This document shows positions 1 through 64,000 of a stretch of 64,000 nucleotides of DNA, piece by piece. The first letter of the stretch is position 1; the number at the start of each line of letters is the position of its first letter. The position numbers and the translations under genes are program-made. The notes beneath the pieces are model-generated. The model was not told the origin of the DNA, did not search any database, and saw only the letters and a program-made list of their open reading frames with translations. Source of the stretch: Mytilus galloprovincialis (Eukaryota; Mollusca; Bivalvia; Mytilida; Mytilidae); NCBI RefSeq assembly GCF_965363235.1, contig NC_134843.1, positions 95,451,795 to 95,515,794 of the forward strand. The letters run 5' to 3'.

Positions 1-68
1 GTTTTCTGTAATTGCTTTATCAACTTTTACCACGTGTCTTGCAAAACACAAAGGTGCAATGTAAGACG

Positions 69-859
69 GGCACAGGACGTTTGCGCTTTTTTACCTGTAA
101 AACGATAGGACATTTGCGCTTCAAATACTATGGACATTTGCGCTTTTAATTTTGATTCACCTGTATTAAATTCACCAGACATTTGCGCTTTTTACCTATA
201 GTCGACTACCTGTAATCTTAATGAGAAGTAAATCATTACATAAATAAATTTAACTTATATTTGTCATTAGTTAGTTCACATTTACACAGTGAACATGAAT
301 TTTAAAGTTATAGTGACTAGTAAAGAAAAAAAATGAATATGTCTTGATGGATTTTTATATCGTTTCGACCAAACCCTAAAAATTGGAGACCTTTCAAGGA
401 GATGTACCGTTGAAAAGGAGAAACTCGATCATTTAATTGAAATGTGGGCTAAGTACCAATTAGGACAGTTAACAAGAGCAAAATTTGTTCACTCATTGGG
501 CTTCAAATATCAAGCTAAAACTGACCTGTAATTGTGATGACAGTACTTGATTTTATTTCTGTACATAAACTTTAAACATATATCAACAATGTACTATGAC
601 ATATGAAGGTGCTATGAATTTTAAACTTTTAACCATAAAGAATGACTTTAACTCTGCCAAGTCAAACCTACCGGTCCCAAGCCCGGATAAAAGAGGAGGC
701 CGGGAAGTTATAGATATATATATAAAAAAAGCGCAAATGTCCTATGTAAAAAGCACAAATGTCCATTTTTAAAAAGCGCAAATGTCCTATGTTTTGAAGC
801 GCAAGTGTCCACAAAAAAAAGCGCAAATGTCCTATGAAAAAGCGCAAACGTCCCGTGCC
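69..859. mobile_element. DNA element with inverted ends built of a repeated 16-bp motif
   Basis: Both ends carry the inverted sequence GGCACRGGACGTTTGCGC (left from 69, right ending at 859). Inside each end, further copies of GGACATTTGCGCTTTT lie in opposite orientation: three or four between about 75 and 195 and five between about 728 and 850. This subterminal architecture is seen in DNA transposons, including Mutator-like ones. The superfamily is my inference. I could not find an identical target duplication at the ends. The centre is about 500 bp and holds one short open frame (337-531). Confidence 0.6.
337..531 (+). pseudogene. Short coding remnant inside the TIR element
   Basis: An open stretch of 64 codons begins just after an in-frame stop, has no start Met and ends in TAA. 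It starts ICLDGFLYRFDQTLK and reaches a WAKYQLGQLTRAKF segment. The DGFLYR...RRC opening weakly recalls a FLYWCH zinc finger, a fold often found beside MULE transposases. The CHA-type end of that fold is not visible, so the assignment is tentative. It lies between the two inverted ends and is probably what remains of a transposon protein. Confidence 0.3.
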
Positions 860-928
860 ACAGGCTAATAGGTAATAATTACAGGTGTGATATGTCAGCT
901 GATCGCTGATGACATTTCTTTTTTCTAT

Positions 929-966
929 GTAAGTAAGTAAAGTAAGTAAGTAAGTAAGTAAGTAAA
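929..966. repeat. (AAGT)n microsatellite, tail of the adjoining LINE
   Basis: About nine AAGT/AGTA units abut the 3' end of the minus-strand LINE. Read on the minus strand the element ends in AATAAA-like sequence followed by (TTAC)n. Such short-repeat tails are typical of several APE-type LINE clades. Confidence 0.8.
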
Positions 967-1257
967 TAGTTTATTAAAGTGTCACATATTGATTGACATA
1001 AATATAAGCAACATTATATAAATATATACACATAAAACAATCAATATCCAGCCATAAAAACGACTTATGAGACACTAAAAAGCTTAAAATTCTATAAAAA
1101 TTCAAATATATTCCGTAAAAAACATACAAGTCACAAAAAAAATCACCATTAAAATACAAAAATCACTAAATTCAATAAATATATATATATAAAAATTGTC
1201 GAAATCTGACTTTCCTGATAAAATTAAAATGATAAAACTCTGAAGCTAGTAAAAATT

Positions 1258-3690
1258 TCATAAAGAGCTGTTAAACAATTTTCTTCGCCAGAAAAATTTA
1301 TATAAAAATTTGCATAGGAAATATTGTATATCATAACAGTTCATAATTTCAATAAATTTATTATCTATATCAAGGCTGTTAAAATTTTGAATTAATTTTG
1401 AACATTCATGAAAAAGGTTATACCGAATATCGTCATAAAGTGCGCATTCCATCAGAAAATGTTTTTCAGTCTCTACACTGCAACTTTCACAAAACAAACA
1501 AAGTCTATCTTCTACGGGTGTAGGCGGCCTGGAGTATCTGCCAGTTTCGTGCGCTAGCGGTAGAGCCCCGGAGCGAAACAGAGCCATAACACGCCTTTCC
1601 TGTTTAGAAATGTTTAAAAGCACATAAGGTTCTGTTTTCACACATTGTTTATAACATCTGTAAGTGCGCAATTTGTTTCCGTTTTTTATATTACGACGGT
1701 CATCAAAAAGTTCTTCATACCATTCTGTGTTGTCCAGCTCACATAGTTTTTCACTTATCATATGCATAACTGATTTAGTCGATAATGTTAAGTCATACGT
1801 CGGATCCTTTAGTGTGATCCGATCAACAATCTTATGCACTTCAAATGACCAACCCTTTCTTCTTCTAGACGTCCATTTAAAAGTTTTGTAGGAAATTCTT
1901 TGTTGGTCAGTACGGATCAATTTGCACAAAAGTCTACAATAATTTATTCGTTGTTTTGTTATTGGTGAAGTCCATCCCATATCACCGCGTGAAGCTACGT
2001 TCGATGTGCGCTTTCCCACCGATAAGAAAAATTTACATGCTCGGTTTTGTACTGCTGATATGGCACTGAACGATTTTGTGCCCCAGATACCACTACCATA
2101 AAGTAAAATTGGTTCAACAACGGACGTATATAGTTTATTGTACACTTTAAAAGTCATCCCTCCCATGGATTGAGTTTTTCTAATTAAAGCATCCAAAGCA
2201 CGGCTCGCTGCTTTGGCCAGTTCTTTTGCATTTTTTACGAAAGTTAAATGTTCGTCCATCCACACTCCAAGGTATTTGTATGAATCAATGTAGTCAATAA
2301 TTTTTCCAGAACATCGGAACGTAAAATCTGAACGTATGGATGACTGTGGACGGAAATGGACAATTTTAGTTTTGCCAATGTTTACGGATAACTTCCATTC
2401 AGCGCACCATTCAGTTACTACATTTAACATACGTTGTAGACTTTCTTTATCTGGAGCTATTAGCGCTATATCGTCCGCGTAGAGCAATAAACTGAGATGA
2501 AAATCATCAATATGCACTCCACATTCTAGAGAGTTTATACGATCTGCCAAAGTATTGATATATACTGAAAACAAAGTGGGCGATAGGATACAGCCCTGCT
2601 TCACACCGGCATCTACACTGAACCAAGGGGTCTGGTCACTATTGATACGAACGGTACATTTTAGGTCATTATACAAGGATTGAATCGCAGATAAGAACTG
2701 TCCACGGACACCAACACGTTGTAATTTAAACCACAGAAGATGATGTTCGACGGTGTCAAAAGCTTTCTTCATGTCTACAAAGCATACATAAGTTGACTTT
2801 CTTGATATTTTTCTGTCGTTCAGAATAGAATGAAGCGTGTGAATATGTTCTTCGCAACTACGGTTACGGCGGAACCCATTTTGCTCATCACACAGAATTT
2901 CGTTATTTTCCAACCAAGAGCTAAGTCTCGTGTTTAAAATGTAACAATATATCTTACACGGCACGGAAACCAAAGTGATTCCCCTGTAGTTCATGGGATT
3001 TCTATCGTCGTCAGATCCCGGTTTTAAAATTGGATTGGTGATACCACTATTCCACTGATACGGAACTTTTCCAAGATTAAAGCAACCACTGATAATTTGA
3101 TAAAGTAAGTCTATTGCCGCGTCATTCTTTAAAACTTCCGTCGGAATTTCATCTATTCCCGTGGCCTTTCGTAATTTAGCGTTTATTACGGCATTAACGA
3201 CCTCGTCTCGTGAAATTGGTTGATTTAGCGGCGTAACGTCTATTTCTGTGTTGAAAGTAGATGCATTAAGTTGGCTATTATCTCCATCATTGCGTTGAAA
3301 TAAATTTTGAAAGTCACTTTTCCATTTATTAAGAACGTCGTTTTTATTCGTATTTACATTTCCATTTGGACCTAATACCGCCATCGGAATACATGGTTTA
3401 CGTTCACTTGCGATTCCAATTTTACCAACAGACTTCCAAAATTCGCGCTGATTTGATGTACATAGTTTTTCTTCTAATTTCTTTCGCTCTGTTATTTGGT
3501 GTTGCCGCTTATATTTTCTGTTAAGACGATCGAATGTCTTCCTTTCCACACAATAATCTGTTTTTAATCTTTGTTTTGTGCCGCTCGGACCATTACAGCG
3601 CAACCATTTCTTTTCACATGCGCACACTTTAGACATTGTTCCAGTAAGGTTTATACCTAGATTTTGTGCTTTTATTACGACCAAAACCAC
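1258..3690 (-). CDS. LINE reverse transcriptase (linker, RT, C-terminal zinc motif)
   Basis: The open frame is 810 codons, but its first Met lies in a frame-slipped junction, so the true protein continues from the endonuclease frame to the right. Visible RT blocks: NPMNYRGITLVSVPCKI (about 230-250), QNGFRRNRSCEEH (about 270), FVDMKKAFDTVEHHLLW with the first catalytic Asp (about 305), GVKQGCILSPTLFS (about 365) and LLYADDIAL, the catalytic YADD box (about 405). Near the C-terminus CLFCESCSVETEKHFLMEC fits a CxxC...H...C motif found in many LINE ORF2 proteins. No stop interrupts the RT, so the copy may be fairly young, although the 5'-truncated element cannot be autonomous. Confidence 0.9.
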   Translation of the reverse strand: MVLVVIKAQNLGINLTGTMSKVCACEKKWLRCNGPSGTKQRLKTDYCVERKTFDRLNRKYKRQHQITERKKLEEKLCTSNQREFWKSVGKIGIASERKPCIPMAVLGPNGNVNTNKNDVLNKWKSDFQNLFQRNDGDNSQLNASTFNTEIDVTPLNQPISRDEVVNAVINAKLRKATGIDEIPTEVLKNDAAIDLLYQIISGCFNLGKVPYQWNSGITNPILKPGSDDDRNPMNYRGITLVSVPCKIYCYILNTRLSSWLENNEILCDEQNGFRRNRSCEEHIHTLHSILNDRKISRKSTYVCFVDMKKAFDTVEHHLLWFKLQRVGVRGQFLSAIQSLYNDLKCTVRINSDQTPWFSVDAGVKQGCILSPTLFSVYINTLADRINSLECGVHIDDFHLSLLLYADDIALIAPDKESLQRMLNVVTEWCAEWKLSVNIGKTKIVHFRPQSSIRSDFTFRCSGKIIDYIDSYKYLGVWMDEHLTFVKNAKELAKAASRALDALIRKTQSMGGMTFKVYNKLYTSVVEPILLYGSGIWGTKSFSAISAVQNRACKFFLSVGKRTSNVASRGDMGWTSPITKQRINYCRLLCKLIRTDQQRISYKTFKWTSRRRKGWSFEVHKIVDRITLKDPTYDLTLSTKSVMHMISEKLCELDNTEWYEELFDDRRNIKNGNKLRTYRCYKQCVKTEPYVLLNISKQERRVMALFRSGALPLAHETGRYSRPPTPVEDRLCLFCESCSVETEKHFLMECALYDDIRYNLFHECSKLIQNFNSLDIDNKFIEIMNCYDIQYFLCKFLYKFFWRRKLFNSSL

Positions 3691-4489
3691 TTGTGTTTAT
3701 TTGTAGCTTGTTGTTCATTTCACACTTAAGCAAACCTTGAAATTGGTCATATGCGTTTTGTATATCACTAGATACATTTATATAATTTTCAATATTTTGA
3801 ATAGTTTCCATCACCTTTGAATGTATTTGCTCATTCATCAGAAAGTCATTCGGAACAGTCGACACGTTATATTTAGGTTTTCGTATTAATTGTGGCTCTT
3901 CGGAGATTGTTTTGTAATTCAATTCAATTTTAATATCACTATACAAAAACGAATGATCAGGGATACTTTCTGGAACATAAGCAATGTTATTAACTACATC
4001 CGACATAGATATTATTTTAAAGTCGCTAATGGTATCCAGATCTTCATATGGGACGCAAATATAGTCAACTACGGATCTACCTGATGTAGAAATACAAGTG
4101 TATTCGCTGTCTTGAAAACGACCATTTAACATCCCAAAATTTGTATCACTCAGAAAATTTATAAATGTATCTCCATGGTGGTTTTCTTTTTGATCTAGAA
4201 CATTCCTAGGTCTCACTAAATCAACCCCCTCTATATAATCTGAATTACAACCCACACGGGCGTTAAAATCTCCACAAATAAAAATTTTCCCTTTATGTTG
4301 ATATAAATAGACTTGTTGCATTAGTGTTTGGAAAAAAGTGTCCGCATCAACAGGCCTGCACGATTCAGCTGGTGGTAAATAACATATTACGACACAAAAA
4401 CTTATATTTTCTGATTTAGCTGAAAATTCTAACCATAAAATGCCCTCTTCGTTATCATCTAGGATATCAATATTATATATAGACTATGT
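3629..4489 (-). pseudogene. LINE endonuclease domain, partial, frame-slipped from the RT
   Basis: A Met-started frame covers 3629-4321, but the same frame stays open upstream to about 4489 with plausible endonuclease sequence (LWLEFSAKSENISFCVVICYLPP). Motifs are ICGDFNARVG, the metal-binding and catalytic GDFN box; a later SVVDYICV; and PDHSFLYSDI, the C-terminal His-containing strand. The frame ends at KPYWNNV. The conserved KPYWN segment normally leads straight into the linker, which here continues in another frame at about 3630. That implies one small indel between endonuclease and RT. The N-terminal third of the domain is missing. Confidence 0.8.
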
Positions 4490-4490
4490 A

Positions 4491-5383
4491 TTCTGACATG
4501 ACATTCTAGAAATTCTTCTGTGTCAATACACGAGTTACTTCCCTGTTATTAGAAGACTCGAAAATACGCAAAAATTCGGAGATTCGAAATTTCCTTGATT
4601 CTGCAATTAATTTTTTTCAACAATATAAGATTAATTTGGAAACAAAAATTAAATTAAAGCGGCATGGGAAAATCAGTATATCACGTTTGTCTAGCTATGT
4701 CTGTAATGATTAAAACGAAATGATCCAATTAAAATTAAATATTTCTTTGTCGGAAAACATATCAAAATAATAAATATATCATTTTTCGTAAGACAGTGTT
4801 CTTACAACACATAAGGTGTCTGCAATCAAATGTTTATTCTTAGAATTTTCATTTACATTTTATTATTAAGACGTAAAAATGCGATTATAAAAAAAAACGT
4901 GTAACGATTATAATAATCCATCTTATTTATATTTGATATTTACATTAAAACATATTTATTTGAATAACTGTACTTATACGTACTTACCGCAACTGTTATT
5001 GTTTATAACCTTTATATAACATAATTCAGTTTGTTTAATCAATTGACGAAAACAATAAATAAAAATAGTACCTTTTTTTACTTTAAAATAATGAAGTTTT
5101 GTAGGTGAAATTGAATTTAGTAAAAAAAGAAATTAATGTTATTTGTATGTTCCAAGACTAATAATTAAAGATAAACATGAAATTCCATAACAATTTTTCT
5201 TGGAATTAACTTTCATTTCCAAATGTGCATATTTTGTACAAAACCTAATAATATTTATATTTTAGGCAAGATGATGTCAATAGATATCGTCTACCTTTTT
5301 CAACTTTTTTTTTTATGAAAGACTCCTTGACAGACTGTGATTATGATACGTGTAAGGTTTATAAACACACTGCTAAATATTAA
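4491..5383. other. Non-coding AT-rich interval
   Basis: No open frame of note, RNA gene or recognised repeat is seen here. The base composition is very AT-rich with several short A/T runs. Confidence 0.5.
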
Positions 5384-5722
5384 AATGAAGATGTGGTATG
5401 ATTGCCAATGAGATACTCTCCACAAAAGATCAAATAACGCAAAAATTAGCAAAAGTCTTGGTTTTGTACACGATTTGACATGTGGGTTTCACAAAATATT
5501 TGGACATTTTATAAACATATACATGGACTACTAGCACCACATTTTTTTTAAAGCAAACATCGGAGCATCCATATACAGGCGAAAATGGACCAAAAAATAC
5601 TTTTGTTCAAGAATATGCTTGTTGAAGACCGTACTTTGACCATTAATGGTTTTTCTTTTACAACTTGTGACTTGTATGGAGAGTTGTCTCATTGGCACTC
5701 ATACCACATCTTCTTATATCTA
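5384..5722. repeat. R2 mussel repeat, copy with inverted ends
   Basis: The left end (about 5388-5422, GAAGATGTGGTATGATTGCC) and the right end (5678-5713, GGCACTCATACCACATCTTC) are inverted copies of each other over about 35 bp with few mismatches. The same end sequence recurs near 18030, 18465, 18535, 29350, 38060-39080, 41270, 52960 and 61030. I call this family R2. Paired inverted ends around about 300 bp of unique DNA look MITE-like. Confidence 0.7.
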
Positions 5723-8300
5723 CTGTTAATCTACCAACAAAACAAATAACTGTTACAGTAATAAAAGCACGACATGTACCTCTTATTTCATTATTTTTTA
5801 GAAGGGATGTTCACATGTCATGTTCATTTTATCAAGATTTTACTGTAGAATAGTTCAATTTACGTCTGTATACAACAAGTGTCTTCGGAATCATAGAGGT
5901 AAACAGATTAAATGTAAAAAGGCTTGATATTCGATATTTTTAATGAAGACATAGATCCTAATTGCATTGCAAATAAAACATTTAATATTGTACAGTTCTA
6001 TAAAAAAAAATAAAAAAAATAATGCAATTGTTTCAGTCATATTATCACAGCAATATACCACACAAAATTAAGGGAAATTTATCTCTTCTCAAAGCGGCGT
6101 TAAAAAGGTGTTCTTAAAAATTCGTATAGAGACAAAAATCTTTTAAATCTGGTTTTAAGTTTTTTTCTCTTTGAGGCATTAGAGTAAGCTGTTACCCAAA
6201 AGCAACCGACTTCCATCTATGTGTAAAAAGTAGGACTTAACTCTTAAGATATACATTTACTCGCAATAATCCTCTATCCAATTTGTTTGTTAGTTCATAA
6301 TACAAATTAACTTTTTTATAATCCGACTGATCGTAATTAATCTGAAGTACCTTTTTTGTATTTGCATTATTTAGTAAATTGTTTACCATGTAAACAATAT
6401 CTTTAATCTTGATCTCATAAAAAGTAATTGGATTTATAAAATATTAAACACTTAAAAAAGATTATTGAAATATTTGATGTTTACCGATTCGAATGAAAAT
6501 GCTATAAAAAATCTAAAGACGAATAAAAATATATTTCCCCCAATTTATGGGAAATTAAATTCAAACCAGCCAGGATAAACAAATATAAAACATCCGCGAT
6601 ATGGCTTCAGCAGTATCGCAGCATGAGTGCTACGGACGTAGTAATATTTTAAAGTACCATTTTCTTGAAAAATGATGAAAATTGGAAAGCTGGCTTCAAT
6701 ATACCCTGTATTTGTATCATTCAAAGTAAAAAATGGGCAACTAGACAAAAATAAATAAAATATTAATGTCTGAAGTCTTAAATGGTAATTTTTTACGTAT
6801 TAATTTTAATAAATTTTTGAAGCCCGCAAATCAAATACATTATTTTTGTAAAATCTTCAAAATCGAGTGAAATCTGGAACCGAATGACTTACTTGGTTCT
6901 TAGACAAGATAAGATTTTCCTTTTATCAAACTTTAGTTGTTTTAACAAATTGATGGAACATTTTATGAAGCTTAAGTTATCGTAAAGAATTTAAAATTCG
7001 AATAAATATTATAGGAAGTGCGGGATGATGTTTTCGAACTAAAAGTGCATAATCTAATCCTGCAATTCCTCTAACAGATTCAAAGTCGTTTGGAAATTAT
7101 GGAGAACTAAAACATATTATATAAGCCTATTTCCTCGCAATTCCTTGAGGTTCACATTCGTAACATTTAATAAAAATATATTACAACATTTGGAAAATGG
7201 AAAATCGATAATTATAAAAAGAATGATCATAAAAGGCTAAAAAACATTTTAAATGCACTTATGAGATTCCGTTTTCTGTCCAACGGTGTGTAGAAATACC
7301 ATAGCGACATAACCTCATTTTTATATAGATGTGCAAAGGCGATTTTTCTCAGTCTTCTGATATTTAATAAGCATAAAATAAAGTATTTGCGGTCTACTTA
7401 CTGACTGGTTTGTGGGAGCATTGCCGACAGTCCATAACGGGATTTGGGTCAACGTTTGCTAATATGTATGCTAATGTCAAATGTATACCTCATTAATTTT
7501 TAAACTGTAAGTCAATACGACAATGTGCTATACGATCGATATATAAATCACTCACCATGTCTTTAACACAAGTCATTTAAATGTAGTCTGCCATATTTGG
7601 AAGGTAACAAGCTGCCATATTTGGTATGTATAAAATGTATACCTTATAAGAGATATATAATTTTGATTTGAAAAAGAAAGAGACAATCGATGATTATTTT
7701 AAATTGTTTTCATTTCCTATCAATAAAATGATAATTGGCTTTAACTTACCTGTAAAATATAACAGTTTCAGCGTATTATATTTCAAATGTATTAGTATTT
7801 TAGTTGCACATAAGCAAACTGTCAATTTATAACATGTAAATAGAAAAGATCTCTTTGTGTGAGCACCAGAAAACAAAGCACCGAAATAAGAGTACTCGTA
7901 GTTACTGAAAACTAGTTCAAATCCACGATCTTGTGCAATTCCAAAATATAAATAAACAGTTTCAATAGGATTTAGTATCATAAGTGTTCATAACTGTACA
8001 TATCAAGCAATATATGTTCAGTTATGTTTTATTTTGTCAAAAAAAAAAAACAACAAAAAACGAATGCTTGTACCAATAAAACAATATAATAAGATTTTAC
8101 TACTGTGTTTAATAGATAACCTTTAAACATAAGTTTATTTAAAAGAATCAATAAGATTTCATGGATAATATCTTAATTTAAGAACTTTAAAAACAACATC
8201 ACCGTTACAATTAAGATTTGATATCACATTGTTAATTATAACTCTAAAGATGCAGGCAAACTTTCTAACACATCTTTGTGTTCATAAAAGAATTTGGTTG
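5723..8300. other. Long non-coding interval
   Basis: No convincing gene is visible. Two minus-strand open stretches (6545-6748 and 7694-7981) sit beside splice-like sites but do not join in frame, so they are not called. The rest is AT-rich with homopolymer runs and no recognised repeat. Confidence 0.4.
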
Positions 8301-8302
8301 AG

Positions 8303-8496
8303 TTCAACCATAAACCAGCACACCTAAGTGCAAATAATCAGAAACAACCATAAACTGGTACACATAAACCGGCACTCCTAATTGCAAATATTTGTGAACA
8401 ACCATAAACCGACACAGCGTAAACACCCATAAACAAACATAAACCGGCGCCTAAGTGCAAATACTCAGGAAAAACCATAAACCGGCACACAGAGAT
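8303..8496. repeat. Minisatellite, left block (unit about 40 bp)
   Basis: Degenerate tandem units share the core ACCATAAACCGGCACACC followed by TAAGTGCAAATA and an ACTCAGGAAC-like linker. The array stops at about 8496 and resumes with the same unit at about 9703, so the DNA between was inserted into a once continuous array. Confidence 0.8.
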
Positions 8497-9290
8497 TAAA
8501 GAGATAATTTTTCATTTCCTATCGTTAATTATCCATTTTTAGATGGTGAGGTTCCCTTGTCACCATCTTATGGTGTAGTTTTGGCGTTAATATTGATTCA
8601 CTTATAGGGTCTTTGCATCGGAACTCAACACATTTATTTAAAAAAATAGTTGTTGGCATGACACGGGTTAAGTTCTTCTCATAGATGTGATGATGGTATG
8701 ATACTAAACCCCTAACATGAAGGATTGAACCTGATATTCATATGATGAAGACATAATATTTCAACCAGTTTAATCGAAGTCTAGAGCTGACATGTCAGTT
8801 AACTGCTAGTAGTCTTGTTATTTATGTATTATTGTCCTTTTGTTTATTTTCTTTGGTTACATCTTCTGACACCAGACTCGGACTTCGCCTGAACTGAATT
8901 TTATTGTGCATATTGTTATGCGTTTACTTTTCTACATTGTCTAGAGGTATAGGGGAGGGTTGAGATCTCAAAAACATGTTTAACCCCGCCTCATTTTTGC
9001 GCCTGTCAAAAGTCAGGAGCCTCTGGCCTTTGTAAGCTTTGTTTTATTTTTAATTTTAGTTTCTTGTGTATAATTAGGAATTTAGAATGGCGTTCATTAT
9101 CACTGAACTAGTATATATATTTGTTTGGGGACCAGCTGAAGGACGCCTCCGGGTTCGAAATTTCTCACTGCATTAAAGACCTGTTGGTGACCTTCTGCTG
9201 TTGTCTGTTCTATGGTCATGTTGTTGTCTCTTTGACACATTCCCCATTTCCATTCTCAAATTTACACATTCATGTATTTGGTTTTGATGT
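8497..9290 (+). mobile_element. PLE-B retroelement, 5'-truncated 3' end
   Basis: It begins with a decayed coding piece (about 8515-8600) equivalent to the FPIVNFPFLDGDVPLAP segment of the PLE-B copy at 37.15-37.26 kb. It continues through a long 3' UTR with the landmarks GAGGGTTGAGATCTC, TTTAACCCCGCC and AGTCAGGAGCCTCTGG. It ends with GTCTCTTTGACACATTCCCC near 9245. The same 3' end occurs inverted at 14098-14240 and in short pieces at 44735 and 62115. Confidence 0.65.
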
Positions 9291-9299
9291 TATATTGTT

Positions 9300-9702
9300 A
9301 TATTTGTTTCTTTAAAAATGTCCTGTACCAAGTCAGGAAAATGGCCATTGTTATATCATAGTTCGTTTCTGTGTGTGTAACATTTTTACGTTGTGTTTCC
9401 GTTGTGTCGTTTGTTTTCTCCTATTTTTTTTAGTGAGAATTCACATTACTATAAGACGTGTCACGGTACTTTTCTATCCCAAATTCATGTATTTGGTTTT
9501 TTATGTTATATTGGTTATTTTCATCGGATCTGTCTAATGCTTAGTCCGTTGCTGTGTGTGTTTCATTTTAATGTTGTGTCGTTGTTCTCCTCTAATATTT
9601 AATGCATTTCCCTCAGTTTTAGTTTGTTACCCCGATTTTGGTTTTTGTCCATAGATTTATGAGTTTTGAACAGCGGTATACTACTGTTGCCTTTATTTTC
9701 AC
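9300..9702 (+). repeat. R3 mussel repeat
   Basis: The copy starts near TGTCCTGTACCAAGTCAGGA and ends AACAGCGGTATACTACTG followed by TTGCCTTTATTT. Two imperfect internal halves both carry GTTGTGTCGTT. Other copies are inverted at 37308-37850 and forward at 20455-20695 and 45990-46135. It has no coding capacity. It abuts the PLE-B fragment, and together they split the minisatellite. Confidence 0.7.
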
Positions 9703-9905
9703 ATATGTGCAACTACTTGGAAACAACCATAAACCGTAACAGCCAAGTGTAATCAATCAGGAACAACCTTTAACCGTCACACCTAAGTGCAAGTACTCTA
9801 GAACAAACATAAACCGACACACTTAAGTGCAACTATTTGGGAACAACCATAAACCGGCACACCGACGTGAAAATACTCGGAAATAACCACAAACCGGCAC
9901 ACAAG
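9703..9905. repeat. Minisatellite, right block (unit about 40 bp)
   Basis: This continues the 8303-8496 array with the same unit (AACAACCATAAACCGGCACA plus CTAAGTGCAAATACTCGG variants), about five degenerate copies. Confidence 0.8.
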
Positions 9906-10394
9906 TACAAATATGCCCCAAAACACAAGAATGTCTTGTAGAAAATAGAATCTAATTCAGAACTGACATGATCGTTCTTATATCAATTTTATTGTATTCT
10001 TGTTTACGTAAATTTAGAATAGAATTTTAGCAGTAACATGTGTAACGTATAAGTAAAATTGGACCTTTTTATTTCTTGTTAGTTGTTCAAAACACTGAAT
10101 TCAAATTGGATTGAGTGTATTAGATGTTTCGAAACAATTACCCGCCCCCTTTATTCTACACAACCACCCGCACAGCAAAGTGTATTCTTTTTTTACTCTG
10201 TTTATTCACGGTAATGTTGTTTTTAGTTAATTCATGCGCTGTTAACAAACACGTGAAACAAGGAATGTGTTTTTTTAATTTGATAAATGCTTTTTGTGTT
10301 TTTTGTGTATGTTTGTTGATCTTGAGATTGTAACACAGTGATGACTGCTGTAACTATATTTTTGACTATTTTAACGATTATGTCTGTTTTGTTC
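9906..10394. other. Non-coding interval
   Basis: A hydrophobic open stretch at 10124-10333 has no start context, splice sites or recognisable domain. I see nothing else. Confidence 0.4.
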
Positions 10395-10645
10395 ACGCAT
10401 CGTCGAAAAAAACGGAATTTAATCCGACTGTCATAAAAGTGAGAGGTCTATCGCTATAAAAACAGGTTCAATCCACCAGTTTCTACATTTCAAATTGCCT
10501 GTACCAGTCAGAAAAATAACAGTTGTTGGTCATTCGTTTTTGAAATATTTTGTCATTTGATTTTGCCATGTGATGAGGGACTTTCCGACTGAATTTTCCG
10601 CGGAGTTCAGTAATTTTGTGATTTTATTTTTAAGCACGCCTCATT
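10395..10645 (+). repeat. R4 mussel repeat
   Basis: It contains CAGTTGTTGGTCATTCGTTT and ends GGAGTTCAGTAATTTTGTG followed by ATTTTATTTTTA. Related copies lie at 29396-29525 and 50735-50875 (plus), and at 58083-58160 and 58915-58985 (minus, partial). Non-coding. Confidence 0.6.
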
Positions 10646-11747
10646 CTTGGGCCGTGTTCTTATCATTTCTGTTGTGGTAATATACCATTGCAATATACAA
10701 TCTCGTTCATTGCAAATAACCGTTGTGAATTATTTACTAATCCGTAAATATATCTGTTTTCGGTGACGAATGTTCATTCCTTTAAGTCATGACTTTCTTT
10801 ATAAATAAACATTAACGGTTCGGTAACTACAATAAACAACTGATTCCACCCAATTTGAATTTGCCGAAAAGTACATGTTTCTAGAGAGATTAAAATTCAT
10901 AACCGAAAAGACCGAAAAGCCAGGTAAATTGGTCGTCACTTTTCATCAAATCTTTAGACTGGTGTCTCGATTTTCATATTTTTATATATAATATATATTC
11001 AGAAAATCTTTTGATTAATTATAAAATTATTTTTGTTGATTATAATTGTATGAAGGTCGTATATGGGACTCCAGTTGTGTACCATCGTACTTAACGTTTT
11101 CATCACATTGTTTGACTATGTCACTTTGTTTGGTTGTAGAGGAAAACAATACAAAATGGAATGTTTTATAAACATTTAAAGGAACTTAAAATAAATCTTT
11201 TATACTTTATTTTTGTATTTTTGGAAGAATGATTAAATTAGCCAAAGTTAAATATTTGATAAATTTTGGAATAAAAAAGGTAAAAGAACAGAGTGAAAGA
11301 TTAGGTACTTTGAGCTTGCTTTGAGTACTTTCAAACATTCTTTTATCGATATTGTGAAAGCATGTTCTTTATTTGCTCCTTTTCTATGATATTTGTTTTA
11401 TTGAATTGATTGGGTTTTTTTTTGTTTTTTTTTTTTTACTTCTTTGTTGCGCCTTAATAGAACGCTGAAAGAAAGGATATTGAGTATCATTTGATGATAA
11501 CAACACAAATCACTACTTGTAAGAAACAATATGTAATTGTCGTTCTTCATCTTAAAGTCACTTTATGTGTATATTCTATCTGTTTAACAAGATAAGAAAT
11601 TAAAGTGGTGTGTTCTTTTAAAAAACTAACACGAAAAGAAAGCCGATGACAATCGTGTCAAAAAGACATATATGATACGTACGCAGATACATTATAAAGT
11701 AAACAAAAATATTTTCTGAAATATTTATTGTCATATTTGTTAACTAA
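10646..11747. other. Non-coding interval
   Basis: AT-rich sequence with a T-rich run near 11410-11445. No gene or recognised repeat is visible. Confidence 0.4.
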
Positions 11748-11945
11748 TATCAGCAAAGCGACGGGTGTCACATGTTGAGCAGGATCTGCGTACCATCCGG
11801 GGCACCTGCGATCAGCACCTGTGTTTGGTGCGGTTCGTGTGACACATTAGTTAGTTTTATATGTTGTGTTTTGTGTACTGTTGTTTGTCTGTAGGTTTTT
11901 TTTTCTTTTTAAGCCATTACATTGTCAATTTTATGTATAATTTTA
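11748..11945 (+). repeat. PLE-A 3' UTR fragment
   Basis: A diverged copy of the PLE-A 3' end. The landmarks GACGGGTGTCACATGTTGAG, GCAGGATCTGCGTACC and TGTTGTTTGTCTG correspond to 48150-48310 downstream of the PLE-A reverse transcriptase. Confidence 0.6.
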
Positions 11946-12495
11946 CATCGTCAGCTAACTTTTGATCCTGAATATCGCAACAATTCCATTTTATAAAACA
12001 AATGTTCACTGCGATGATCATAGGTGGCTTTAAGGGTAGGAGGGTGTCCTGGTGGGTTTTCTCGGAATTAGAACAATGTCTGGGTAGGGCGACTTGTGAT
12101 CCTGTTGACTTTTACCTTGTAAACTAGCATGTTAAATCGAGGTCAGAGTGTCAGTCGTCATATCGCTTTAATGCACTTGATTAATCATTTGTTTGAAACT
12201 AGTATCGTATTAGATAACCCAAGCGTTTATTGCGTCTGAATGATAATTAAATAATTGCAATGTAATCCTCAAAGCAAGACCACATTTTTTAGAACACACA
12301 ACTTAGTATTACCCAAGACCAGATTAACTATTAAAGCTAAACAGACTAGGTATGAACGATGGTATTGAAATTCAATGTGTAAAAAACAGGAGTTCAATTT
12401 CTTTTATTATCATTGTATGATTATTTTTAAATATTCAAAAAATAAGATTTATCTTATATTTTGTAGTCATCGGTAATGGTTTACCTGTTGTGAAA
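11946..12495 (+). promoter_or_regulatory. 5' flank of the transporter gene
   Basis: No TATA box or CpG island stands out. A good splice acceptor (TTATATTTTGTAG, ending at 12466) lies 29 bp before the start codon, so the first coding exon probably begins at 12467 and a 5' UTR exon lies upstream. I cannot locate that exon. Confidence 0.3.
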
Positions 12496-15400
12496 ATGAA
12501 TTCAGGATTTGACGCACATCATTCGTATGATGTCAAACTAAACGGACACATTCCAAATGGTAACTCAACCAAAGGACAAAATGGAAGCATACATCGATCT
12601 GAAAAATTGTTAAACGGAAATGGATATACTTCGAATGGCAATGGTCTTTTAAATCATAATGACAATGTCAGGGAAAAACATACCCCGCTTCCGGAAGATG
12701 ATGTTCGCATGGAGCGAAGTCTTGGACTAATAAGCGGAACCGCTATTATAGCAGGCACAATGATCGGTTTGTTTACCTGCTTTCTGTTTTGCATGTACAT
12801 TTTGAATTTGAATTACTAGTAAAAGAGATGAGAAATATTCGTAGATGACATAGAAACCCATTAGAAAATAAAAGATGTATAGAGGTGTCCCTATCTCATC
12901 GAAATTCGACTAATTACTTGATTTGATTAAAGAGCAATACCAACGGTTATGCATTTCGATACTATATCTTCACACTTTACCTGATATCACAAACAGTTTT
13001 AAAGGAGCTCGTATTTCATAAGTTTAAGTTTTCAGCGGTCTGTTGATTACACATAATAATGTCCTTTGATGGCTGGATACTTAGGGACGTATTTGTTAAC
13101 GTAGGGAGTTGACGCCAATGAGATAAAACAACAACCCGTAACAAATATTTCAACAACAAAAAAGACACACATCAACTAGAGGTCAAGATCTCTAACAATA
13201 GATAATATATAAAGCGTTGTATTGTCCCAACTCGAGAAAATATTTGAATAAATTATTATTTCAAATATATACCACAGTACAAAGTCTCCATCTTGCTTAA
13301 AAATATTGGGCGTAATATTGATAAAACCACTGACGAGTTTTCCTGACTTGGAAAAGACAACAGATACTTGGACCAGTGTTGGTATCCGCAATAAAACAAA
13401 ATATCGAACATTAAGGTAAATTCAGAGGAGAGACATTCACGCAACTGTCATTTATTTGACTTGATACTGTCTTTTTCACAGAAAAATTGTGGGTTAAATA
13501 TGATTTTATAGCTAGCTTCACTAGAGAGAAAAACATTTAGTATTTTCCCTATTATCTAAAAGACTTTTAAAGTTAATGTTTTGTTCATTGTTGACACTGC
13601 AGACAGAGTCACAAAGTAGAACAATTTATTGTGTTTCGCACCGTTTCCTATTCGCGTCCATTTAAGAAAAAGAGAGTAGAAAATATAATTTTTAATAAAA
13701 TGGAGAATTTGCTAATCATTTGAAAAACAATTTGTACTTGAAGTTTTAAGTTTTGCATTGTGTTTAAAATCTTTCTGGTTTTGTTTTTTGAACAATAAAG
13801 GGAACATTATTATGATAAATCCACTCAGAGCAAATTATACGTATGTAATTATAGGTTCCGGAATATTTGTTTCACCTAAAGGTGTATTGGAAGGAGCCGG
13901 ATCTGTAGGAATGAGTTTAGTCATATGGCTTAGTTGTGGTATAATATCCATGTTAGGTATGTATCTAGAACAAATATCATATACCCCAGTCATTCTCTTA
14001 TAGTCAATATGTTTGGTTCTGTTCATAAAATGTTTTGCTCTATTCTCAAAATAATTACCAAACAATCCATTTCACTTCATTTTGTAACATTGGACAAGAT
14101 AAATAAAATTGAGAATGGAAATGGGGAATGTGTCAAAGAGACAACAACCCGACCAAATAAAAAAAACAACAGCAGAGGGTCACCAACAGGTCTTCAATGT
14201 AGCGAGAAAATCCCGCACCCGGAGGCGTCCTTCAACTGGAGAGATTCAAGAGAATATTTTAATACAATAGGAATGCATATTTCTGAAGATTTTGCTGTTT
14301 TTTTCATTACTCTCAGTAGTTTAACGGTATTGATTGAAATTAAAATGAATTTGGATTTGATGATGATTTATTGATTTATTTTCAGGAGCCCTGACATATG
14401 CTGAGTTAGGGACAACAATCGCCCGTTCTGGCGGAGAGCATGCATATCTCATGGAAGCATTCAATCCAAACGATAAACACAAATGTTTTGGAAGAATACC
14501 AGCGTTTTTATTTGACTGGATCAGCGTATTTATCATTAGACCGTCCATGTTTGCTATTATGTGCTTCACTCTCGGGACTTATGTTACTCAGCCTTTCTAT
14601 CACGACTGTTTACCACCTATATACTTAACAAAAATATTCACAGTTTTAGCAATGGGTAAGATAATTTAATCATTATGTAGGGGAAATATTACAAATTATG
14701 AATTTTACAAATGTAAAAGCATTTCTTTTTTTTTAAGAGTCTGCCTGGATATGACCATTGTATGAAGCACGTGGTTCATTTCTAAGCAGCAGTTATAAGT
14801 AACTACTGTACACGTCTTTTTTTGTTTCTGGTATGCTAAAATATAAAAATGCTATTAATTGCAATACTTTACAAAATTATTGATATAAATGAACAGTCAC
14901 TACGACAAAATTGTAAACAAAAAACTCAACATTTTTATCTAGTTTTTCAATTCAATTTATATTCTGATTGCTTTAGCTGTTTGTGTTCAGAAACAGTTTA
15001 GAATAGTAAGAAACAATAATATACTGTAATCAAAGATTTTACTTGAAACATACGTATTTTCAGTCTTGCTGTGTGTTATCAACTGTATGAGTATCAAATT
15101 TGCTGAAAGAATTCAAGTTGTCATGATGGTTGTTAAACTGTTGGCAGCTGCCATTATAGTAGGTGGTGGATTCTATAGTCTGTCACAGGGAAATACAGAA
15201 ACAATTGCCAGTGGGTTCGAGGGAACGGGGACAGAAACGTCTATTATAGTTCTGTCATTTTATAACGGATTGTGGGCATATGACGGATGGTAAGTTTCAG
15301 ATTTTTTTTATTGATTGGTGTTTAACACCACTCTCAACACGATTGTGCTCTTTCGTGACGGCTAATTTGTTTTGGTGGAGGAAGCCGGAGTGTCCATAAG

Positions 15401-18400
15401 AACCACCGACCTTTGGTATGAAAACTGACAATCCTGTTCAATAAAAATTGCACCCTAGCCCACCTGCCATGTGCAGAGATCGAACTCACAACTGCAGTGT
15501 GTCCAGTGTTGCTAGTAATACAGTAGATCGACTGCTCAGACCACTCGCCTTTTATTCATCAAAACTCATTGCATTAAAATCTATGAAAATCATCTAAAAT
15601 TGCATATTGATTCCTATGGAAATGTAGACCCTTTGACAAACATTGGTAATAGTGCATTTAAACGATCTAATTATGCACCGTTTCATGGGGACTTTCCTTT
15701 GCTAGATTGTATTGATTATATTTATCATTATCTAAGTTTAAATTGTTAAAAAAGGGGGGCAAAAGATACCAGAGGAACAGTCAAACTCATAAATCGAAAA
15801 TAAACTGACAACGTCATGGCTAAAAATTAAAAAGACAAACAATAGTACACAAAAAATAACATAGAAAACTAAAGACTGAACAACACGAACCCCATCAAAA
15901 ACTGAGGTTGATCTCAGGTGCTCCTGAAGGGTAAGCAGATCCTGTTCCACATGTGCACCCGCTGTGTTGCTCATGTTATTACATACCCGGCAAATGGTGT
16001 AATTCGGAGGTCACATTATTATACAAGGTTTGTACAGAAAAGTGAAAATTGGTAGCTCAATGTGTCATCATGCTGTTATTACTGCACCTCTCTAAATAAA
16101 ACAAATTAAAAAAAAAAACACATATGTTAATCTATCCTAGTTATGTAGAAATAACAAACGACAACCTATTGACCCTCTTTTTTCACAAGAAAAGACACGA
16201 ACAAGGTCTCCATCTTCTAACGAAATAATAATATCAATACAATCTTCGAAAATCGCGATGATTTTCTTTTAATCTAAAGTTAATCCATATCAATTTACTG
16301 TGTAGTAAAATATGTTGACATGGTATCCTTCGTATTTAGTTTAACGAGTTGTTCAAGATATTTAATTATGAGACTTGAGCTAAAGACGATATCCCATGAT
16401 TATATCGTGAGCAACAATTTAAAAGTCGTGCGCACCAGTTCGAAAACCGTGCACATGAAATAGAAAGTCGTTCGCATGAGTTTAAAAGTAATGCCAATGT
16501 ATTTTTTAACCTGGTGCGCACTATTTCTAATTATCTCATCAAAATTATTAGGATTCATGACATTGAAGGGACTAAACACAATCATGCCAAACGAACGCCT
16601 GACTAACAGACTTAACTACACTAGAACATCGTGCTTATTTCAGATTATCAATTTTTCACGAATTTATGAACTTTTATAATGTACGAAAGGAGTTTTTCCT
16701 TGATATCACTTTCATTGTTTGATATGCAAGTTTTAACGTGTCTTCTTTCATTTGATGTAGGAATAACTTAAATTTTGTTACTGAGGAACTTCAGAATCCA
16801 AGAAAGTAAGTTGTTCTTTAGAATACTTGAAATCTACAAAATTGTTTATTTTCTTAAATCTCAATAGTAATAGCAATTTAAAGAGAAGTTATAATTGAGT
16901 GATACATATATGTTACGAAAAAGTAGGATAGCTTATGGTAAAACAACGTTAAACAATTCCAATAAACTCTACGGAAATGTGATTTATTTATATACTAGTA
17001 AACAAATTAGCATGAGTTAACGAGACAAAATATCATTTATTGAAGAAAGCCTCAATTTGAAAAGCTTACTGAAGATTTAAGCCATTATAAACTTGACATT
17101 ATATCATTACAGAAATATTCCACGCGCTATATGTATAGCAATACCTCTAGTCACAGTGGTGTATATAGTAGTAAATATTGGCTACTTTGCTGTACTCACT
17201 CAGGCAGAAATACTAGAGTCGGGAGCAGTAGCAGTGGTATGTTGTACTCAAAACAATGAATTGTTTTCATTAATTGAATTCATAAATGATTTAAATCGAA
17301 GAAGCTATAACAACAAAAAAAAAACAAAAAAAAAACTGACAGCATCAGAACTCAAAGTGTCAAAATCAATCATTTATTCAACAAAAAATTACACTGCATG
17401 CACAGTACATTATAGGGATTTGAATTTATGTCAAGTTCTAAATAGTTGTTCGTAAAGACTAGAATCGCAGTAAGCGAATTATTAGAGCAAATATCTAGAA
17501 CGCAAAATAAACAAGTAATTGAGTATTTTTTTAGTATAAAAAAGTCTGGAAAACATAAAACTATAATAACTGGAACAGAACCCTTTTTACAGATGCGCAT
17601 TTCGACAATTAATGTTTCTGCAGTGATGCTAGATGCAATACTTTTTAAAATCACAAACCTATTCAATTTTGAAGAGCATGATGAATCCGACACACTTTGC
17701 CATGAATTATGTATTTTTCGAAACTTTTTTGATTCTACTTACAGGAATGGGGTAAAAGAATGTTGGGTGTTATGCAATGGATTATTCCTGTTTTTGTTGT
17801 TTGCTCGTGTTTTGGTTCCGCAAACGGATCATTATTTTCAAGTGGACGGTAAGCTAGCATTTTATTTTACGTTAATAATAGGTGCTTGGTTAATTCAATG
17901 TTACTAACGTTATTTTTTCTTGAATCATATTATTTTATGAAGACATTGTATTTTTGTACTAATAAAATATTTTCTTACAACAAATACTGGATAATGCTTT
18001 GTTCCGAAATGTTAAGTTAATATGAAAAAGAAGATGTGGTATGATTGCCAATCAGACAACTCACCACAAGAGACTAATTGACACAGAAATAAACAACTAT
18101 AGGTCACCGTACTTTCAACTGATTTTATAGTTTGTCCTTATTGTTGTGCTGTCACAACACTGTCTCATGTTAGGGAGAGGGTAGAGCCCTGCCACTTACT
18201 TTATGGTGCATGTTCCAAGAAAGTGAGGATCCTGTAGTTAAGTGGTTGTCGTTGGATAATGACTGTCAAATATTTGTTTTCGTGAATAATTTTGCTTTGA
18301 GTAAGGCCGTTAGTTTTCTCAATTAAGTTGTTTCATATTTTTCTTCTCTGAGCCTTTTATAGCCGACAATACGATATTGGATGATTTTCTCATTGGTTTT

Positions 18401-21400
18401 TTTTTTCTTTTTTAAAGGCCGTACGGTTGGTTATGATTAAAATGGTGGATACTTGTCTCATTGGCTATCATACCACATCTCCTTCCTTATTATAAAAAAG
18501 TTGTGATATGTTCATAGATATAAACAAAAATGTGGTATGAGTACAAATGAGACAACTCTCCATTCAATTCACAATTTGTTAAAGTAAATAATTGTTGGTC
18601 AAAGTGCGGTCTTCAACACGGAACCTTGACTCACACCGAACAGCAAGCTATAAGGGCCCGAAACATGACTAGTGTTAAAGTACTCAAACGCAAATATCAA
18701 CGATCTAATCTATATAAATAAAAACGCGAAACGAAAGACATTTATATTCCACATTAACAAATGACAACCACTGAACATCAAGTTCTTGACTTATAATAGA
18801 TCCAAACAAATGGAACTGGTTTAAGCTTTTTGATAGGTACCACCTTCACCCTTACCCGAAACAAAATAGAAAGACATATTATAAAATATCAATTAAGATG
18901 ATTTCACTCAACAAAAGACATATGATCACAAAACAAGTGAATATACAATGAGCGAATAAATTGATATATGGCACAATGTAAATACAATATCAATAAAATA
19001 AGGGGTGAGATGTTAAACAATTTCAGAAATACCACCATCACCTTGAACAAAATGCCACCAAATAGAATATTGTACACAGGTAAATGAAAATAATTTTATT
19101 GTTAGGTATACATTAATGGAGAACAATATATTGTTTACATATTCATCACAGAACAAAAGTGAAAATGTATAGTCATACCAAACACCTATTAAAACTTGTA
19201 TATATTAGAAATAAAGAGACGAGATGCAAGTACACATTTAATTACAAAAAGCATTACAATTTGTATCAACAGGTCAAATCAACACGAAAGAACGATTTGA
19301 AAGTACTCTTGTCTACTGAACTGAATTTTGCAGGTCAAAACCAAATTTGCAGGTCAAAACCAAATATATCGTTTTTTCACCAAATGGAAAATATATTGGA
19401 GACAACAATTCTAAAGTTCTAGAAAATTAGATATTACACAAAAAAAAAACAATTTCTTGATTGCCCTACACCAATGGAACAAAATGTTTTATTATACGAA
19501 CTGTACTGTGAATCACGCAATATTGACCTCACAACATATATTGTCAAACAGAAATTCATTCGATAGCAATAAACACACAAGAAATGTTTTTGAAGACTTG
19601 ATGTGAACATATAACTATGGTATTCACTAGGATCCAATTACAAACTGTATAACTTTTTTTCAGATTATGTTATGTTGCCGCATATGATGGTCATTTGCCG
19701 TCTGTGTTATCATTCTTACACTTACGGAGACACACTCCGATCCCGTCCATGATATTTACAGTAAGTTTGAATGTACATTGATGCATATCGAATTTAAGTT
19801 ACAGTAATTGTTATTTTAGGTAAATTTGTAAAAGGGGAGTTTTACTTGGAGATCAACATTATTTAAAGTCTTATGAAACTTCAAATTACACAAACAAAAT
19901 CTCAAATTTAAAAGAAATTTCCTTTTTCTGAATTGTTGGCTTCCAGCCAAGAGGCCATCAATTTACCGACATGTTTTCCATATTCAATTATATCAGCCTT
20001 ACCTCAGCGTGAACTTTCTCGTATAAATCCGGCGAAAGCAATTAACACACCGGTTGGGCGATTCTGCGATTTTTTTTTACTAGATAAGACTTTGATTTTT
20101 TTTATTGAAATGTACAAAATAAATATTAATTGTGTATATAATGATTTGATCACAAAGGAGCAATGTAATGGCACCTTTAAATATATTGATAGTACCATAA
20201 TTTGTTTTGTAAAATATTACACTTGCTGTTTAATAAAAGTAACTTAGCAATAAGATAAAAACGACTTGTATGAGCATTTCGTTCAATAGACTTAGTTTTC
20301 AAATTTTCAAATTGGTTTTGACAATTACATCGCTTTTCATTAGAAACATGATTTTAGTTTTGAAATAAATAGTCAACTTTTTCACGTTAACTGCCATTTT
20401 AGCGGTATTTTTTACATTGTCGAATAAGCGGGAAGATTGGCTAGCCATAAAACAAAGTTCAACCCGACACATTTTTTTTTTAAATATCCTGTACCTTTTC
20501 AGATATAAATTGTTGCAGTTGCCGATTTTATGTAAGTTGTCGTTTGTTTTTGTTGCAGTTCAGTGTTTCTGTTCTTCCGTTGATTTCCTCTTATAGTTGA
20601 TGTGTTTCCCTCTGTTTTGTTTTGTAACCTGGATTTGTCTTCTCCTAATCGATTTATGACTATTGAACAGCGGTATACTACTGTTACATTTATTTAACAT
20701 CTTATTTTGGTTTAAAATTGTTCTTAAAAAAAGGATAATATTTCTAAAGATTTGTGTAAACTATATGAAATTTCATTGCCACAAATAGATGTAAGTCATC
20801 GTGCGCAGTTTACAAAAATGCGTATAACTTGGCTTGTTTTTCTCCCTTCAGAAAAGGAAAGCGCCTTTTTAAACGGCACAGCAATCGTCAACTTTCTTTT
20901 CTGACTTACTTATCAATATACCTGATTTAACAGATTATAACATTTTGTTTTTTGTAACGTTTCAGCTTATAATCTCAGCACTTTTAGTTGTTCCATTTGA
21001 CCTAAGTTCGTTGATTGGTTTCTTCAGTTTTACTGCTTGGATATTCTATGGCTTAACTGCTTCTACAGTACTTGTACTACGCTACAGATTTAAGCATAAA
21101 GCTGAACACGACAACTATCAGGTACTTACAAATAAAAAACTCCACTCATTTTGGGGTCCACTTCTATCAAAGCCAAAAGTTTCATATTTATATATCCCGT
21201 ATTTTCTGTCCCATTTTATTATCCCAGAATCATGCCAAAGTCAATTTGTTTCAAATTGCCAAAACTTTGATAATTAAAACACCTATTAGCGTGGTGGTGT
21301 AGGAGGAGACAGAGACACCAGTTTTGGTGCAAAATACACATACCAGTTGTTGCAGTGTGTAGATAATAACAAACAATGACATTCTATAGCTTTGGTTGCA

Positions 21401-23839
21401 CATTGGGGTTAAGAGAGTCTGACCATTGCATGTTTCACTCCAATTTAAAAGGTAACCATTTTAAATTTTAAACACTTGAAGAAATAGTGATAAATAAAAA
21501 AAAGGAGCCTAAGCTGAAATATATAAATAATGGAATATCGAGCTACACAACGCTTTTTTTTCTTACATATGCACACAATTTTGGGTTCTTTTCACATGTA
21601 TGATTTTTATCGGAAATACACGATTAAAGAAAAGTAGAACTTTCATAGCAGTAAAATAAATTCCTTGTTGAATGTCAAAGGGTATTTTACACAAATACCA
21701 ATTAGTTGGAATTATTAAGTGGACGTTTTGCAAAAAGCTATCAAAAGTACCAGTCTTATAATTTCATACGTGTTTCGTCTACATAAGACTCATCAGTGAC
21801 GCTCAGATAAAAAAAAAAGTTATAAAGCCAAACAAGTACAAAGTTGAGGAGCACTGAGGACCCAAACTTCCAAAAATGGTGTCAAACAAAGCTAAGATGA
21901 TATATGACTGGGATAAGAAAATCCTCAGTATTACAATATACTTTTGTCAAAGGGAAATTTATAAAAATGACGTAAACAAAGTTGTGTTGATGAGTTGCTC
22001 ATTTATTAGAAGTGACACATATAAATAAAAGATTAAATGTTTAAATGCTGGATTTTTAAGACTTTTTAGAATAAATAATAATTTAATTCATTTTCAGGTC
22101 ATTTTTCAGATACAGTCATTTTTTTAAGTACAATTTTCAAACAAGAGCAGGAACCTGTACATTTAAAAAAAAACCTTAGAAATTTATAATTGGTAGTTTC
22201 AGTCCCATGCTTAATGTATTTGTTTATTTGTTATACAAGTTTGTTCATGTTTGACCTGATGTTTTTTATGTTGATCTTTCAGGTTCCTCTTGTGGTGCCG
22301 ATTCTTGTTATGATTCTCTCTGTCTATTTAGTTCTCGTTCCTTTAATATACTTACCAAAGCCAGAATATATCCATGTTCTGATATTTATGGCTGTTGGAC
22401 TATTGTTGTACTTTTTGTTGGTTTACAAAGAAATAAAGATTCCATGCGTGGGTAAGTTATGTTAAAATAATTTAATTAAGGATGTAACACGTCTTTTGAT
22501 TTATTTTTTTCCTTTTTTATGTTATTTCTTCATAGACAGAAAACAATATTACAGTCATTCCTTAAATAATAATTTACCAGAAATAATTTTCAATAAGTAT
22601 ATATCAATTATGCATCCTGTTTACAAAACTTTGAATTTTCCAAAAAAACTAAGGATTTTCTTATCCCAGAAATAGCTTACCGTAGCTGTATTTGGCAAAC
22701 CTTTATGGAATTTTTGGTCCCCAATGCTCTTCAACTTTGTATTTGTTTGACTTATTAACTGTTTTGATTTGAGCGTCACTGATGAGTCGAATGTAGACGA
22801 AACGCGCGTCTGGCGTATTAAATCATAATCCAAGTACCTTTGATAACTATTCTGATTTGCGGAATATAAAGTATTTACGAAAGGTACTAGGGTTATAATT
22901 TAATACGCCAGACGCGCGTTTCGTCTACATAAGATTCACCAGTTATAAAGCCAAACAAGTACAAAGTTAAAGAGCATTAGAACTCCAAAATTCCAAAAAG
23001 TTGTGCCAAATGCGGCTAAGGTAAAGTTTTGTAAACAGGAAACATATAAAAATGACCATATAGTTGATATTCATATCAACACCGAAGTACTGACTACTGA
23101 TTGCAGAAAGTGCTTTGTCTATCAGCTCATAGACATAATTGTGTCATGTGAACACGACGTCATCAACGTTTTTATCATTATTTACTCCATTTTAGAATGA
23201 GATTATAAGGATGACTTTAATATTTTTTCTGTCTATTCGAAATTACATAAAAATATGATGCACAATTTTATATAACACGCTACGGGGTTATTAAATGTGT
23301 ACCACATTTTTGATGTTATTTCTTCAAAGACCAAAAAAATATTACAGTTATTCCTTAAATAATAATTTACCAGATACAATTTTCAATAAATATATATCAG
23401 TTATGCTTCATCCGTATTTGATATCATACTATTTTGTTCTTCAACTTAATTATTATATATATGTGTACTTTTATGATGTGTAATCGTATTATTTACACGA
23501 ACATGCATAGGTTTCCCTATGCCAGTTGTATGGAAAAAACAAAAATGCTTAATGTTACAATTGAAGTAAATATTTGAATTAATGATACAACAACTTAAAA
23601 AAATAGGTTGAACAAATTTGGATCCCACTTTTTTTACAGTAGAGTTAAAAGTAGAAATTCACTCAGAATAAACATAACATTTAGCATAAAGGAAGATTAT
23701 GTAAAGTGTTTAGTCTTAAATCAATATATCGGACAACTAATTAAATGAATAATTTTGGTGTGTTTTATTTGCAGGTTTAGCAACTAAATTTATGCAGAAA
23801 CTTTTTCTAATTGTCCCTCCTTCCGGGAAGGCAGAATAG
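12496..23839 (+). CDS. SLC7A9-like: b(0,+)-type amino acid transporter (SLC7 light chain), 11 coding exons
   Basis: Coding exons: 12496-12766, 13855-13956, 14386-14655, 15064-15289, 16761-16805, 17113-17236, 17745-17848, 19664-19760, 20966-21121, 22283-22451, 23775-23839. All introns are GT-AG, phases agree, and the sum is 1629 nt (542 aa plus stop). The start is the ATG after an in-frame GTG. Family members are twelve-helix antiporters that pair by disulfide with a SLC3 heavy chain (rBAT or 4F2hc) and exchange cationic and neutral amino acids at the plasma membrane. Seen: an Asn/Gly-rich N-tail of about 75 residues; the unwound TM1 motif GSGIF (91-95); [14 protein letters not shown] (129-142); Cys199 in PFYHDCLPP, where the heavy-chain cysteine falls; [11 protein letters not shown] in TM6 (280-290); and a VPP motif at 535-537, also present at the b(0,+)AT C-terminus. 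The N-tail is longer than in human SLC7A9 (487 aa), and residues around 151-161 look inserted. b(0,+)AT type is favoured over LAT by the TM10-12 and C-terminal match. Introns carry several repeats. Confidence 0.95.
14098..14240 (-). repeat. PLE-B 3'-end fragment in transporter intron 2
   Basis: The reverse complement matches the end of the 8497-9290 element: GGGGAATGTGTCAAAGAGAC, then GGTCACCAACAGGTCTTC and CCCGGAGGCGTCC. It lies wholly within the intron. Confidence 0.7.
15297..15552 (-). mobile_element. tRNA-derived SINE in transporter intron 4
   Basis: Read on the minus strand from 15552 it opens with a tRNA-like head. An A-box-like GAGTGGTCTGAGCAG is followed by a B-box-like GTGAGTTCGATCTC about 55 bp on. 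A body with ACTCCGGCTTCCTCCACCA and GAGTGGTGTTAAACACC follows, then a tail ending CAATCAAT and an A-rich run. The Leu/Ser-like head plus a conserved central domain is the layout of widespread invertebrate SINEs, which LINE machinery mobilises. Confidence 0.75.
15745..16018 (-). repeat. PLE-A 3' UTR fragment in transporter intron 4
   Basis: On the minus strand this is the 3' end of PLE-A with GGTCACATT-, GCAGGATCTG- and CACCTGAGATCAACC-like landmarks, ending GTTCCTCTGGTATCTTTTGCC and a short C/T run. It is 5'-truncated just before the UTR. Confidence 0.75.
18020..18490 (+). repeat. R2 mussel repeat, full copy in transporter intron 7
   Basis: It begins with an inverted R2 end (AAGAAGATGTGGTATGATTG). 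The forward R2 body follows with CTGTCTCATGTTAGGGAGAG, GGATCCTGTAGTTAAGTGG and TAAGGCCGTTAGTTTTCTC. It finishes with TCATACCACATCTCC. The body aligns well with 38600-39085. Confidence 0.7.
18528..18830 (-). repeat. R2-related repeat, inverted copy
   Basis: It begins with ATGTGGTATGAGTACAAATG and holds AGCAAGCTATAAGGGCCC, CTAGTGTTAAAGTACTCAAA and ACAAATGACAACCACTGAAC. It shares only its ends with the main R2 body, so it is probably a subfamily. Confidence 0.5.
20455..20695 (+). repeat. R3 mussel repeat, partial, in transporter intron 8
   Basis: It shares TATCCTGTACC, TGATGTGTTTCCCTCTG and the terminal AACAGCGGTATACTACTG with the R3 copy at 9300-9702. Confidence 0.65.
21735..21990 (+). repeat. 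R1 mussel repeat in transporter intron 9
   Basis: A diverged R1 copy: CTATCAAAAGTACCAGTC, CGTGTTTCGTCTACATAAGA, CTCATCAGTGACGCTCAGAT, then AAAGCCAAACAAGTACAAAG and CTGGGATAAGAAAATCCTCA. Confidence 0.75.
22515..23420. repeat. Composite of R1 (inverted pair) and a foldback-type repeat in intron 10
   Basis: Foldback-family ends (ATGTTATTTCTTCATAGACAG, then ATATTACAGTCATTCC) flank this block at about 22520-22625 and 23205-23415. Between them an inverted R1 copy (about 22625-22860) meets a forward R1 copy (about 22866-23120) head to head around 22862. The palindrome has arms of more than 200 bp at moderate identity. Confidence 0.65.
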
Positions 23840-24270
23840 GAATACAGATTACTCAGCAATAAAAACCAATGCAAATCTGTTATGAAATGTGATCTACAGC
23901 AAGTCCATATTTTGAATTGTATTGTTTCGTATAAAATGTGTAGGTTGCATCTTGCATGAACATAAGAACATCGACATTATCTTTCCATGTATGTACTATC
24001 ATATACCATAATGAACATTGCATTTATTTTTTTCTCAACGGCATTATCTATTAACAGTTGTACTTAGGTTATTATGTGATTTAAACCAAATAGTATATAA
24101 AATATTGTGTATTGCTTTGTCACAATAACTTTGCATGGTCCTTAAAACAATTATATGGCACCGATTATTCACTCGACAAGTTGTGCAAATCTATCACGTA
24201 AGAATTCTCCCGTAGAAGCTCCACTAGAAACTACCAAGAAAACTAAATGATACAATTTTAACTGAAATAG
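23840..24270 (+). other. 3' flank and likely 3' UTR of the transporter gene
   Basis: The only canonical AATAAA nearby is at about 23859-23864, just 20 bp past the stop, which is unusually close. The real end may use a variant signal further on. No repeat is recognised before the R1 copy at 24270. Confidence 0.35.
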
Positions 24271-24490
24271 TAAAATAGTTATCAAAGGTACCAGGATTAT
24301 AATTTTGTACGCCAGACACGCGTTTCGTCTGCATAAGACTCATCAGTGACGCTCATATCAAAACATTTATAAAGCCAAACAAGTACAAAGTTGAAGAGCA
24401 TTGATGATCCAAAATTCCAAAAAGCTGTGCCAAATACGGCTAAGGTAATCTATGCCTGGGATAAGAAAATAGCTCCTATAAAATGCTGTC
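24270..24490 (+). repeat. R1 mussel repeat
   Basis: A clean R1 copy: AGTTATCAAAGGTACCAGGA, TACGCCAGACACGCGTTTCG, CATAAGACTCATCAGTGACG, ending in CTATGCCTGGGATAAGAAAA. Confidence 0.85.
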
Positions 24491-25619
24491 AATTTATATA
24501 AACAAATTACATTATCATATTGGATTTCTATTGAACTAATACATTGAACATTTACAGTAGCTTTAATTGCAGGGGGTAGATACTAATAAATCAATTAATG
24601 ACATATAGCAAAAACCTCAATTGATTTAAACGTAAAACCTCTAAACATCTTTATCTTATTTGTCTGTGTCGTGGGCATGCTTACCCCTTGACATATGTAT
24701 ACAATTTATCTTCCTTTTTCATATGTGTATATACCCAACCATTTAGGAAGTAAATTCTAAATTGGAAGTGGACCTTAATTTTTTTACATTTAAAAGAAAG
24801 AGGCAGTAACCATAATTCCCCAGAAAATAAAACATATTATCACATGTAAAAGAAAAATCTATATTTTACAGAAAGAGTCTACCTATGTTGTAGATACGAC
24901 ACATGTTAATAGACACAACATAGTCAAAAAAAATTAAAGTACCTGTTGACATGATGTTACAATATTTTACCTCGTATTGTTTGTTTGCAGTGGCGGATAC
25001 AGAAATTATTAAAAAGGGGGCCCACTGACTGTCTAAGAGGGGACCGCTCCAGTCATGCCTCAGTGATTCCCTAAATAATCAACAACATATTCCCACAAAA
25101 GGGGAGTGGTCGGACCCTCTATCTGTCTCAGGTTTTGTATACTGAAACAATTATGGTCCTTTGAGAAGGTGAATAACCCTTACTCGGATCGATAATTTTA
25201 GATATGCTCCTCCTCAGCAGGCCATAGTTGTATAATATTTGAATAATTGATAGATAAATAATTGCTCTCCAATGATATGGTAATTTTTGTAGGAATATAT
25301 TGAAGTCATCAAGATTTTGAAGGCTTATTTGCACTATTAAGCGTAATATATTTTCTTTTATTATTGCATCTTATGTTTTTGTTTTTGTTATATCATTATT
25401 ATTGTTAAAGTTTTTTTGTCATTTAATATAACCATTTGTGAATCATCTTTATATATTTTATGATAATAAAGTTATTTGATTTTGTTATAAGATGAATGTT
25501 TCATTATTATCATTCGTTAGAATAGTTCGTCCATCAAATCATTAAGGCCGCTCTAGTTATTTGGAATTCTCCCAACTATAAAAGAGAAATCTAAAGGATT
25601 TTCTCCTTGTACGGTGTCT
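24491..25619. other. Non-coding interval with probable old repeats
   Basis: At about 24990-25120 a GTGGCGGATACAGAAATT start followed by GGGGGCCCACTGACTG resembles a widespread animal repeat beginning GTGGCGGATCCAG. From about 25130 to 25490 the sequence ends GATAATAAAGTTATTTGATT, like a LINE 3' tail, but no RT remains. Neither can be confirmed from this window alone. Confidence 0.35.
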
Positions 25620-25810
25620 GCTTACTATTTCTGAACACTTGAGATTACTCCCGATTTTTGGTGAGGTTCGTATTGCTTAGTCTTTTGTTTTCTGAGTTGT
25701 GTTTTTTAAACAGTTGTTTGTTTGTTGTCATACTCTTTTTTTTTTTTGCAAAGGCCTTGGATCTTATTTTTAGTTTTGTGAGTTTGAATGTCGCTTTGGT
25801 ATATTTTGCC
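25620..25810 (+). repeat. Degraded PLE-A 3' UTR fragment
   Basis: TTTTTGGTGAGGTTCGTATTG, CTTAGTCTTTTGTTTTCTG and TTTGTGAGTTTGAATGTC follow the order of the PLE-A 3' UTR at 48220-48345. Confidence 0.5.
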
Positions 25811-26511
25811 TCGCGATCGACAACATTTTTAGCTCACCTGGCACGAAGGGCCAAGTGAGCTTTTCTCATCACTTGGCGTCCAGCGTCCGTCGTCGTCCGT
25901 CGTCGTTAACTTTTACAAAAATCTTTTCCTCTGAAACTACTGGGCCAAATTTAACCAAACATGGCCAAAATCATTATAAGGGTATCTAGTTTATAAGTTG
26001 TGTCCGGTAACCCGGACAACCAACCAAAATGGCCGCCATGGCTAAAAATAGAACATACGGGTAAAATGCAGTTTTTGGCTTATAACTCAAAAAACCAAAG
26101 CATTTGGAGCAAATCTGACAGGAATAAAATTGTTAATCAGGTCAAGATCTATCTGCCCTTAAATTTTGAGATGAATCGGACAACCCGTTGATAGGTTGCT
26201 GCCCCTGAATTGGTAATTTTAAGGAAATTTTGCTGTTTTTTGTTATTATCTTGAATATTATCATAGATAGAGATAAACTGTAAACAGCAAATATGTTCAG
26301 TTAAGTAAGATCTACAAATAAGTCAACAAGACCAAAATGGTCTGTTGACCCCTTTAGGAGTTATTGTCCTTTATAGTCAATTTTTAACCATTTTTCGTAA
26401 ATCTTAGTTATCTTTTACAAAAATCTTCTCCTCTGAAACTACTGGGCAAAATTAAACCAAACTTGGCCACAATCATCATTGGAGTATTCAGTTTAAAAAT
26501 TGTGTTCGGTG

Positions 26512-26543
<32 letters not shown>

Positions 26544-27790
26544 ACTTTATTTTAAGAGGGTTACACAGTTAGCTATATAACTAATCTTCCCTGAGGCCCT
26601 CATCATGAGAAATCAAACAAAATGCAAACATATACATTGCATACATTACTATAAAAAGTCAAGTATGATAATAATGTTTAATACAACTTGATAAAATGTG
26701 ATGAAAAAAATAAACATGATGACATGATCAGTTTTTAATATTATTGATATAGCTAGGTTGATTTCAATAAATGATCTGTTATTTTGTATTTGAAAGAATT
26801 AACATTTGTAATATTTCTTAACGGTATTGGCAAATTATTCCACAAGAATGGTCCAGAATACATAAAAGATTTTTTGAACAATTCTGTTTTTGGTTTAGGG
26901 AGTATGAGGTTTCCTTGAACAGCATTTCTCAAGGGGTATGGATTTCTGTCTGAAACATAATGAAACTTGTTAGTAAGATATGATGGGGCATAATTTTTAA
27001 TACACTTAAATGTCATCACTAACTTATGATATTTTATTCTCTGTTCAACTGTCATCCAGTTTAAATGTTTGAATAAGGGTGCAGAAGGAGCGAATGGGTC
27101 TGTTTCTAGTATTAATCTAGCAGCCCTCTTTTGTAATTTTAATATCCTTTTTAAACCCTCACTGCTACAACTACTCCACACTATACAACAATAATCAATT
27201 AGTGGCAAGATATAACCATTATAGAATAATTTTCTGCAGTCTAGATTTAGAAATTTTTTAATCTTTAATAGTAGATATAGTCTAGATGATATTTTTGAGC
27301 AGATCACATCAATTTGGTTTGTCCATGTGAGGGAAGGGTCAATTTTAATGCCTAAAAGACTTTCACATGTGGAAGATTGTATCACTTGATTGTTAATAGT
27401 TAAACAACTCTCATTGTAATGTGGCATTGCTCTTTGCTTCGTTCCAATAATCATATATTTTGTTTTAGTTTTATTGATGAACATATTGTTATCATTGCAC
27501 CATTCCTCTACACCATGTAAATCTTCTTGTACCTTTGACTGTAGAGTTTGATAACAATTACCAGAAAGATGTAAAGTTGAATCATCGGCATATAAATCAG
27601 TGCAACAATTTTGCATATAAATAGGAAGGTCGTTTATGTATAATATAAACAGAAGGGGGCCTAATATGGAGCCTTGGGGGACACCATACTTGATATAAAG
27701 TTTTTCAGAATGAGCATTACCAATTTGTACTTGTTGAGTTCTTTCATTCAAATATGATTTAAAAAAAGAAACAGCAGTATTATCAAAACC
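26512..27790 (-). mobile_element. 5'-truncated LINE (jockey/CR1/L2-type) nested in R5
   Basis: The minus-strand element ends in a (TTG)n tail, seen on the plus strand as (CAA)n at 26512-26541. The R5 sequence breaks at CGGTGAC before the tail and resumes at GACCCGGCCAACCAACC near 27797, which allows a duplication of only about 3 bp. The 5' end is truncated inside the RT. A second, 3'-only copy of the same LINE lies at 31264-31382. Confidence 0.85.
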
Positions 27791-27802
27791 CGACCCGGCC
27801 AA
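26753..27802 (-). pseudogene. LINE reverse transcriptase, N-truncated
   Basis: The frame is 349 codons. Its first few residues are chimeric with flanking R5, and real homology starts at FFKSYLNERTQQVQIG. GVPQGSILGPLLFILYIND and DLYADDSTLH (catalytic ADD) are intact. The conserved thumb and C-terminal region (LGIKIDPSLTW, then KLQKRAARLIL and LFKHLNWMTVEQRIKYH) follows through the stop. The RT block with the first catalytic Asp lies 5' of the truncation, so the copy is dead although its frame is uninterrupted. Confidence 0.88.
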
Positions 27803-28399
27803 CCAACCAAGATGGCCGCCATGGCTAAAAATAGAACTTGGGGGTGAAATGTAGATTTTGGCTTATAACTCTGAAACCGCAGCCTTTAGAGCAAATCTGA
27901 CATGGGGGGTAAAATTGTTTATCAGGTCAAGATCTATCTGCCCTGAAATTTTCAGATGAATCTGACAACCCGTTGTTGGGTTACTGCCCCTGAATTGGTA
28001 ATTTTAAGGAAATTTTGCTGTTTTTGGTTATTATCTTGAATATTATTATAGATAGAGATAAACTGTAAACATCAATAATGTTAAGCAAAGTAAGGTTTAC
28101 AAATAAGTCAACATGACGGAAATTGTCAATTGAATCCTTAGGAGTTATTGTCCTTTATAGTCAATTTTTAACAATTTTCATAAAATTTGTAAATTTTAAC
28201 TAACATTTTCCACTGAAACTACTGGGCCAAGCTCATTATAGATAGAGATAATTGTAAGCAGCAAGAATGTTCAGTAAAGTAAGATGTACAAACACATCAC
28301 CATCACCAAAACACAATTTTGTCATGAATCCATCTGCTTCCTTTGTTTAATATTCACATAGACCAAGGTGAGCGACACAGGCTCTTTAGAGCCTCTAGT

Positions 28400-29060
28400 T
28401 TTATATATCTTTTAATACAATAACTAGGTCTTTTCATGAGGAATATTTCTTCCCAATTTACAACATGAGTTCCGTTAAAAAGGAATATTCGAGCGAGCAA
28501 TAAAAAATAGTGTTTTTATATCACATATTTCTTACTTACAAATATATTCTACATTTCTTTTGCGTAAATTTCCTTGCACATGATCCTTACACCAATACTG
28601 TTACCTCAAAAAAATATTGTCACATATCAGTGCTTAATAAAAAAAAAACCTGAAAAGTAATTTACAAGACCGTAGTAGATACTACATAATAAGTTGAAAA
28701 TGGCATATCAAGTTCATTAGAAGCGATGAAAATCAAATGCTCCGGCTGAGGATGAAATCTACCAATCCATAAATGAAATGCAACCTCTGTGCACAGTCGA
28801 CCATTTGTACTTAAAGAGACCTTAAAATATGGCCATACAAAAAACTGAATTGACAAGTTGGAACAAAACGACTATCATGAATCAGGGTTGTTTATAACAA
28901 GTGAGTTATTTAAAAAATGGTTTGAAATGGTCAAGTTGAATCATGATTGGTTGACCTTAAAAGAATGTATGTGTCTAACATGAGCTCGGATATGTTCAAC
29001 TAGTCGTAAACCCAATCACAACTTCCTTAATGGTTTGCGTCATTAACGAATGCGACTTAT
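28400..29060. other. Non-coding interval
   Basis: AT-rich sequence with no recognised repeat, splice-supported exon or RNA gene. Confidence 0.4.
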
Positions 29061-29064
29061 CATG

Positions 29065-29525
29065 GAATTTTTATTTCCTCTGTGCGACAAGATGGGTGCC
29101 ACCAGTTCTACCCTCCCAGAACACCTGTTTTTATTCCGGCAATTGGTCGGTTTTGTTTTGCTTAATCTTTGGTTTTCTGAACAATTGCTTATGTGTTTTT
29201 TCTGATGGTCAAGATTATGTCTGTCTTTAATTTTGTGACTTGTGAATCTTTTTCGTTTCAAGTTTTTATCCGTGTTGAAGACCGTAATTTGACCTATAAT
29301 GGTTTACATTTACAATTTTTTACTTGGGTGAGAGAGTTGTCTCATTGGCACTCATACCACATCGTCTTATATGCAATTAATCCTCCATTTTAAAAGAATT
29401 GCCAGGAATATGACAGTTGTTTTCAATTCGTTTGGTGTGTTTGACCTTTGATTTTGTTATTTGATTATTGACTTTCCATTTTGAATTTTTCTCGGAGTCC
29501 AGTATTTTTGTGATTTTACTTTTTC
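29065..29525 (+). repeat. Degraded PLE-A tail, R2 end and R4 in series
   Basis: Three pieces follow each other. About 29065-29250 shows TGGGTGCCACC and CAGAACACCTG, with spacing like the PLE-A 3' UTR but weak identity. 29260-29395 is an R2 end (GTTGAAGACCGTAATTTGAC through TCATACCACATCGTCTTAT). 29396-29525 is R4, ending AGTATTTTTGTGATTTTAC. Confidence 0.55.
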
Positions 29526-30069
29526 CTTCTTATTATCAACGTATTTGTCACAAAAAAACAAAACACAATATAATCAAACCTAGAATTCAGATATTAGCCT
29601 TTACTAATAAGATGAATTGGTTGATCATGATTGTGTAAACAAAAGTTGAAATTGGCATGATGTTTTCGTTAATAAGATAATGTATTGCCTACATACTTTA
29701 TATATTCAAGATAATGTAGAATGAGATACATGTTGCACTTTGTAAATACAGCTATATATTTCCCAAACCACGCCACTTTTGGGGAGATTTAGAATTTTCA
29801 TGGAAAATTAATTTTGTTTACATACTGGTTCCCAGTTATGGTGTCTGTGTTCCATCTCATAGAGACATAACTTGGGAATGTTACCAGTAAATATACATGT
29901 GCATATTGTTTACATTGAAATCTGTGGTAACCCTTCATTCGAGGTAGGGGTAGTTAAGAAAATAAGTGTTAGTTTGAACTCTGAAAAGTTCAGGGCATAT
30001 AAACGTTGAAAATATGCCGCACAGCACTATATTTTGACCTTTGAAAAAAATTGTAGTGCCTATGAACTT
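29526..30069. other. Non-coding interval
   Basis: Nothing recognisable is seen. Confidence 0.4.
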
Positions 30070-30487
30070 TCAATTCTAAGATAAAAGAGGGACAAAAGAT
30101 ACCAAAGGGACAGTCAAACTCATAAATCTAAAACAAACTGACAACGCCATGGCTAAAAATGAAAAAGACAAACAAACACACACACAACATAGACAACTAA
30201 AGAGTAAACAACACGAACCCCATCAAAAAAACTAGGGGTGATCTCAGGTGCTCCGGAAGGGTGAACAGATCCTGCTGCACATGTGGCACCCGTCGTGTTG
30301 ATTAAGTGATAACAAATCCGGTAAATAGTCTTATTAGGTAGGTCACATTCGTGAAAGGGAAGGGGATTGTAGTTACGACGTAAGAAACATATCCGATATC
30401 ATTTGTGAAACGGTTATTCCATAACGGTCAACCAACACGTGATGGCGTCCGTTAAATTTACGAAGGGATGATTTCAACTTCACCATT
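30070..30487 (-). mobile_element. PLE-A retroelement, 5'-truncated copy
   Basis: On the minus strand it opens within the last 40 codons of the PLE-A reading frame (SSLRKF-GRHH-LVDRYGI region, about 30360-30485). The full 3' UTR follows and ends in TTTGGTATCTTTTGTCCC. It matches 47965-48375 in order and length and is broken. Confidence 0.8.
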
Positions 30488-31262
30488 CTAGATAAGATTT
30501 TTTTCAAAACTTCATAGTAAAAGTGGTACAGTTTTAGCCGTAAAAGGAGTTCCTATGGAAAATTGCATTGTCAATATTTACAGAAATGCAACCTAGATCT
30601 CGTTTTTCATATTCAACATTGTACTGTAAAAATATATACCAAACACTTTTACATTAATCATTATTTATGGAAGGTTATGTGTCTGTTTGCTCCTTCTCGA
30701 GATTCTGAGTAGACTCTGTTCACTATTTTGTCCCAGTGACAGCTTATTTAAAAACAGGAATATCATTATTGAATATAATACGACCACAAATAGAAAATGT
30801 ACTGCAATAGATAGGCACATAAAATATACCCAGTTGAGTTAGTCTTTATAATAAAATGAAATACAGTAACTGTAATGTGTTTATTTGTGTAATGTTCAAC
30901 AGCATTATGCGAAATTTCATAAGCTCTACAAGGTTTTGAATACATTTTGCGTATTGCGCAGTGGATGTTGCTTGACTGCAGATTCTACCTTGTCTCATAA
31001 TTTGTCTTATCATGTTTAAGTACTTTGGTAAAAAAGATGACAGTTTTATCAATTTTCTCATAATTTTAACAAGTTTTAGAGAATACATTTATCTTAGAAG
31101 TAGTCTAGAAGAATTAAACATTTAGTATATGTAGCTTCATGCGAAAAGTAGCAGAATTACAAGACACGCGCTTTTGAAAAGTACTTTTAAAAGCCAAAAT
31201 GTATGTATCTCATTCTTCACAAGAGTTGTTTTTGTATCCAAATATATCAGTCAAAATTTATT
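30488..31262. other. Non-coding interval
   Basis: No gene or recognised repeat. A minus-strand open stretch at 30846-31088 has no supporting features. Confidence 0.4.
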
Positions 31263-31263
31263 T

Positions 31264-31382
31264 GGATAACAACAACAACAATAATTTATTTTTTATGAGG
31301 ATTTCACAGCTAGTTATATAACTTATCTTCCTTGTGGCCCTCATCATAGAAAATCATAAACAAAAATGCAAACATTATAACT
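31264..31382 (-). mobile_element. 3' end of the same LINE family as 26.5-27.8 kb
   Basis: The (CAA)n run and AATTTATTTTTTATGAGG, then TTCCTTGTGGCCCTCATCAT and AAATGCAAACAT, align with 26512-26635. Only about 115 bp of the 3' end was inserted. Confidence 0.75.
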
Positions 31383-31384
31383 AA

Positions 31385-31578
31385 GGTTTTTCTTATCCCA
31401 GATAGATTACCTTAGCCGTATTTGGCACAACCTTTTGCAATTTTGAGTCCTCTATCCTCTTCAACTTTTAACTTGTTAATAAATATTTTGATATGAGCGT
31501 CACTGATGAGTCTTATGTAGACGAAACGCGCTTCTGGCGTACTAAATTATAATCCTGGTACCTTTGATAACTATATAA
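31385..31578 (-). repeat. R1 mussel repeat, inverted
   Basis: A clean inverted R1 copy: TTTTTCTTATCCCAGATAG, GATGAGTCTTATGTAGACG, CGCTTCTGGCGTACTAAAT and TGGTACCTTTGATAACTAT. It directly follows the LINE tail. Confidence 0.85.
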
Positions 31579-32423
31579 GACAAATGATTTCAGAAAATCA
31601 ATTGGGTACATCTTTCAATGCAATGTTATCATAATTGAGAGACAGATTTTTATTTTTTATTTCCTATATGTGACTGCAAAATTTCAATTGCCTTTTCATA
31701 GTATAGGCTCTTTGTGTTTCTTGGATATTTCCATAAGGGTTATGACCAGCATTTAATAGAACAATTATTTATTAGTATTAATAACTCATGCTTACTGGTT
31801 AAAGCTGTGGTCACACCTTACCGGATAGCTCGAATGGACGCCGACAGATGAAAAAAGGGTTTTGTATCCATTTGGTGTCCGTTGGTATATTGACCAAATA
31901 AAACGGACGGGTACGAATGCCTAACGGACACTTTGATATCCCATTTAGAAGATGCTAGATTTGTTAAAGGATTTCATTCATGAGCACTGGTCTGGTATAC
32001 TATAACAGGGTTCTTTTTTCTACTTGGAAAACAGAGGCGAAGGATACCAGAGGGACATTCAAACTGTTGTCTCTTTCATAAGTCGAAAATATAATGACAA
32101 CGCCATGTCTAAAAAAGAAAGGACCAACTGACAAACAGACATACAGACAAACAGACGTACACACAAACATACATACAGACATACAGACAAACACTTGTAC
32201 ATAAAAAACAAGATAGAAAACTAAAGACTGAATTTTCGCTATACAAATATATGACTATATTTAGATTTACTGATGTGATAAAACAATATTATACCATAAA
32301 AGAATTGTTGAAGTAAACCTCCGGAAATTTGCGTAATATATCAAACAGGAAAAGATAAAGTTTGATACATCAGACAGAATGAGGAAGTTTTTGTAGCCAA
32401 TATCAAGTTCATTTGCTTGAAAA
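31579..32423. other. 5' flank of the Ig gene, with a PLE-A tail and microsatellite
   Basis: About 32028-32240 is an inverted PLE-A 3' UTR piece (AGGATACCAGAGGGACATTC). It is expanded at 32125-32192 into an imperfect ACAGACATACAGACAAAC array. The remainder has no recognised promoter element. Confidence 0.5.
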
Positions 32424-35400
32424 ATGCTAATTTATTATCTAATTCTAGCTGGACTTATGTTAGTGTTTATGCAGACATGTCGTAAGTATAACAAATGAAT
32501 CTAATTGTTCATGTGTGCTTTCCAATTCTTTAACTATTCCATGAGGTTTAGCAATCGACCGTTTTATTCTATCAATGTTCAAGGCATTGAATTCACTGAT
32601 TCACAGTGTTTCTAGTGCGACTACTCGTGATACAATTGGATCGACATTAACAGGTACACCGACCCTACTATATAGCAAATAAAAAAAAAATTGACAGACA
32701 AGTTTGCCTTATTAAAAAAAAAAAAGAAAATTTACGAGTTGACAAATTATGACTTAATTCTTTTTAAAGTACCATATTGCATTCTTCAATGATTGAATAA
32801 TAATAAGTTATTACTTGATTTATTTCACTTGACTGGGCGGAGTTTAACCGGTTCGCTTATTCAAGACAAGTCCATCTATAAACAGGTGTTTCGGGATAAA
32901 CTCATCAATGAAGTGTCCAGTTATTCGTCCAATATCATACACTCAGTTCATTTGGATATCAGTTAAGTGACACTGATAGGTGATTAGAAATCAAGTATAA
33001 TTATAACGGCCATCATATCCTTATCACACACATCTTCAAATAGACTGTCCTAATGCAAATTAAAACCTAAGCTCCGCCCGATCAGTAGAAATAACATTGG
33101 TAATATCTGTGCTTTATTTCTGGATATAAATGCTGATTTATTCTTATGTTCTTTGTTCATTGAATTTACTTTTGATACAATATATGGTCTTTTGTTTACT
33201 GATAGCTCTCTGATGTTAGCTTGAGAATTGACAAAAAAGTTCTAAGAAAAAGTGTAGACATTGCTTATTTCAACCACCAATATTTTTTCGTAATGTTCAT
33301 TAATAAGAAGTCGGGGTAGGTAGCATTGTTACAAAAGAATTAGTTTTTTCATTTTAAAAAAGAAAGGTGACAAAAATGATATAAAATCTTACAGACCAAT
33401 CATATTACCTAATGTTGATTACAAGATTTTAGCCCGAATCATGGCGAATAGACTGAAATTAACATTGACAAAGATCATTAGTAATACACAAACTTGTTCT
33501 GTAATAGGTCGAGATATATCAGACACTGTATGTAGTATAGTTAACGTTATTGTTTTAATAGACGAAGAAGAGTTAGAAGTTTATTTTTAAAAACGGACCA
33601 AGAAAAGGCCTTTGACAGAGTTAGTCATGATTTTTTATTTAGTGTTTTAGAAAAATTTGGTTTCGGAGAAAGATTTAGAAAATGGATATCAATTTTTTAC
33701 ACGAATGTTAGAAGTTCTGTGAAGTGTAATAGGCATTTGACCCCATATTTTAGTTTTAATAACGGAATAAAACAAGGATTTCCTTTAAGTTCGATCCTAT
33801 ACACTATTGTTTCAGAAACATTAGGACAGGCAATTTTACAAAACACAGACATTACTGGTATAAAAATACCTGGCTCAAATATTTATTCCACTATTTTTCA
33901 GCATGCTGATGATACAACCTTTTCCTTGGCAAATAGGAAGTCACTTTTTATTGTTTTTGATATTCTTAAAATCTAAAGTGGTGCTTCAGGTGCTAAAATC
34001 AATAAAGAAAAATCTGAAATCCTAATATTAGGAAATGGATATTTGTTACAAAATGACATTGAGCAGTTAGGTATTAAGATATGTGATAATGTAATAGAAG
34101 TTTTAGGAGTTTGGGTAGGAAAATTTCAAGAAAAACGCAATATATTAAACTGGGAGAAAAAAATCAGCTCCATTACTACTGTTTTAAATTTATGGAAACG
34201 GAGACATCTTTCACTTCATTGTAGATTTGCTGTTATATCATCTCTTCTGATGTCAAAATTATGGTATACACTTACAGTGCAGACTATGCCTTCTAAGTAT
34301 TATTTACAAATTAAGAAAATATGTGTTGATTTTTTATGGAATTTTAAAACTCATCATGTGGCATATGAAACAATTATTTTAGAAAAATCTAAAGGTGGTC
34401 TGCATTTTCCAGACATAATGCTCAAAATGTTTGCCTTTAGATTAAAATTTCTTAGTAGACTATTAAATTCGGATTATTTTGCTATGGAAAAATATCTGTA
34501 TATACTTTTTTCAAAAATAGAAAATATGCTTGTCAGTCTGCCTCCTGAATGTGTACATTTTATCAATGAAAATATTAATCCAGTTTCAAAGAATTTTGAA
34601 GTAACTGCAGATTGTTTTTCTTTTTCTGTTGAAGATAAAGAAGTTCCTATGCCACAAAGTACTCGAACTTTTTATAATCTCTTAATACAAATTGTTGGAA
34701 AATTTCCTGTATCAGAATCTTATTGGATCGAAAAGTATCCAGAATTAGAACTTTCAAAATGTTATATTATTTAAAATTTATATATCTTGCCTGGTGAATG
34801 CAGGGAACTTAATTTTCAAGTACTTCATAGAACTTTGTTTACTAAAGTTAAACTTTTAAAATGTAACATGACTGATAATGACACTTGTCCAGTGTGTGCA
34901 CAATCTAGAGAAGATTTAGAACACATGTTTATTAATTGTGTCAATTTGTTACAATTTACTGATTTTTTTAAGGATTTTTTATTAAATTTTATGTGCAATG
35001 TTGATGATAACTTTGTAAATACGCTTGATTTTGACCAAGCGATGCTTATGGGTTTTTTTAAGAGAAGTAACGGGTTTAATTTTTATTTCGCTAATTTTTA
35101 ATGAGTATAGCAAGATTTAGTATCTATAAAAGAAGAATGTAGTATTGCTTTGTACTAGGGACCCTAACACAAAGATGAAAATTAAAATCAATCTTCCATT
35201 TTTTTCCAGATAATATTGTATCTTGCCAAGATGTCTCCATGGTACTAACACGTACAGCTCTATTTCAGCAAGAAAAACTTAAGTTTCGATGTAGTCCTTC
35301 TAATGTGGCAAGGTGGGGTGGTGTAACACACATCATACTCTCTAAAAATACATCAGCTGGTTTTTATGACATCGTCAGTGTTTTTCTTAATTTAAAAACT

Positions 35401-38400
35401 CTGCAAAATCAAACATTTTGGCATCGGTCGGAATGGCGAAATCGTGCCACTGCTATTAGAGAATATGTAAACCCAGTCACCACTTCGTCTGGACTAGAGT
35501 TTGACATCTCAGCCGATAACGTTTTATGTTCAGATGAAGGAACATATCGCTGTAAAGTCATAGGTTCCTCAACTGACAACCAGGCAGTACATATAGATAG
35601 ATTTGGAACAGTGAAATTCAAAGGTAGACAATTAAAACAGAAAGATAGAATGAGGTGTAGAAAAGAATTTTTTTAAGCAAGTTATTAATCATGATATGGC
35701 TTAGATTTCATATTATACTTATTTGGCGATCAAATTAAAGCCCTAGGTATTTTGAGTTATTTTATTCAGTTTATCGAATAAAGGCATTGTTTGATTATCA
35801 ACTTACTTTTGTTAAGATAAGGTAGGACTAAAATATTATGCAAACTGAATATAAATACGCTCAGATCAAAATAGTTATCAAGCCAAACAAGAATATCATA
35901 TTTTGAAAAATAATTTAGAAGTAAATAACATAGTACATAATACACCTATTTCCAGAATAAGAAATAAACTTCAAGGACGTTCAAATCGGTTTGTGTTTGT
36001 ACCGGCCGACAAAGCAGCCATCAATGCTGTGGTGGTATGCCGTAAATACTACACGGACGTTCTTAAGAAGGAAATTTTAAATTCATCTACATTCATGGCC
36101 ATGCGCTCCACACAGAGTCATATAGTAAACAAATATATCATAACCACATCGAAGCTTAAGGCTTCTTCTGAACAATTGAAGGTCCCTACTATGTATTGGC
36201 CACCTTAACTACACAAAACAAACTTTAAATATCGTTTCATCTCGGCCTTTAGTAATTATTCTACAACTAATCTTTCAGTGCTTTTAACAAGAACCTTAAC
36301 TACTATCATATAGTATATACTTTTAGATAAATTTGGAGTGTAAAATTTTTTTTGGATGTTTTAGATAAATTTGGAGTGTAAACAATTCTTTGGATGTTTT
36401 AGATAAATTTGGAGTGTAAAAAAATCTTTAGATGTTTTAGATAAATTTGGAGTGTAAAACATTCTTTGGATGTTTTAGATAAATTACTTGCTTTTGATGG
36501 TACTTTTGATTCTGTTGGCAAATTTGATTTTTCTACTCTTTACGCTACACTTTCACACTATTTTATCAAACAAAAGTTTTCCTATTTAATGAAACTGTCG
36601 TTTTGTAAATCTGAATGCAAATATATTTGCTGCAACTCATTTAAAGCCTTCTTCTCTAATGAGAAAGGTAAATATGCAAGATATACTTACTGGAGGTGTG
36701 ATGAGATGATTGATAGTTATCAAAAGTACCAGGATTATAATTTTATACGCTAGACGCGCGTTTCGTCTACATAAGACCCATCAGTGACGCTCAGATCAAA
36801 ATAGTTAAAAAGCCAAATAAATACAGGTTGTAAGTATCCCTATTGGCACTAATTGCTTCCTTTAATAACAGACTTGTTTTTGTACTGTTATGAATCACAG
36901 TTTATGACCAAACTCATAAAAGACCCGTCGAAATTGCATTTTATAGATAAATTCAACAACACGTATCATTATCTTGATGATATATATTTTCGTTAAATAA
37001 TGAAGAATTTCTCAATATACTGAAACTTACCCAAAAGGAACTTACTTTGAATAAATCTAATGTAAACGGTAATAACTGTCATTTCCTAGATTTCGATATT
37101 TAGGTTTTAAACGGGAAACTCCACACTAAAATTTACGTCAAAAGGGACGATCTTTCGTTCCCTATTGTTAATTTTCCATTTTTAGATGGTGATGTTCCTT
37201 TGGCACCATTTTACGTTGTTTATATTTTACAGCTCGTTCGCTATTCCCGTGTCTGTTGTGGCGTTTTTGATTTAACGAACGTAGATTATATATTACTGGT
37301 AAATAATTAAATAAAGGCAACAGTAGTATACCGCTGTTCGAAACTCATAAATCGATAAAAAAAAAAATCCGTGTTACAAACTAAAACTGAGGGAAACGCA
37401 TCAAATATAAGAGGAGAACAACGACACAACATTAAAATGTAACACACACAGAAACGAACTAAGCATTAGACAAAATCCGATGAGACCAACAAATAAAACA
37501 TCAAAACTAAATACATGAATTTGGGATAGAAAAGTACCGTCACACATCGTATAGTAATGTGAATTCACACTCAAGTATAAGAGGAAACAAACGACACAAC
37601 ATAAACAGAACGTTAAAATGTACCACACACAGAAACCAACTATAATATAACAATGGCCATATTCCTGACTTGGTACAGGACTTTTTTTTTAAAGAAAAAA
37701 CTGGTGGGTTGAACATGGTTTTGTGGCATGCCAAGCCTCCCGCTTTAATGGCAATGTTAAATATAACATTAAAATGACAACATAACATTACAGGACTACA
37801 ATTCAAATAAATAGGAGAACATATTAGACAAAGAAACACACGATGAATAGCTTACAAAAGGCAGCAAGTTTAAATTTTAATACGCCAGAAATGCGTTTCG
37901 TCCACACAAGACTTACTAGTGACGCTCAGATACAAAAGTTCGAAAGCCAAAACAAGTACAAAGTTGAACAGCACTGAGGACCAAAAGTTCAAAAAAGTTG
38001 TGCCAAATACGACTAAGGTTTTCTGCTTGGGACAAGAACATCCTGAGAACTCTCAGATTAAGCCAGGGATTTCGTTACCATAAATTACTTAAAACCTTTA
38101 CTATTTTTTTTCATAGATATAAAGATTTGGTTGTAAAGTTTGGTTGTACTTGGTAAACTTGTCGATGCTTTAAATAAACTTATTCTAAAAGGTTACTAAT
38201 TCAACACTGTAATAAGATAATTGAATGTTGTTTTTATTGGCATAACTTTTGATTTTTTTATCAGTAAATTAAAAACAAACTAAATATTACTAGTATGTTA
38301 TAAACATATACACATTCACGGATCTACAATATGTCGATACCTGTATCTTGGCATTGCACAAGTTCATGTTTTTCGCTGACTGTTTATGACGTCTTTACAC

Positions 38401-41400
38401 TAAAGCCATTGAATGTTGGATGTGTACGGATTGATAATTTTGTTTTAGATGCATGATTTTTTTATTAGTTGTTAGTAGCTCAGAACTAACTGTCTGTTAA
38501 CTTCGAGTACTCTGAGATCTGTTCCTAGTGTCTTTATTGTTGTTGGAATGTACAAGTACCTGGCCACGTTCACTTGTATTTTTGTCAATCTCAAGTTTTT
38601 AGCCCTTTTCAACTGATTTTTATAGTTCGTTCTTATGTTGTACTGTTATACCACTGTCCCAGGTTAGGGGGAGGGTAAGGATCCCGCTAACATGTTTAAT
38701 CCCGCTCCTTGAACTGATTTTTATAGTTTGTTCTTATGTTGTACTGTCATACCACTGTCCCAGGTTAGGGAGAGGGTTGGGATCCCGCTAAAATGTTTAA
38801 TCCCGCCACATTCTGTTTGTTTGTGTCTATCCCAAGTCAGGAGCCTGTAATTCAGTGGTTGTCGTTTGTTTATATGTTACATATTTGTTTTTTGTTCAAT
38901 TTTTGTACAAGGCCGTTAGTTTTCTTGTTTGAATTGTTATACATTGTCATTTCGACCGCCTTTAATAGCTGACTATGCAGTATGGGCTTTGCTAATTGTT
39001 GAAGGCTGTATGATTATATATAGTTGTTAATTTCTGTGTAATTGTGGTCGCTTGTGGCAATCATACCACATCTTCTTATTTTATAATCAACATTGGGGAG
39101 ACCAAAGTCGTTCGCACACACCTTGTAATATAAGAATATTATCCTCTACAACTTTGTACTTGTTTTGCTTTCTAACTATATTGATTATAGCTTCACTAAT
39201 GAGTCGTATGTAGACGAAACCCGCGTCTGGCGTTTTAAATTATAAGCCTGGTACCTGTGATAACTATTTAATAACTGATACACCTGAATGCATATCATAA
39301 AATAATTTTAAGATTTACCAATAATTTTTCTGGCCGATAAAATATTTGAAGGACTTTTCAGCATGATTTGATAAATAATATAACAGAATAGGCAGGACGT
39401 GAACAATCGTTTTGATAAAAATCTTGTATAATAAAACCTTCTGAAAAGCGTTTATTATATTTATGATTCTGAAAGTTTTTTGAAGAAAATAGAAACACCA
39501 AATTTATATAAAATTTGAAACAACAATGCTCAATTGCACACTTTGCACCAACTTAGAGATGCGAACGTCATACAAAGAATCAAACGGAATATACCTCATA
39601 CCTGGCTAAGAAAAGAAAAGTTACATCAGGAAATATAACACAATTCTAACTTATCAGTCAGTTACATACCTTCTGCCACATTGTATGGCGTTTATGTATC
39701 TCAATTGCAACGTTATCTTGCATATTTATACTAGACGGACTTCAATAGAAGGGGTCTGCTACTTAAACATATAGGCAAAACTGTTCCTACAGAGTTATGG
39801 GGGAAAACGACTGAAGTCAACACTACTTACATTTACTGTCACCATCACGATATGTCTATGTATCATCTCACTAACGACATGATTTTTAAATCTTAGAACT
39901 TTAGATACAAGAACAATCTTCTAATGTGTATATTTATCGAATCTTCTAATCTGTAACTTTAGCGAATCTTCTAATCTTTAACTTTAGTGAATCTTCTAAT
40001 CTGTAACTCTAGCGAATCTTATCCTATTCCCTTTTGCAACAGTTCGCCTTGATTTAGCATGGAGCAAAAATTATAAAATTAAACAAAAGGAACAGAGTTT
40101 GAAAGATAATTTATTTACAGAAATTGTCTTTTTAAACGGTTTATTTTTTAAGAATATATTCATGTTGACGTCTTTTTCAAATAACCAATTAGATGAATTG
40201 CTGACAAAAACATTTCTAGGAAAATACTTATTACTGTACCAGTGAAATTCTTGTGATTACAAAAATGTTTTTAATTAACAGATTTAAAGCTAAAACAATC
40301 CACTACTTTAACCTATGACGAATCAACAGGTATGGTATTTAAGATTATTTCTATCCGTGAAGAAAAGTCTACAACCGATATGCATATTTCTCTAATTCTT
40401 TGACAATTTATACCTTTCTATTCTCATTGTATAAAAAATAATAATCAATGTGTGATCTAAGAAGATGATGGGATGAGTTAAAGGGTCATAACCTTAATCA
40501 GCTTATTTAAATATTCTAACAAGGGTTAATGAAATTGACAACTATGTGAAATCTCGAAGGCAATCGAAGGGGATTTTCGTTTAACAAAAAAAACAAAAAA
40601 TATTTTTTAATCATTAGAGAAACAAATTCTTACATTGTTACTCATGGATTATCGGATTTATCTAATCTCGATAGTTAAATAATAAATACCAACTATCTCG
40701 ATTGGATAAATACGATAACCAACTGGTATCAATGTCAGAATCTATATAAAAGGATCTTTATGGACTATTTCTATAGTAAAAGTGCTTTGTATATAAATTT
40801 ATAAGTTCAATAAATATCATGTGAGAATGCCGTTTACAAGAAACATAGACTAATTTTATAAAACCTTCATTCAATTATTTCCTGGATATGCGTCCACAAA
40901 AGCTTATTATCAATGTACCGGAGTTATAGTACAAAAAAAATATCAAAGAAAACTCCGAACAAGGAGAGTGGATTGAACATCCACAAACATGGTTATACCC
41001 GCCAGTTATGGTGTGTACCTGTACAAAAATCACGAGCTTTAATTTCATTGGATGTTGTTTGTTGCTGTGCATAACATCTGCTTTTCGTCAATAATTGTTT
41101 TGTACATATATAATTTGAGTGACACATTGATTGAAAATAACTGTGTTCTTCTTTTCCAGCAGTAACATGTTCACTATTAAATCGGAGGGCGCAATGAAAT
41201 GATATACATATAGCGGTATAATTACAGTCTTGTAAAAACACAGTAATTGTTGTTTATACAATATAAAAAAAATAGTGGTATGACGGCCAATGAGACAACT
41301 CTCCACAAGTGACCACAATGACACAGTAATTAACAACTATAGGTCACTGTAGGGCCTTCAACAATTACCAAACCCAAGACCGCATAGTTAGCTATAAAAA

Positions 41401-44400
41401 GCCCAAAAATGGCAATGTAAACCAATTCAAACGAGAAAACTAACGGCCTTATTTATGTACAAAAAATGAACGAAAATCAAATATGTAACACAAAAACAAA
41501 CGACAACCACTGAATTGGATCTACATAATTTGTGAATCAATTAAGGTAGATCATTGGTTAAGGTTTCTTGAGATAGAACTTTCTTATACTTTGCCAAAAT
41601 GAAAGATTTTACTATGCTCTTTTCAAAAATATAATAAAAGGATGGATCACCGTGCTTTTTTTGAAGCTATGAGTCGTTGCTTAAATTTGCTCAAAATGAT
41701 CATGAAAAAAACACATTTTTTTGTCATAGAAAAAACTATGAGATATAATTTGGAAATAAATTGTGAGAAGATAGGTTTTATAATATTTTTTAAGAAAATA
41801 AAAGGAAAAAATGGTGTCACCAAACTCGTTTTCTTGCTACAAGTAAAAATAAAAATTTCCCTATCAGTCCAGTATAAATTTGTTATTAAATGGCTTAGTT
41901 GAAAAAAAAAATTTTAAACACAAATGTTTGTTATTTGTTTAAATATTTTAAGTAACGCAAATAAATTAGCAAGTTTTCTCCATATAAATAAACAGTCTTA
42001 TCCATAAAATTGCACATCTGTCTAAAAATTTGCAGATTTGGGCAAATAACTTGACTGATTGTGCACAGCAATAGTACAATCCAAGATGGCGGTATACTAT
42101 GAATATACCCTAAATAAAACATAAATGTGTTTATATATATATCGTTAACAATATAAGTAATTTATTGATTGAATTACATTTAATTTGATAATTTAATTCA
42201 TTTCCAGTCTGTTCATCCGAAATGAATACAATTTTAATAGCTTGCATTGCTATTCTAATAGCAGGGATTCTCATAGGATTTGCGATATCGGTTTTGTTAT
42301 ACAAAAAAAGTGAGTTAAACTTCAGGAATATGACAGTTATTTTCCATTCATTTAACGGTTTGCATCAAATTCCATTATATTGACAACGATGTGTGAACAA
42401 AACGAACTGACATAATAGGTGAAATGTCAAAAGCAGGGGTACGGCAGTCAACATTGTGTTTTAATTTTAATAACTATAAAAACAAACAAATATGTGCCAA
42501 AGAAGCAAACAATTACAAGTACATTCAAGAAACCTTATAAAAGAAACATGATAATGGTACAGAAATGTGTAACTTACTTGGATATACTTTGAATTGAAAT
42601 TATTTTTCCGGACATTGTTTTCTGTATGAACAAATTACTTCAGGCAATGTAAGCTTTTTAAAGATTAAACTACAAATTTTATTACAAATAGCAAGTACAC
42701 ATAAATCGAGAGCTTTAAACCTTTTTGTAATTTCATGGTTTTCTTGTAACTAACAGGTGTCATTGTTATAAAGTGGAAAAAAGAAAGGTGAGATCTTAGT
42801 TTTAACATCTTATCCCTCACTAGTAGATTTAATAAATAAACTAGAGGCTCTTAAAGTCATATGAAACGAGTGAGTGGTGAAACATAATGTTTATCCAATT
42901 CTTGAACCAATTCATGTATATATCATAAACTTAGTCCTCTGTGCACGATTTTATCATTATTTATGCAAATATATCATATAATCGTCAATTTTTTTTCTCT
43001 CTGTTTGTTATAATTTAACAAATATGGCTTGTCATTAAATGCCGTGTTTTGAAGCCGAGTTTTACCGATTGTCACCTTATAGTAAACAAATCACAAAAAG
43101 CATGGGTATTGAGCACGTGTTTAACATGTATAATCAGATATTTGTTTATTTCAATGACAGATCCATGCGTAATGCGATCACCGGATTTTTACGTGGAGGG
43201 TTACGCTCGGGTCACTATGCATACGGAAAATATTTCGGCGAATTGCTTCCTGGAAGCAAGCAATTAAAAATAAGTAAACTTCTTCTAAATGTGGACAAAT
43301 AAAAGAATTTTCCTCAGAAAAAAGAATATGTACATAAGTTGTATAATGAAAACTATCCATTTAGTTATAAAAAACATATGCATATTTTTTTTTAATTTGA
43401 GGTTTCTTATGACTTTAAGAGCCTGTGTCGCTCACCTTGGTCTATGTGCATATTAAACAAAAGACACAGATGGATTCATGACAAAATTGTGTTTTGTTGA
43501 TGGTGATGTGTTTGTAGATCTTACTTTACTGAACATTCTTGCTTCTTACAATTATCTCTATCTATAATGAACTTGGCCCTTAAGTAATAGAGGAAAATAT
43601 TTTGTAATTCATGAAAATTGTTGAAAATTGACTATAAAGGGCAATAACTCCTTAAGGGGTCAATTGACCATTTTGGTCATGTTAACTTATTTGTAGATCT
43701 TATTTTGCTGAGCCTAATGCTGTTTACAGTTTATCTCTATCTATAATAATACTCAAGATAATAACCCAAAACAGCAAAAATTCCTTGAAATTACCAATTC
43801 AGGGGCAGGAACCCAGCAACCAATTGTCCGATTAATCTGAATATTACAGGGCAGATAGATCTTGACTCAATTAACAATTTAACCCTGTCAGATTTGCTCT
43901 AAATGCTTTGGTTTCAAAGTTATAAGCCAAAATCTACATTTTACCCCTATTTTCTATTTTTAGCCATGGCGGCCATCTTGGTTGGTTGGCCAGGTCACCC
44001 CACACATATTTTTTTTAACAAGATACCCCAATGATGATTGTGGCTAAATTTGGTTAAATTTAGCTCAGTAGTTTCGTCGGAGAAGATTTTTGTAAAAGTT
44101 AACGACGACGACGGAGGTCACACAGGAAGAAGAAATATAAAATAATTTTGTCGTTTAAAGTATTTTCAAAATTATAATTTCACATGTTAAATGGTCCCTG
44201 TCTCTTACGGATGTAAACCGTGAAACTGTTTTGAACAGTAACCAGTAATAGGCCGTATATGAATAAGATATTCGCATGAATATCACATAGAAAATTCATG
44301 ATGTAAAACAAGTATATACTAACCTCATGTTTACAGTTATCTTACATGAAATTACGGGGGCAATACTTTTCTTGTGTTTGATAAAACCCTTCTAAATATA

Positions 44401-44682
44401 TTTCTAAACTGTATATATTTAGAGAGAAATATTCATTTTGTGTTTTAAGAGTTCCTGGCTATAGCATAGGTACTTCTTTACCCTAATAAAAAAGTGCATA
44501 ATATTTTTTTATGTGTTAGTGAATCAACGAAAAAAATAAAAAGTATCAGCAATGTCGAAATTATTAATTTTATGTTATTTATATTTTACAGAATATATAC
44601 AGATACAAACGCGACGACAACAACAGAGCATGATTATGATTCAACAACAGAATATCACATGTACAATATGGCAGAAGGCTGA
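32424..44682 (+). CDS. Ig-domain type I membrane protein, five coding exons
   Basis: I join 32424-32481, 35210-35623, 42208-42309, 42757-42787 and 44592-44682. All introns are GT-AG, phases match (1, 1, 1, 2) and the total of 696 nt gives 231 aa plus stop. Residues 1-19 (MLIYYLILAGLMLVFMQTC) are a signal peptide. Residues 20-158 form one Ig-like V-type domain from a symmetric phase 1-1 exon: Cys47 in LKFRC and Cys134 in SDEGTYRC form the expected disulfide, the DEGxYxC signature is complete, and Cys25 and Cys126 are extra. N-glycosylation sites are N66 and N86. Residues 166-189 are a transmembrane helix followed by KKSVIVIKWKK, a basic stop-transfer. The 30-residue tail has tyrosines at 204, 217, 223 and 226 but no canonical ITAM or ITIM. 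A cell-surface receptor or adhesion role is inferred. Further Ig exons in the 6.6-kb second intron cannot be excluded, but I found none. I do not recognise a named family. Confidence 0.78.
33350..35170 (+). mobile_element. Tx1/L1-like LINE fragment in Ig-gene intron 1
   Basis: The LINE lies in the same orientation as the Ig gene and ends about 40 bp before the Ig exon. It is 5'-truncated near SYRPIILPNVDYKILARIMA, the RT motif 1 region. It holds the RT core, the long C-terminal region and a short 3' UTR. Endonuclease and ORF1 are absent. Confidence 0.85.
33590..35101 (+). pseudogene. LINE reverse transcriptase and C-terminal region, inactivated
   Basis: One frame carries TDQEKAFDRVSHDFLF (catalytic Asp), GIKQGFPLSSILY and FQHADDTTFSLA (ADD box). 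In-frame stops at 33974 and 34772 interrupt it, and the part upstream of about 33590 lies in another frame. GGLHFPDIMLKMFAFRLKFL (about 34397) is the hallmark of Tx1/L1-type C-terminal regions. CPVCAQSREDLEHMFINC (about 34890) is the CxxC...H...C motif. HADD replaces the usual YADD, so even the active box is altered. Confidence 0.85.
36318..36485 (+). repeat. 38-bp minisatellite inside the PLE-B coding region
   Basis: Four-plus units with period exactly 38 bp (GATGTTTTAG at about 36355, 36393, 36431 and 36469). The unit equals one segment of the element's own reading frame (WSVNNSLDVLDK), so it is a local tandem expansion of element sequence. Confidence 0.88.
36713..36832 (+). repeat. R1 mussel repeat inside PLE-B
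   Basis: AGTTATCAAAAGTACCAGGA, CGCTAGACGCGCGTTTCGTC, GACCCATCAGTGACGCTCAG and AAAAAGCCAAATAAATAC: a short 5' R1 portion replacing PLE-B sequence. A further R1 scrap is at 35865-35905. Confidence 0.75.
37308..37850 (-). repeat. R3 mussel repeat, longest copy
   Basis: It begins with inverted CAGTAGTATACCGCTGTT and ends with TGGCATGCCAAGCCTCCCGC and CAACATAACATTACAGGAC. It contains the two internal halves seen at 9300-9702, each with a TTGTGTCGTT core. Confidence 0.7.
37853..38045 (+). repeat. R1 mussel repeat
   Basis: TACGCCAGAAATGCGTTTCG, CACAAGACTTACTAGTGACG and GTTGTGCCAAATACGACTAA, ending in TGCTTGGGACAAGAACATCC. It is diverged at the core. Confidence 0.75.
38600..39270. repeat. R2 repeat with a duplicated head, then inverted R1
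   Basis: 38600-39085 is a plus-strand R2 copy. Its first about 100 bp (GTTCTTATGTTGTACTGT, CCACTGTCCCAGGTTAGGG) occur twice in tandem. The end is CAATCATACCACATCTTC. About 39095-39268 is an inverted R1 copy (TCACTAATGAGTCGTATGTA, CGAAACCCGCGTCTGG). Confidence 0.75.
39911..40022. repeat. 25-bp minisatellite
   Basis: Four units of CGAATCTTCTAATCTGTAAC plus TTTAG with few changes, inside Ig-gene intron 2. Confidence 0.85.
40023..41250. other. Intron sequence without recognised features
   Basis: Part of Ig-gene intron 2. I looked for another Ig exon (paired Cys with a DxGxYxC signature between AG and GT sites) and found none. Confidence 0.45.
41255..41530 (-). repeat. R2 mussel repeat, inverted
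   Basis: AGTGGTATGACGGCCAATGA, ACAACTATAGGTCACTGTAG, GAAAACTAACGGCCTTATTT and CAAACGACAACCACTGAATT are the inverse of the R2 body at 38830-39080. Confidence 0.75.
41531..42125. repeat. Possible dispersed mussel repeat, single copy here
   Basis: The block from GATAGAACTTTCTTATACTT to ATCCAAGATGGCGGTATAC recalls a common mussel repeat from memory. There is no second copy in this window to prove it. An 86-codon open stretch within it looks incidental. Confidence 0.3.
42838..44120 (-). repeat. R5 mussel repeat, inverted, with a nested MITE
   Basis: The reverse of the R5 copy at 25.8-28.4 kb. It starts AACTAGAGGCTC, resumes after the MITE at GAGCCTGTGTCGCTCACCTT, passes GCCATGGCGGCCATCTTGG near 43970 and ends AAAAGTTAACGACGACGACG. 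It holds one unit of the tandem half and part of another. Confidence 0.8.
42851..43418. mobile_element. piggyBac-type MITE, TTAA-flanked
   Basis: TTAA occurs at both borders (42851-42854 and 43415-43418). The 560-bp insert (42855-43414) has inverted ends AGTCATATGAAACG and, inverted, AGTCATAAGAAACC (12 of 14 match). Removing it with one TTAA restores the R5 terminus GAGGCTCTTAAGAGCC, close to GAGGCTCTAAAGAGCC in the other copy. TTAA duplication is the piggyBac signature. No transposase is encoded; an 87-codon frame at 43039-43302 has no recognisable domain. Confidence 0.75.
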
Positions 44683-45985
44683 TTATTCTTTTATTGAGAT
44701 TAAGATGATATTTTCTTTTGTAGACATATGGTATCTGCTCTCTGGTCGGGTTGTTTGACACATTCTCCATTTTCATTCTTAGTTTTATTTTGGTACATTG
44801 GAAATATGCAAAAACTGTTAGATTATAATAATTATTAAATCAATTGATCGAAACCGTCTTTTTCTTTTTACGAAATAAGCATGATGTCATTGCCATGTTG
44901 CTTTTTCATCTTTCCGGGACCACTGCATAATTATTTGTTCAATAATATCATTATGCTTTTAAAATTTAGAGATATGTATTGTGATTTAATTTCTTTATAA
45001 CATGAAGTAAGCTAGTTAAATACCATTTAAATTGTGTTTAGTTTTGACATTTATCAGTGCGTTGTCATGTTGAATTCAAAAATTTGTACTCAAATTCTGT
45101 GTTATGAAATTATTTTAAATTTGGATAAGAACTTCATACTGTGTGTCACGATCATAGTGATCCTGTTTTCTCTGTATGTTTATAATGAACAGTTTGATGA
45201 TATATATATTTATCGTTATTTTTGGCATTTTTCCTTTGATCTTTTTTTGTGATAATCTTTCATATCATTCTACTTGCTTGAGATGTAAATTTACCACTAG
45301 AAACGTGGCGTTGCTAATTAGATTGATATGAAATTGACAATGTCGTCATAGGTAAAATAGCGGTAGACAGATTATCATTGGTCATCTCAACTCGATTGCT
45401 TTTCTTACTTTCGCCGTACCGGCTCAACCGAAATCAATCAATCTAGTTGATATGATCAACGATAATCTATGAATAAAGCATGAAGTTTACATTACATATT
45501 ACAACGAAGGTCTTTGTATTATAGAAAGGCATGATATTTCATCAGGAAGCTTATACAATTTCATCATTTTTAGAAACATTATTTGTACACACACTTTTTA
45601 CATTGGTGATACATTGGTGATACCGATTTCGGTCGAACAACATTACTATCCAATAAACTGTAGTGTACAAATCGTGTATAACTTAACTCAATATTGGTTT
45701 GTCAGCATATAAACACAAAGGATGATAAGTCTACAATAGTTATTTGTCATCTATTTATGTAAAATTATCAAACTCAGCCGAAAATTTGTATTTTGTATCA
45801 ATGTCAGAAGTATGTATATGAATAATTGAGATGAGTATAGCATGAATTCTAGCAGTGAATGATAGGAAGCCGAACGACACTAACAAAACATATTTCAAGT
45901 CATATTTGATTTTAAATAAGAGGTAATAGTATCTTATATATCTGGACATAAAAATTGGTTCTTACAAAATATGTTCAACCGGACT
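44683..45985. other. 3' flank of the Ig gene
   Basis: A short PLE-B end (GTCGGGTTGTTTGACACATT, about 44735-44790) lies just after the stop codon. An AATAAA at 45472-45477 could be the poly(A) signal, giving a 3' UTR of about 0.8 kb. Otherwise nothing is recognised. Confidence 0.35.
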
Positions 45986-45989
45986 TTTG

Positions 45990-46135
45990 TTGCACTGCAG
46001 TGTTTGTTGTTTCTTTCTTTTCCTCTTTTGTTGATGTATTTACAACAGTTTTAGTTTGTAACCCGGATTTTTTTTCTATCAATCGATTTATGAGTCTTTC
46101 GAACAGCGGTATACTACTGTTGCCTTTATTTGGAA
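45990..46135 (+). repeat. R3 mussel repeat, 3' part
   Basis: GTTTTAGTTTGTAACCCGGA, ATCGATTTATGAGTCTTTCG and AACAGCGGTATACTACTG match the end of the other R3 copies. Confidence 0.7.
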
Positions 46136-46325
46136 AGGTCCTCCTCAAATTAAAATACGAAATAAAAAGGAGCATCATCAGCTACTTCCCTTTGTCTACT
46201 ATAACTTAAAACCTATGTGTCGAAGGGAAAACACTGGTTAAAATTATTTAGAAGATTATTGAAAACCAATCTTAAAACAAAAAACAAGATTCTTGTTGAT
46301 ATCTTTTAACAATTCGAAAATTTTG

Positions 46326-46383
<58 letters not shown>
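46326..46383. repeat. (TA)n microsatellite
   Basis: A perfect TA run of about 56 bp. A second short TA/TG run is at about 46898-46925. Confidence 0.95.
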
Positions 46384-46387
<4 letters not shown>

Positions 46388-46389
46388 TC

Positions 46390-47090
46390 ATCCTTATTGA
46401 CTCTTAAAATTCAAGAGTCTATCTAAAAATGAGGGTACTTTTTCTAAAACTGAGGGTACTTTTTATATGGCCTCCCAAATACCGTTTCGATCCCTAACAT
46501 CACTGAAGAGACATTTATTGTCGAAATCCGGATCTGTTGTGCTAAAAAAATATTGACACCGTATGTTTGTAGCATAACATCGTGGCCACAAGTTGATTTT
46601 TTTCTGTTTAGTATTAAATTTATATTAAGATCCATTTTGTTACTCTTGTGATCAATTTTATTTGGCAATCGCCAATGGCAGTCAGTAGGGTTAAAGAACA
46701 TCAGTTGTTCGACCTGTTAGTCAAATGCGTTTTGTTTAAATATACTTTTTCACTTTTTTGGTCTTTTGGAAAATGTTGTTTGTGCTGTTTTTAGACCCTT
46801 CTACAACGAAATTTGTTTTACATGCACACGTATAAAAATTGCGGTTTTTATCTAACGCAATCATAGGTTTGAACGTAGTTTTCAATTTAGACTCGTATAT
46901 ATATATATGTGTGTGTGTTATATATAGCGGAAATCAGCCAAGAGATGTTGTATAACATAATTAGTCACCAGTGAGAACATCTCACTTTCCTGTCTTCAGC
47001 AGTTCACCACTGCTGCACATATGATCGTAGATAGAAACACTACAACAAGGATTAAACTGAAACTGCCACTCAACTATCAAGGTTGCAACC
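46390..47090. other. Probable old repeat and 5' flank of PLE-A
   Basis: GAGGGTACTTTTT occurs twice (46430-46465). TCACTGAAGAGACATTTATT followed by GTCGAAATCCGGATCTG resembles CGACAATTAATGTTTCTGC at about 17600 in inverted form. The stretch 46920-47020 may belong to the PLE-A 5' region. No gene is visible. Confidence 0.35.
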
Positions 47091-47094
47091 ATGT

Positions 47095-48375
47095 ATCAGC
47101 TTCTAAAGGGGGCGTGAATCAGATGTGGATACTTAAAAATTCCAAAGATCTTTTAGAGTACATACAATCTAACTCTCTTTCATCTTGTAACAGTATTAAA
47201 ACATTTGACTTTTCTCCTCTTTACACTAGCATTCCACATTCCAAACTAAAAGACAAATTGAAAGAGTTGTTATTGCTTTGCTTTGTAAAAAAGAATGGCC
47301 AACGTAGATACAAGTATCTTGTCTTAGGGAGGGATAAATCCTACTTTGTAAAGGATCACTCTGATTCGAACAAAAAATTCTCTGAAACTGATATTATCAA
47401 GATGCTTGATTTCTTGATTGACAACATATTTGTTACGTTCGGAGGACGTGTTTTTCAACAGACTGTCGGCATTCCAATGGGAACAAACTGTGCCCCTCTA
47501 CTTGCCGACTTGTTTCTTTATTATTATGAGGCTGACTTCATGCAGGAACTTCTTAGGAAGAAAGATAAGAAGTTAGCAATATCCTTTAACTCTTCTTTTC
47601 GCTATATAGATGATGTTCTTTCACTAAATAATTCAAAATTGGTGACTATGTGGAACGCATCTATCCAATCGAGCTAGAGATAAAGGATACTACAGATACA
47701 GTTAAGTCGGCCTCATATCTTGACTTACATCTAGAAATTGACAATGAGGGTCGGTTGAAAACAAAACTTTACGACAAAAGAGATGATTTCAGCTTTCCAA
47801 TTGTGAACTTTCCATTTCTAAGTAGCAACATTCCAGCAGCACCTGCATACGGGGTATATATCTCCCAATTGATACGATATTCCCGTGCTTGCATTTCCTA
47901 TCATGATTTTCTTGATAGAGGGTTGCTGCTCACAAGGAAGCAATTAAACCAAGAGTTCCAAATGGAGAAGTTGAAATCATCCCTTCGTAAATTTTACGGA
48001 CGCCATCACGAGTTGGTTGACCGTTATGGAATAACCGTTTCACAAATGATATCGGATATGTTCCTTACGTCGTAACTACAACCCCCTTCCCTTTCATGAA
48101 TGTGACCTACCGAATTAGACTATTTACCGGATTTGATATCACATAAGCAACACGACGGGTGCCGCATGTGGAGCAGGATCTGCTTACCCTTCCGGAGCAC
48201 CTGTGATCACCCCTAGTTTTTTGGTGGGGTTCGTGTTGTTTATTCTTTAGTTTTCTATGTTGTGTCGTGTGTGCTGTTGTTTGTTTGTCTTTTTCATTTT
48301 TAGCCATGGCGTTGTCAGTTTGTTTTAGATTTATGAGTTTGACTGTCCCTTTGGTATCTTTCGTCCCTCTTTTTT
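47095..48375 (+). mobile_element. PLE-A Penelope-like retroelement, main copy
   Basis: Parts: the RT core, GVNQMWILKNSKDLLEYIQ (about 47105-47165), FDFSPLYTSIPHSKLKDKL (block A, about 47205), TVGIPMGTNCAPLLADLF (about 47465) and FRYIDDVLSLN (YIDD box, about 47600). A C-terminal region with SYLDLHLEI (about 47715) and FPIVNFPFL (about 47800) leads to LRKFYGRHHELVDRYGI (about 47985). The 3' UTR runs to about 48375. Penelope-type RTs are related to telomerase RT. No GIY-YIG endonuclease is visible and the 5' part is missing. The coding region is broken. Confidence 0.75.
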
Positions 48376-48603
48376 AACATACACTTAAACCCGTATAGAT
48401 TTTATTTAATATCTCTTGACAGTAGATGATCATCTACTCATGTTCTTTAATAGTTATCCCACGAGGACACGACCAGAGGGTGATCTCACACTGACACACC
48501 AAGTCCGAATGGGGTAACTATTTAACATCCCATCCCGGCTGTTTCAGATAAGACGAAAAACCATTTACAATTCATAAAATCTAGTTTAGAACGCCACACA
48601 ACC

Positions 48604-49164
48604 ATTATAATTAGGGATGGCAACGAGTACTGGAGTAATCGAATATCGCTCGGTAGGACCGAGTATCGAATACCAAAATGATACGCGACTAATCGGTTTC
48701 CTATTAGAATGTTGTTGTGTACTTAATCTTAAACAAAAAATATTATTAATGAGAGCGACTCCCGGTCATCAGTAAATTCTAAGCATCGCCCTTTTGTCGA
48801 CCATTATATATGTTGTTTTTACGGTTCCTTAATACTGTTGTTTGAGTAACACTTTTCTATTGACATTAATTAATTTACTTGATTAGGTTATTGCCAATTT
48901 ACATAATTAGTACATGTAACAAATATACAGTACTATAAATTATGGTTTAATTTTTTTTCTTCAGTTTGGACTATTACCTTGTCCTAGGTAATTATGTTGA
49001 GGGTTTTATGCAATGAGACACCGATCCACAATTCATAAAATGGGTATAACTTTGTATCTCTATCTTGTAAATGTATTACCGAGCGAGTACTCGAGTATCG
49101 CTCGGTAAATCCAACGAGTAATCGATTAGTGAATCTTCACCTAGTTGACATCCCTAATTATAAT
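48604..49164. mobile_element. hAT-type MITE with exact 8-bp target duplication
   Basis: The 545-bp element (48612-49156) has ends TAGGGATGGCAACGAG and, inverted, TAGGGATGTCAACTAG. The 8-bp sequence ATTATAAT occurs exactly at 48604-48611 and 49157-49164. Eight-base duplications and TAGGGATG-like ends mark hAT transposons. Subterminal GAGTACTCGAGTATCGCTCGG-type motifs occur at both ends in inverted form. It encodes no protein. Confidence 0.92.
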
Positions 49165-49486
49165 ATACTTTATATATTACTATATGATGTATACCCTTTA
49201 TGACCCCCGAACACGACGAGTAGATGTCAAACAATGTCAACTCGCCCCACTGGCCAATAGGTCTACACTAAATCGACACTTTATAAAAACGTCGCCCCAC
49301 TCTTGTTTACCGACTCGCCCAACTTTTGAAAAAGTGTAAAATCAAATTTAACAATCAGACTGACAACTCACTTATTAACAAAAAGGGTTTAAACCCCACT
49401 GAATAAAGGTCTGCCAACTCGCCCCACTTATAAAAATATCTTGCTTCCGTTAAGCATGTTAAATTACTGATAGTTCGTATCGAGTC
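49165..49486. other. Non-coding interval with an ACTCGCCCCAC motif
   Basis: AACTCGCCCCACT or a close variant occurs near 49238, 49293, 49312 and 49429, which suggests an old degenerate tandem or dispersed repeat. Confidence 0.4.
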
Positions 49487-49487
49487 G

Positions 49488-49556
49488 TCCTGGTGTAGTG
49501 GTATGTGTCGTGGGTTGGTATGCTAAAGGTCTTGAGTTCGAATCCCAGCATATACA
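49488..49556 (+). repeat. tRNA-like sequence (SINE head or tRNA pseudogene)
   Basis: The A-box TGGTGTAGTGGTA and B-box GAGTTCGAATCCC are well formed and about 37 bp apart, like a Glu/Gly/Asp-type tRNA. The two ends do not pair into a 7-bp acceptor stem, and a T-rich run follows. I read this as a SINE head or tRNA pseudogene rather than a working tRNA. Confidence 0.6.
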
Positions 49557-49703
49557 CTATATTTTTTTTTACGTGATTTAGACAGATAGTCTTTTCTGTA
49601 TAATTCATTATAAGTTTTATCGTGGATTTGACATTCCCGCCAAAATGTTACAGAACAAAGGAAAACATGCATAACTAAGAAACTCAAACTGGGGTTTTCT
49701 GGT

Positions 49704-49730
49704 AGGGGTGATCCGGTTCAGATCACCCCT
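49704..49730. other. Perfect 10-bp hairpin
   Basis: AGGGGTGATC, a 7-nt loop, then GATCACCCCT. The stem is GC-richer than its surroundings. Confidence 0.8.
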
Positions 49731-49854
49731 GTTAGAACAAAGGAGCTGGGATGTAAGGTTTTTGCTAACTTGTTATAGATTACTATCTATAAGGAATATG
49801 TCGAGACATATTTCGCCAAATTACATGTTATAAGTGTTTGTACTAGCATGAGAA

Positions 49855-50060
49855 CCATAACGGGTGCCGCATGTGGAGTCGGGTTTACGAACAAATCCGG
49901 TGCACCTGATACCATCCACAGTTTTGGTAGGGCAGGTGTTAGTCAAATTGGGTAGTCTTTAGTTTCTATGATATGTTTTTGTGTACTACTTTTTTTGTAT
50001 ATTGATATTTATCTTTCTAGCAAAGGCGTGGCCAGTTTAATTTCGACGTATGAGCAAACT
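49855..50060 (+). repeat. PLE-A 3' UTR fragment, diverged
   Basis: ACGGGTGCCGCATGTGGAGT, GGTGCACCTGATACC and GTCTTTAGTTTCTATGATAT follow the PLE-A 3' UTR order. Confidence 0.65.
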
Positions 50061-50640
50061 CATAGTAACATTCTGATAGTTTGCGATCACTCTAACTTGT
50101 ATGACAGTTGCATAAAATTCATTTATAGATATTTACAAAAATGTGTAATGAAACAGACATAAAAGGTAAAAATGTCAAAAAGGGGTACAGCAATTAACAT
50201 TGTGTTGTAATATAAGCCACTATTTAAAAAAAAAAAACAATATATCAACAAAGAAAAACAAAACAAAAAAGATAAAGCACATACGAAAAAATGAAACACA
50301 AGCACAACAACATAGTAGTGAGATTTGAAAGTACCGAGTCACGCCTAAATGATATTACCAAAATGTACCATACAGCACACGTCCATTATTTGCAAAGACA
50401 AATAGAATGAGACTATAATACGTTATTAAGATAATAAACAACGTCCATTCAAATAATCTATACCTCAAGACCATCATGTCTTATTTGTGAAGTTGACACG
50501 GATTAATTATCAGCAAGTTATTGATATTCTTTGACGTTTTTTACATAACCTTTATCCGTCAATATTATGCTCAAACACTGGTAATTTTTAATATTACTAT
50601 TGACAATGAGATGTGCACTGTTCGTTCCATAGGATTTACG
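50061..50640. other. Non-coding interval
   Basis: A-rich on the plus strand, with no recognised feature. Confidence 0.4.
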
Positions 50641-51050
50641 ACAATTTGTTGAAAAAGGAATTCCAGCAAACTGATCACTTGTTCCTCTGTGTGGTGTGTT
50701 TTACCTTTTTGTTCAGTATTAAAATGTTCCATATGACTGTACCAAGTCAGTCAGGAATATGACAGTTGTCATCCGTTCGTTTGATGTGTTTGGGCTTTTG
50801 ATTTTGCCATTTGATTAATAACGTACCGTTTGAATTTTCCGGAGTTCAGTATTTTTGTGATTTTACTTTTCACAAAGTCCGAGTAAGATATGTAATCTCT
50901 TGAATACTGTTCTTTTCCATGTGATTGTCGACAATTTGTTGAAAACGTTAACCTCCAAGTTCAACAATTATTGAAACTTCAGCATACTGATCACTTGTCC
51001 CTCTTGATGGCATGTTTTACATTTTTGTTCACTCTTAACAAAATATGCCT
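50641..51050 (+). repeat. Local duplication split by R4
   Basis: GACAATTTGTTGAAAA followed by CTGATCACTTGT, TCCCTCT-like sequence and TGTTTTACMTTTTTGTTCA occurs at 50640-50730 and again at 50930-51040. An R4 copy (50735-50875) sits after the first. Confidence 0.6.
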
Positions 51051-52376
51051 TAGGTAACCCAAATTGATAAATGTATAGAGTATGCTACCATTTTTGTGTT
51101 GGAGAGCATTATGGATTATTTACTATTAGACTTTTTTTAATTTCATATGGGGAATGGTGGTTTACAGTGTTGAAAAATTCAAGGTTTCAGAGAAAGATGG
51201 AGATTTAAAATATTTTTTTTTTAATCCAAATATGTTTAATACCACTACGCGAGTAAACAGTTTCACAGTGTTTCTATAGACCTTCTTTCACTGCAGACAG
51301 ATATTTTTGTTTATGTAATGCAGAGTTCGTCTTCGTCGACCATGTAGATTAGACGGATAAACCCGTTGTTTGTCCAATCTGTCTAAAAATGATAAAAGTT
51401 ACATTCTTATAAACGAAATAAATAACAAGATTTCTAAGTTTCAAAATTTAAAGGGGCATGTCGTGGATTTCGATAAATAAAGAGACTAACCTTATCCTTA
51501 TCAACAAGTGAACGTATGCTTAAAAAGATTACACCGTGAGACATATATTTCTTTTCTTTTCTTTAACTATGAGTTTGACTGTCCCTCTGGTATCTTTCAT
51601 CCCTCTTTTGCAAAGGCGCACATTTCAATGGTACATTAATTAAATACACTTTCCATAATACAATATAAAATATAGAATAGTAGAAATTCATGTAGTTCTT
51701 TTTTTTTTTTGTAGTAATCTACCTCGCAATGGACATGTAATTCAATGCATTTTGCAAATTGGAACCCATTAAATGATTACAGATTTCTTAAACCAACTAC
51801 TACAAATGTATGACATATAACGGGTTAAAGAGGTAGAAAAATTGAAATTTAAGGAATTAATTTCGGCAAGTAAAGAAATAAAGAGATTGTGATATAATTT
51901 TTTTGAATTTTGACTGAATTCTTACATTTACTTGAAGACTAACATTGTTATTTATTTGTTATGAAAGAGAGCTGAATGAGGCATATGCATATATACATTC
52001 AATAATCGGAAAATATATATCAATGTATATGATCAACTCGTTATATAAAGATTAATACTAAAATTGTATTCATGAAATTCTTACAGAATAACGTGTTTTT
52101 GAGATGATAAAACATTGACCTAAAACAAAATTATAGAAATTATTCATCTACTAGACCCTCAAACATTTATTATGTTTGAAATTAATTCCAACATTTAAAA
52201 GTTTTTTAACGATGAAAACTATGATTTTTCTTTATGTATAAAGTAATAATGTTATCAAAACAACTTATATCACATCATCCTTGATCTCGGTATTGGCTTG
52301 CAGAAATGTTTCAATACACACGGATATAAACCGTACGCGAATCCCAATTAAACTCATGACAATAAACTCATCATAA
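51051..52376. other. Non-coding interval with a PLE-A tail scrap
   Basis: 51560-51615 is the last about 55 bp of PLE-A (GAGTTTGACTGTCCCTCTGG, TATCTTTCATCCCTC). The rest shows nothing recognisable. Confidence 0.45.
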
Positions 52377-52800
52377 ATACCAGGACTAAATTTTGTATAT
52401 ACGCCAAACGCGCGTTTCGTCTACAAAAGACTCATCAGTGACGCTCGAATAAAAAAAAAGTTAAAATGGCCAAATAAAGTACGAATTTGAAGAGCATTAA
52501 GGACCAAAATTCTTAAAAGTTATGCTAAATACAGCTAAGGCAATCTATGCCTGAGGTAGAAAAGCCTTAGTTTTTTCAAAAAATTAAAATTTTGTAAACA
52601 GTTAATTTATAAATATAACCATATCAATGATAATTCATGTCAGCACAAAAAGTGATGACTACTGGGCTGATGATACCCTCGGGGAAATAAATCTCCACAG
52701 CAGTGGCTTCGACCCAGTGGTTGTAAATAAACTCATCACAGATACCAGGACTAAATTTTGTATATACGCCAGACGTGCGTTTCGTGACTCATCAGTCAAA
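52377..52800 (+). repeat. R1 mussel repeat, tandem dimer
   Basis: A full unit (52377-52735) runs from the CAGGACTAAATTTTGTATAT start through CGCGCGTTTCGTCTAC, CTCATCAGTGACGCTC, TGATACCCTCGGGGAAATAA and GCAGTGGCTTCGACCCAGTG. A second, truncated unit begins at about 52735 with the same start. Confidence 0.85.
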
Positions 52801-52884
52801 TTATTGCTAACGAGATTTTTTTAATGTTTTGTTACAGCTGATAAAACAAACGACTACACTTTGCTTTCTACATGTTGAACAAAC

Positions 52885-53325
52885 ATGTGTGACATTGACC
52901 TATAATGGTTTACTTTTATAAATTGTTATTTGGATGGAGAGTTGTCTCATTGGCACTCACACCACATCTTCCGATATCTATGATCAGCATATAATGTGAA
53001 AATAATGAAGAAAACATTAATGTCTTAACAGTTTCTATTTCATTTTTTCAAGACAGAGAAAATTAGCCATGTAATATTTAAACATAACTGAAAGAATAAT
53101 TAGATAGAAAACGTTTTGCAATTTTACAAACAATCATTTTTATTGCACTTATCAAACTTTTTTCGTCCTTCTTTGCACCCAGTGTTTTAACTGTAATTAC
53201 TTTGTAGCATCACCACCGAACAAAGAGCGGCGAAAGGTACCAGAGGGACATTCAAACTCATAAGTCGAAAAAAATACTGAAAATGATATGGCTAAAAAAG
53301 AAAAAGAAGAACAAACAAACTATAT
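52885..53325. repeat. R2 end and inverted PLE-A tail
   Basis: 52885-52985 is an R2 end (GACCTATAATGGTTTACTTT, GAGAGTTGTCTCATTGGCAC). 53220-53325 is an inverted PLE-A end (AGGTACCAGAGGGACATTCA). About 235 bp between them shows nothing. Confidence 0.6.
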
Positions 53326-53920
53326 TAGACAAAAATTTCATCGAAGCGGTGGAATAAATAAATGTAAAGTCAGGTGAGTTCAAATTCTTTTGATTTTCAT
53401 TATATCTTGTTGCTGGCAAGAAGGTTTTTGTGATACTGAATCAAAATAATGTAGCTACTATTAAGAACTATTTATGATTTCGAATTGGCTTCTATTTCAA
53501 ATATGGTCACAATCGGACCTGTTGGTACCTATTCAAAGAAATATGTGACGAGTTAAAAACACATTTATCATCCTTCAGCTATTCATTTGAAGTTTTCGTA
53601 AAACAAAGTTAAATTTATTCAAGCTTGAACAACAATGCATTACGAAATAAACTATTGTTTTTACAGATAAATTCATGTAAGAAAAGCTTATATATTGTAG
53701 GGAAAATACTTTTACTGTACAGGTAGTAAAATAGATATGTTTTGCTTCGGAGAACCCATATCCAGTTGTGATACGTCACAGTGGTAAAATCTGTTATAAA
53801 ACTTGATTATTTCACATTTTTTTTCAAGTATTTTCTACGTCGTTTTTTTTTTGTGATTCATATCTTATACTACTACTTTGAAAAAACCTATTGTTAGCTA
53901 TAGGCATTTGAGTATTATAT
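53326..53920. other. Non-coding interval
   Basis: No gene or recognised repeat. Confidence 0.4.
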
Positions 53921-55890
53921 CTACCAGACAGAGAAAGTTTAAATAGCTGAAAGTTAGTTAGAATGAATAACATGTATTTTTGTAATTTTATTTTAACTGG
54001 AGTTATCAGTATATAGTCATATTTACTGTAAGTAAAATCAATTCCTATGAAGTTGCATAATTTTTAATTAGTATGCTTTATAATAATAAAAAAGCTCTTA
54101 ACATTTTTAAGTATTCGTTCTGTCAATGTTCTATGTGGTGTGGTCAATGCATACCTATAGTCCTGGTACAAGTACTCGCGGAGCAATGTAAAACATGCTT
54201 TTAGGTTAGCGATAAAATCTAAAAGAAATCCTTCGAAAATGACGAAGGCTTTATCAAAAGAAAAAAGGAAAAATACTGAATTTGAAATTTTTTTTAACGC
54301 AGAAATGAAAAAAAAATAAAATTCTAGTAATCGAAGAAAAATTTGCCATTTATAATCATAATAAAATTATAGAAAGTTGTTGTATTGTCTTGACATATAT
54401 ATGCTCGTTTCAAGTATCAAATAATAAGTTTATCTTTCCTTTTGAAGTTCATGTTAATTTCGTGGTATTTTTTTTTTCACCTTGATTGTCTTTGCAAACG
54501 ATTTGTGAGATCGGAATATCGATAAATTACTGTTGTCTTAGTTTATTTGTGCAATTATGGGAGTAAATCTGAAAATTATTTGAGATGACGAATTCTATAC
54601 AAGCTTACAGGACATGACCTGAAGGGTGTAAACATCATAAGTGCAATGGAAAGCTCTTGTGGTCCAAAGCCCGAAAATTAATGGATGTTATTTTGGGGGG
54701 TATAAAGAAAGGCAACTTTATTTTTTTCTTCCTAAAGATTAAAGGAATGTTTGAGTTCTCACAAACAAGTTTAACATGCATCATTCTTTGTGTTCCTTCT
54801 GAATGTAGGAGTCGCAGCTGTCATTGGTTGCAATCTGACATAACCGTTTTCCGTTTAATGTAAATCTAGTTCATAGTCCTTTTCTTTAATTGTTTCACAT
54901 TTTTGTTTTCTCGGGGCTTTCAATATCTTAATAAATTGTATCGGATTTGATGATGTTATGATATTGTAATTATTGTATTTAGTTATGTTGGCCTGATTTG
55001 TGTTGTGTGGCCTAATAGTTGTTTACAGAATAATCTTACAACTGTGCAGTTTGGAAATCACTGGAAATATCACAAAATGATTGGAACTTTCCATTTGACT
55101 TACATAATGATTCCAGAATGATCTTAATAAAAGATGCGTTATATAAACTTCTACATTTTACTAGAAACTTCCGTTATAATTTTCTAGGACGTTACATTAT
55201 AGACTGTTCTAGAATCTTCCATGACAACTATATATATATATACAGACACTAAAGTTAAACACTCACTCTTGGACTTAGACTTAGACATCGATAGACATTA
55301 ATATTCATAGCATTTGGATTGACACTTTTATTCTACAAACAACATCATACTGGATTGTGACCGTAATATTCAGATTGGATTCCGAAAGATATCCGGATAC
55401 AGATAAAGATAAAAGATTGGACTCATATTTTGACAGTTAAGTTGACAGTAATATTTGTGTAATACTTCTTGTAAACTTTTGTATAATAAATATTGTTAAA
55501 GTTTCTTATTGATTTGTGTCTTTTGTTGGCTACAATTTAAAGGTAATTTCTGGCCGTAACAATGATTATTGAAGTTCATTCGTTGATTCAAATATTTCAC
55601 ACTTTTTTGTTGACACAAATTATCGATCATTGATACGGTCATATTCAAAAATTTACTGATTTTACTTTTATGCATTCTATTCCCCGGAATAGATTACCTT
55701 CGCTGTATTTGGTAACTCTTCTAGAAATTTGGCCATCAATGTTCCTCAATTCCAATTTTATATTTGACCTTTTAAATCTTGTGTGCAGATACAAATTTAT
55801 AATAGATACGAGACTTACAATTTCGAAAATTATTGTCGGAAAGAGGTACCATCTTAAATAAACTAAGTATACCAATCTCGAATAGAAACA
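53921..55890. repeat. Segmental duplication, copy 1
   Basis: CTACCAGACAGAG-AAGTTTAAATA begins both copies (53921 and 56387). The best-conserved core is 54495-54900, paired with 56497-56910, with only scattered mismatches (for example TTTTGGGGGGTATAAAGAAA in both). The right part (about 55566-55890) pairs with 56935-57262. Copy 1 has extra sequence at about 54030-54490 and a solo LTR at 54954-55561. Confidence 0.85.
54954..55561 (+). mobile_element. Solo LTR with 4-bp target duplication (fossil)
   Basis: A 608-bp block starts TGTTATG and ends CGTAACA (TG...CA), with ATGA on both sides (54950-54953 and 55562-55565). It has an AT-rich TATATATA run near 55231 and an AATAAA-like signal near 55480, as an LTR would. 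No internal region or second LTR is present, so it is a recombined solo LTR. The paralogous copy lacks it (empty site near 56932). The family is not determined; Ty3-like kin is possible. It is younger than the duplication, or it was lost from copy 2. Confidence 0.75.
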
Positions 55891-56239
55891 CGTTGCTGTT
55901 TCTGGAATAAAATTTCATCAATTATAATCAATTTTCCACGAATTTTCTTACTTCTGATGTGCATGTTTTATCGTCGGAAAGAAGCTCATTATGGCTTGTA
56001 TTTTATATCTTGTGAAAAAACATAAAAACATCTATTTATCCTATCTTATCTCATCACTATCAATAAATAATTTGGAACACAGACTTTTTAAAATTCATTA
56101 TATATACTACTTAGGGTCGAAAGCAGCGTTATCTACTGAGTAGAGGTAAAATACACACTTGATACCGGTTACAATTGGCTTTGGTTACAAGTGCTAAAGT
56201 TAAACATAAACGCCCAGGTTAATAAAGATAGGTTGAAGT

Positions 56240-56360
56240 CTCAGAAAGAGGGTCGATAGATACAAAGGGACAGTCAAACTCATGGATCGAAAAAAACAAA
56301 ATACAACGCCATGGCTAAAATTGAAAAAGATAAACAACCAAATAATAGTAATCGGGACAC
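56240..56360 (-). repeat. PLE-A tail between the duplicated copies
   Basis: GATACAAAGGGACAGTCAAA, CTCATGGATCGAAAA and CAACGCCATGGCTAAAATTG are the inverse of the last about 110 bp of PLE-A. Confidence 0.7.
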
Positions 56361-56386
56361 AAAAGAGTAAATTTAAAACTAATTAT

Positions 56387-57262
56387 CTACCAGACAGAGG
56401 AAGTTTAAATATCTGACAATTAGTTAGATTAAAAATAACATGTTTTTTGCAATTTATTTTTAACTGGAGTTATTTCAGTATATAGTCGATAAAGATTTAT
56501 CGATAAATTACTGTTGTCTTGGTTTATTCGTGCAATTATTGTTGTAAATCTGAAAATTATTTGAGATGACGAATTCTATACAAGGTTACAGGACATGACC
56601 TAAAGGGTGTAAACATCATAAGTGCAATGGAAAGCTCTTGTGGTCCAAAGCACGAAAATTAATGGATGTTATTTTGGGGGGTATAAAGAAAGGCAACTTT
56701 ATTTTTTTCTTCCTAAAGATTAAAGGAATGTTTGAGTTCTCACAAACAAGTTTAACATGCATCATTCTTTGTGTTCCTTCTGAATGTAGGAGTCCAGCAT
56801 TGTCATTGGTTGTAATATGACATAATCGTTTTCCGTTTAATGTAAATCTAGTTCATAGCCTTTTTAAATTTCTCTCATTTTTATTTTCTCTGGACTTTAA
56901 ATATCTCAATAAATGGTATCGAGCTTGATAATTTTTTGAAGTTCATTCGGTGATTCAAATATTTAACACTTATGTGTTGACATAAATTATCATTATTACG
57001 GTCATATTAAAAAAATTACTGATAGCGAAACTTTTCTGCATTCTATGCCCCTTGAATAGATTACCTTCGCTGTATTTGGTAACCCTTTCGGATTTTAGGC
57101 CATCAGTGCTCCTCAGCCTCATTTTTTTATTTGACCTTTTAACTCTTGTGTACACAAATACACTCATAATAGATACCCGACTTAGACATTCGAAAATTAT
57201 TGTCAAAAGTAGTACTATCTCAAATAAACCTAGTATTCCAATCTCAAATAGAAACACGTGAA
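56387..57262. repeat. Segmental duplication, copy 2
   Basis: Direct repeat of copy 1, same orientation, spaced about 2.0 kb. It includes the same 60-codon open stretch (about 56638-56820) and, on the right, an old inverted R1-like piece (GAATAGATTACCTTCGCTGT) shared with copy 1 at 55680. Confidence 0.85.
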
Positions 57263-57394
57263 AACAATTGCATCGGCTTTTAATGGTTTGAATGGAACCA
57301 AAACTTCACCTTTAAATGAAACAATAGTGTAACATCACAACATAGAAAGTTCTCTAAATAATGCAAAATATAATACGATATGACATTACACGAC

Positions 57395-57800
57395 CAACGA
57401 CACAACATAGAAAAGTAAAGACTTAGCACCACGCACCTCTCAAAAAATGGGGTGATCTCATGTGCTCCGGAAGGGTAAGCATAGCCTGCTCCACATGTGG
57501 CACCCGTCGTGTTGCTTATGTTATTACAAATCCGGCAAATAGTCTTATTCGGGGTCACATTCGTGAAAAAGGAAAGGGTATTGTAGTTACGATATAAGGA
57601 GCATATCCGATATCACCTGCGAAACGGTAATTCCATAACGCTCAACCAACTCGTGATGGCGTCCGTAAAATTTACGAAGGGATGATTTCTACTTCACCAT
57701 TTGGAACACTTGGTTTAATAGCTTCCTTGTGAGTTCCAATCCTCTATTAAGGAAATCGTGATAGGAAATACAAGTACAGTATTAAAATATCTGACATCTG
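57395..57800 (-). mobile_element. PLE-A retroelement, 5'-truncated copy
   Basis: On the minus strand it opens in the C-terminal coding region (the FLDRG and LTRK region through GRHHELVERYGIT, about 57600-57790) and runs into the 3' UTR (GGGTGCCACATGTGGAGCAG). The distal UTR beyond about 57395 is replaced by other sequence. It is broken. Confidence 0.75.
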
Positions 57801-57829
57801 TATTATCACATATAATAGATTATCAGTGA

Positions 57830-58045
57830 TACATGTGACATGTATATCAATTCAAAGACGTTCTGTGAAAGTCATGTGACATGTAAATTAATTCAAAGAC
57901 GTTCTGTGAATGTCATGTGACATGTATATCAATTCAAAGACGGTCTGTGAATGTCATGTTACATGTAAATCAATTCAAAGACGTTCTGTGAATGTCATGT
58001 GACATGTAAATCAATTCAAAGACGTCCTGTGAATATCATGTTCAT
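57830..58045. repeat. 41-bp minisatellite
   Basis: Five units of CATGTGACATGTAAATCAAT plus TCAAAGACGTTCTGTGAATGT (period 41, AAAGAC at 57854, 57895 and so on), highly uniform. Confidence 0.92.
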
Positions 58046-58267
58046 ATCCTTGTTAAAATCAAAGCAATAAAAATACATATCTCCAATAAAATTCCATATC
58101 GGAAAGTCCCTTATCAAATGACAAAATTAAAAGCGCAAGCACTTCAAACGAATGGAAAGCAACGGTCTTATTATTATTATAAATATGACATGGAATCGGC
58201 ATTTCCGTCTAGAAAATAGTGGAATAACATGGTGGAGTAAAACACGTAGACGAATTTCATGTAAACT

Positions 58268-58755
58268 AGAATAGTTATCAAAGGTACCAGGATTATAATT
58301 TAGTACGCCAGACGAGCGTTTCGTCTACATAAGACTCATCAGTGACGCTCATATCAAAATATTTATAAAGTCAAACAAGTACAAAGTTGAAGAGCATTAG
58401 GATCCAAAATTCCAAAAAGTTGTGCCAAATAATGCTAAGGTAATCTATGCCTGGGATAAGAAAATCCTTAGTTTTTCCAAAAATTCAAAGTTTTATAAAC
58501 AGGAAATTTGTAAAAATGACCACATTATTGATATTCATGTCAACACCGAAGTGTTAACTTCTGGGCTGGTGATACCCTCGGGGACGAAACGTGCACCAGC
58601 AGTGGCATCGACCCAGTGGTGTAAATAGTTATCAAAGGTACCAGGATTATAATTTAGTACGCCAGACGCGCGTTTCGTCTACATAAGACTCATCAGTGAC
58701 GCTCATATCAAAATCTTTATAAAGCCAAACAAGTACAAAGTTGAAGAGCAAGTCA
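58268..58755 (+). repeat. R1 mussel repeat, tandem dimer
   Basis: Two R1 units about 355 bp apart, each starting ATAGTTATCAAAGGTACCAG. The first is complete to GCATCGACCCAGTGGTGTAA and the second stops after AAGCCAAACAAGTACAAAG. They are nearly identical over the shared 130 bp. Partial inverted R4 pieces flank them (58083-58160 and 58915-58985). Confidence 0.9.
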
Positions 58756-59284
58756 TTTACTTCGTCAAAATATAGTATTTATAACGTATTTAGTCAGCGA
58801 TCTAGTAGTCATGTCAGTTGTTTTGAGTAGTCTCATAGCCAAATGAACTGAACAATACATGTACTCAAACCGCGGCAATATTAGGCATATGTAATTCTAA
58901 TAAAAAGTAATAACAACTCCAGAAAAAATTCATAACGGAAAGTCCCTAATCAAGCGGCAAAATCAATTCAGTGGTTCTACAAAAAAACTTTATCATCGAT
59001 CATTGTAAATATTTCTTTACTTTGTTAGATGTTGTCTTTTCATTATGCCAACGTATAATACCGATTTCAGAGCACGGACACATTTTTTAAGGATATCGTT
59101 CTCAGGTTCGCTTTGAATCAAAAGTCCAATGCCTTGGGGAATTAAAAACCAAAGAACTTAAGCACAATACATGCAACTACAATGTCGAGCTATCATGAAG
59201 GATTTGCAACGTATATTGTCTGTTTAAGGATCAAAAACAAATACAGGGTCTGTAAAAAAAACCATATAATTTAATTTTGGATGA
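58756..59284. other. Non-coding interval
   Basis: It contains the inverted R4 piece at 58915-58985. Nothing else is recognised. Confidence 0.4.
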
Positions 59285-59510
59285 AACACGCCTTCTGATT
59301 GGCTAACGTTGGTTTGTTTATCAGCTCATAGACATAATTCAGTCATGTGACCGTGACGTCATCAATGTTTTTTCATGGTTTACCCAGGTTTAAAATGGGA
59401 TTTAGAATTACATTATAAGAAATAACTGTAATATTTTCCTGTCTATTCGAAATAACATTTTTGATGTTATTTCTTCATAGACAGAAAAAATATTACCGTC
59501 ATAATGAAAT
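59285..59510. repeat. Foldback repeat
   Basis: CTGTAATATTTTCCTGTCTA-TTCGAAATAACAT and its near-perfect inverse (ATGTTATTTCTTCATAGACAG, AAAATATTACCGTCAT) are separated by only about 5 bp near 59462, giving a long hairpin with about 40-bp arms. The left flank (TTTATCAGCTCATAGACATA, then GACGTCATCAATG) matches 23115-23165, so the family is larger than the hairpin. Confidence 0.75.
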
Positions 59511-60524
59511 TTTAGATCTTCTGTTATTCTTCTACAGTAATATATAACTCATAGGATGATGTATGTATATCATTACAAAAATAGAAACAATTTATTAATA
59601 CTAGCACCCCTTTAAATGCAGTTGTGCATAAATTGTTCTGTAATCAATATGAAATACTCTTAGGTGTGTGGGAGTCCATCACTGAAGACATTATTTTAAC
59701 CATTGACTCTAAAACCAAAAACAAAACACATTATGTTGTTATTATTCCGCTGCAAACAGTAAAGTACAAAATGTTTTAAATGTGTAATTTTACTGCAAAA
59801 TATCTTTATTTTTTACGCCTTCTTAATTCTAATGCCTTGATTTACTAATTTCGAACTTTTTTTTATTAGAAAGGACCGTTTTGGTTGTTTTTGATGTATT
59901 CCTGTATTTGTTGGTCAATGGATAAAATTTGAAAGGGTATGTTTATTTTCACGTAAATATAAAAACATAAAACATTATAATTCCTACTGACATAACATGA
60001 TTTATTCCGTGTTATATTCCTAAAATTGTGACAACATTTTGGGTTCATAAACATAGAGCACAAAGATCGGCCAAAAACAATTGGTACCTATTAAAACAGT
60101 TAAACACAAATGCACTTATTGTTTTAATATCTGTTGGCGACAGTTGTGCTCTATAAGTCAAATTGTCAAGATTATGCGCAAGTTCGCAAATTTTGTGATT
60201 TGACTGTTATATCATTGCTGTATAACTGACGATAAGGTTTATTCAGCAGAATAAAACATATATTTAAAATATAACACCTATTCAACATTTAATTCTGAAA
60301 ATCCTAGATATATCAAATTTAATTCATTTGAGTGCCTATTTCGTCCTAATTAGTACTTAGTCCATTGAAAGGTTAACAGCCTCGAGAGGAAAAAACATTC
60401 GACGCAGTAATAGAATCAGTTTTTCCGTTATGACAAGTTCATAAAATCATTTACATTTAAACGTAAGCATGGCTTATGAGGATAGTAAATAGTTTAAGAA
60501 TATATGTCGTCTTTTTTTTTTAAG
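59511..60524. other. Non-coding interval upstream of the Cys-rich exon
   Basis: I searched for a signal-peptide exon ending at a GT donor and saw none that is convincing. Any upstream exon probably lies further left. Confidence 0.35.
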
Positions 60525-60608
60525 GAAACTTGTGACAACTGTGTCAAGTCTGCTCCAAACAAATGCTGTATTGAATGTGTCAGTAATTGTAAATTAATAT
60601 GTATCTAA
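60525..60608 (+). CDS. Candidate terminal exon of a cysteine-rich peptide
   Basis: A pyrimidine tract and AAG at 60511-60524 form a plausible splice acceptor. After it, 27 codons read ETCDNCVKSAPNKCC, then IECVSNCKLICI and a TAA stop. Seven cysteines lie in 27 residues, spaced C-x2-C-x7-CC-x2-C-x3-C-x3-C. An AATAAA follows at 60633-60638, 25 bp after the stop, as expected for a last exon. Small secreted Cys-rich peptides are abundant in mussels, but this spacing does not fit the mytilin, myticin or defensin patterns I know, and I assign no function. No upstream exon or signal peptide was found, so the frame and even the gene remain unproven. Confidence 0.4.
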   Translation, partial: ETCDNCVKSAPNKCCIECVSNCKLICI

Positions 60609-60632
60609 TAACTAGAAGATAGTTGCAATCTG

Positions 60633-60638
60633 AATAAA
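60633..60638 (+). promoter_or_regulatory. Poly(A) signal AATAAA for the Cys-rich exon
   Basis: Canonical hexamer 25 bp after the stop codon of the candidate terminal exon. The motif is common by chance in AT-rich DNA. Confidence 0.35.
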
Positions 60639-60640
60639 AA

Positions 60641-61750
60641 ATGAAAACAGCACGTTATCAATTGCATGTGTCCGAAGTGCTTTTCCGGATTAACATTCAT
60701 CAGGACCGATCACAGCCGAATATTAGAAAACCAAAGATGTATAAAATAACCATACATCGATTAAGCGGAAACAAATGCGGGTCACAAACCATACCAAGAG
60801 AGGGAAACAAAGGAATAACAGAAATACTGAACTTCTACAAAAACACGCCAACATACAAACAAATGGACTTATTTGACTCATTTTAAAGCTTCCGACGTAC
60901 CTTACACCGCGAGGAACAAAACATTTAACCTTGTATAAAAATTCAAAAAAAAAAAACCAACAGATTATAAAACTGGCATTAAATCCTCTTCATTTGAACT
61001 TTAGTGGATAGTTGACTCATTGATATTCATACCACATCTTCTTATTCTAATATAACATAGTTGATATACTTTTGGTATTTTTCGTTTCTTAAATTAAAAA
61101 GTATACAAACTACACACCAAAAAAGTAACAACCAAATAACCATAAAATATTATTGCTAGTCTATCTTAATCTTGTAATCTCCTTGTGACAACTTTCTTAA
61201 ATAAATATCTACTACAATGTGGCTATTCCGTTTCAGTGGTGAATCCCTCTTGTATTGAATTTGTTTGAAAAAAAAAATATGATTGATAGTGTTCAGATTT
61301 CAGTTGACTCAACACTAAATAAAAATGTGTCGCTAGTTGCAGACTGGTGGGGTTCCAAGCACTGCTTTTGGTTTTTCATATTACTAGTATTTAAATACGC
61401 ATTACATTACAAACAAAACGTTTCAAAACTGTAGTACTAATCAGCATGTCATTTTCAATCAATATTTATCAAACTATACCAATCCAGGTACTTCAACAAG
61501 AGCAATAAGGATAAAGGTAGATAAACCGATGATCGGTCGTCATTATATAGGAACTGGAATAGATTTCAGGTACTTTGTAAGTGAATTGAACACATATCCA
61601 AACATCAAGGAATTTTTACAGCTCAAATTAAATTCACGATTCGACAAGTCTATTTGTTTGTGAAGCACAAGTTGTGAAAAGTCTGGCACGTTGAATTCTT
61701 GAAATGAACTTTGAACGAAAAAGTATGTCAAAGAAATTTTAAATACCGGG
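60641..61750. other. Non-coding interval with probable repeats
   Basis: 60645-60770 (GTGTCCGAAGTGCTTTTCCG, GATTAACATTCATCAGGACC) resembles a mussel repeat from memory, and the 81-codon open stretch there (60641-60886) is probably incidental. An R2 end (GATATTCATACCACATCTTC) lies at about 61000-61045. The rest shows nothing. Confidence 0.4.
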
Positions 61751-61754
61751 TTTC

Positions 61755-62005
61755 TATTAACTTGAGCAACACGACGGATGCCACATGTGGAGCAAGATCT
61801 GCTTACCCTTCCGGAGCACCTGAGATCAACCCAAGGTTTTGTTGTGGTTCGTGTTGCCTAGTCTTTGATTTTCTCTGTTGTTCTATTTACTATTATTTTT
61901 GTTTGTCTTTTTCATTTTTAGCCATGGCATTATCAGATTGTTTTCGATCTATGAATTTGACTGTCCCTCTGGTATCTTTCACCCTTCTTTTTTTAAAGGA
62001 AACAC
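61755..62005 (+). repeat. PLE-A 3' UTR fragment
   Basis: AACACGACGGATGCCACATG, TCTGCTTACCCTTCCGGAGC, TTTTCATTTTTAGCCATGGC and GACTGTCCCTCTGGTATCTT, ending in TTCACCCTTCTTTTTTT: the complete distal 3' UTR of PLE-A. Confidence 0.85.
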
Positions 62006-62575
62006 ACATAAACTTCTTTTCTTAATTCTTATCTTTTTAAATTAACTAGATTTCAACAATTTTATTCCGATGTCACTAATGCATTGATGATCAATATTGG
62101 TGGCCTTCTTTCTATTTTCCATCCACTGGATAGATTGTCGTCTCTTTGACACATTCACCGTTTTAATTCTATATGCTATCTATAAGAGCATAGTACACAA
62201 AATTGAATGTGCATTCAATGAAGTTCTGGACTTTTTCTCAGAGTTTTTTCTTCTAATTTCCATCTCTATTTAAAGACTCTTCTAAGTCTGCAGGACACAG
62301 AGAAAAACTCCAGACATTTTTTTTTACCTTTTACTATCACTTGTGGAACCATTAAAGATAAACTGATATTTTCTCAAATTTTCCAAATGAAATAATAACG
62401 GTTTCTTAATTTTCACTCGCCTATTCCTACTAAGTTTAACTCGTGCTAAATTTACATTTCCAAAACACAAATACTAGAAGAATGTCATTGTGCTTTGTTT
62501 AAACAAAGAACTGATCTCTTACTTAAAACTACCTTGTATTGGTCAAGCAGGTAAAGTACACAAGAAACAAAAAAA
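62006..62575. other. Non-coding interval with a PLE-B end
   Basis: GTCGTCTCTTTGACACATTC at about 62128-62147 is a short PLE-B end. The remainder has no recognised feature. Confidence 0.4.
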
Positions 62576-64000
62576 TGTGAAATAAATATTTTATTCAAAT
62601 CTGCTAAAATATTGCACACATCCAAAAAATAACATGAAATCTACTATTTCATTCATACTAAATTTTATCACAAATAAAGGAAGAGGATTATCAGCAATGA
62701 AACACTTCATATGAATGATTTCTGGGTTGTTATGTAGAAGGTGTGTTTGATTTCTACGATTCTCATTCTTTCATTCTTTGTTATGATATGAAATTGAAAC
62801 ATATGGAATATGTTATTAACACTTTTCAGTAGCATTCAACACATGAAATCTTTGTTCTTCGTAATTAACTTTGTGTAAGATAGTTCATTTATATATGTTT
62901 TCCTCTGAAGATTTTAAGTTCATGAATTATAAAGATATTTAATAAAATTGTGAATAGTTTTTTCCTACTTTTTAAAAAAATATGCATATACAGATTAAAT
63001 ATACAGAAGTTGTGAAACATGTAAAACTTATTCTGCTTTCATCTAATATTTCATACTACAAATAACATTTCTTTTAAAATATATATCTTTACATAACACT
63101 TTCAACAAACAACAATAAAACAGCACGGTGATGAGCTTGTGGTATAAAAACCAGACATTTTTCTCTTCTCATAAATCTATAATAAAACAAATCATGACAC
63201 ATTTATAGCACAAAGCTGAGGTACTAGGTCTTGACAAATTAAATAAAGCTAGTAAACATGTACAAAAAGTCAATTATCTGAGAAAAAAAATCCTTTTAGA
63301 AAAAAAATTACAAAATTATTTATCTTTACTTCTCAAAATGTATTCCTTTAAAGCTTTTACCTTAATTATTCAAACATTTGTTATTTCTTATTTTAGAAAG
63401 TTTTTTGAAGAACATTAGTTATTGACTATGCATCATCAACCAAGAAATTTCAGTTACATGGAGTTCCAAATTCTTAACCTTATTTTTTTGAAAACGTCTG
63501 TACTAACTGGATCTTTAGCAAAGTTTTAAATATTAATTCAAACTTTTAAAGGTTTACCCATCTACAGAAAATACAAATAATTTGTAAATGATATATGAGA
63601 ATTATATCAAATCTTTACTTCACACTAAGAGTATCCTTTCAGGATGAGTGGGACAAAGAGAAAAAGGGACTAATAGATAAAATATGATTCACACAGGTTA
63701 GTCTTTTTGATATTTCTATTTTTATGTGATAAATGATTCATTTTACAATTTTTCTATTTTTATTTATGTTATAAGTTTGCATTTATCCCACCCCAAAATA
63801 TAAACATCTATCCCTACCCTAAATACATTTAGCATTTATCCCTGCCCTAAATATAGTTAGCAAAATTTCTTGCAGCTCTGTATAACTGTCCCTCAGTCAT
63901 TTTGTTTTTTTACAAAAATAAAGTCAAAGTAAAATAAATTGTTAAAAATTTAGTTAGTCTGCCAACCTCAGAAAAATATATAGTATCATTTACAGAAACA
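62576..64000 (-). other. Possible 3' UTR of a minus-strand gene beyond the right edge
   Basis: This 1.4-kb stretch lacks every repeat family that saturates the rest of the window. On the minus strand an AATAAA (about 62590-62597) lies near its left border, a fitting poly(A) signal. No open frame is present. The reading as a long 3' UTR is inference only. Confidence 0.25.

Follow-up and report, generated by a model that had tools for sequence, protein, structure and literature searches.

Five small exons among retroelements of Mytilus galloprovincialis very probably encode a single-Ig cell-surface receptor

Here, we describe five small exons that lie among retroelements on the + strand of a 64,000-nucleotide stretch of the Mytilus galloprovincialis genome (the window) and that, judged from their sequence, are very probably the parts of a genuine gene that codes for a small Ig-superfamily cell-surface receptor. 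The reading that fits best is a gene derived from V-C2 receptors in which a single Ig domain is left. We assign a probability of roughly 0.7 to the reading that the exons belong to one protein-coding gene, that its product is a type I membrane protein of 231 amino acids descended from this family, and that its lineage lost the second Ig domain (Ig2). The window protein adds a member to a class that is well known, the Ig-superfamily receptors.

Gene model and the joint occurrence of its exons

Joining the exons 32424-32481, 35210-35623, 42208-42309, 42757-42787 and 44592-44682 yields 696 nt, that is 231 codons and a stop. Every internal exon border has AG before and GT after it, and the in-frame 231-residue product with GT-AG introns throughout, which had been claimed in the earlier note, was exactly reproduced. 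Exon 1 carries the start codon and the predicted signal peptide MLIYYLILAGLMLVFMQTC and ends in a phase-1 donor, GTAAGT. It is followed by exon 2, a phase 1-1 exon of 137 full codons for a single V-like Ig domain (Ig1), and by exon 3, also phase 1-1, which codes for a short stalk and the putative transmembrane (TM) helix MNTILIACIAILIAGILIGFAISVLLY. The 31-nt exon 4 leads from phase 1 to phase 2 and adds the basic juxtamembrane stretch VIVIKWKKE, and exon 5 contains the cytoplasmic tail RIYTDTNATTTTEHDYDSTTEYHMYNMAEG and the stop codon. An ATTAAA at positions 44834-44839 on the + strand is a possible polyadenylation signal, by pattern only. Signal peptide, Ig domain, one TM helix, cytoplasmic tail and a phase-1 Ig exon are thus all present in the sequence, which supports a type I Ig receptor gene as the best reading of the five exons and agrees with the type I membrane topology suggested previously. 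All five exons would be spliced together, and the protein would be located at the cell surface.

The likelihood that a signal exon and a TM exon flank the Ig exon by chance was assessed with exon filters. The strict TM-exon filter required phase 1, a KD value of at least 2.6 over 21 amino acids, a pyrimidine share of at least 0.55 and a donor score of at least 4; since a pyrimidine limit of 0.7 had passed nothing, the window TM exon included, it was reduced to 0.55, and the filter is therefore fitted to the window exon. With these settings, the filter picked up the window TM exon alone across the window strands (128 kb) and one further match across other strands (360 kb), while laxer TM settings gave 31 matches in 488 kb, six of them on the window + strand. 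The signal-exon filter had 14 matches in 488 kb. Of 192,888 random control anchors placed away from the locus, none had a signal and a TM exon in the spacing of the model; for one exon at a time the rates were 0.067 and 0.020, which multiply to 0.0013. The filters had been adjusted to let the window exons through. These results support the view that the two exons occur together far more rarely than expected by chance placement, and their pairing in the window gene lies well above chance.

Between 42310 and 44570, no exon candidate but the 31-nt exon leads from phase 1 to phase 2, also with two laxer settings. The tail frame that this exon joins has a codon score of 0.313, which is reached by only 0.2% of 4,000 stop-free null frames, and the frame read without the 31-nt exon scores -0.05; the tail frame hence looks coding. 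It is the only exon clearly above the coding-score null, the share of null frames that score as high being 0.591 for exon 1, 0.275 for the Ig exon, 0.15 for the TM exon and 0.436 for the 31-nt exon. No similar exon 1 was found elsewhere in the genome with the first 47 residues as query, and no similar TM or tail exon with the TM-tail part; for such a comparison the 31-nt exon offers too little sequence. The weak other matches of one of these searches lie in the paralogous Ig exons.

The Ig1 domain and its V-C2 family

The coding nature of the Ig exon is supported by its relatives. Two paralogous Ig exons, approximately 50% identical, are present on the same chromosome (E=8.2e-36 and 8.0e-34 in the genome search) and have the same phase 1-1 borders, so that the symmetric phase proposed for the window exon is borne out. 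The pairwise dN/dS values against these paralogues are 0.52 (0.32-0.83) and 0.51 (0.32-0.77), which supports a signal of purifying selection. These paralogous exons, their shared borders and a dN/dS of about 0.5 make it almost certain that the Ig exon is coding. Each close paralogue has a putative signal exon upstream of Ig1, MPHNLLALILIITL|G at a distance of 4.0 kb in one and MSHHLLALILIITL|G at 2.2 kb in the other; they have the same design as exon 1 of the window and resemble each other, but not exon 1. The idea that these paralogues are spliced retrocopies, raised by matches with stops that span from Ig to TM, was rejected, as these matches are longer only because they read through a GTAAGAG donor.

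By its sequence, the Ig1 domain is V-set-like yet under the Pfam cut-offs. Cys47 and Cys134 form the canonical Ig pair by position, the segment D128-E-G-T-Y-R-C134 conforms to the DxGxYxC signature and is aligned with the paralogues, and two N-glycosylation sequons lie at residues 66 and 86. An extra cysteine, Cys126, is common to seven aligned loci. No Pfam domain was found above the cut-off in the 231-residue model; the Pfam search proposed in the earlier note did return a V-set match (E=0.034), which with 14.8 of 26 bits stays under the cut-off, and none of the family members tested attains one. A profile of seven Ig1 members matches a VEGFR1 chain (3.9e-7) and PD-L1 (0.019) in the PDB, and most of the 60 chains among the matches listed (of 103) belong to the Ig superfamily. 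An AF2 model of the single sequence without an alignment had a pLDDT of 41.8, a quality too low to reveal a beta-sandwich fold or to allow a comparison with fold libraries.

At least nine loci, the window gene included, carry an Ig1-like exon, and in all eight others (two are weak) a C2-like exon, Ig2, lies downstream of Ig1. The profile scan covered both strands of seven retrieved loci. The best match of the relatives' Ig2 to Pfam C2-set_2 ('CD80-like') reaches 20.9 of 21 bits (E=3.8e-4), just under the cut-off. The relatives at loci C2 and C11 recover the window Ig exon as queries; the C7 Ig1 exon does not, and loci C7 and C5 are tied to the family by profile only. In a tree, the window gene clusters with the two Ig2-bearing C6 paralogues with a support of 92/95, just under the tool's star. 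The window gene itself has no C2-like domain after its V domain: Ig2 was not found in the window by tblastn (E<1), and the Ig2 profile at maximum sensitivity gave chance-level matches only. The best of these had E=2.6, and the + strand from the Ig exon to the TM exon was free of them.

In the C2 and C11 regions, as in both close paralogues, the strict filter detected no TM exon, and among the hydrophobic frames of the C7 and C5 stretches, listed without a splice criterion, no convincing TM was seen. With relaxed settings, the C11 relative has a plausible TM exon downstream of Ig2, and it is this one relaxed match on which membrane anchoring of the family rests. Relaxed matches in the two close paralogues and at the C2 locus were discarded, as matches at this setting are so frequent that they deserve little trust, the one in C11 perhaps excepted. 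A search of an open-access library listed no paper that could be tied to this Ig1/Ig2 receptor family.

Alternative transcripts and recent decay

One might argue that the Ig exon is real and that the full transcript differs from the model, with other or further exons, for instance an Ig2 located beyond the window, another tail or those of a secreted protein. We regard this as unlikely, albeit worth serious attention. It would fit with the presence of an Ig2 exon at the eight related loci, with exons 1, 3 and 5 having no homologue found elsewhere in the genome, and with the weak donor of the Ig exon, AAG|GTAGAC, which scores 2.5 versus 4.0-4.5 for the other three donors; despite this low score, position and phase of the donor agree with the close paralogues. 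There is also one extra phase 1-1 exon candidate in intron 2, 36479-36667, the only other one between the Ig and TM exons at the setting used. However, its FDFSTLYATLSH resembles FDFSPLYTSIPH of a reverse transcriptase-like ORF at 46961-47677 (RVT_1 E=1.5e-5, under the cut-off), and the candidate looks like retroelement sequence. The searches for Ig2 within the window, the rarity of the paired signal and TM exons and the unique phase fit of the 31-nt exon likewise speak against a different transcript.

A recent pseudogene seems to us improbable; in this view, what was once a V-C2 receptor gene would have lost Ig2, gained retroelement insertions and ceased to be expressed. Besides the missing Ig2 and the weak Ig donor, the introns could be taken as signs of decay. 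Intron 1 contains broken LINE-type reverse transcriptase ORFs on the strand of the gene (33545-35101), of which 33545-33973 matches RVT_1 (E=4.7e-15), 33977-34771 has no Pfam match and 34775-35101 is recognised as an ORF only; further short ORF fragments occur in intron 2 (35855-36753, + strand), where retroelement sequence is probable. In addition, a pairwise dN/dS averages both branches and is compatible with a recent relaxation. On the other hand, the reading frame runs uninterrupted through all five exons, and under random substitution the Ig exon remained open in only 4 of 3,000 runs at 0.42 substitutions per site and in 366 of 3,000 at 0.1, so that only a young pseudogene would fit.

Proposed function and comparison with known receptors

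For the V-C2-derived receptor gene that we favour, the following mechanism can be envisaged. The gene would derive from V-C2 receptors with a signal peptide, Ig1 and Ig2, of which at least one probably has a membrane anchor. Upon loss of the C2-like Ig2 in the window lineage, the V-like domain would be positioned near the membrane, where it could bind a partner exposed by another cell, or else a ligand that is soluble or of microbial origin. The core of the TM helix contains no charged residue, which speaks against an association with charged ITAM adaptors like those of vertebrates, and its GxxxG motif (GILIG) suggests dimerisation. The 42-residue tail has four tyrosines (204, 217, 223 and 226), and a pattern search detected no ITAM, ITIM, ITSM, hemITAM, YxxM, YxN or YxxPhi motif in it; the earlier description of four tail tyrosines lacking a classical ITAM or ITIM is thereby confirmed by pattern. 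A Src-type kinase might phosphorylate these tyrosines, which SH2 proteins may then read outside the classical motifs. As the earlier note considered for mollusc Ig receptors, the gene may serve in immunity or adhesion.

Vertebrate V-C2 receptors (B7/PD-L1, nectin/CADM, SIRP) share with the window gene the phase 1-1 Ig exons and the predicted type I topology; the Ig1 profile weakly matches PD-L1, SIRP and CADM3 chains, and the relatives' Ig2 comes near the C2-set_2 cut-off. Unlike these receptors, the window protein carries just a single Ig domain and an extra cysteine eight residues before the F-strand cysteine, and the similarity is weak, with orthology not established. Among molluscs, the oyster receptor CgIgIT2 is presented in passages of the review PMC11999971 as having five Ig domains and a classic ITAM, while titles in the reference list of that review term it inhibitory. 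CgIgIT2 and related oyster Ig receptors are, according to the same passages, type I Ig receptors with a signalling-type tail as well, whereas in the window protein a single Ig domain is combined with a tail in which neither an ITAM nor an ITIM was detected. The clustered Ig-domain genes of pearl oyster, as described in PMC9646362, likewise encode bivalve Ig proteins in which a TM domain lies at the C-terminus; they often include fibronectin III and are named by PF13927, whereas the window model has neither FN3 nor a Pfam match above the cut-off. Mollusc FREPs, as outlined in parts of PMC11999971, likewise have N-terminal Ig domain(s), but the window model has a TM helix instead of a fibrinogen domain (no Pfam match).

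As a tentative and rather doubtful proposal, there might be a bivalve V-C2 family with a conserved extra V-domain cysteine that escapes notice at Pfam cut-offs. The window member, reduced to a single membrane-proximal V domain with a non-canonical tyrosine tail, would be a short activating- or decoy-type partner of the longer members, in the manner of paired-receptor systems. Taken together, the analysis points to a bivalve receptor family that is passed over by standard domain scans, and with the window gene the loss of an Ig domain becomes open to testing. Should longer and shorter members prove to be paired receptors, molluscs would give an independent example of the paired-receptor design in immunity.

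The spliced gene and its Ig exon

The five exons proposed in the earlier note, namely a signal exon (32424-32481), an Ig exon (35210-35623), a transmembrane (TM) exon (42208-42309), a 31-nt exon (42757-42787) and a tail exon (44592-44682), join in frame to give 231 codons and a stop, and all introns are GT-AG. As had been claimed, the gene is invisible in any single frame, with the Ig exon lying inside a 165-codon open frame at 35179. Both this observation and the main reading, a five-exon Ig receptor, were borne out by the follow-up, in which the window was placed at C6:95451795-95515794 of a 1.385 Gb genome in 331 contigs (here C plus a number).

We conclude that the Ig exon, termed Ig1, is real. 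A whole-genome tblastn search identified two paralogous exons at C6:10.460 Mb and C6:63.583 Mb, which are 45-46% identical to the window protein (residues 21-188 and 19-184) and 49-52% identical across the Ig part alone. Both are open and have a phase-1 acceptor and a phase-1 donor, as in the window exon. Remoter relatives are present on C2 and C11, and reverse searches from these recovered the window exon (E=7.7e-6 and 1.1e-5). Profile searches added Ig1-like exons on C7, C5, C6:10.417 Mb (E=3e-9) and C6:14.588 Mb (E=1.1e-4); the C7 exon used as query did not recover the window exon. When compared with the two close paralogues in turn, the window Ig exon has pairwise dN/dS values of 0.52 (bootstrap 0.32-0.83) and 0.51 (0.32-0.77), with synonymous sites close to saturation (dS 0.84-1.34 by two methods). 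Under simulated random substitution at 0.42 per site, the exon remained open in 4 of 3,000 runs. It is possible that the exon belongs to a young pseudogene, as 366 of 3,000 simulated exons were still open at 0.1 per site. The donor of the Ig exon, AAG/GTAGAC, is weak (2.5 vs 4.0-4.5 for the other donors).

An Ig1-Ig2 family and the probable loss of Ig2

Both close paralogues possess a second phase 1-1 Ig exon, Ig2, which begins a further 0.8-0.9 kb downstream. All eight other loci with an accepted Ig1-like exon have an Ig2-like exon after it in the same orientation, a count that is partly by construction because three of them (C7, C5 and C6:14.588) were found via Ig2. The arrangement is clear at C6:10.460, C6:63.583, C2, C11, C7 and C5; Ig1 is weak at C6:14.588, and at C6:10.417 a weak Ig2 (E=1.9e-4) lies 3.9 kb downstream of Ig1. 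A consensus-like phase 1-1 reading is possible for 11 of the 13 exons whose borders were examined; in C7 and C5 the Ig1 donor is ambiguous. Ig2-like exons on C10 and C9 have no Ig1 within 1.2-1.3 kb upstream, and Ig2 was not found in the window. In a seven-row tree with long branches, whose remaining groupings are unsure, the window exon and the two C6 paralogues, both of which bear Ig2, form one group (92/95, unstarred). By parsimony, the window gene would have lost Ig2.

Further observations concern the relatives themselves. The C6:10.417 Mb locus (within C6:10409001-10418900, minus strand) and the C6:10.460 Mb gene share a strand and lie about 43 kb apart. C6:10458578-10460170 and C6:63582054-63583775, both on the minus strand, form a duplicate pair 53 Mb apart, in which dN/dS is about 0.5 for Ig1 and about 0.96 for Ig2 (wide interval, 0.40-2.99), and Ig2 of this pair may therefore be under relaxed or diversifying selection. 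More Ig exons lie downstream of the Ig1-Ig2 pair at C6:63.58 Mb (C6:63550001-63600000, minus strand; around 22383, 30337 and 32418 of the joined stretch) and are either a continuation of the same gene or part of a neighbouring one; two are of a GNPxPxVxW type, which by eye we take to be nephrin-like. C11 carries extra copies of both domains, other weak Ig2-like matches occur in the genome, and one Ig1-like fragment with stops is present on C8.

Signal, TM and tail exons

A fixed signal-exon filter (ATG, hydrophobic core, phase-1 donor) gave 14 matches in 488 kb, window exon 1 included, and detected signal exons in both close paralogues, where they precede Ig1 by 4.0 and 2.2 kb. Judging from the predicted cleavage site, the mature chain could start at QDVS in all three proteins. 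With a phase-1 filter, the TM exon is the sole match in 128 kb of window strands, with one more in 360 kb elsewhere; this filter was relaxed once after an earlier setting had missed the window exon and is therefore fitted to it, and still laxer settings gave 31 matches in 488 kb. Signal and TM exons in the spacing of the model were found together at 0 of 192,888 random anchors. A plausible TM exon lies downstream of Ig2 in the C11 relative, and the strict filter detected none in limited downstream stretches at C6:10.460, C6:63.583, C2 and C11.

The 31-nt exon is the sole phase 1 to phase 2 candidate between TM and tail under three settings. The tail frame has a codon score of 0.313 per codon, matched or exceeded by 0.2% of 4,000 stop-free null frames, and the frame obtained by skipping the 31-nt exon scores -0.05. 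In this test of five exons, trained on just 1,764 codons, exon 1 and the Ig, TM and 31-nt exons were unremarkable (0.591, 0.275, 0.15 and 0.436 of null frames reach their scores).

The TM core contains GILIG and no charged residues. Four tyrosines (204, 217, 223 and 226) are present in the tail, which matches none of the ten motif patterns examined. The protein might be a dimerising surface receptor, and signalling, if any, would proceed via its own tail tyrosines and not via a charged adaptor.

Type of Ig domain and place among molluscan Ig proteins

No Pfam cut-off was reached by the window protein or by the seven Ig1 and seven Ig2 domains scanned, a set without C6:10.417 and C6:14.588; nearest was C2-set_2 for one Ig2, with 20.9 of 21 bits. 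A seven-row Ig1 profile matched a VEGFR1 chain best among PDB entries (3.9e-7), followed by an Ig-like domain protein (2.4e-5) and by contactin, Robo, NCAM, PD-L1, SIRP and CADM3, with a few non-Ig chains (gamma-adaptin, 0.1) near chance level. A single paralogue as query weakly matched shark VNAR domains (0.014). We read Ig1 and Ig2 as a probable V-like plus C2-like pair. All seven Ig1 rows align at an extra cysteine, set in a CxDxGxY pattern. Two of these Ig1 exons, C7:74637070-74637432 and C5:15052651-15053007, share 77% identity and encode domains that lack both canonical cysteines (F in the B strand, G in the F strand) and retain the extra cysteine and DxGxY.

Elsewhere in the window, plus-strand exons at 12421-22465 encode an amino-acid transporter (AA_permease_2, E=9.5e-6, 25.2 of 27 bits in one frame; no Pfam match in a second), by eye presumably SLC7-like. 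A long non-LTR retroelement occupies 1258-4483 on the minus strand; it has an RVT_1 frame of 812 aa next to one of endonuclease type. A plus-strand reverse transcriptase-like fragment at 46961-48075 (RVT_1, E=1.5e-5, below cut-off), which we assume to be Penelope-like, looks related to a fragment at 36445-36753 in intron 2.

For molluscs, a review names FREPs, MDM and oyster CgIgIT2, the last with five Ig domains and an ITAM (PMC11999971), and in pearl oyster clustered Ig genes are described that frequently carry FN3 and a TM domain (PMC9646362). A mussel transcriptome is rich in V-set (109) and other Ig domains (PMC5549309), so Ig genes per se are unsurprising. The layout of the window gene is not described in the consulted portions of these three papers, and a search of an open-access library returned no publication attributable to the Ig1-Ig2 family. 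The loss of Ig2, as suggested by parsimony, is the sole unexpected feature of the window gene.
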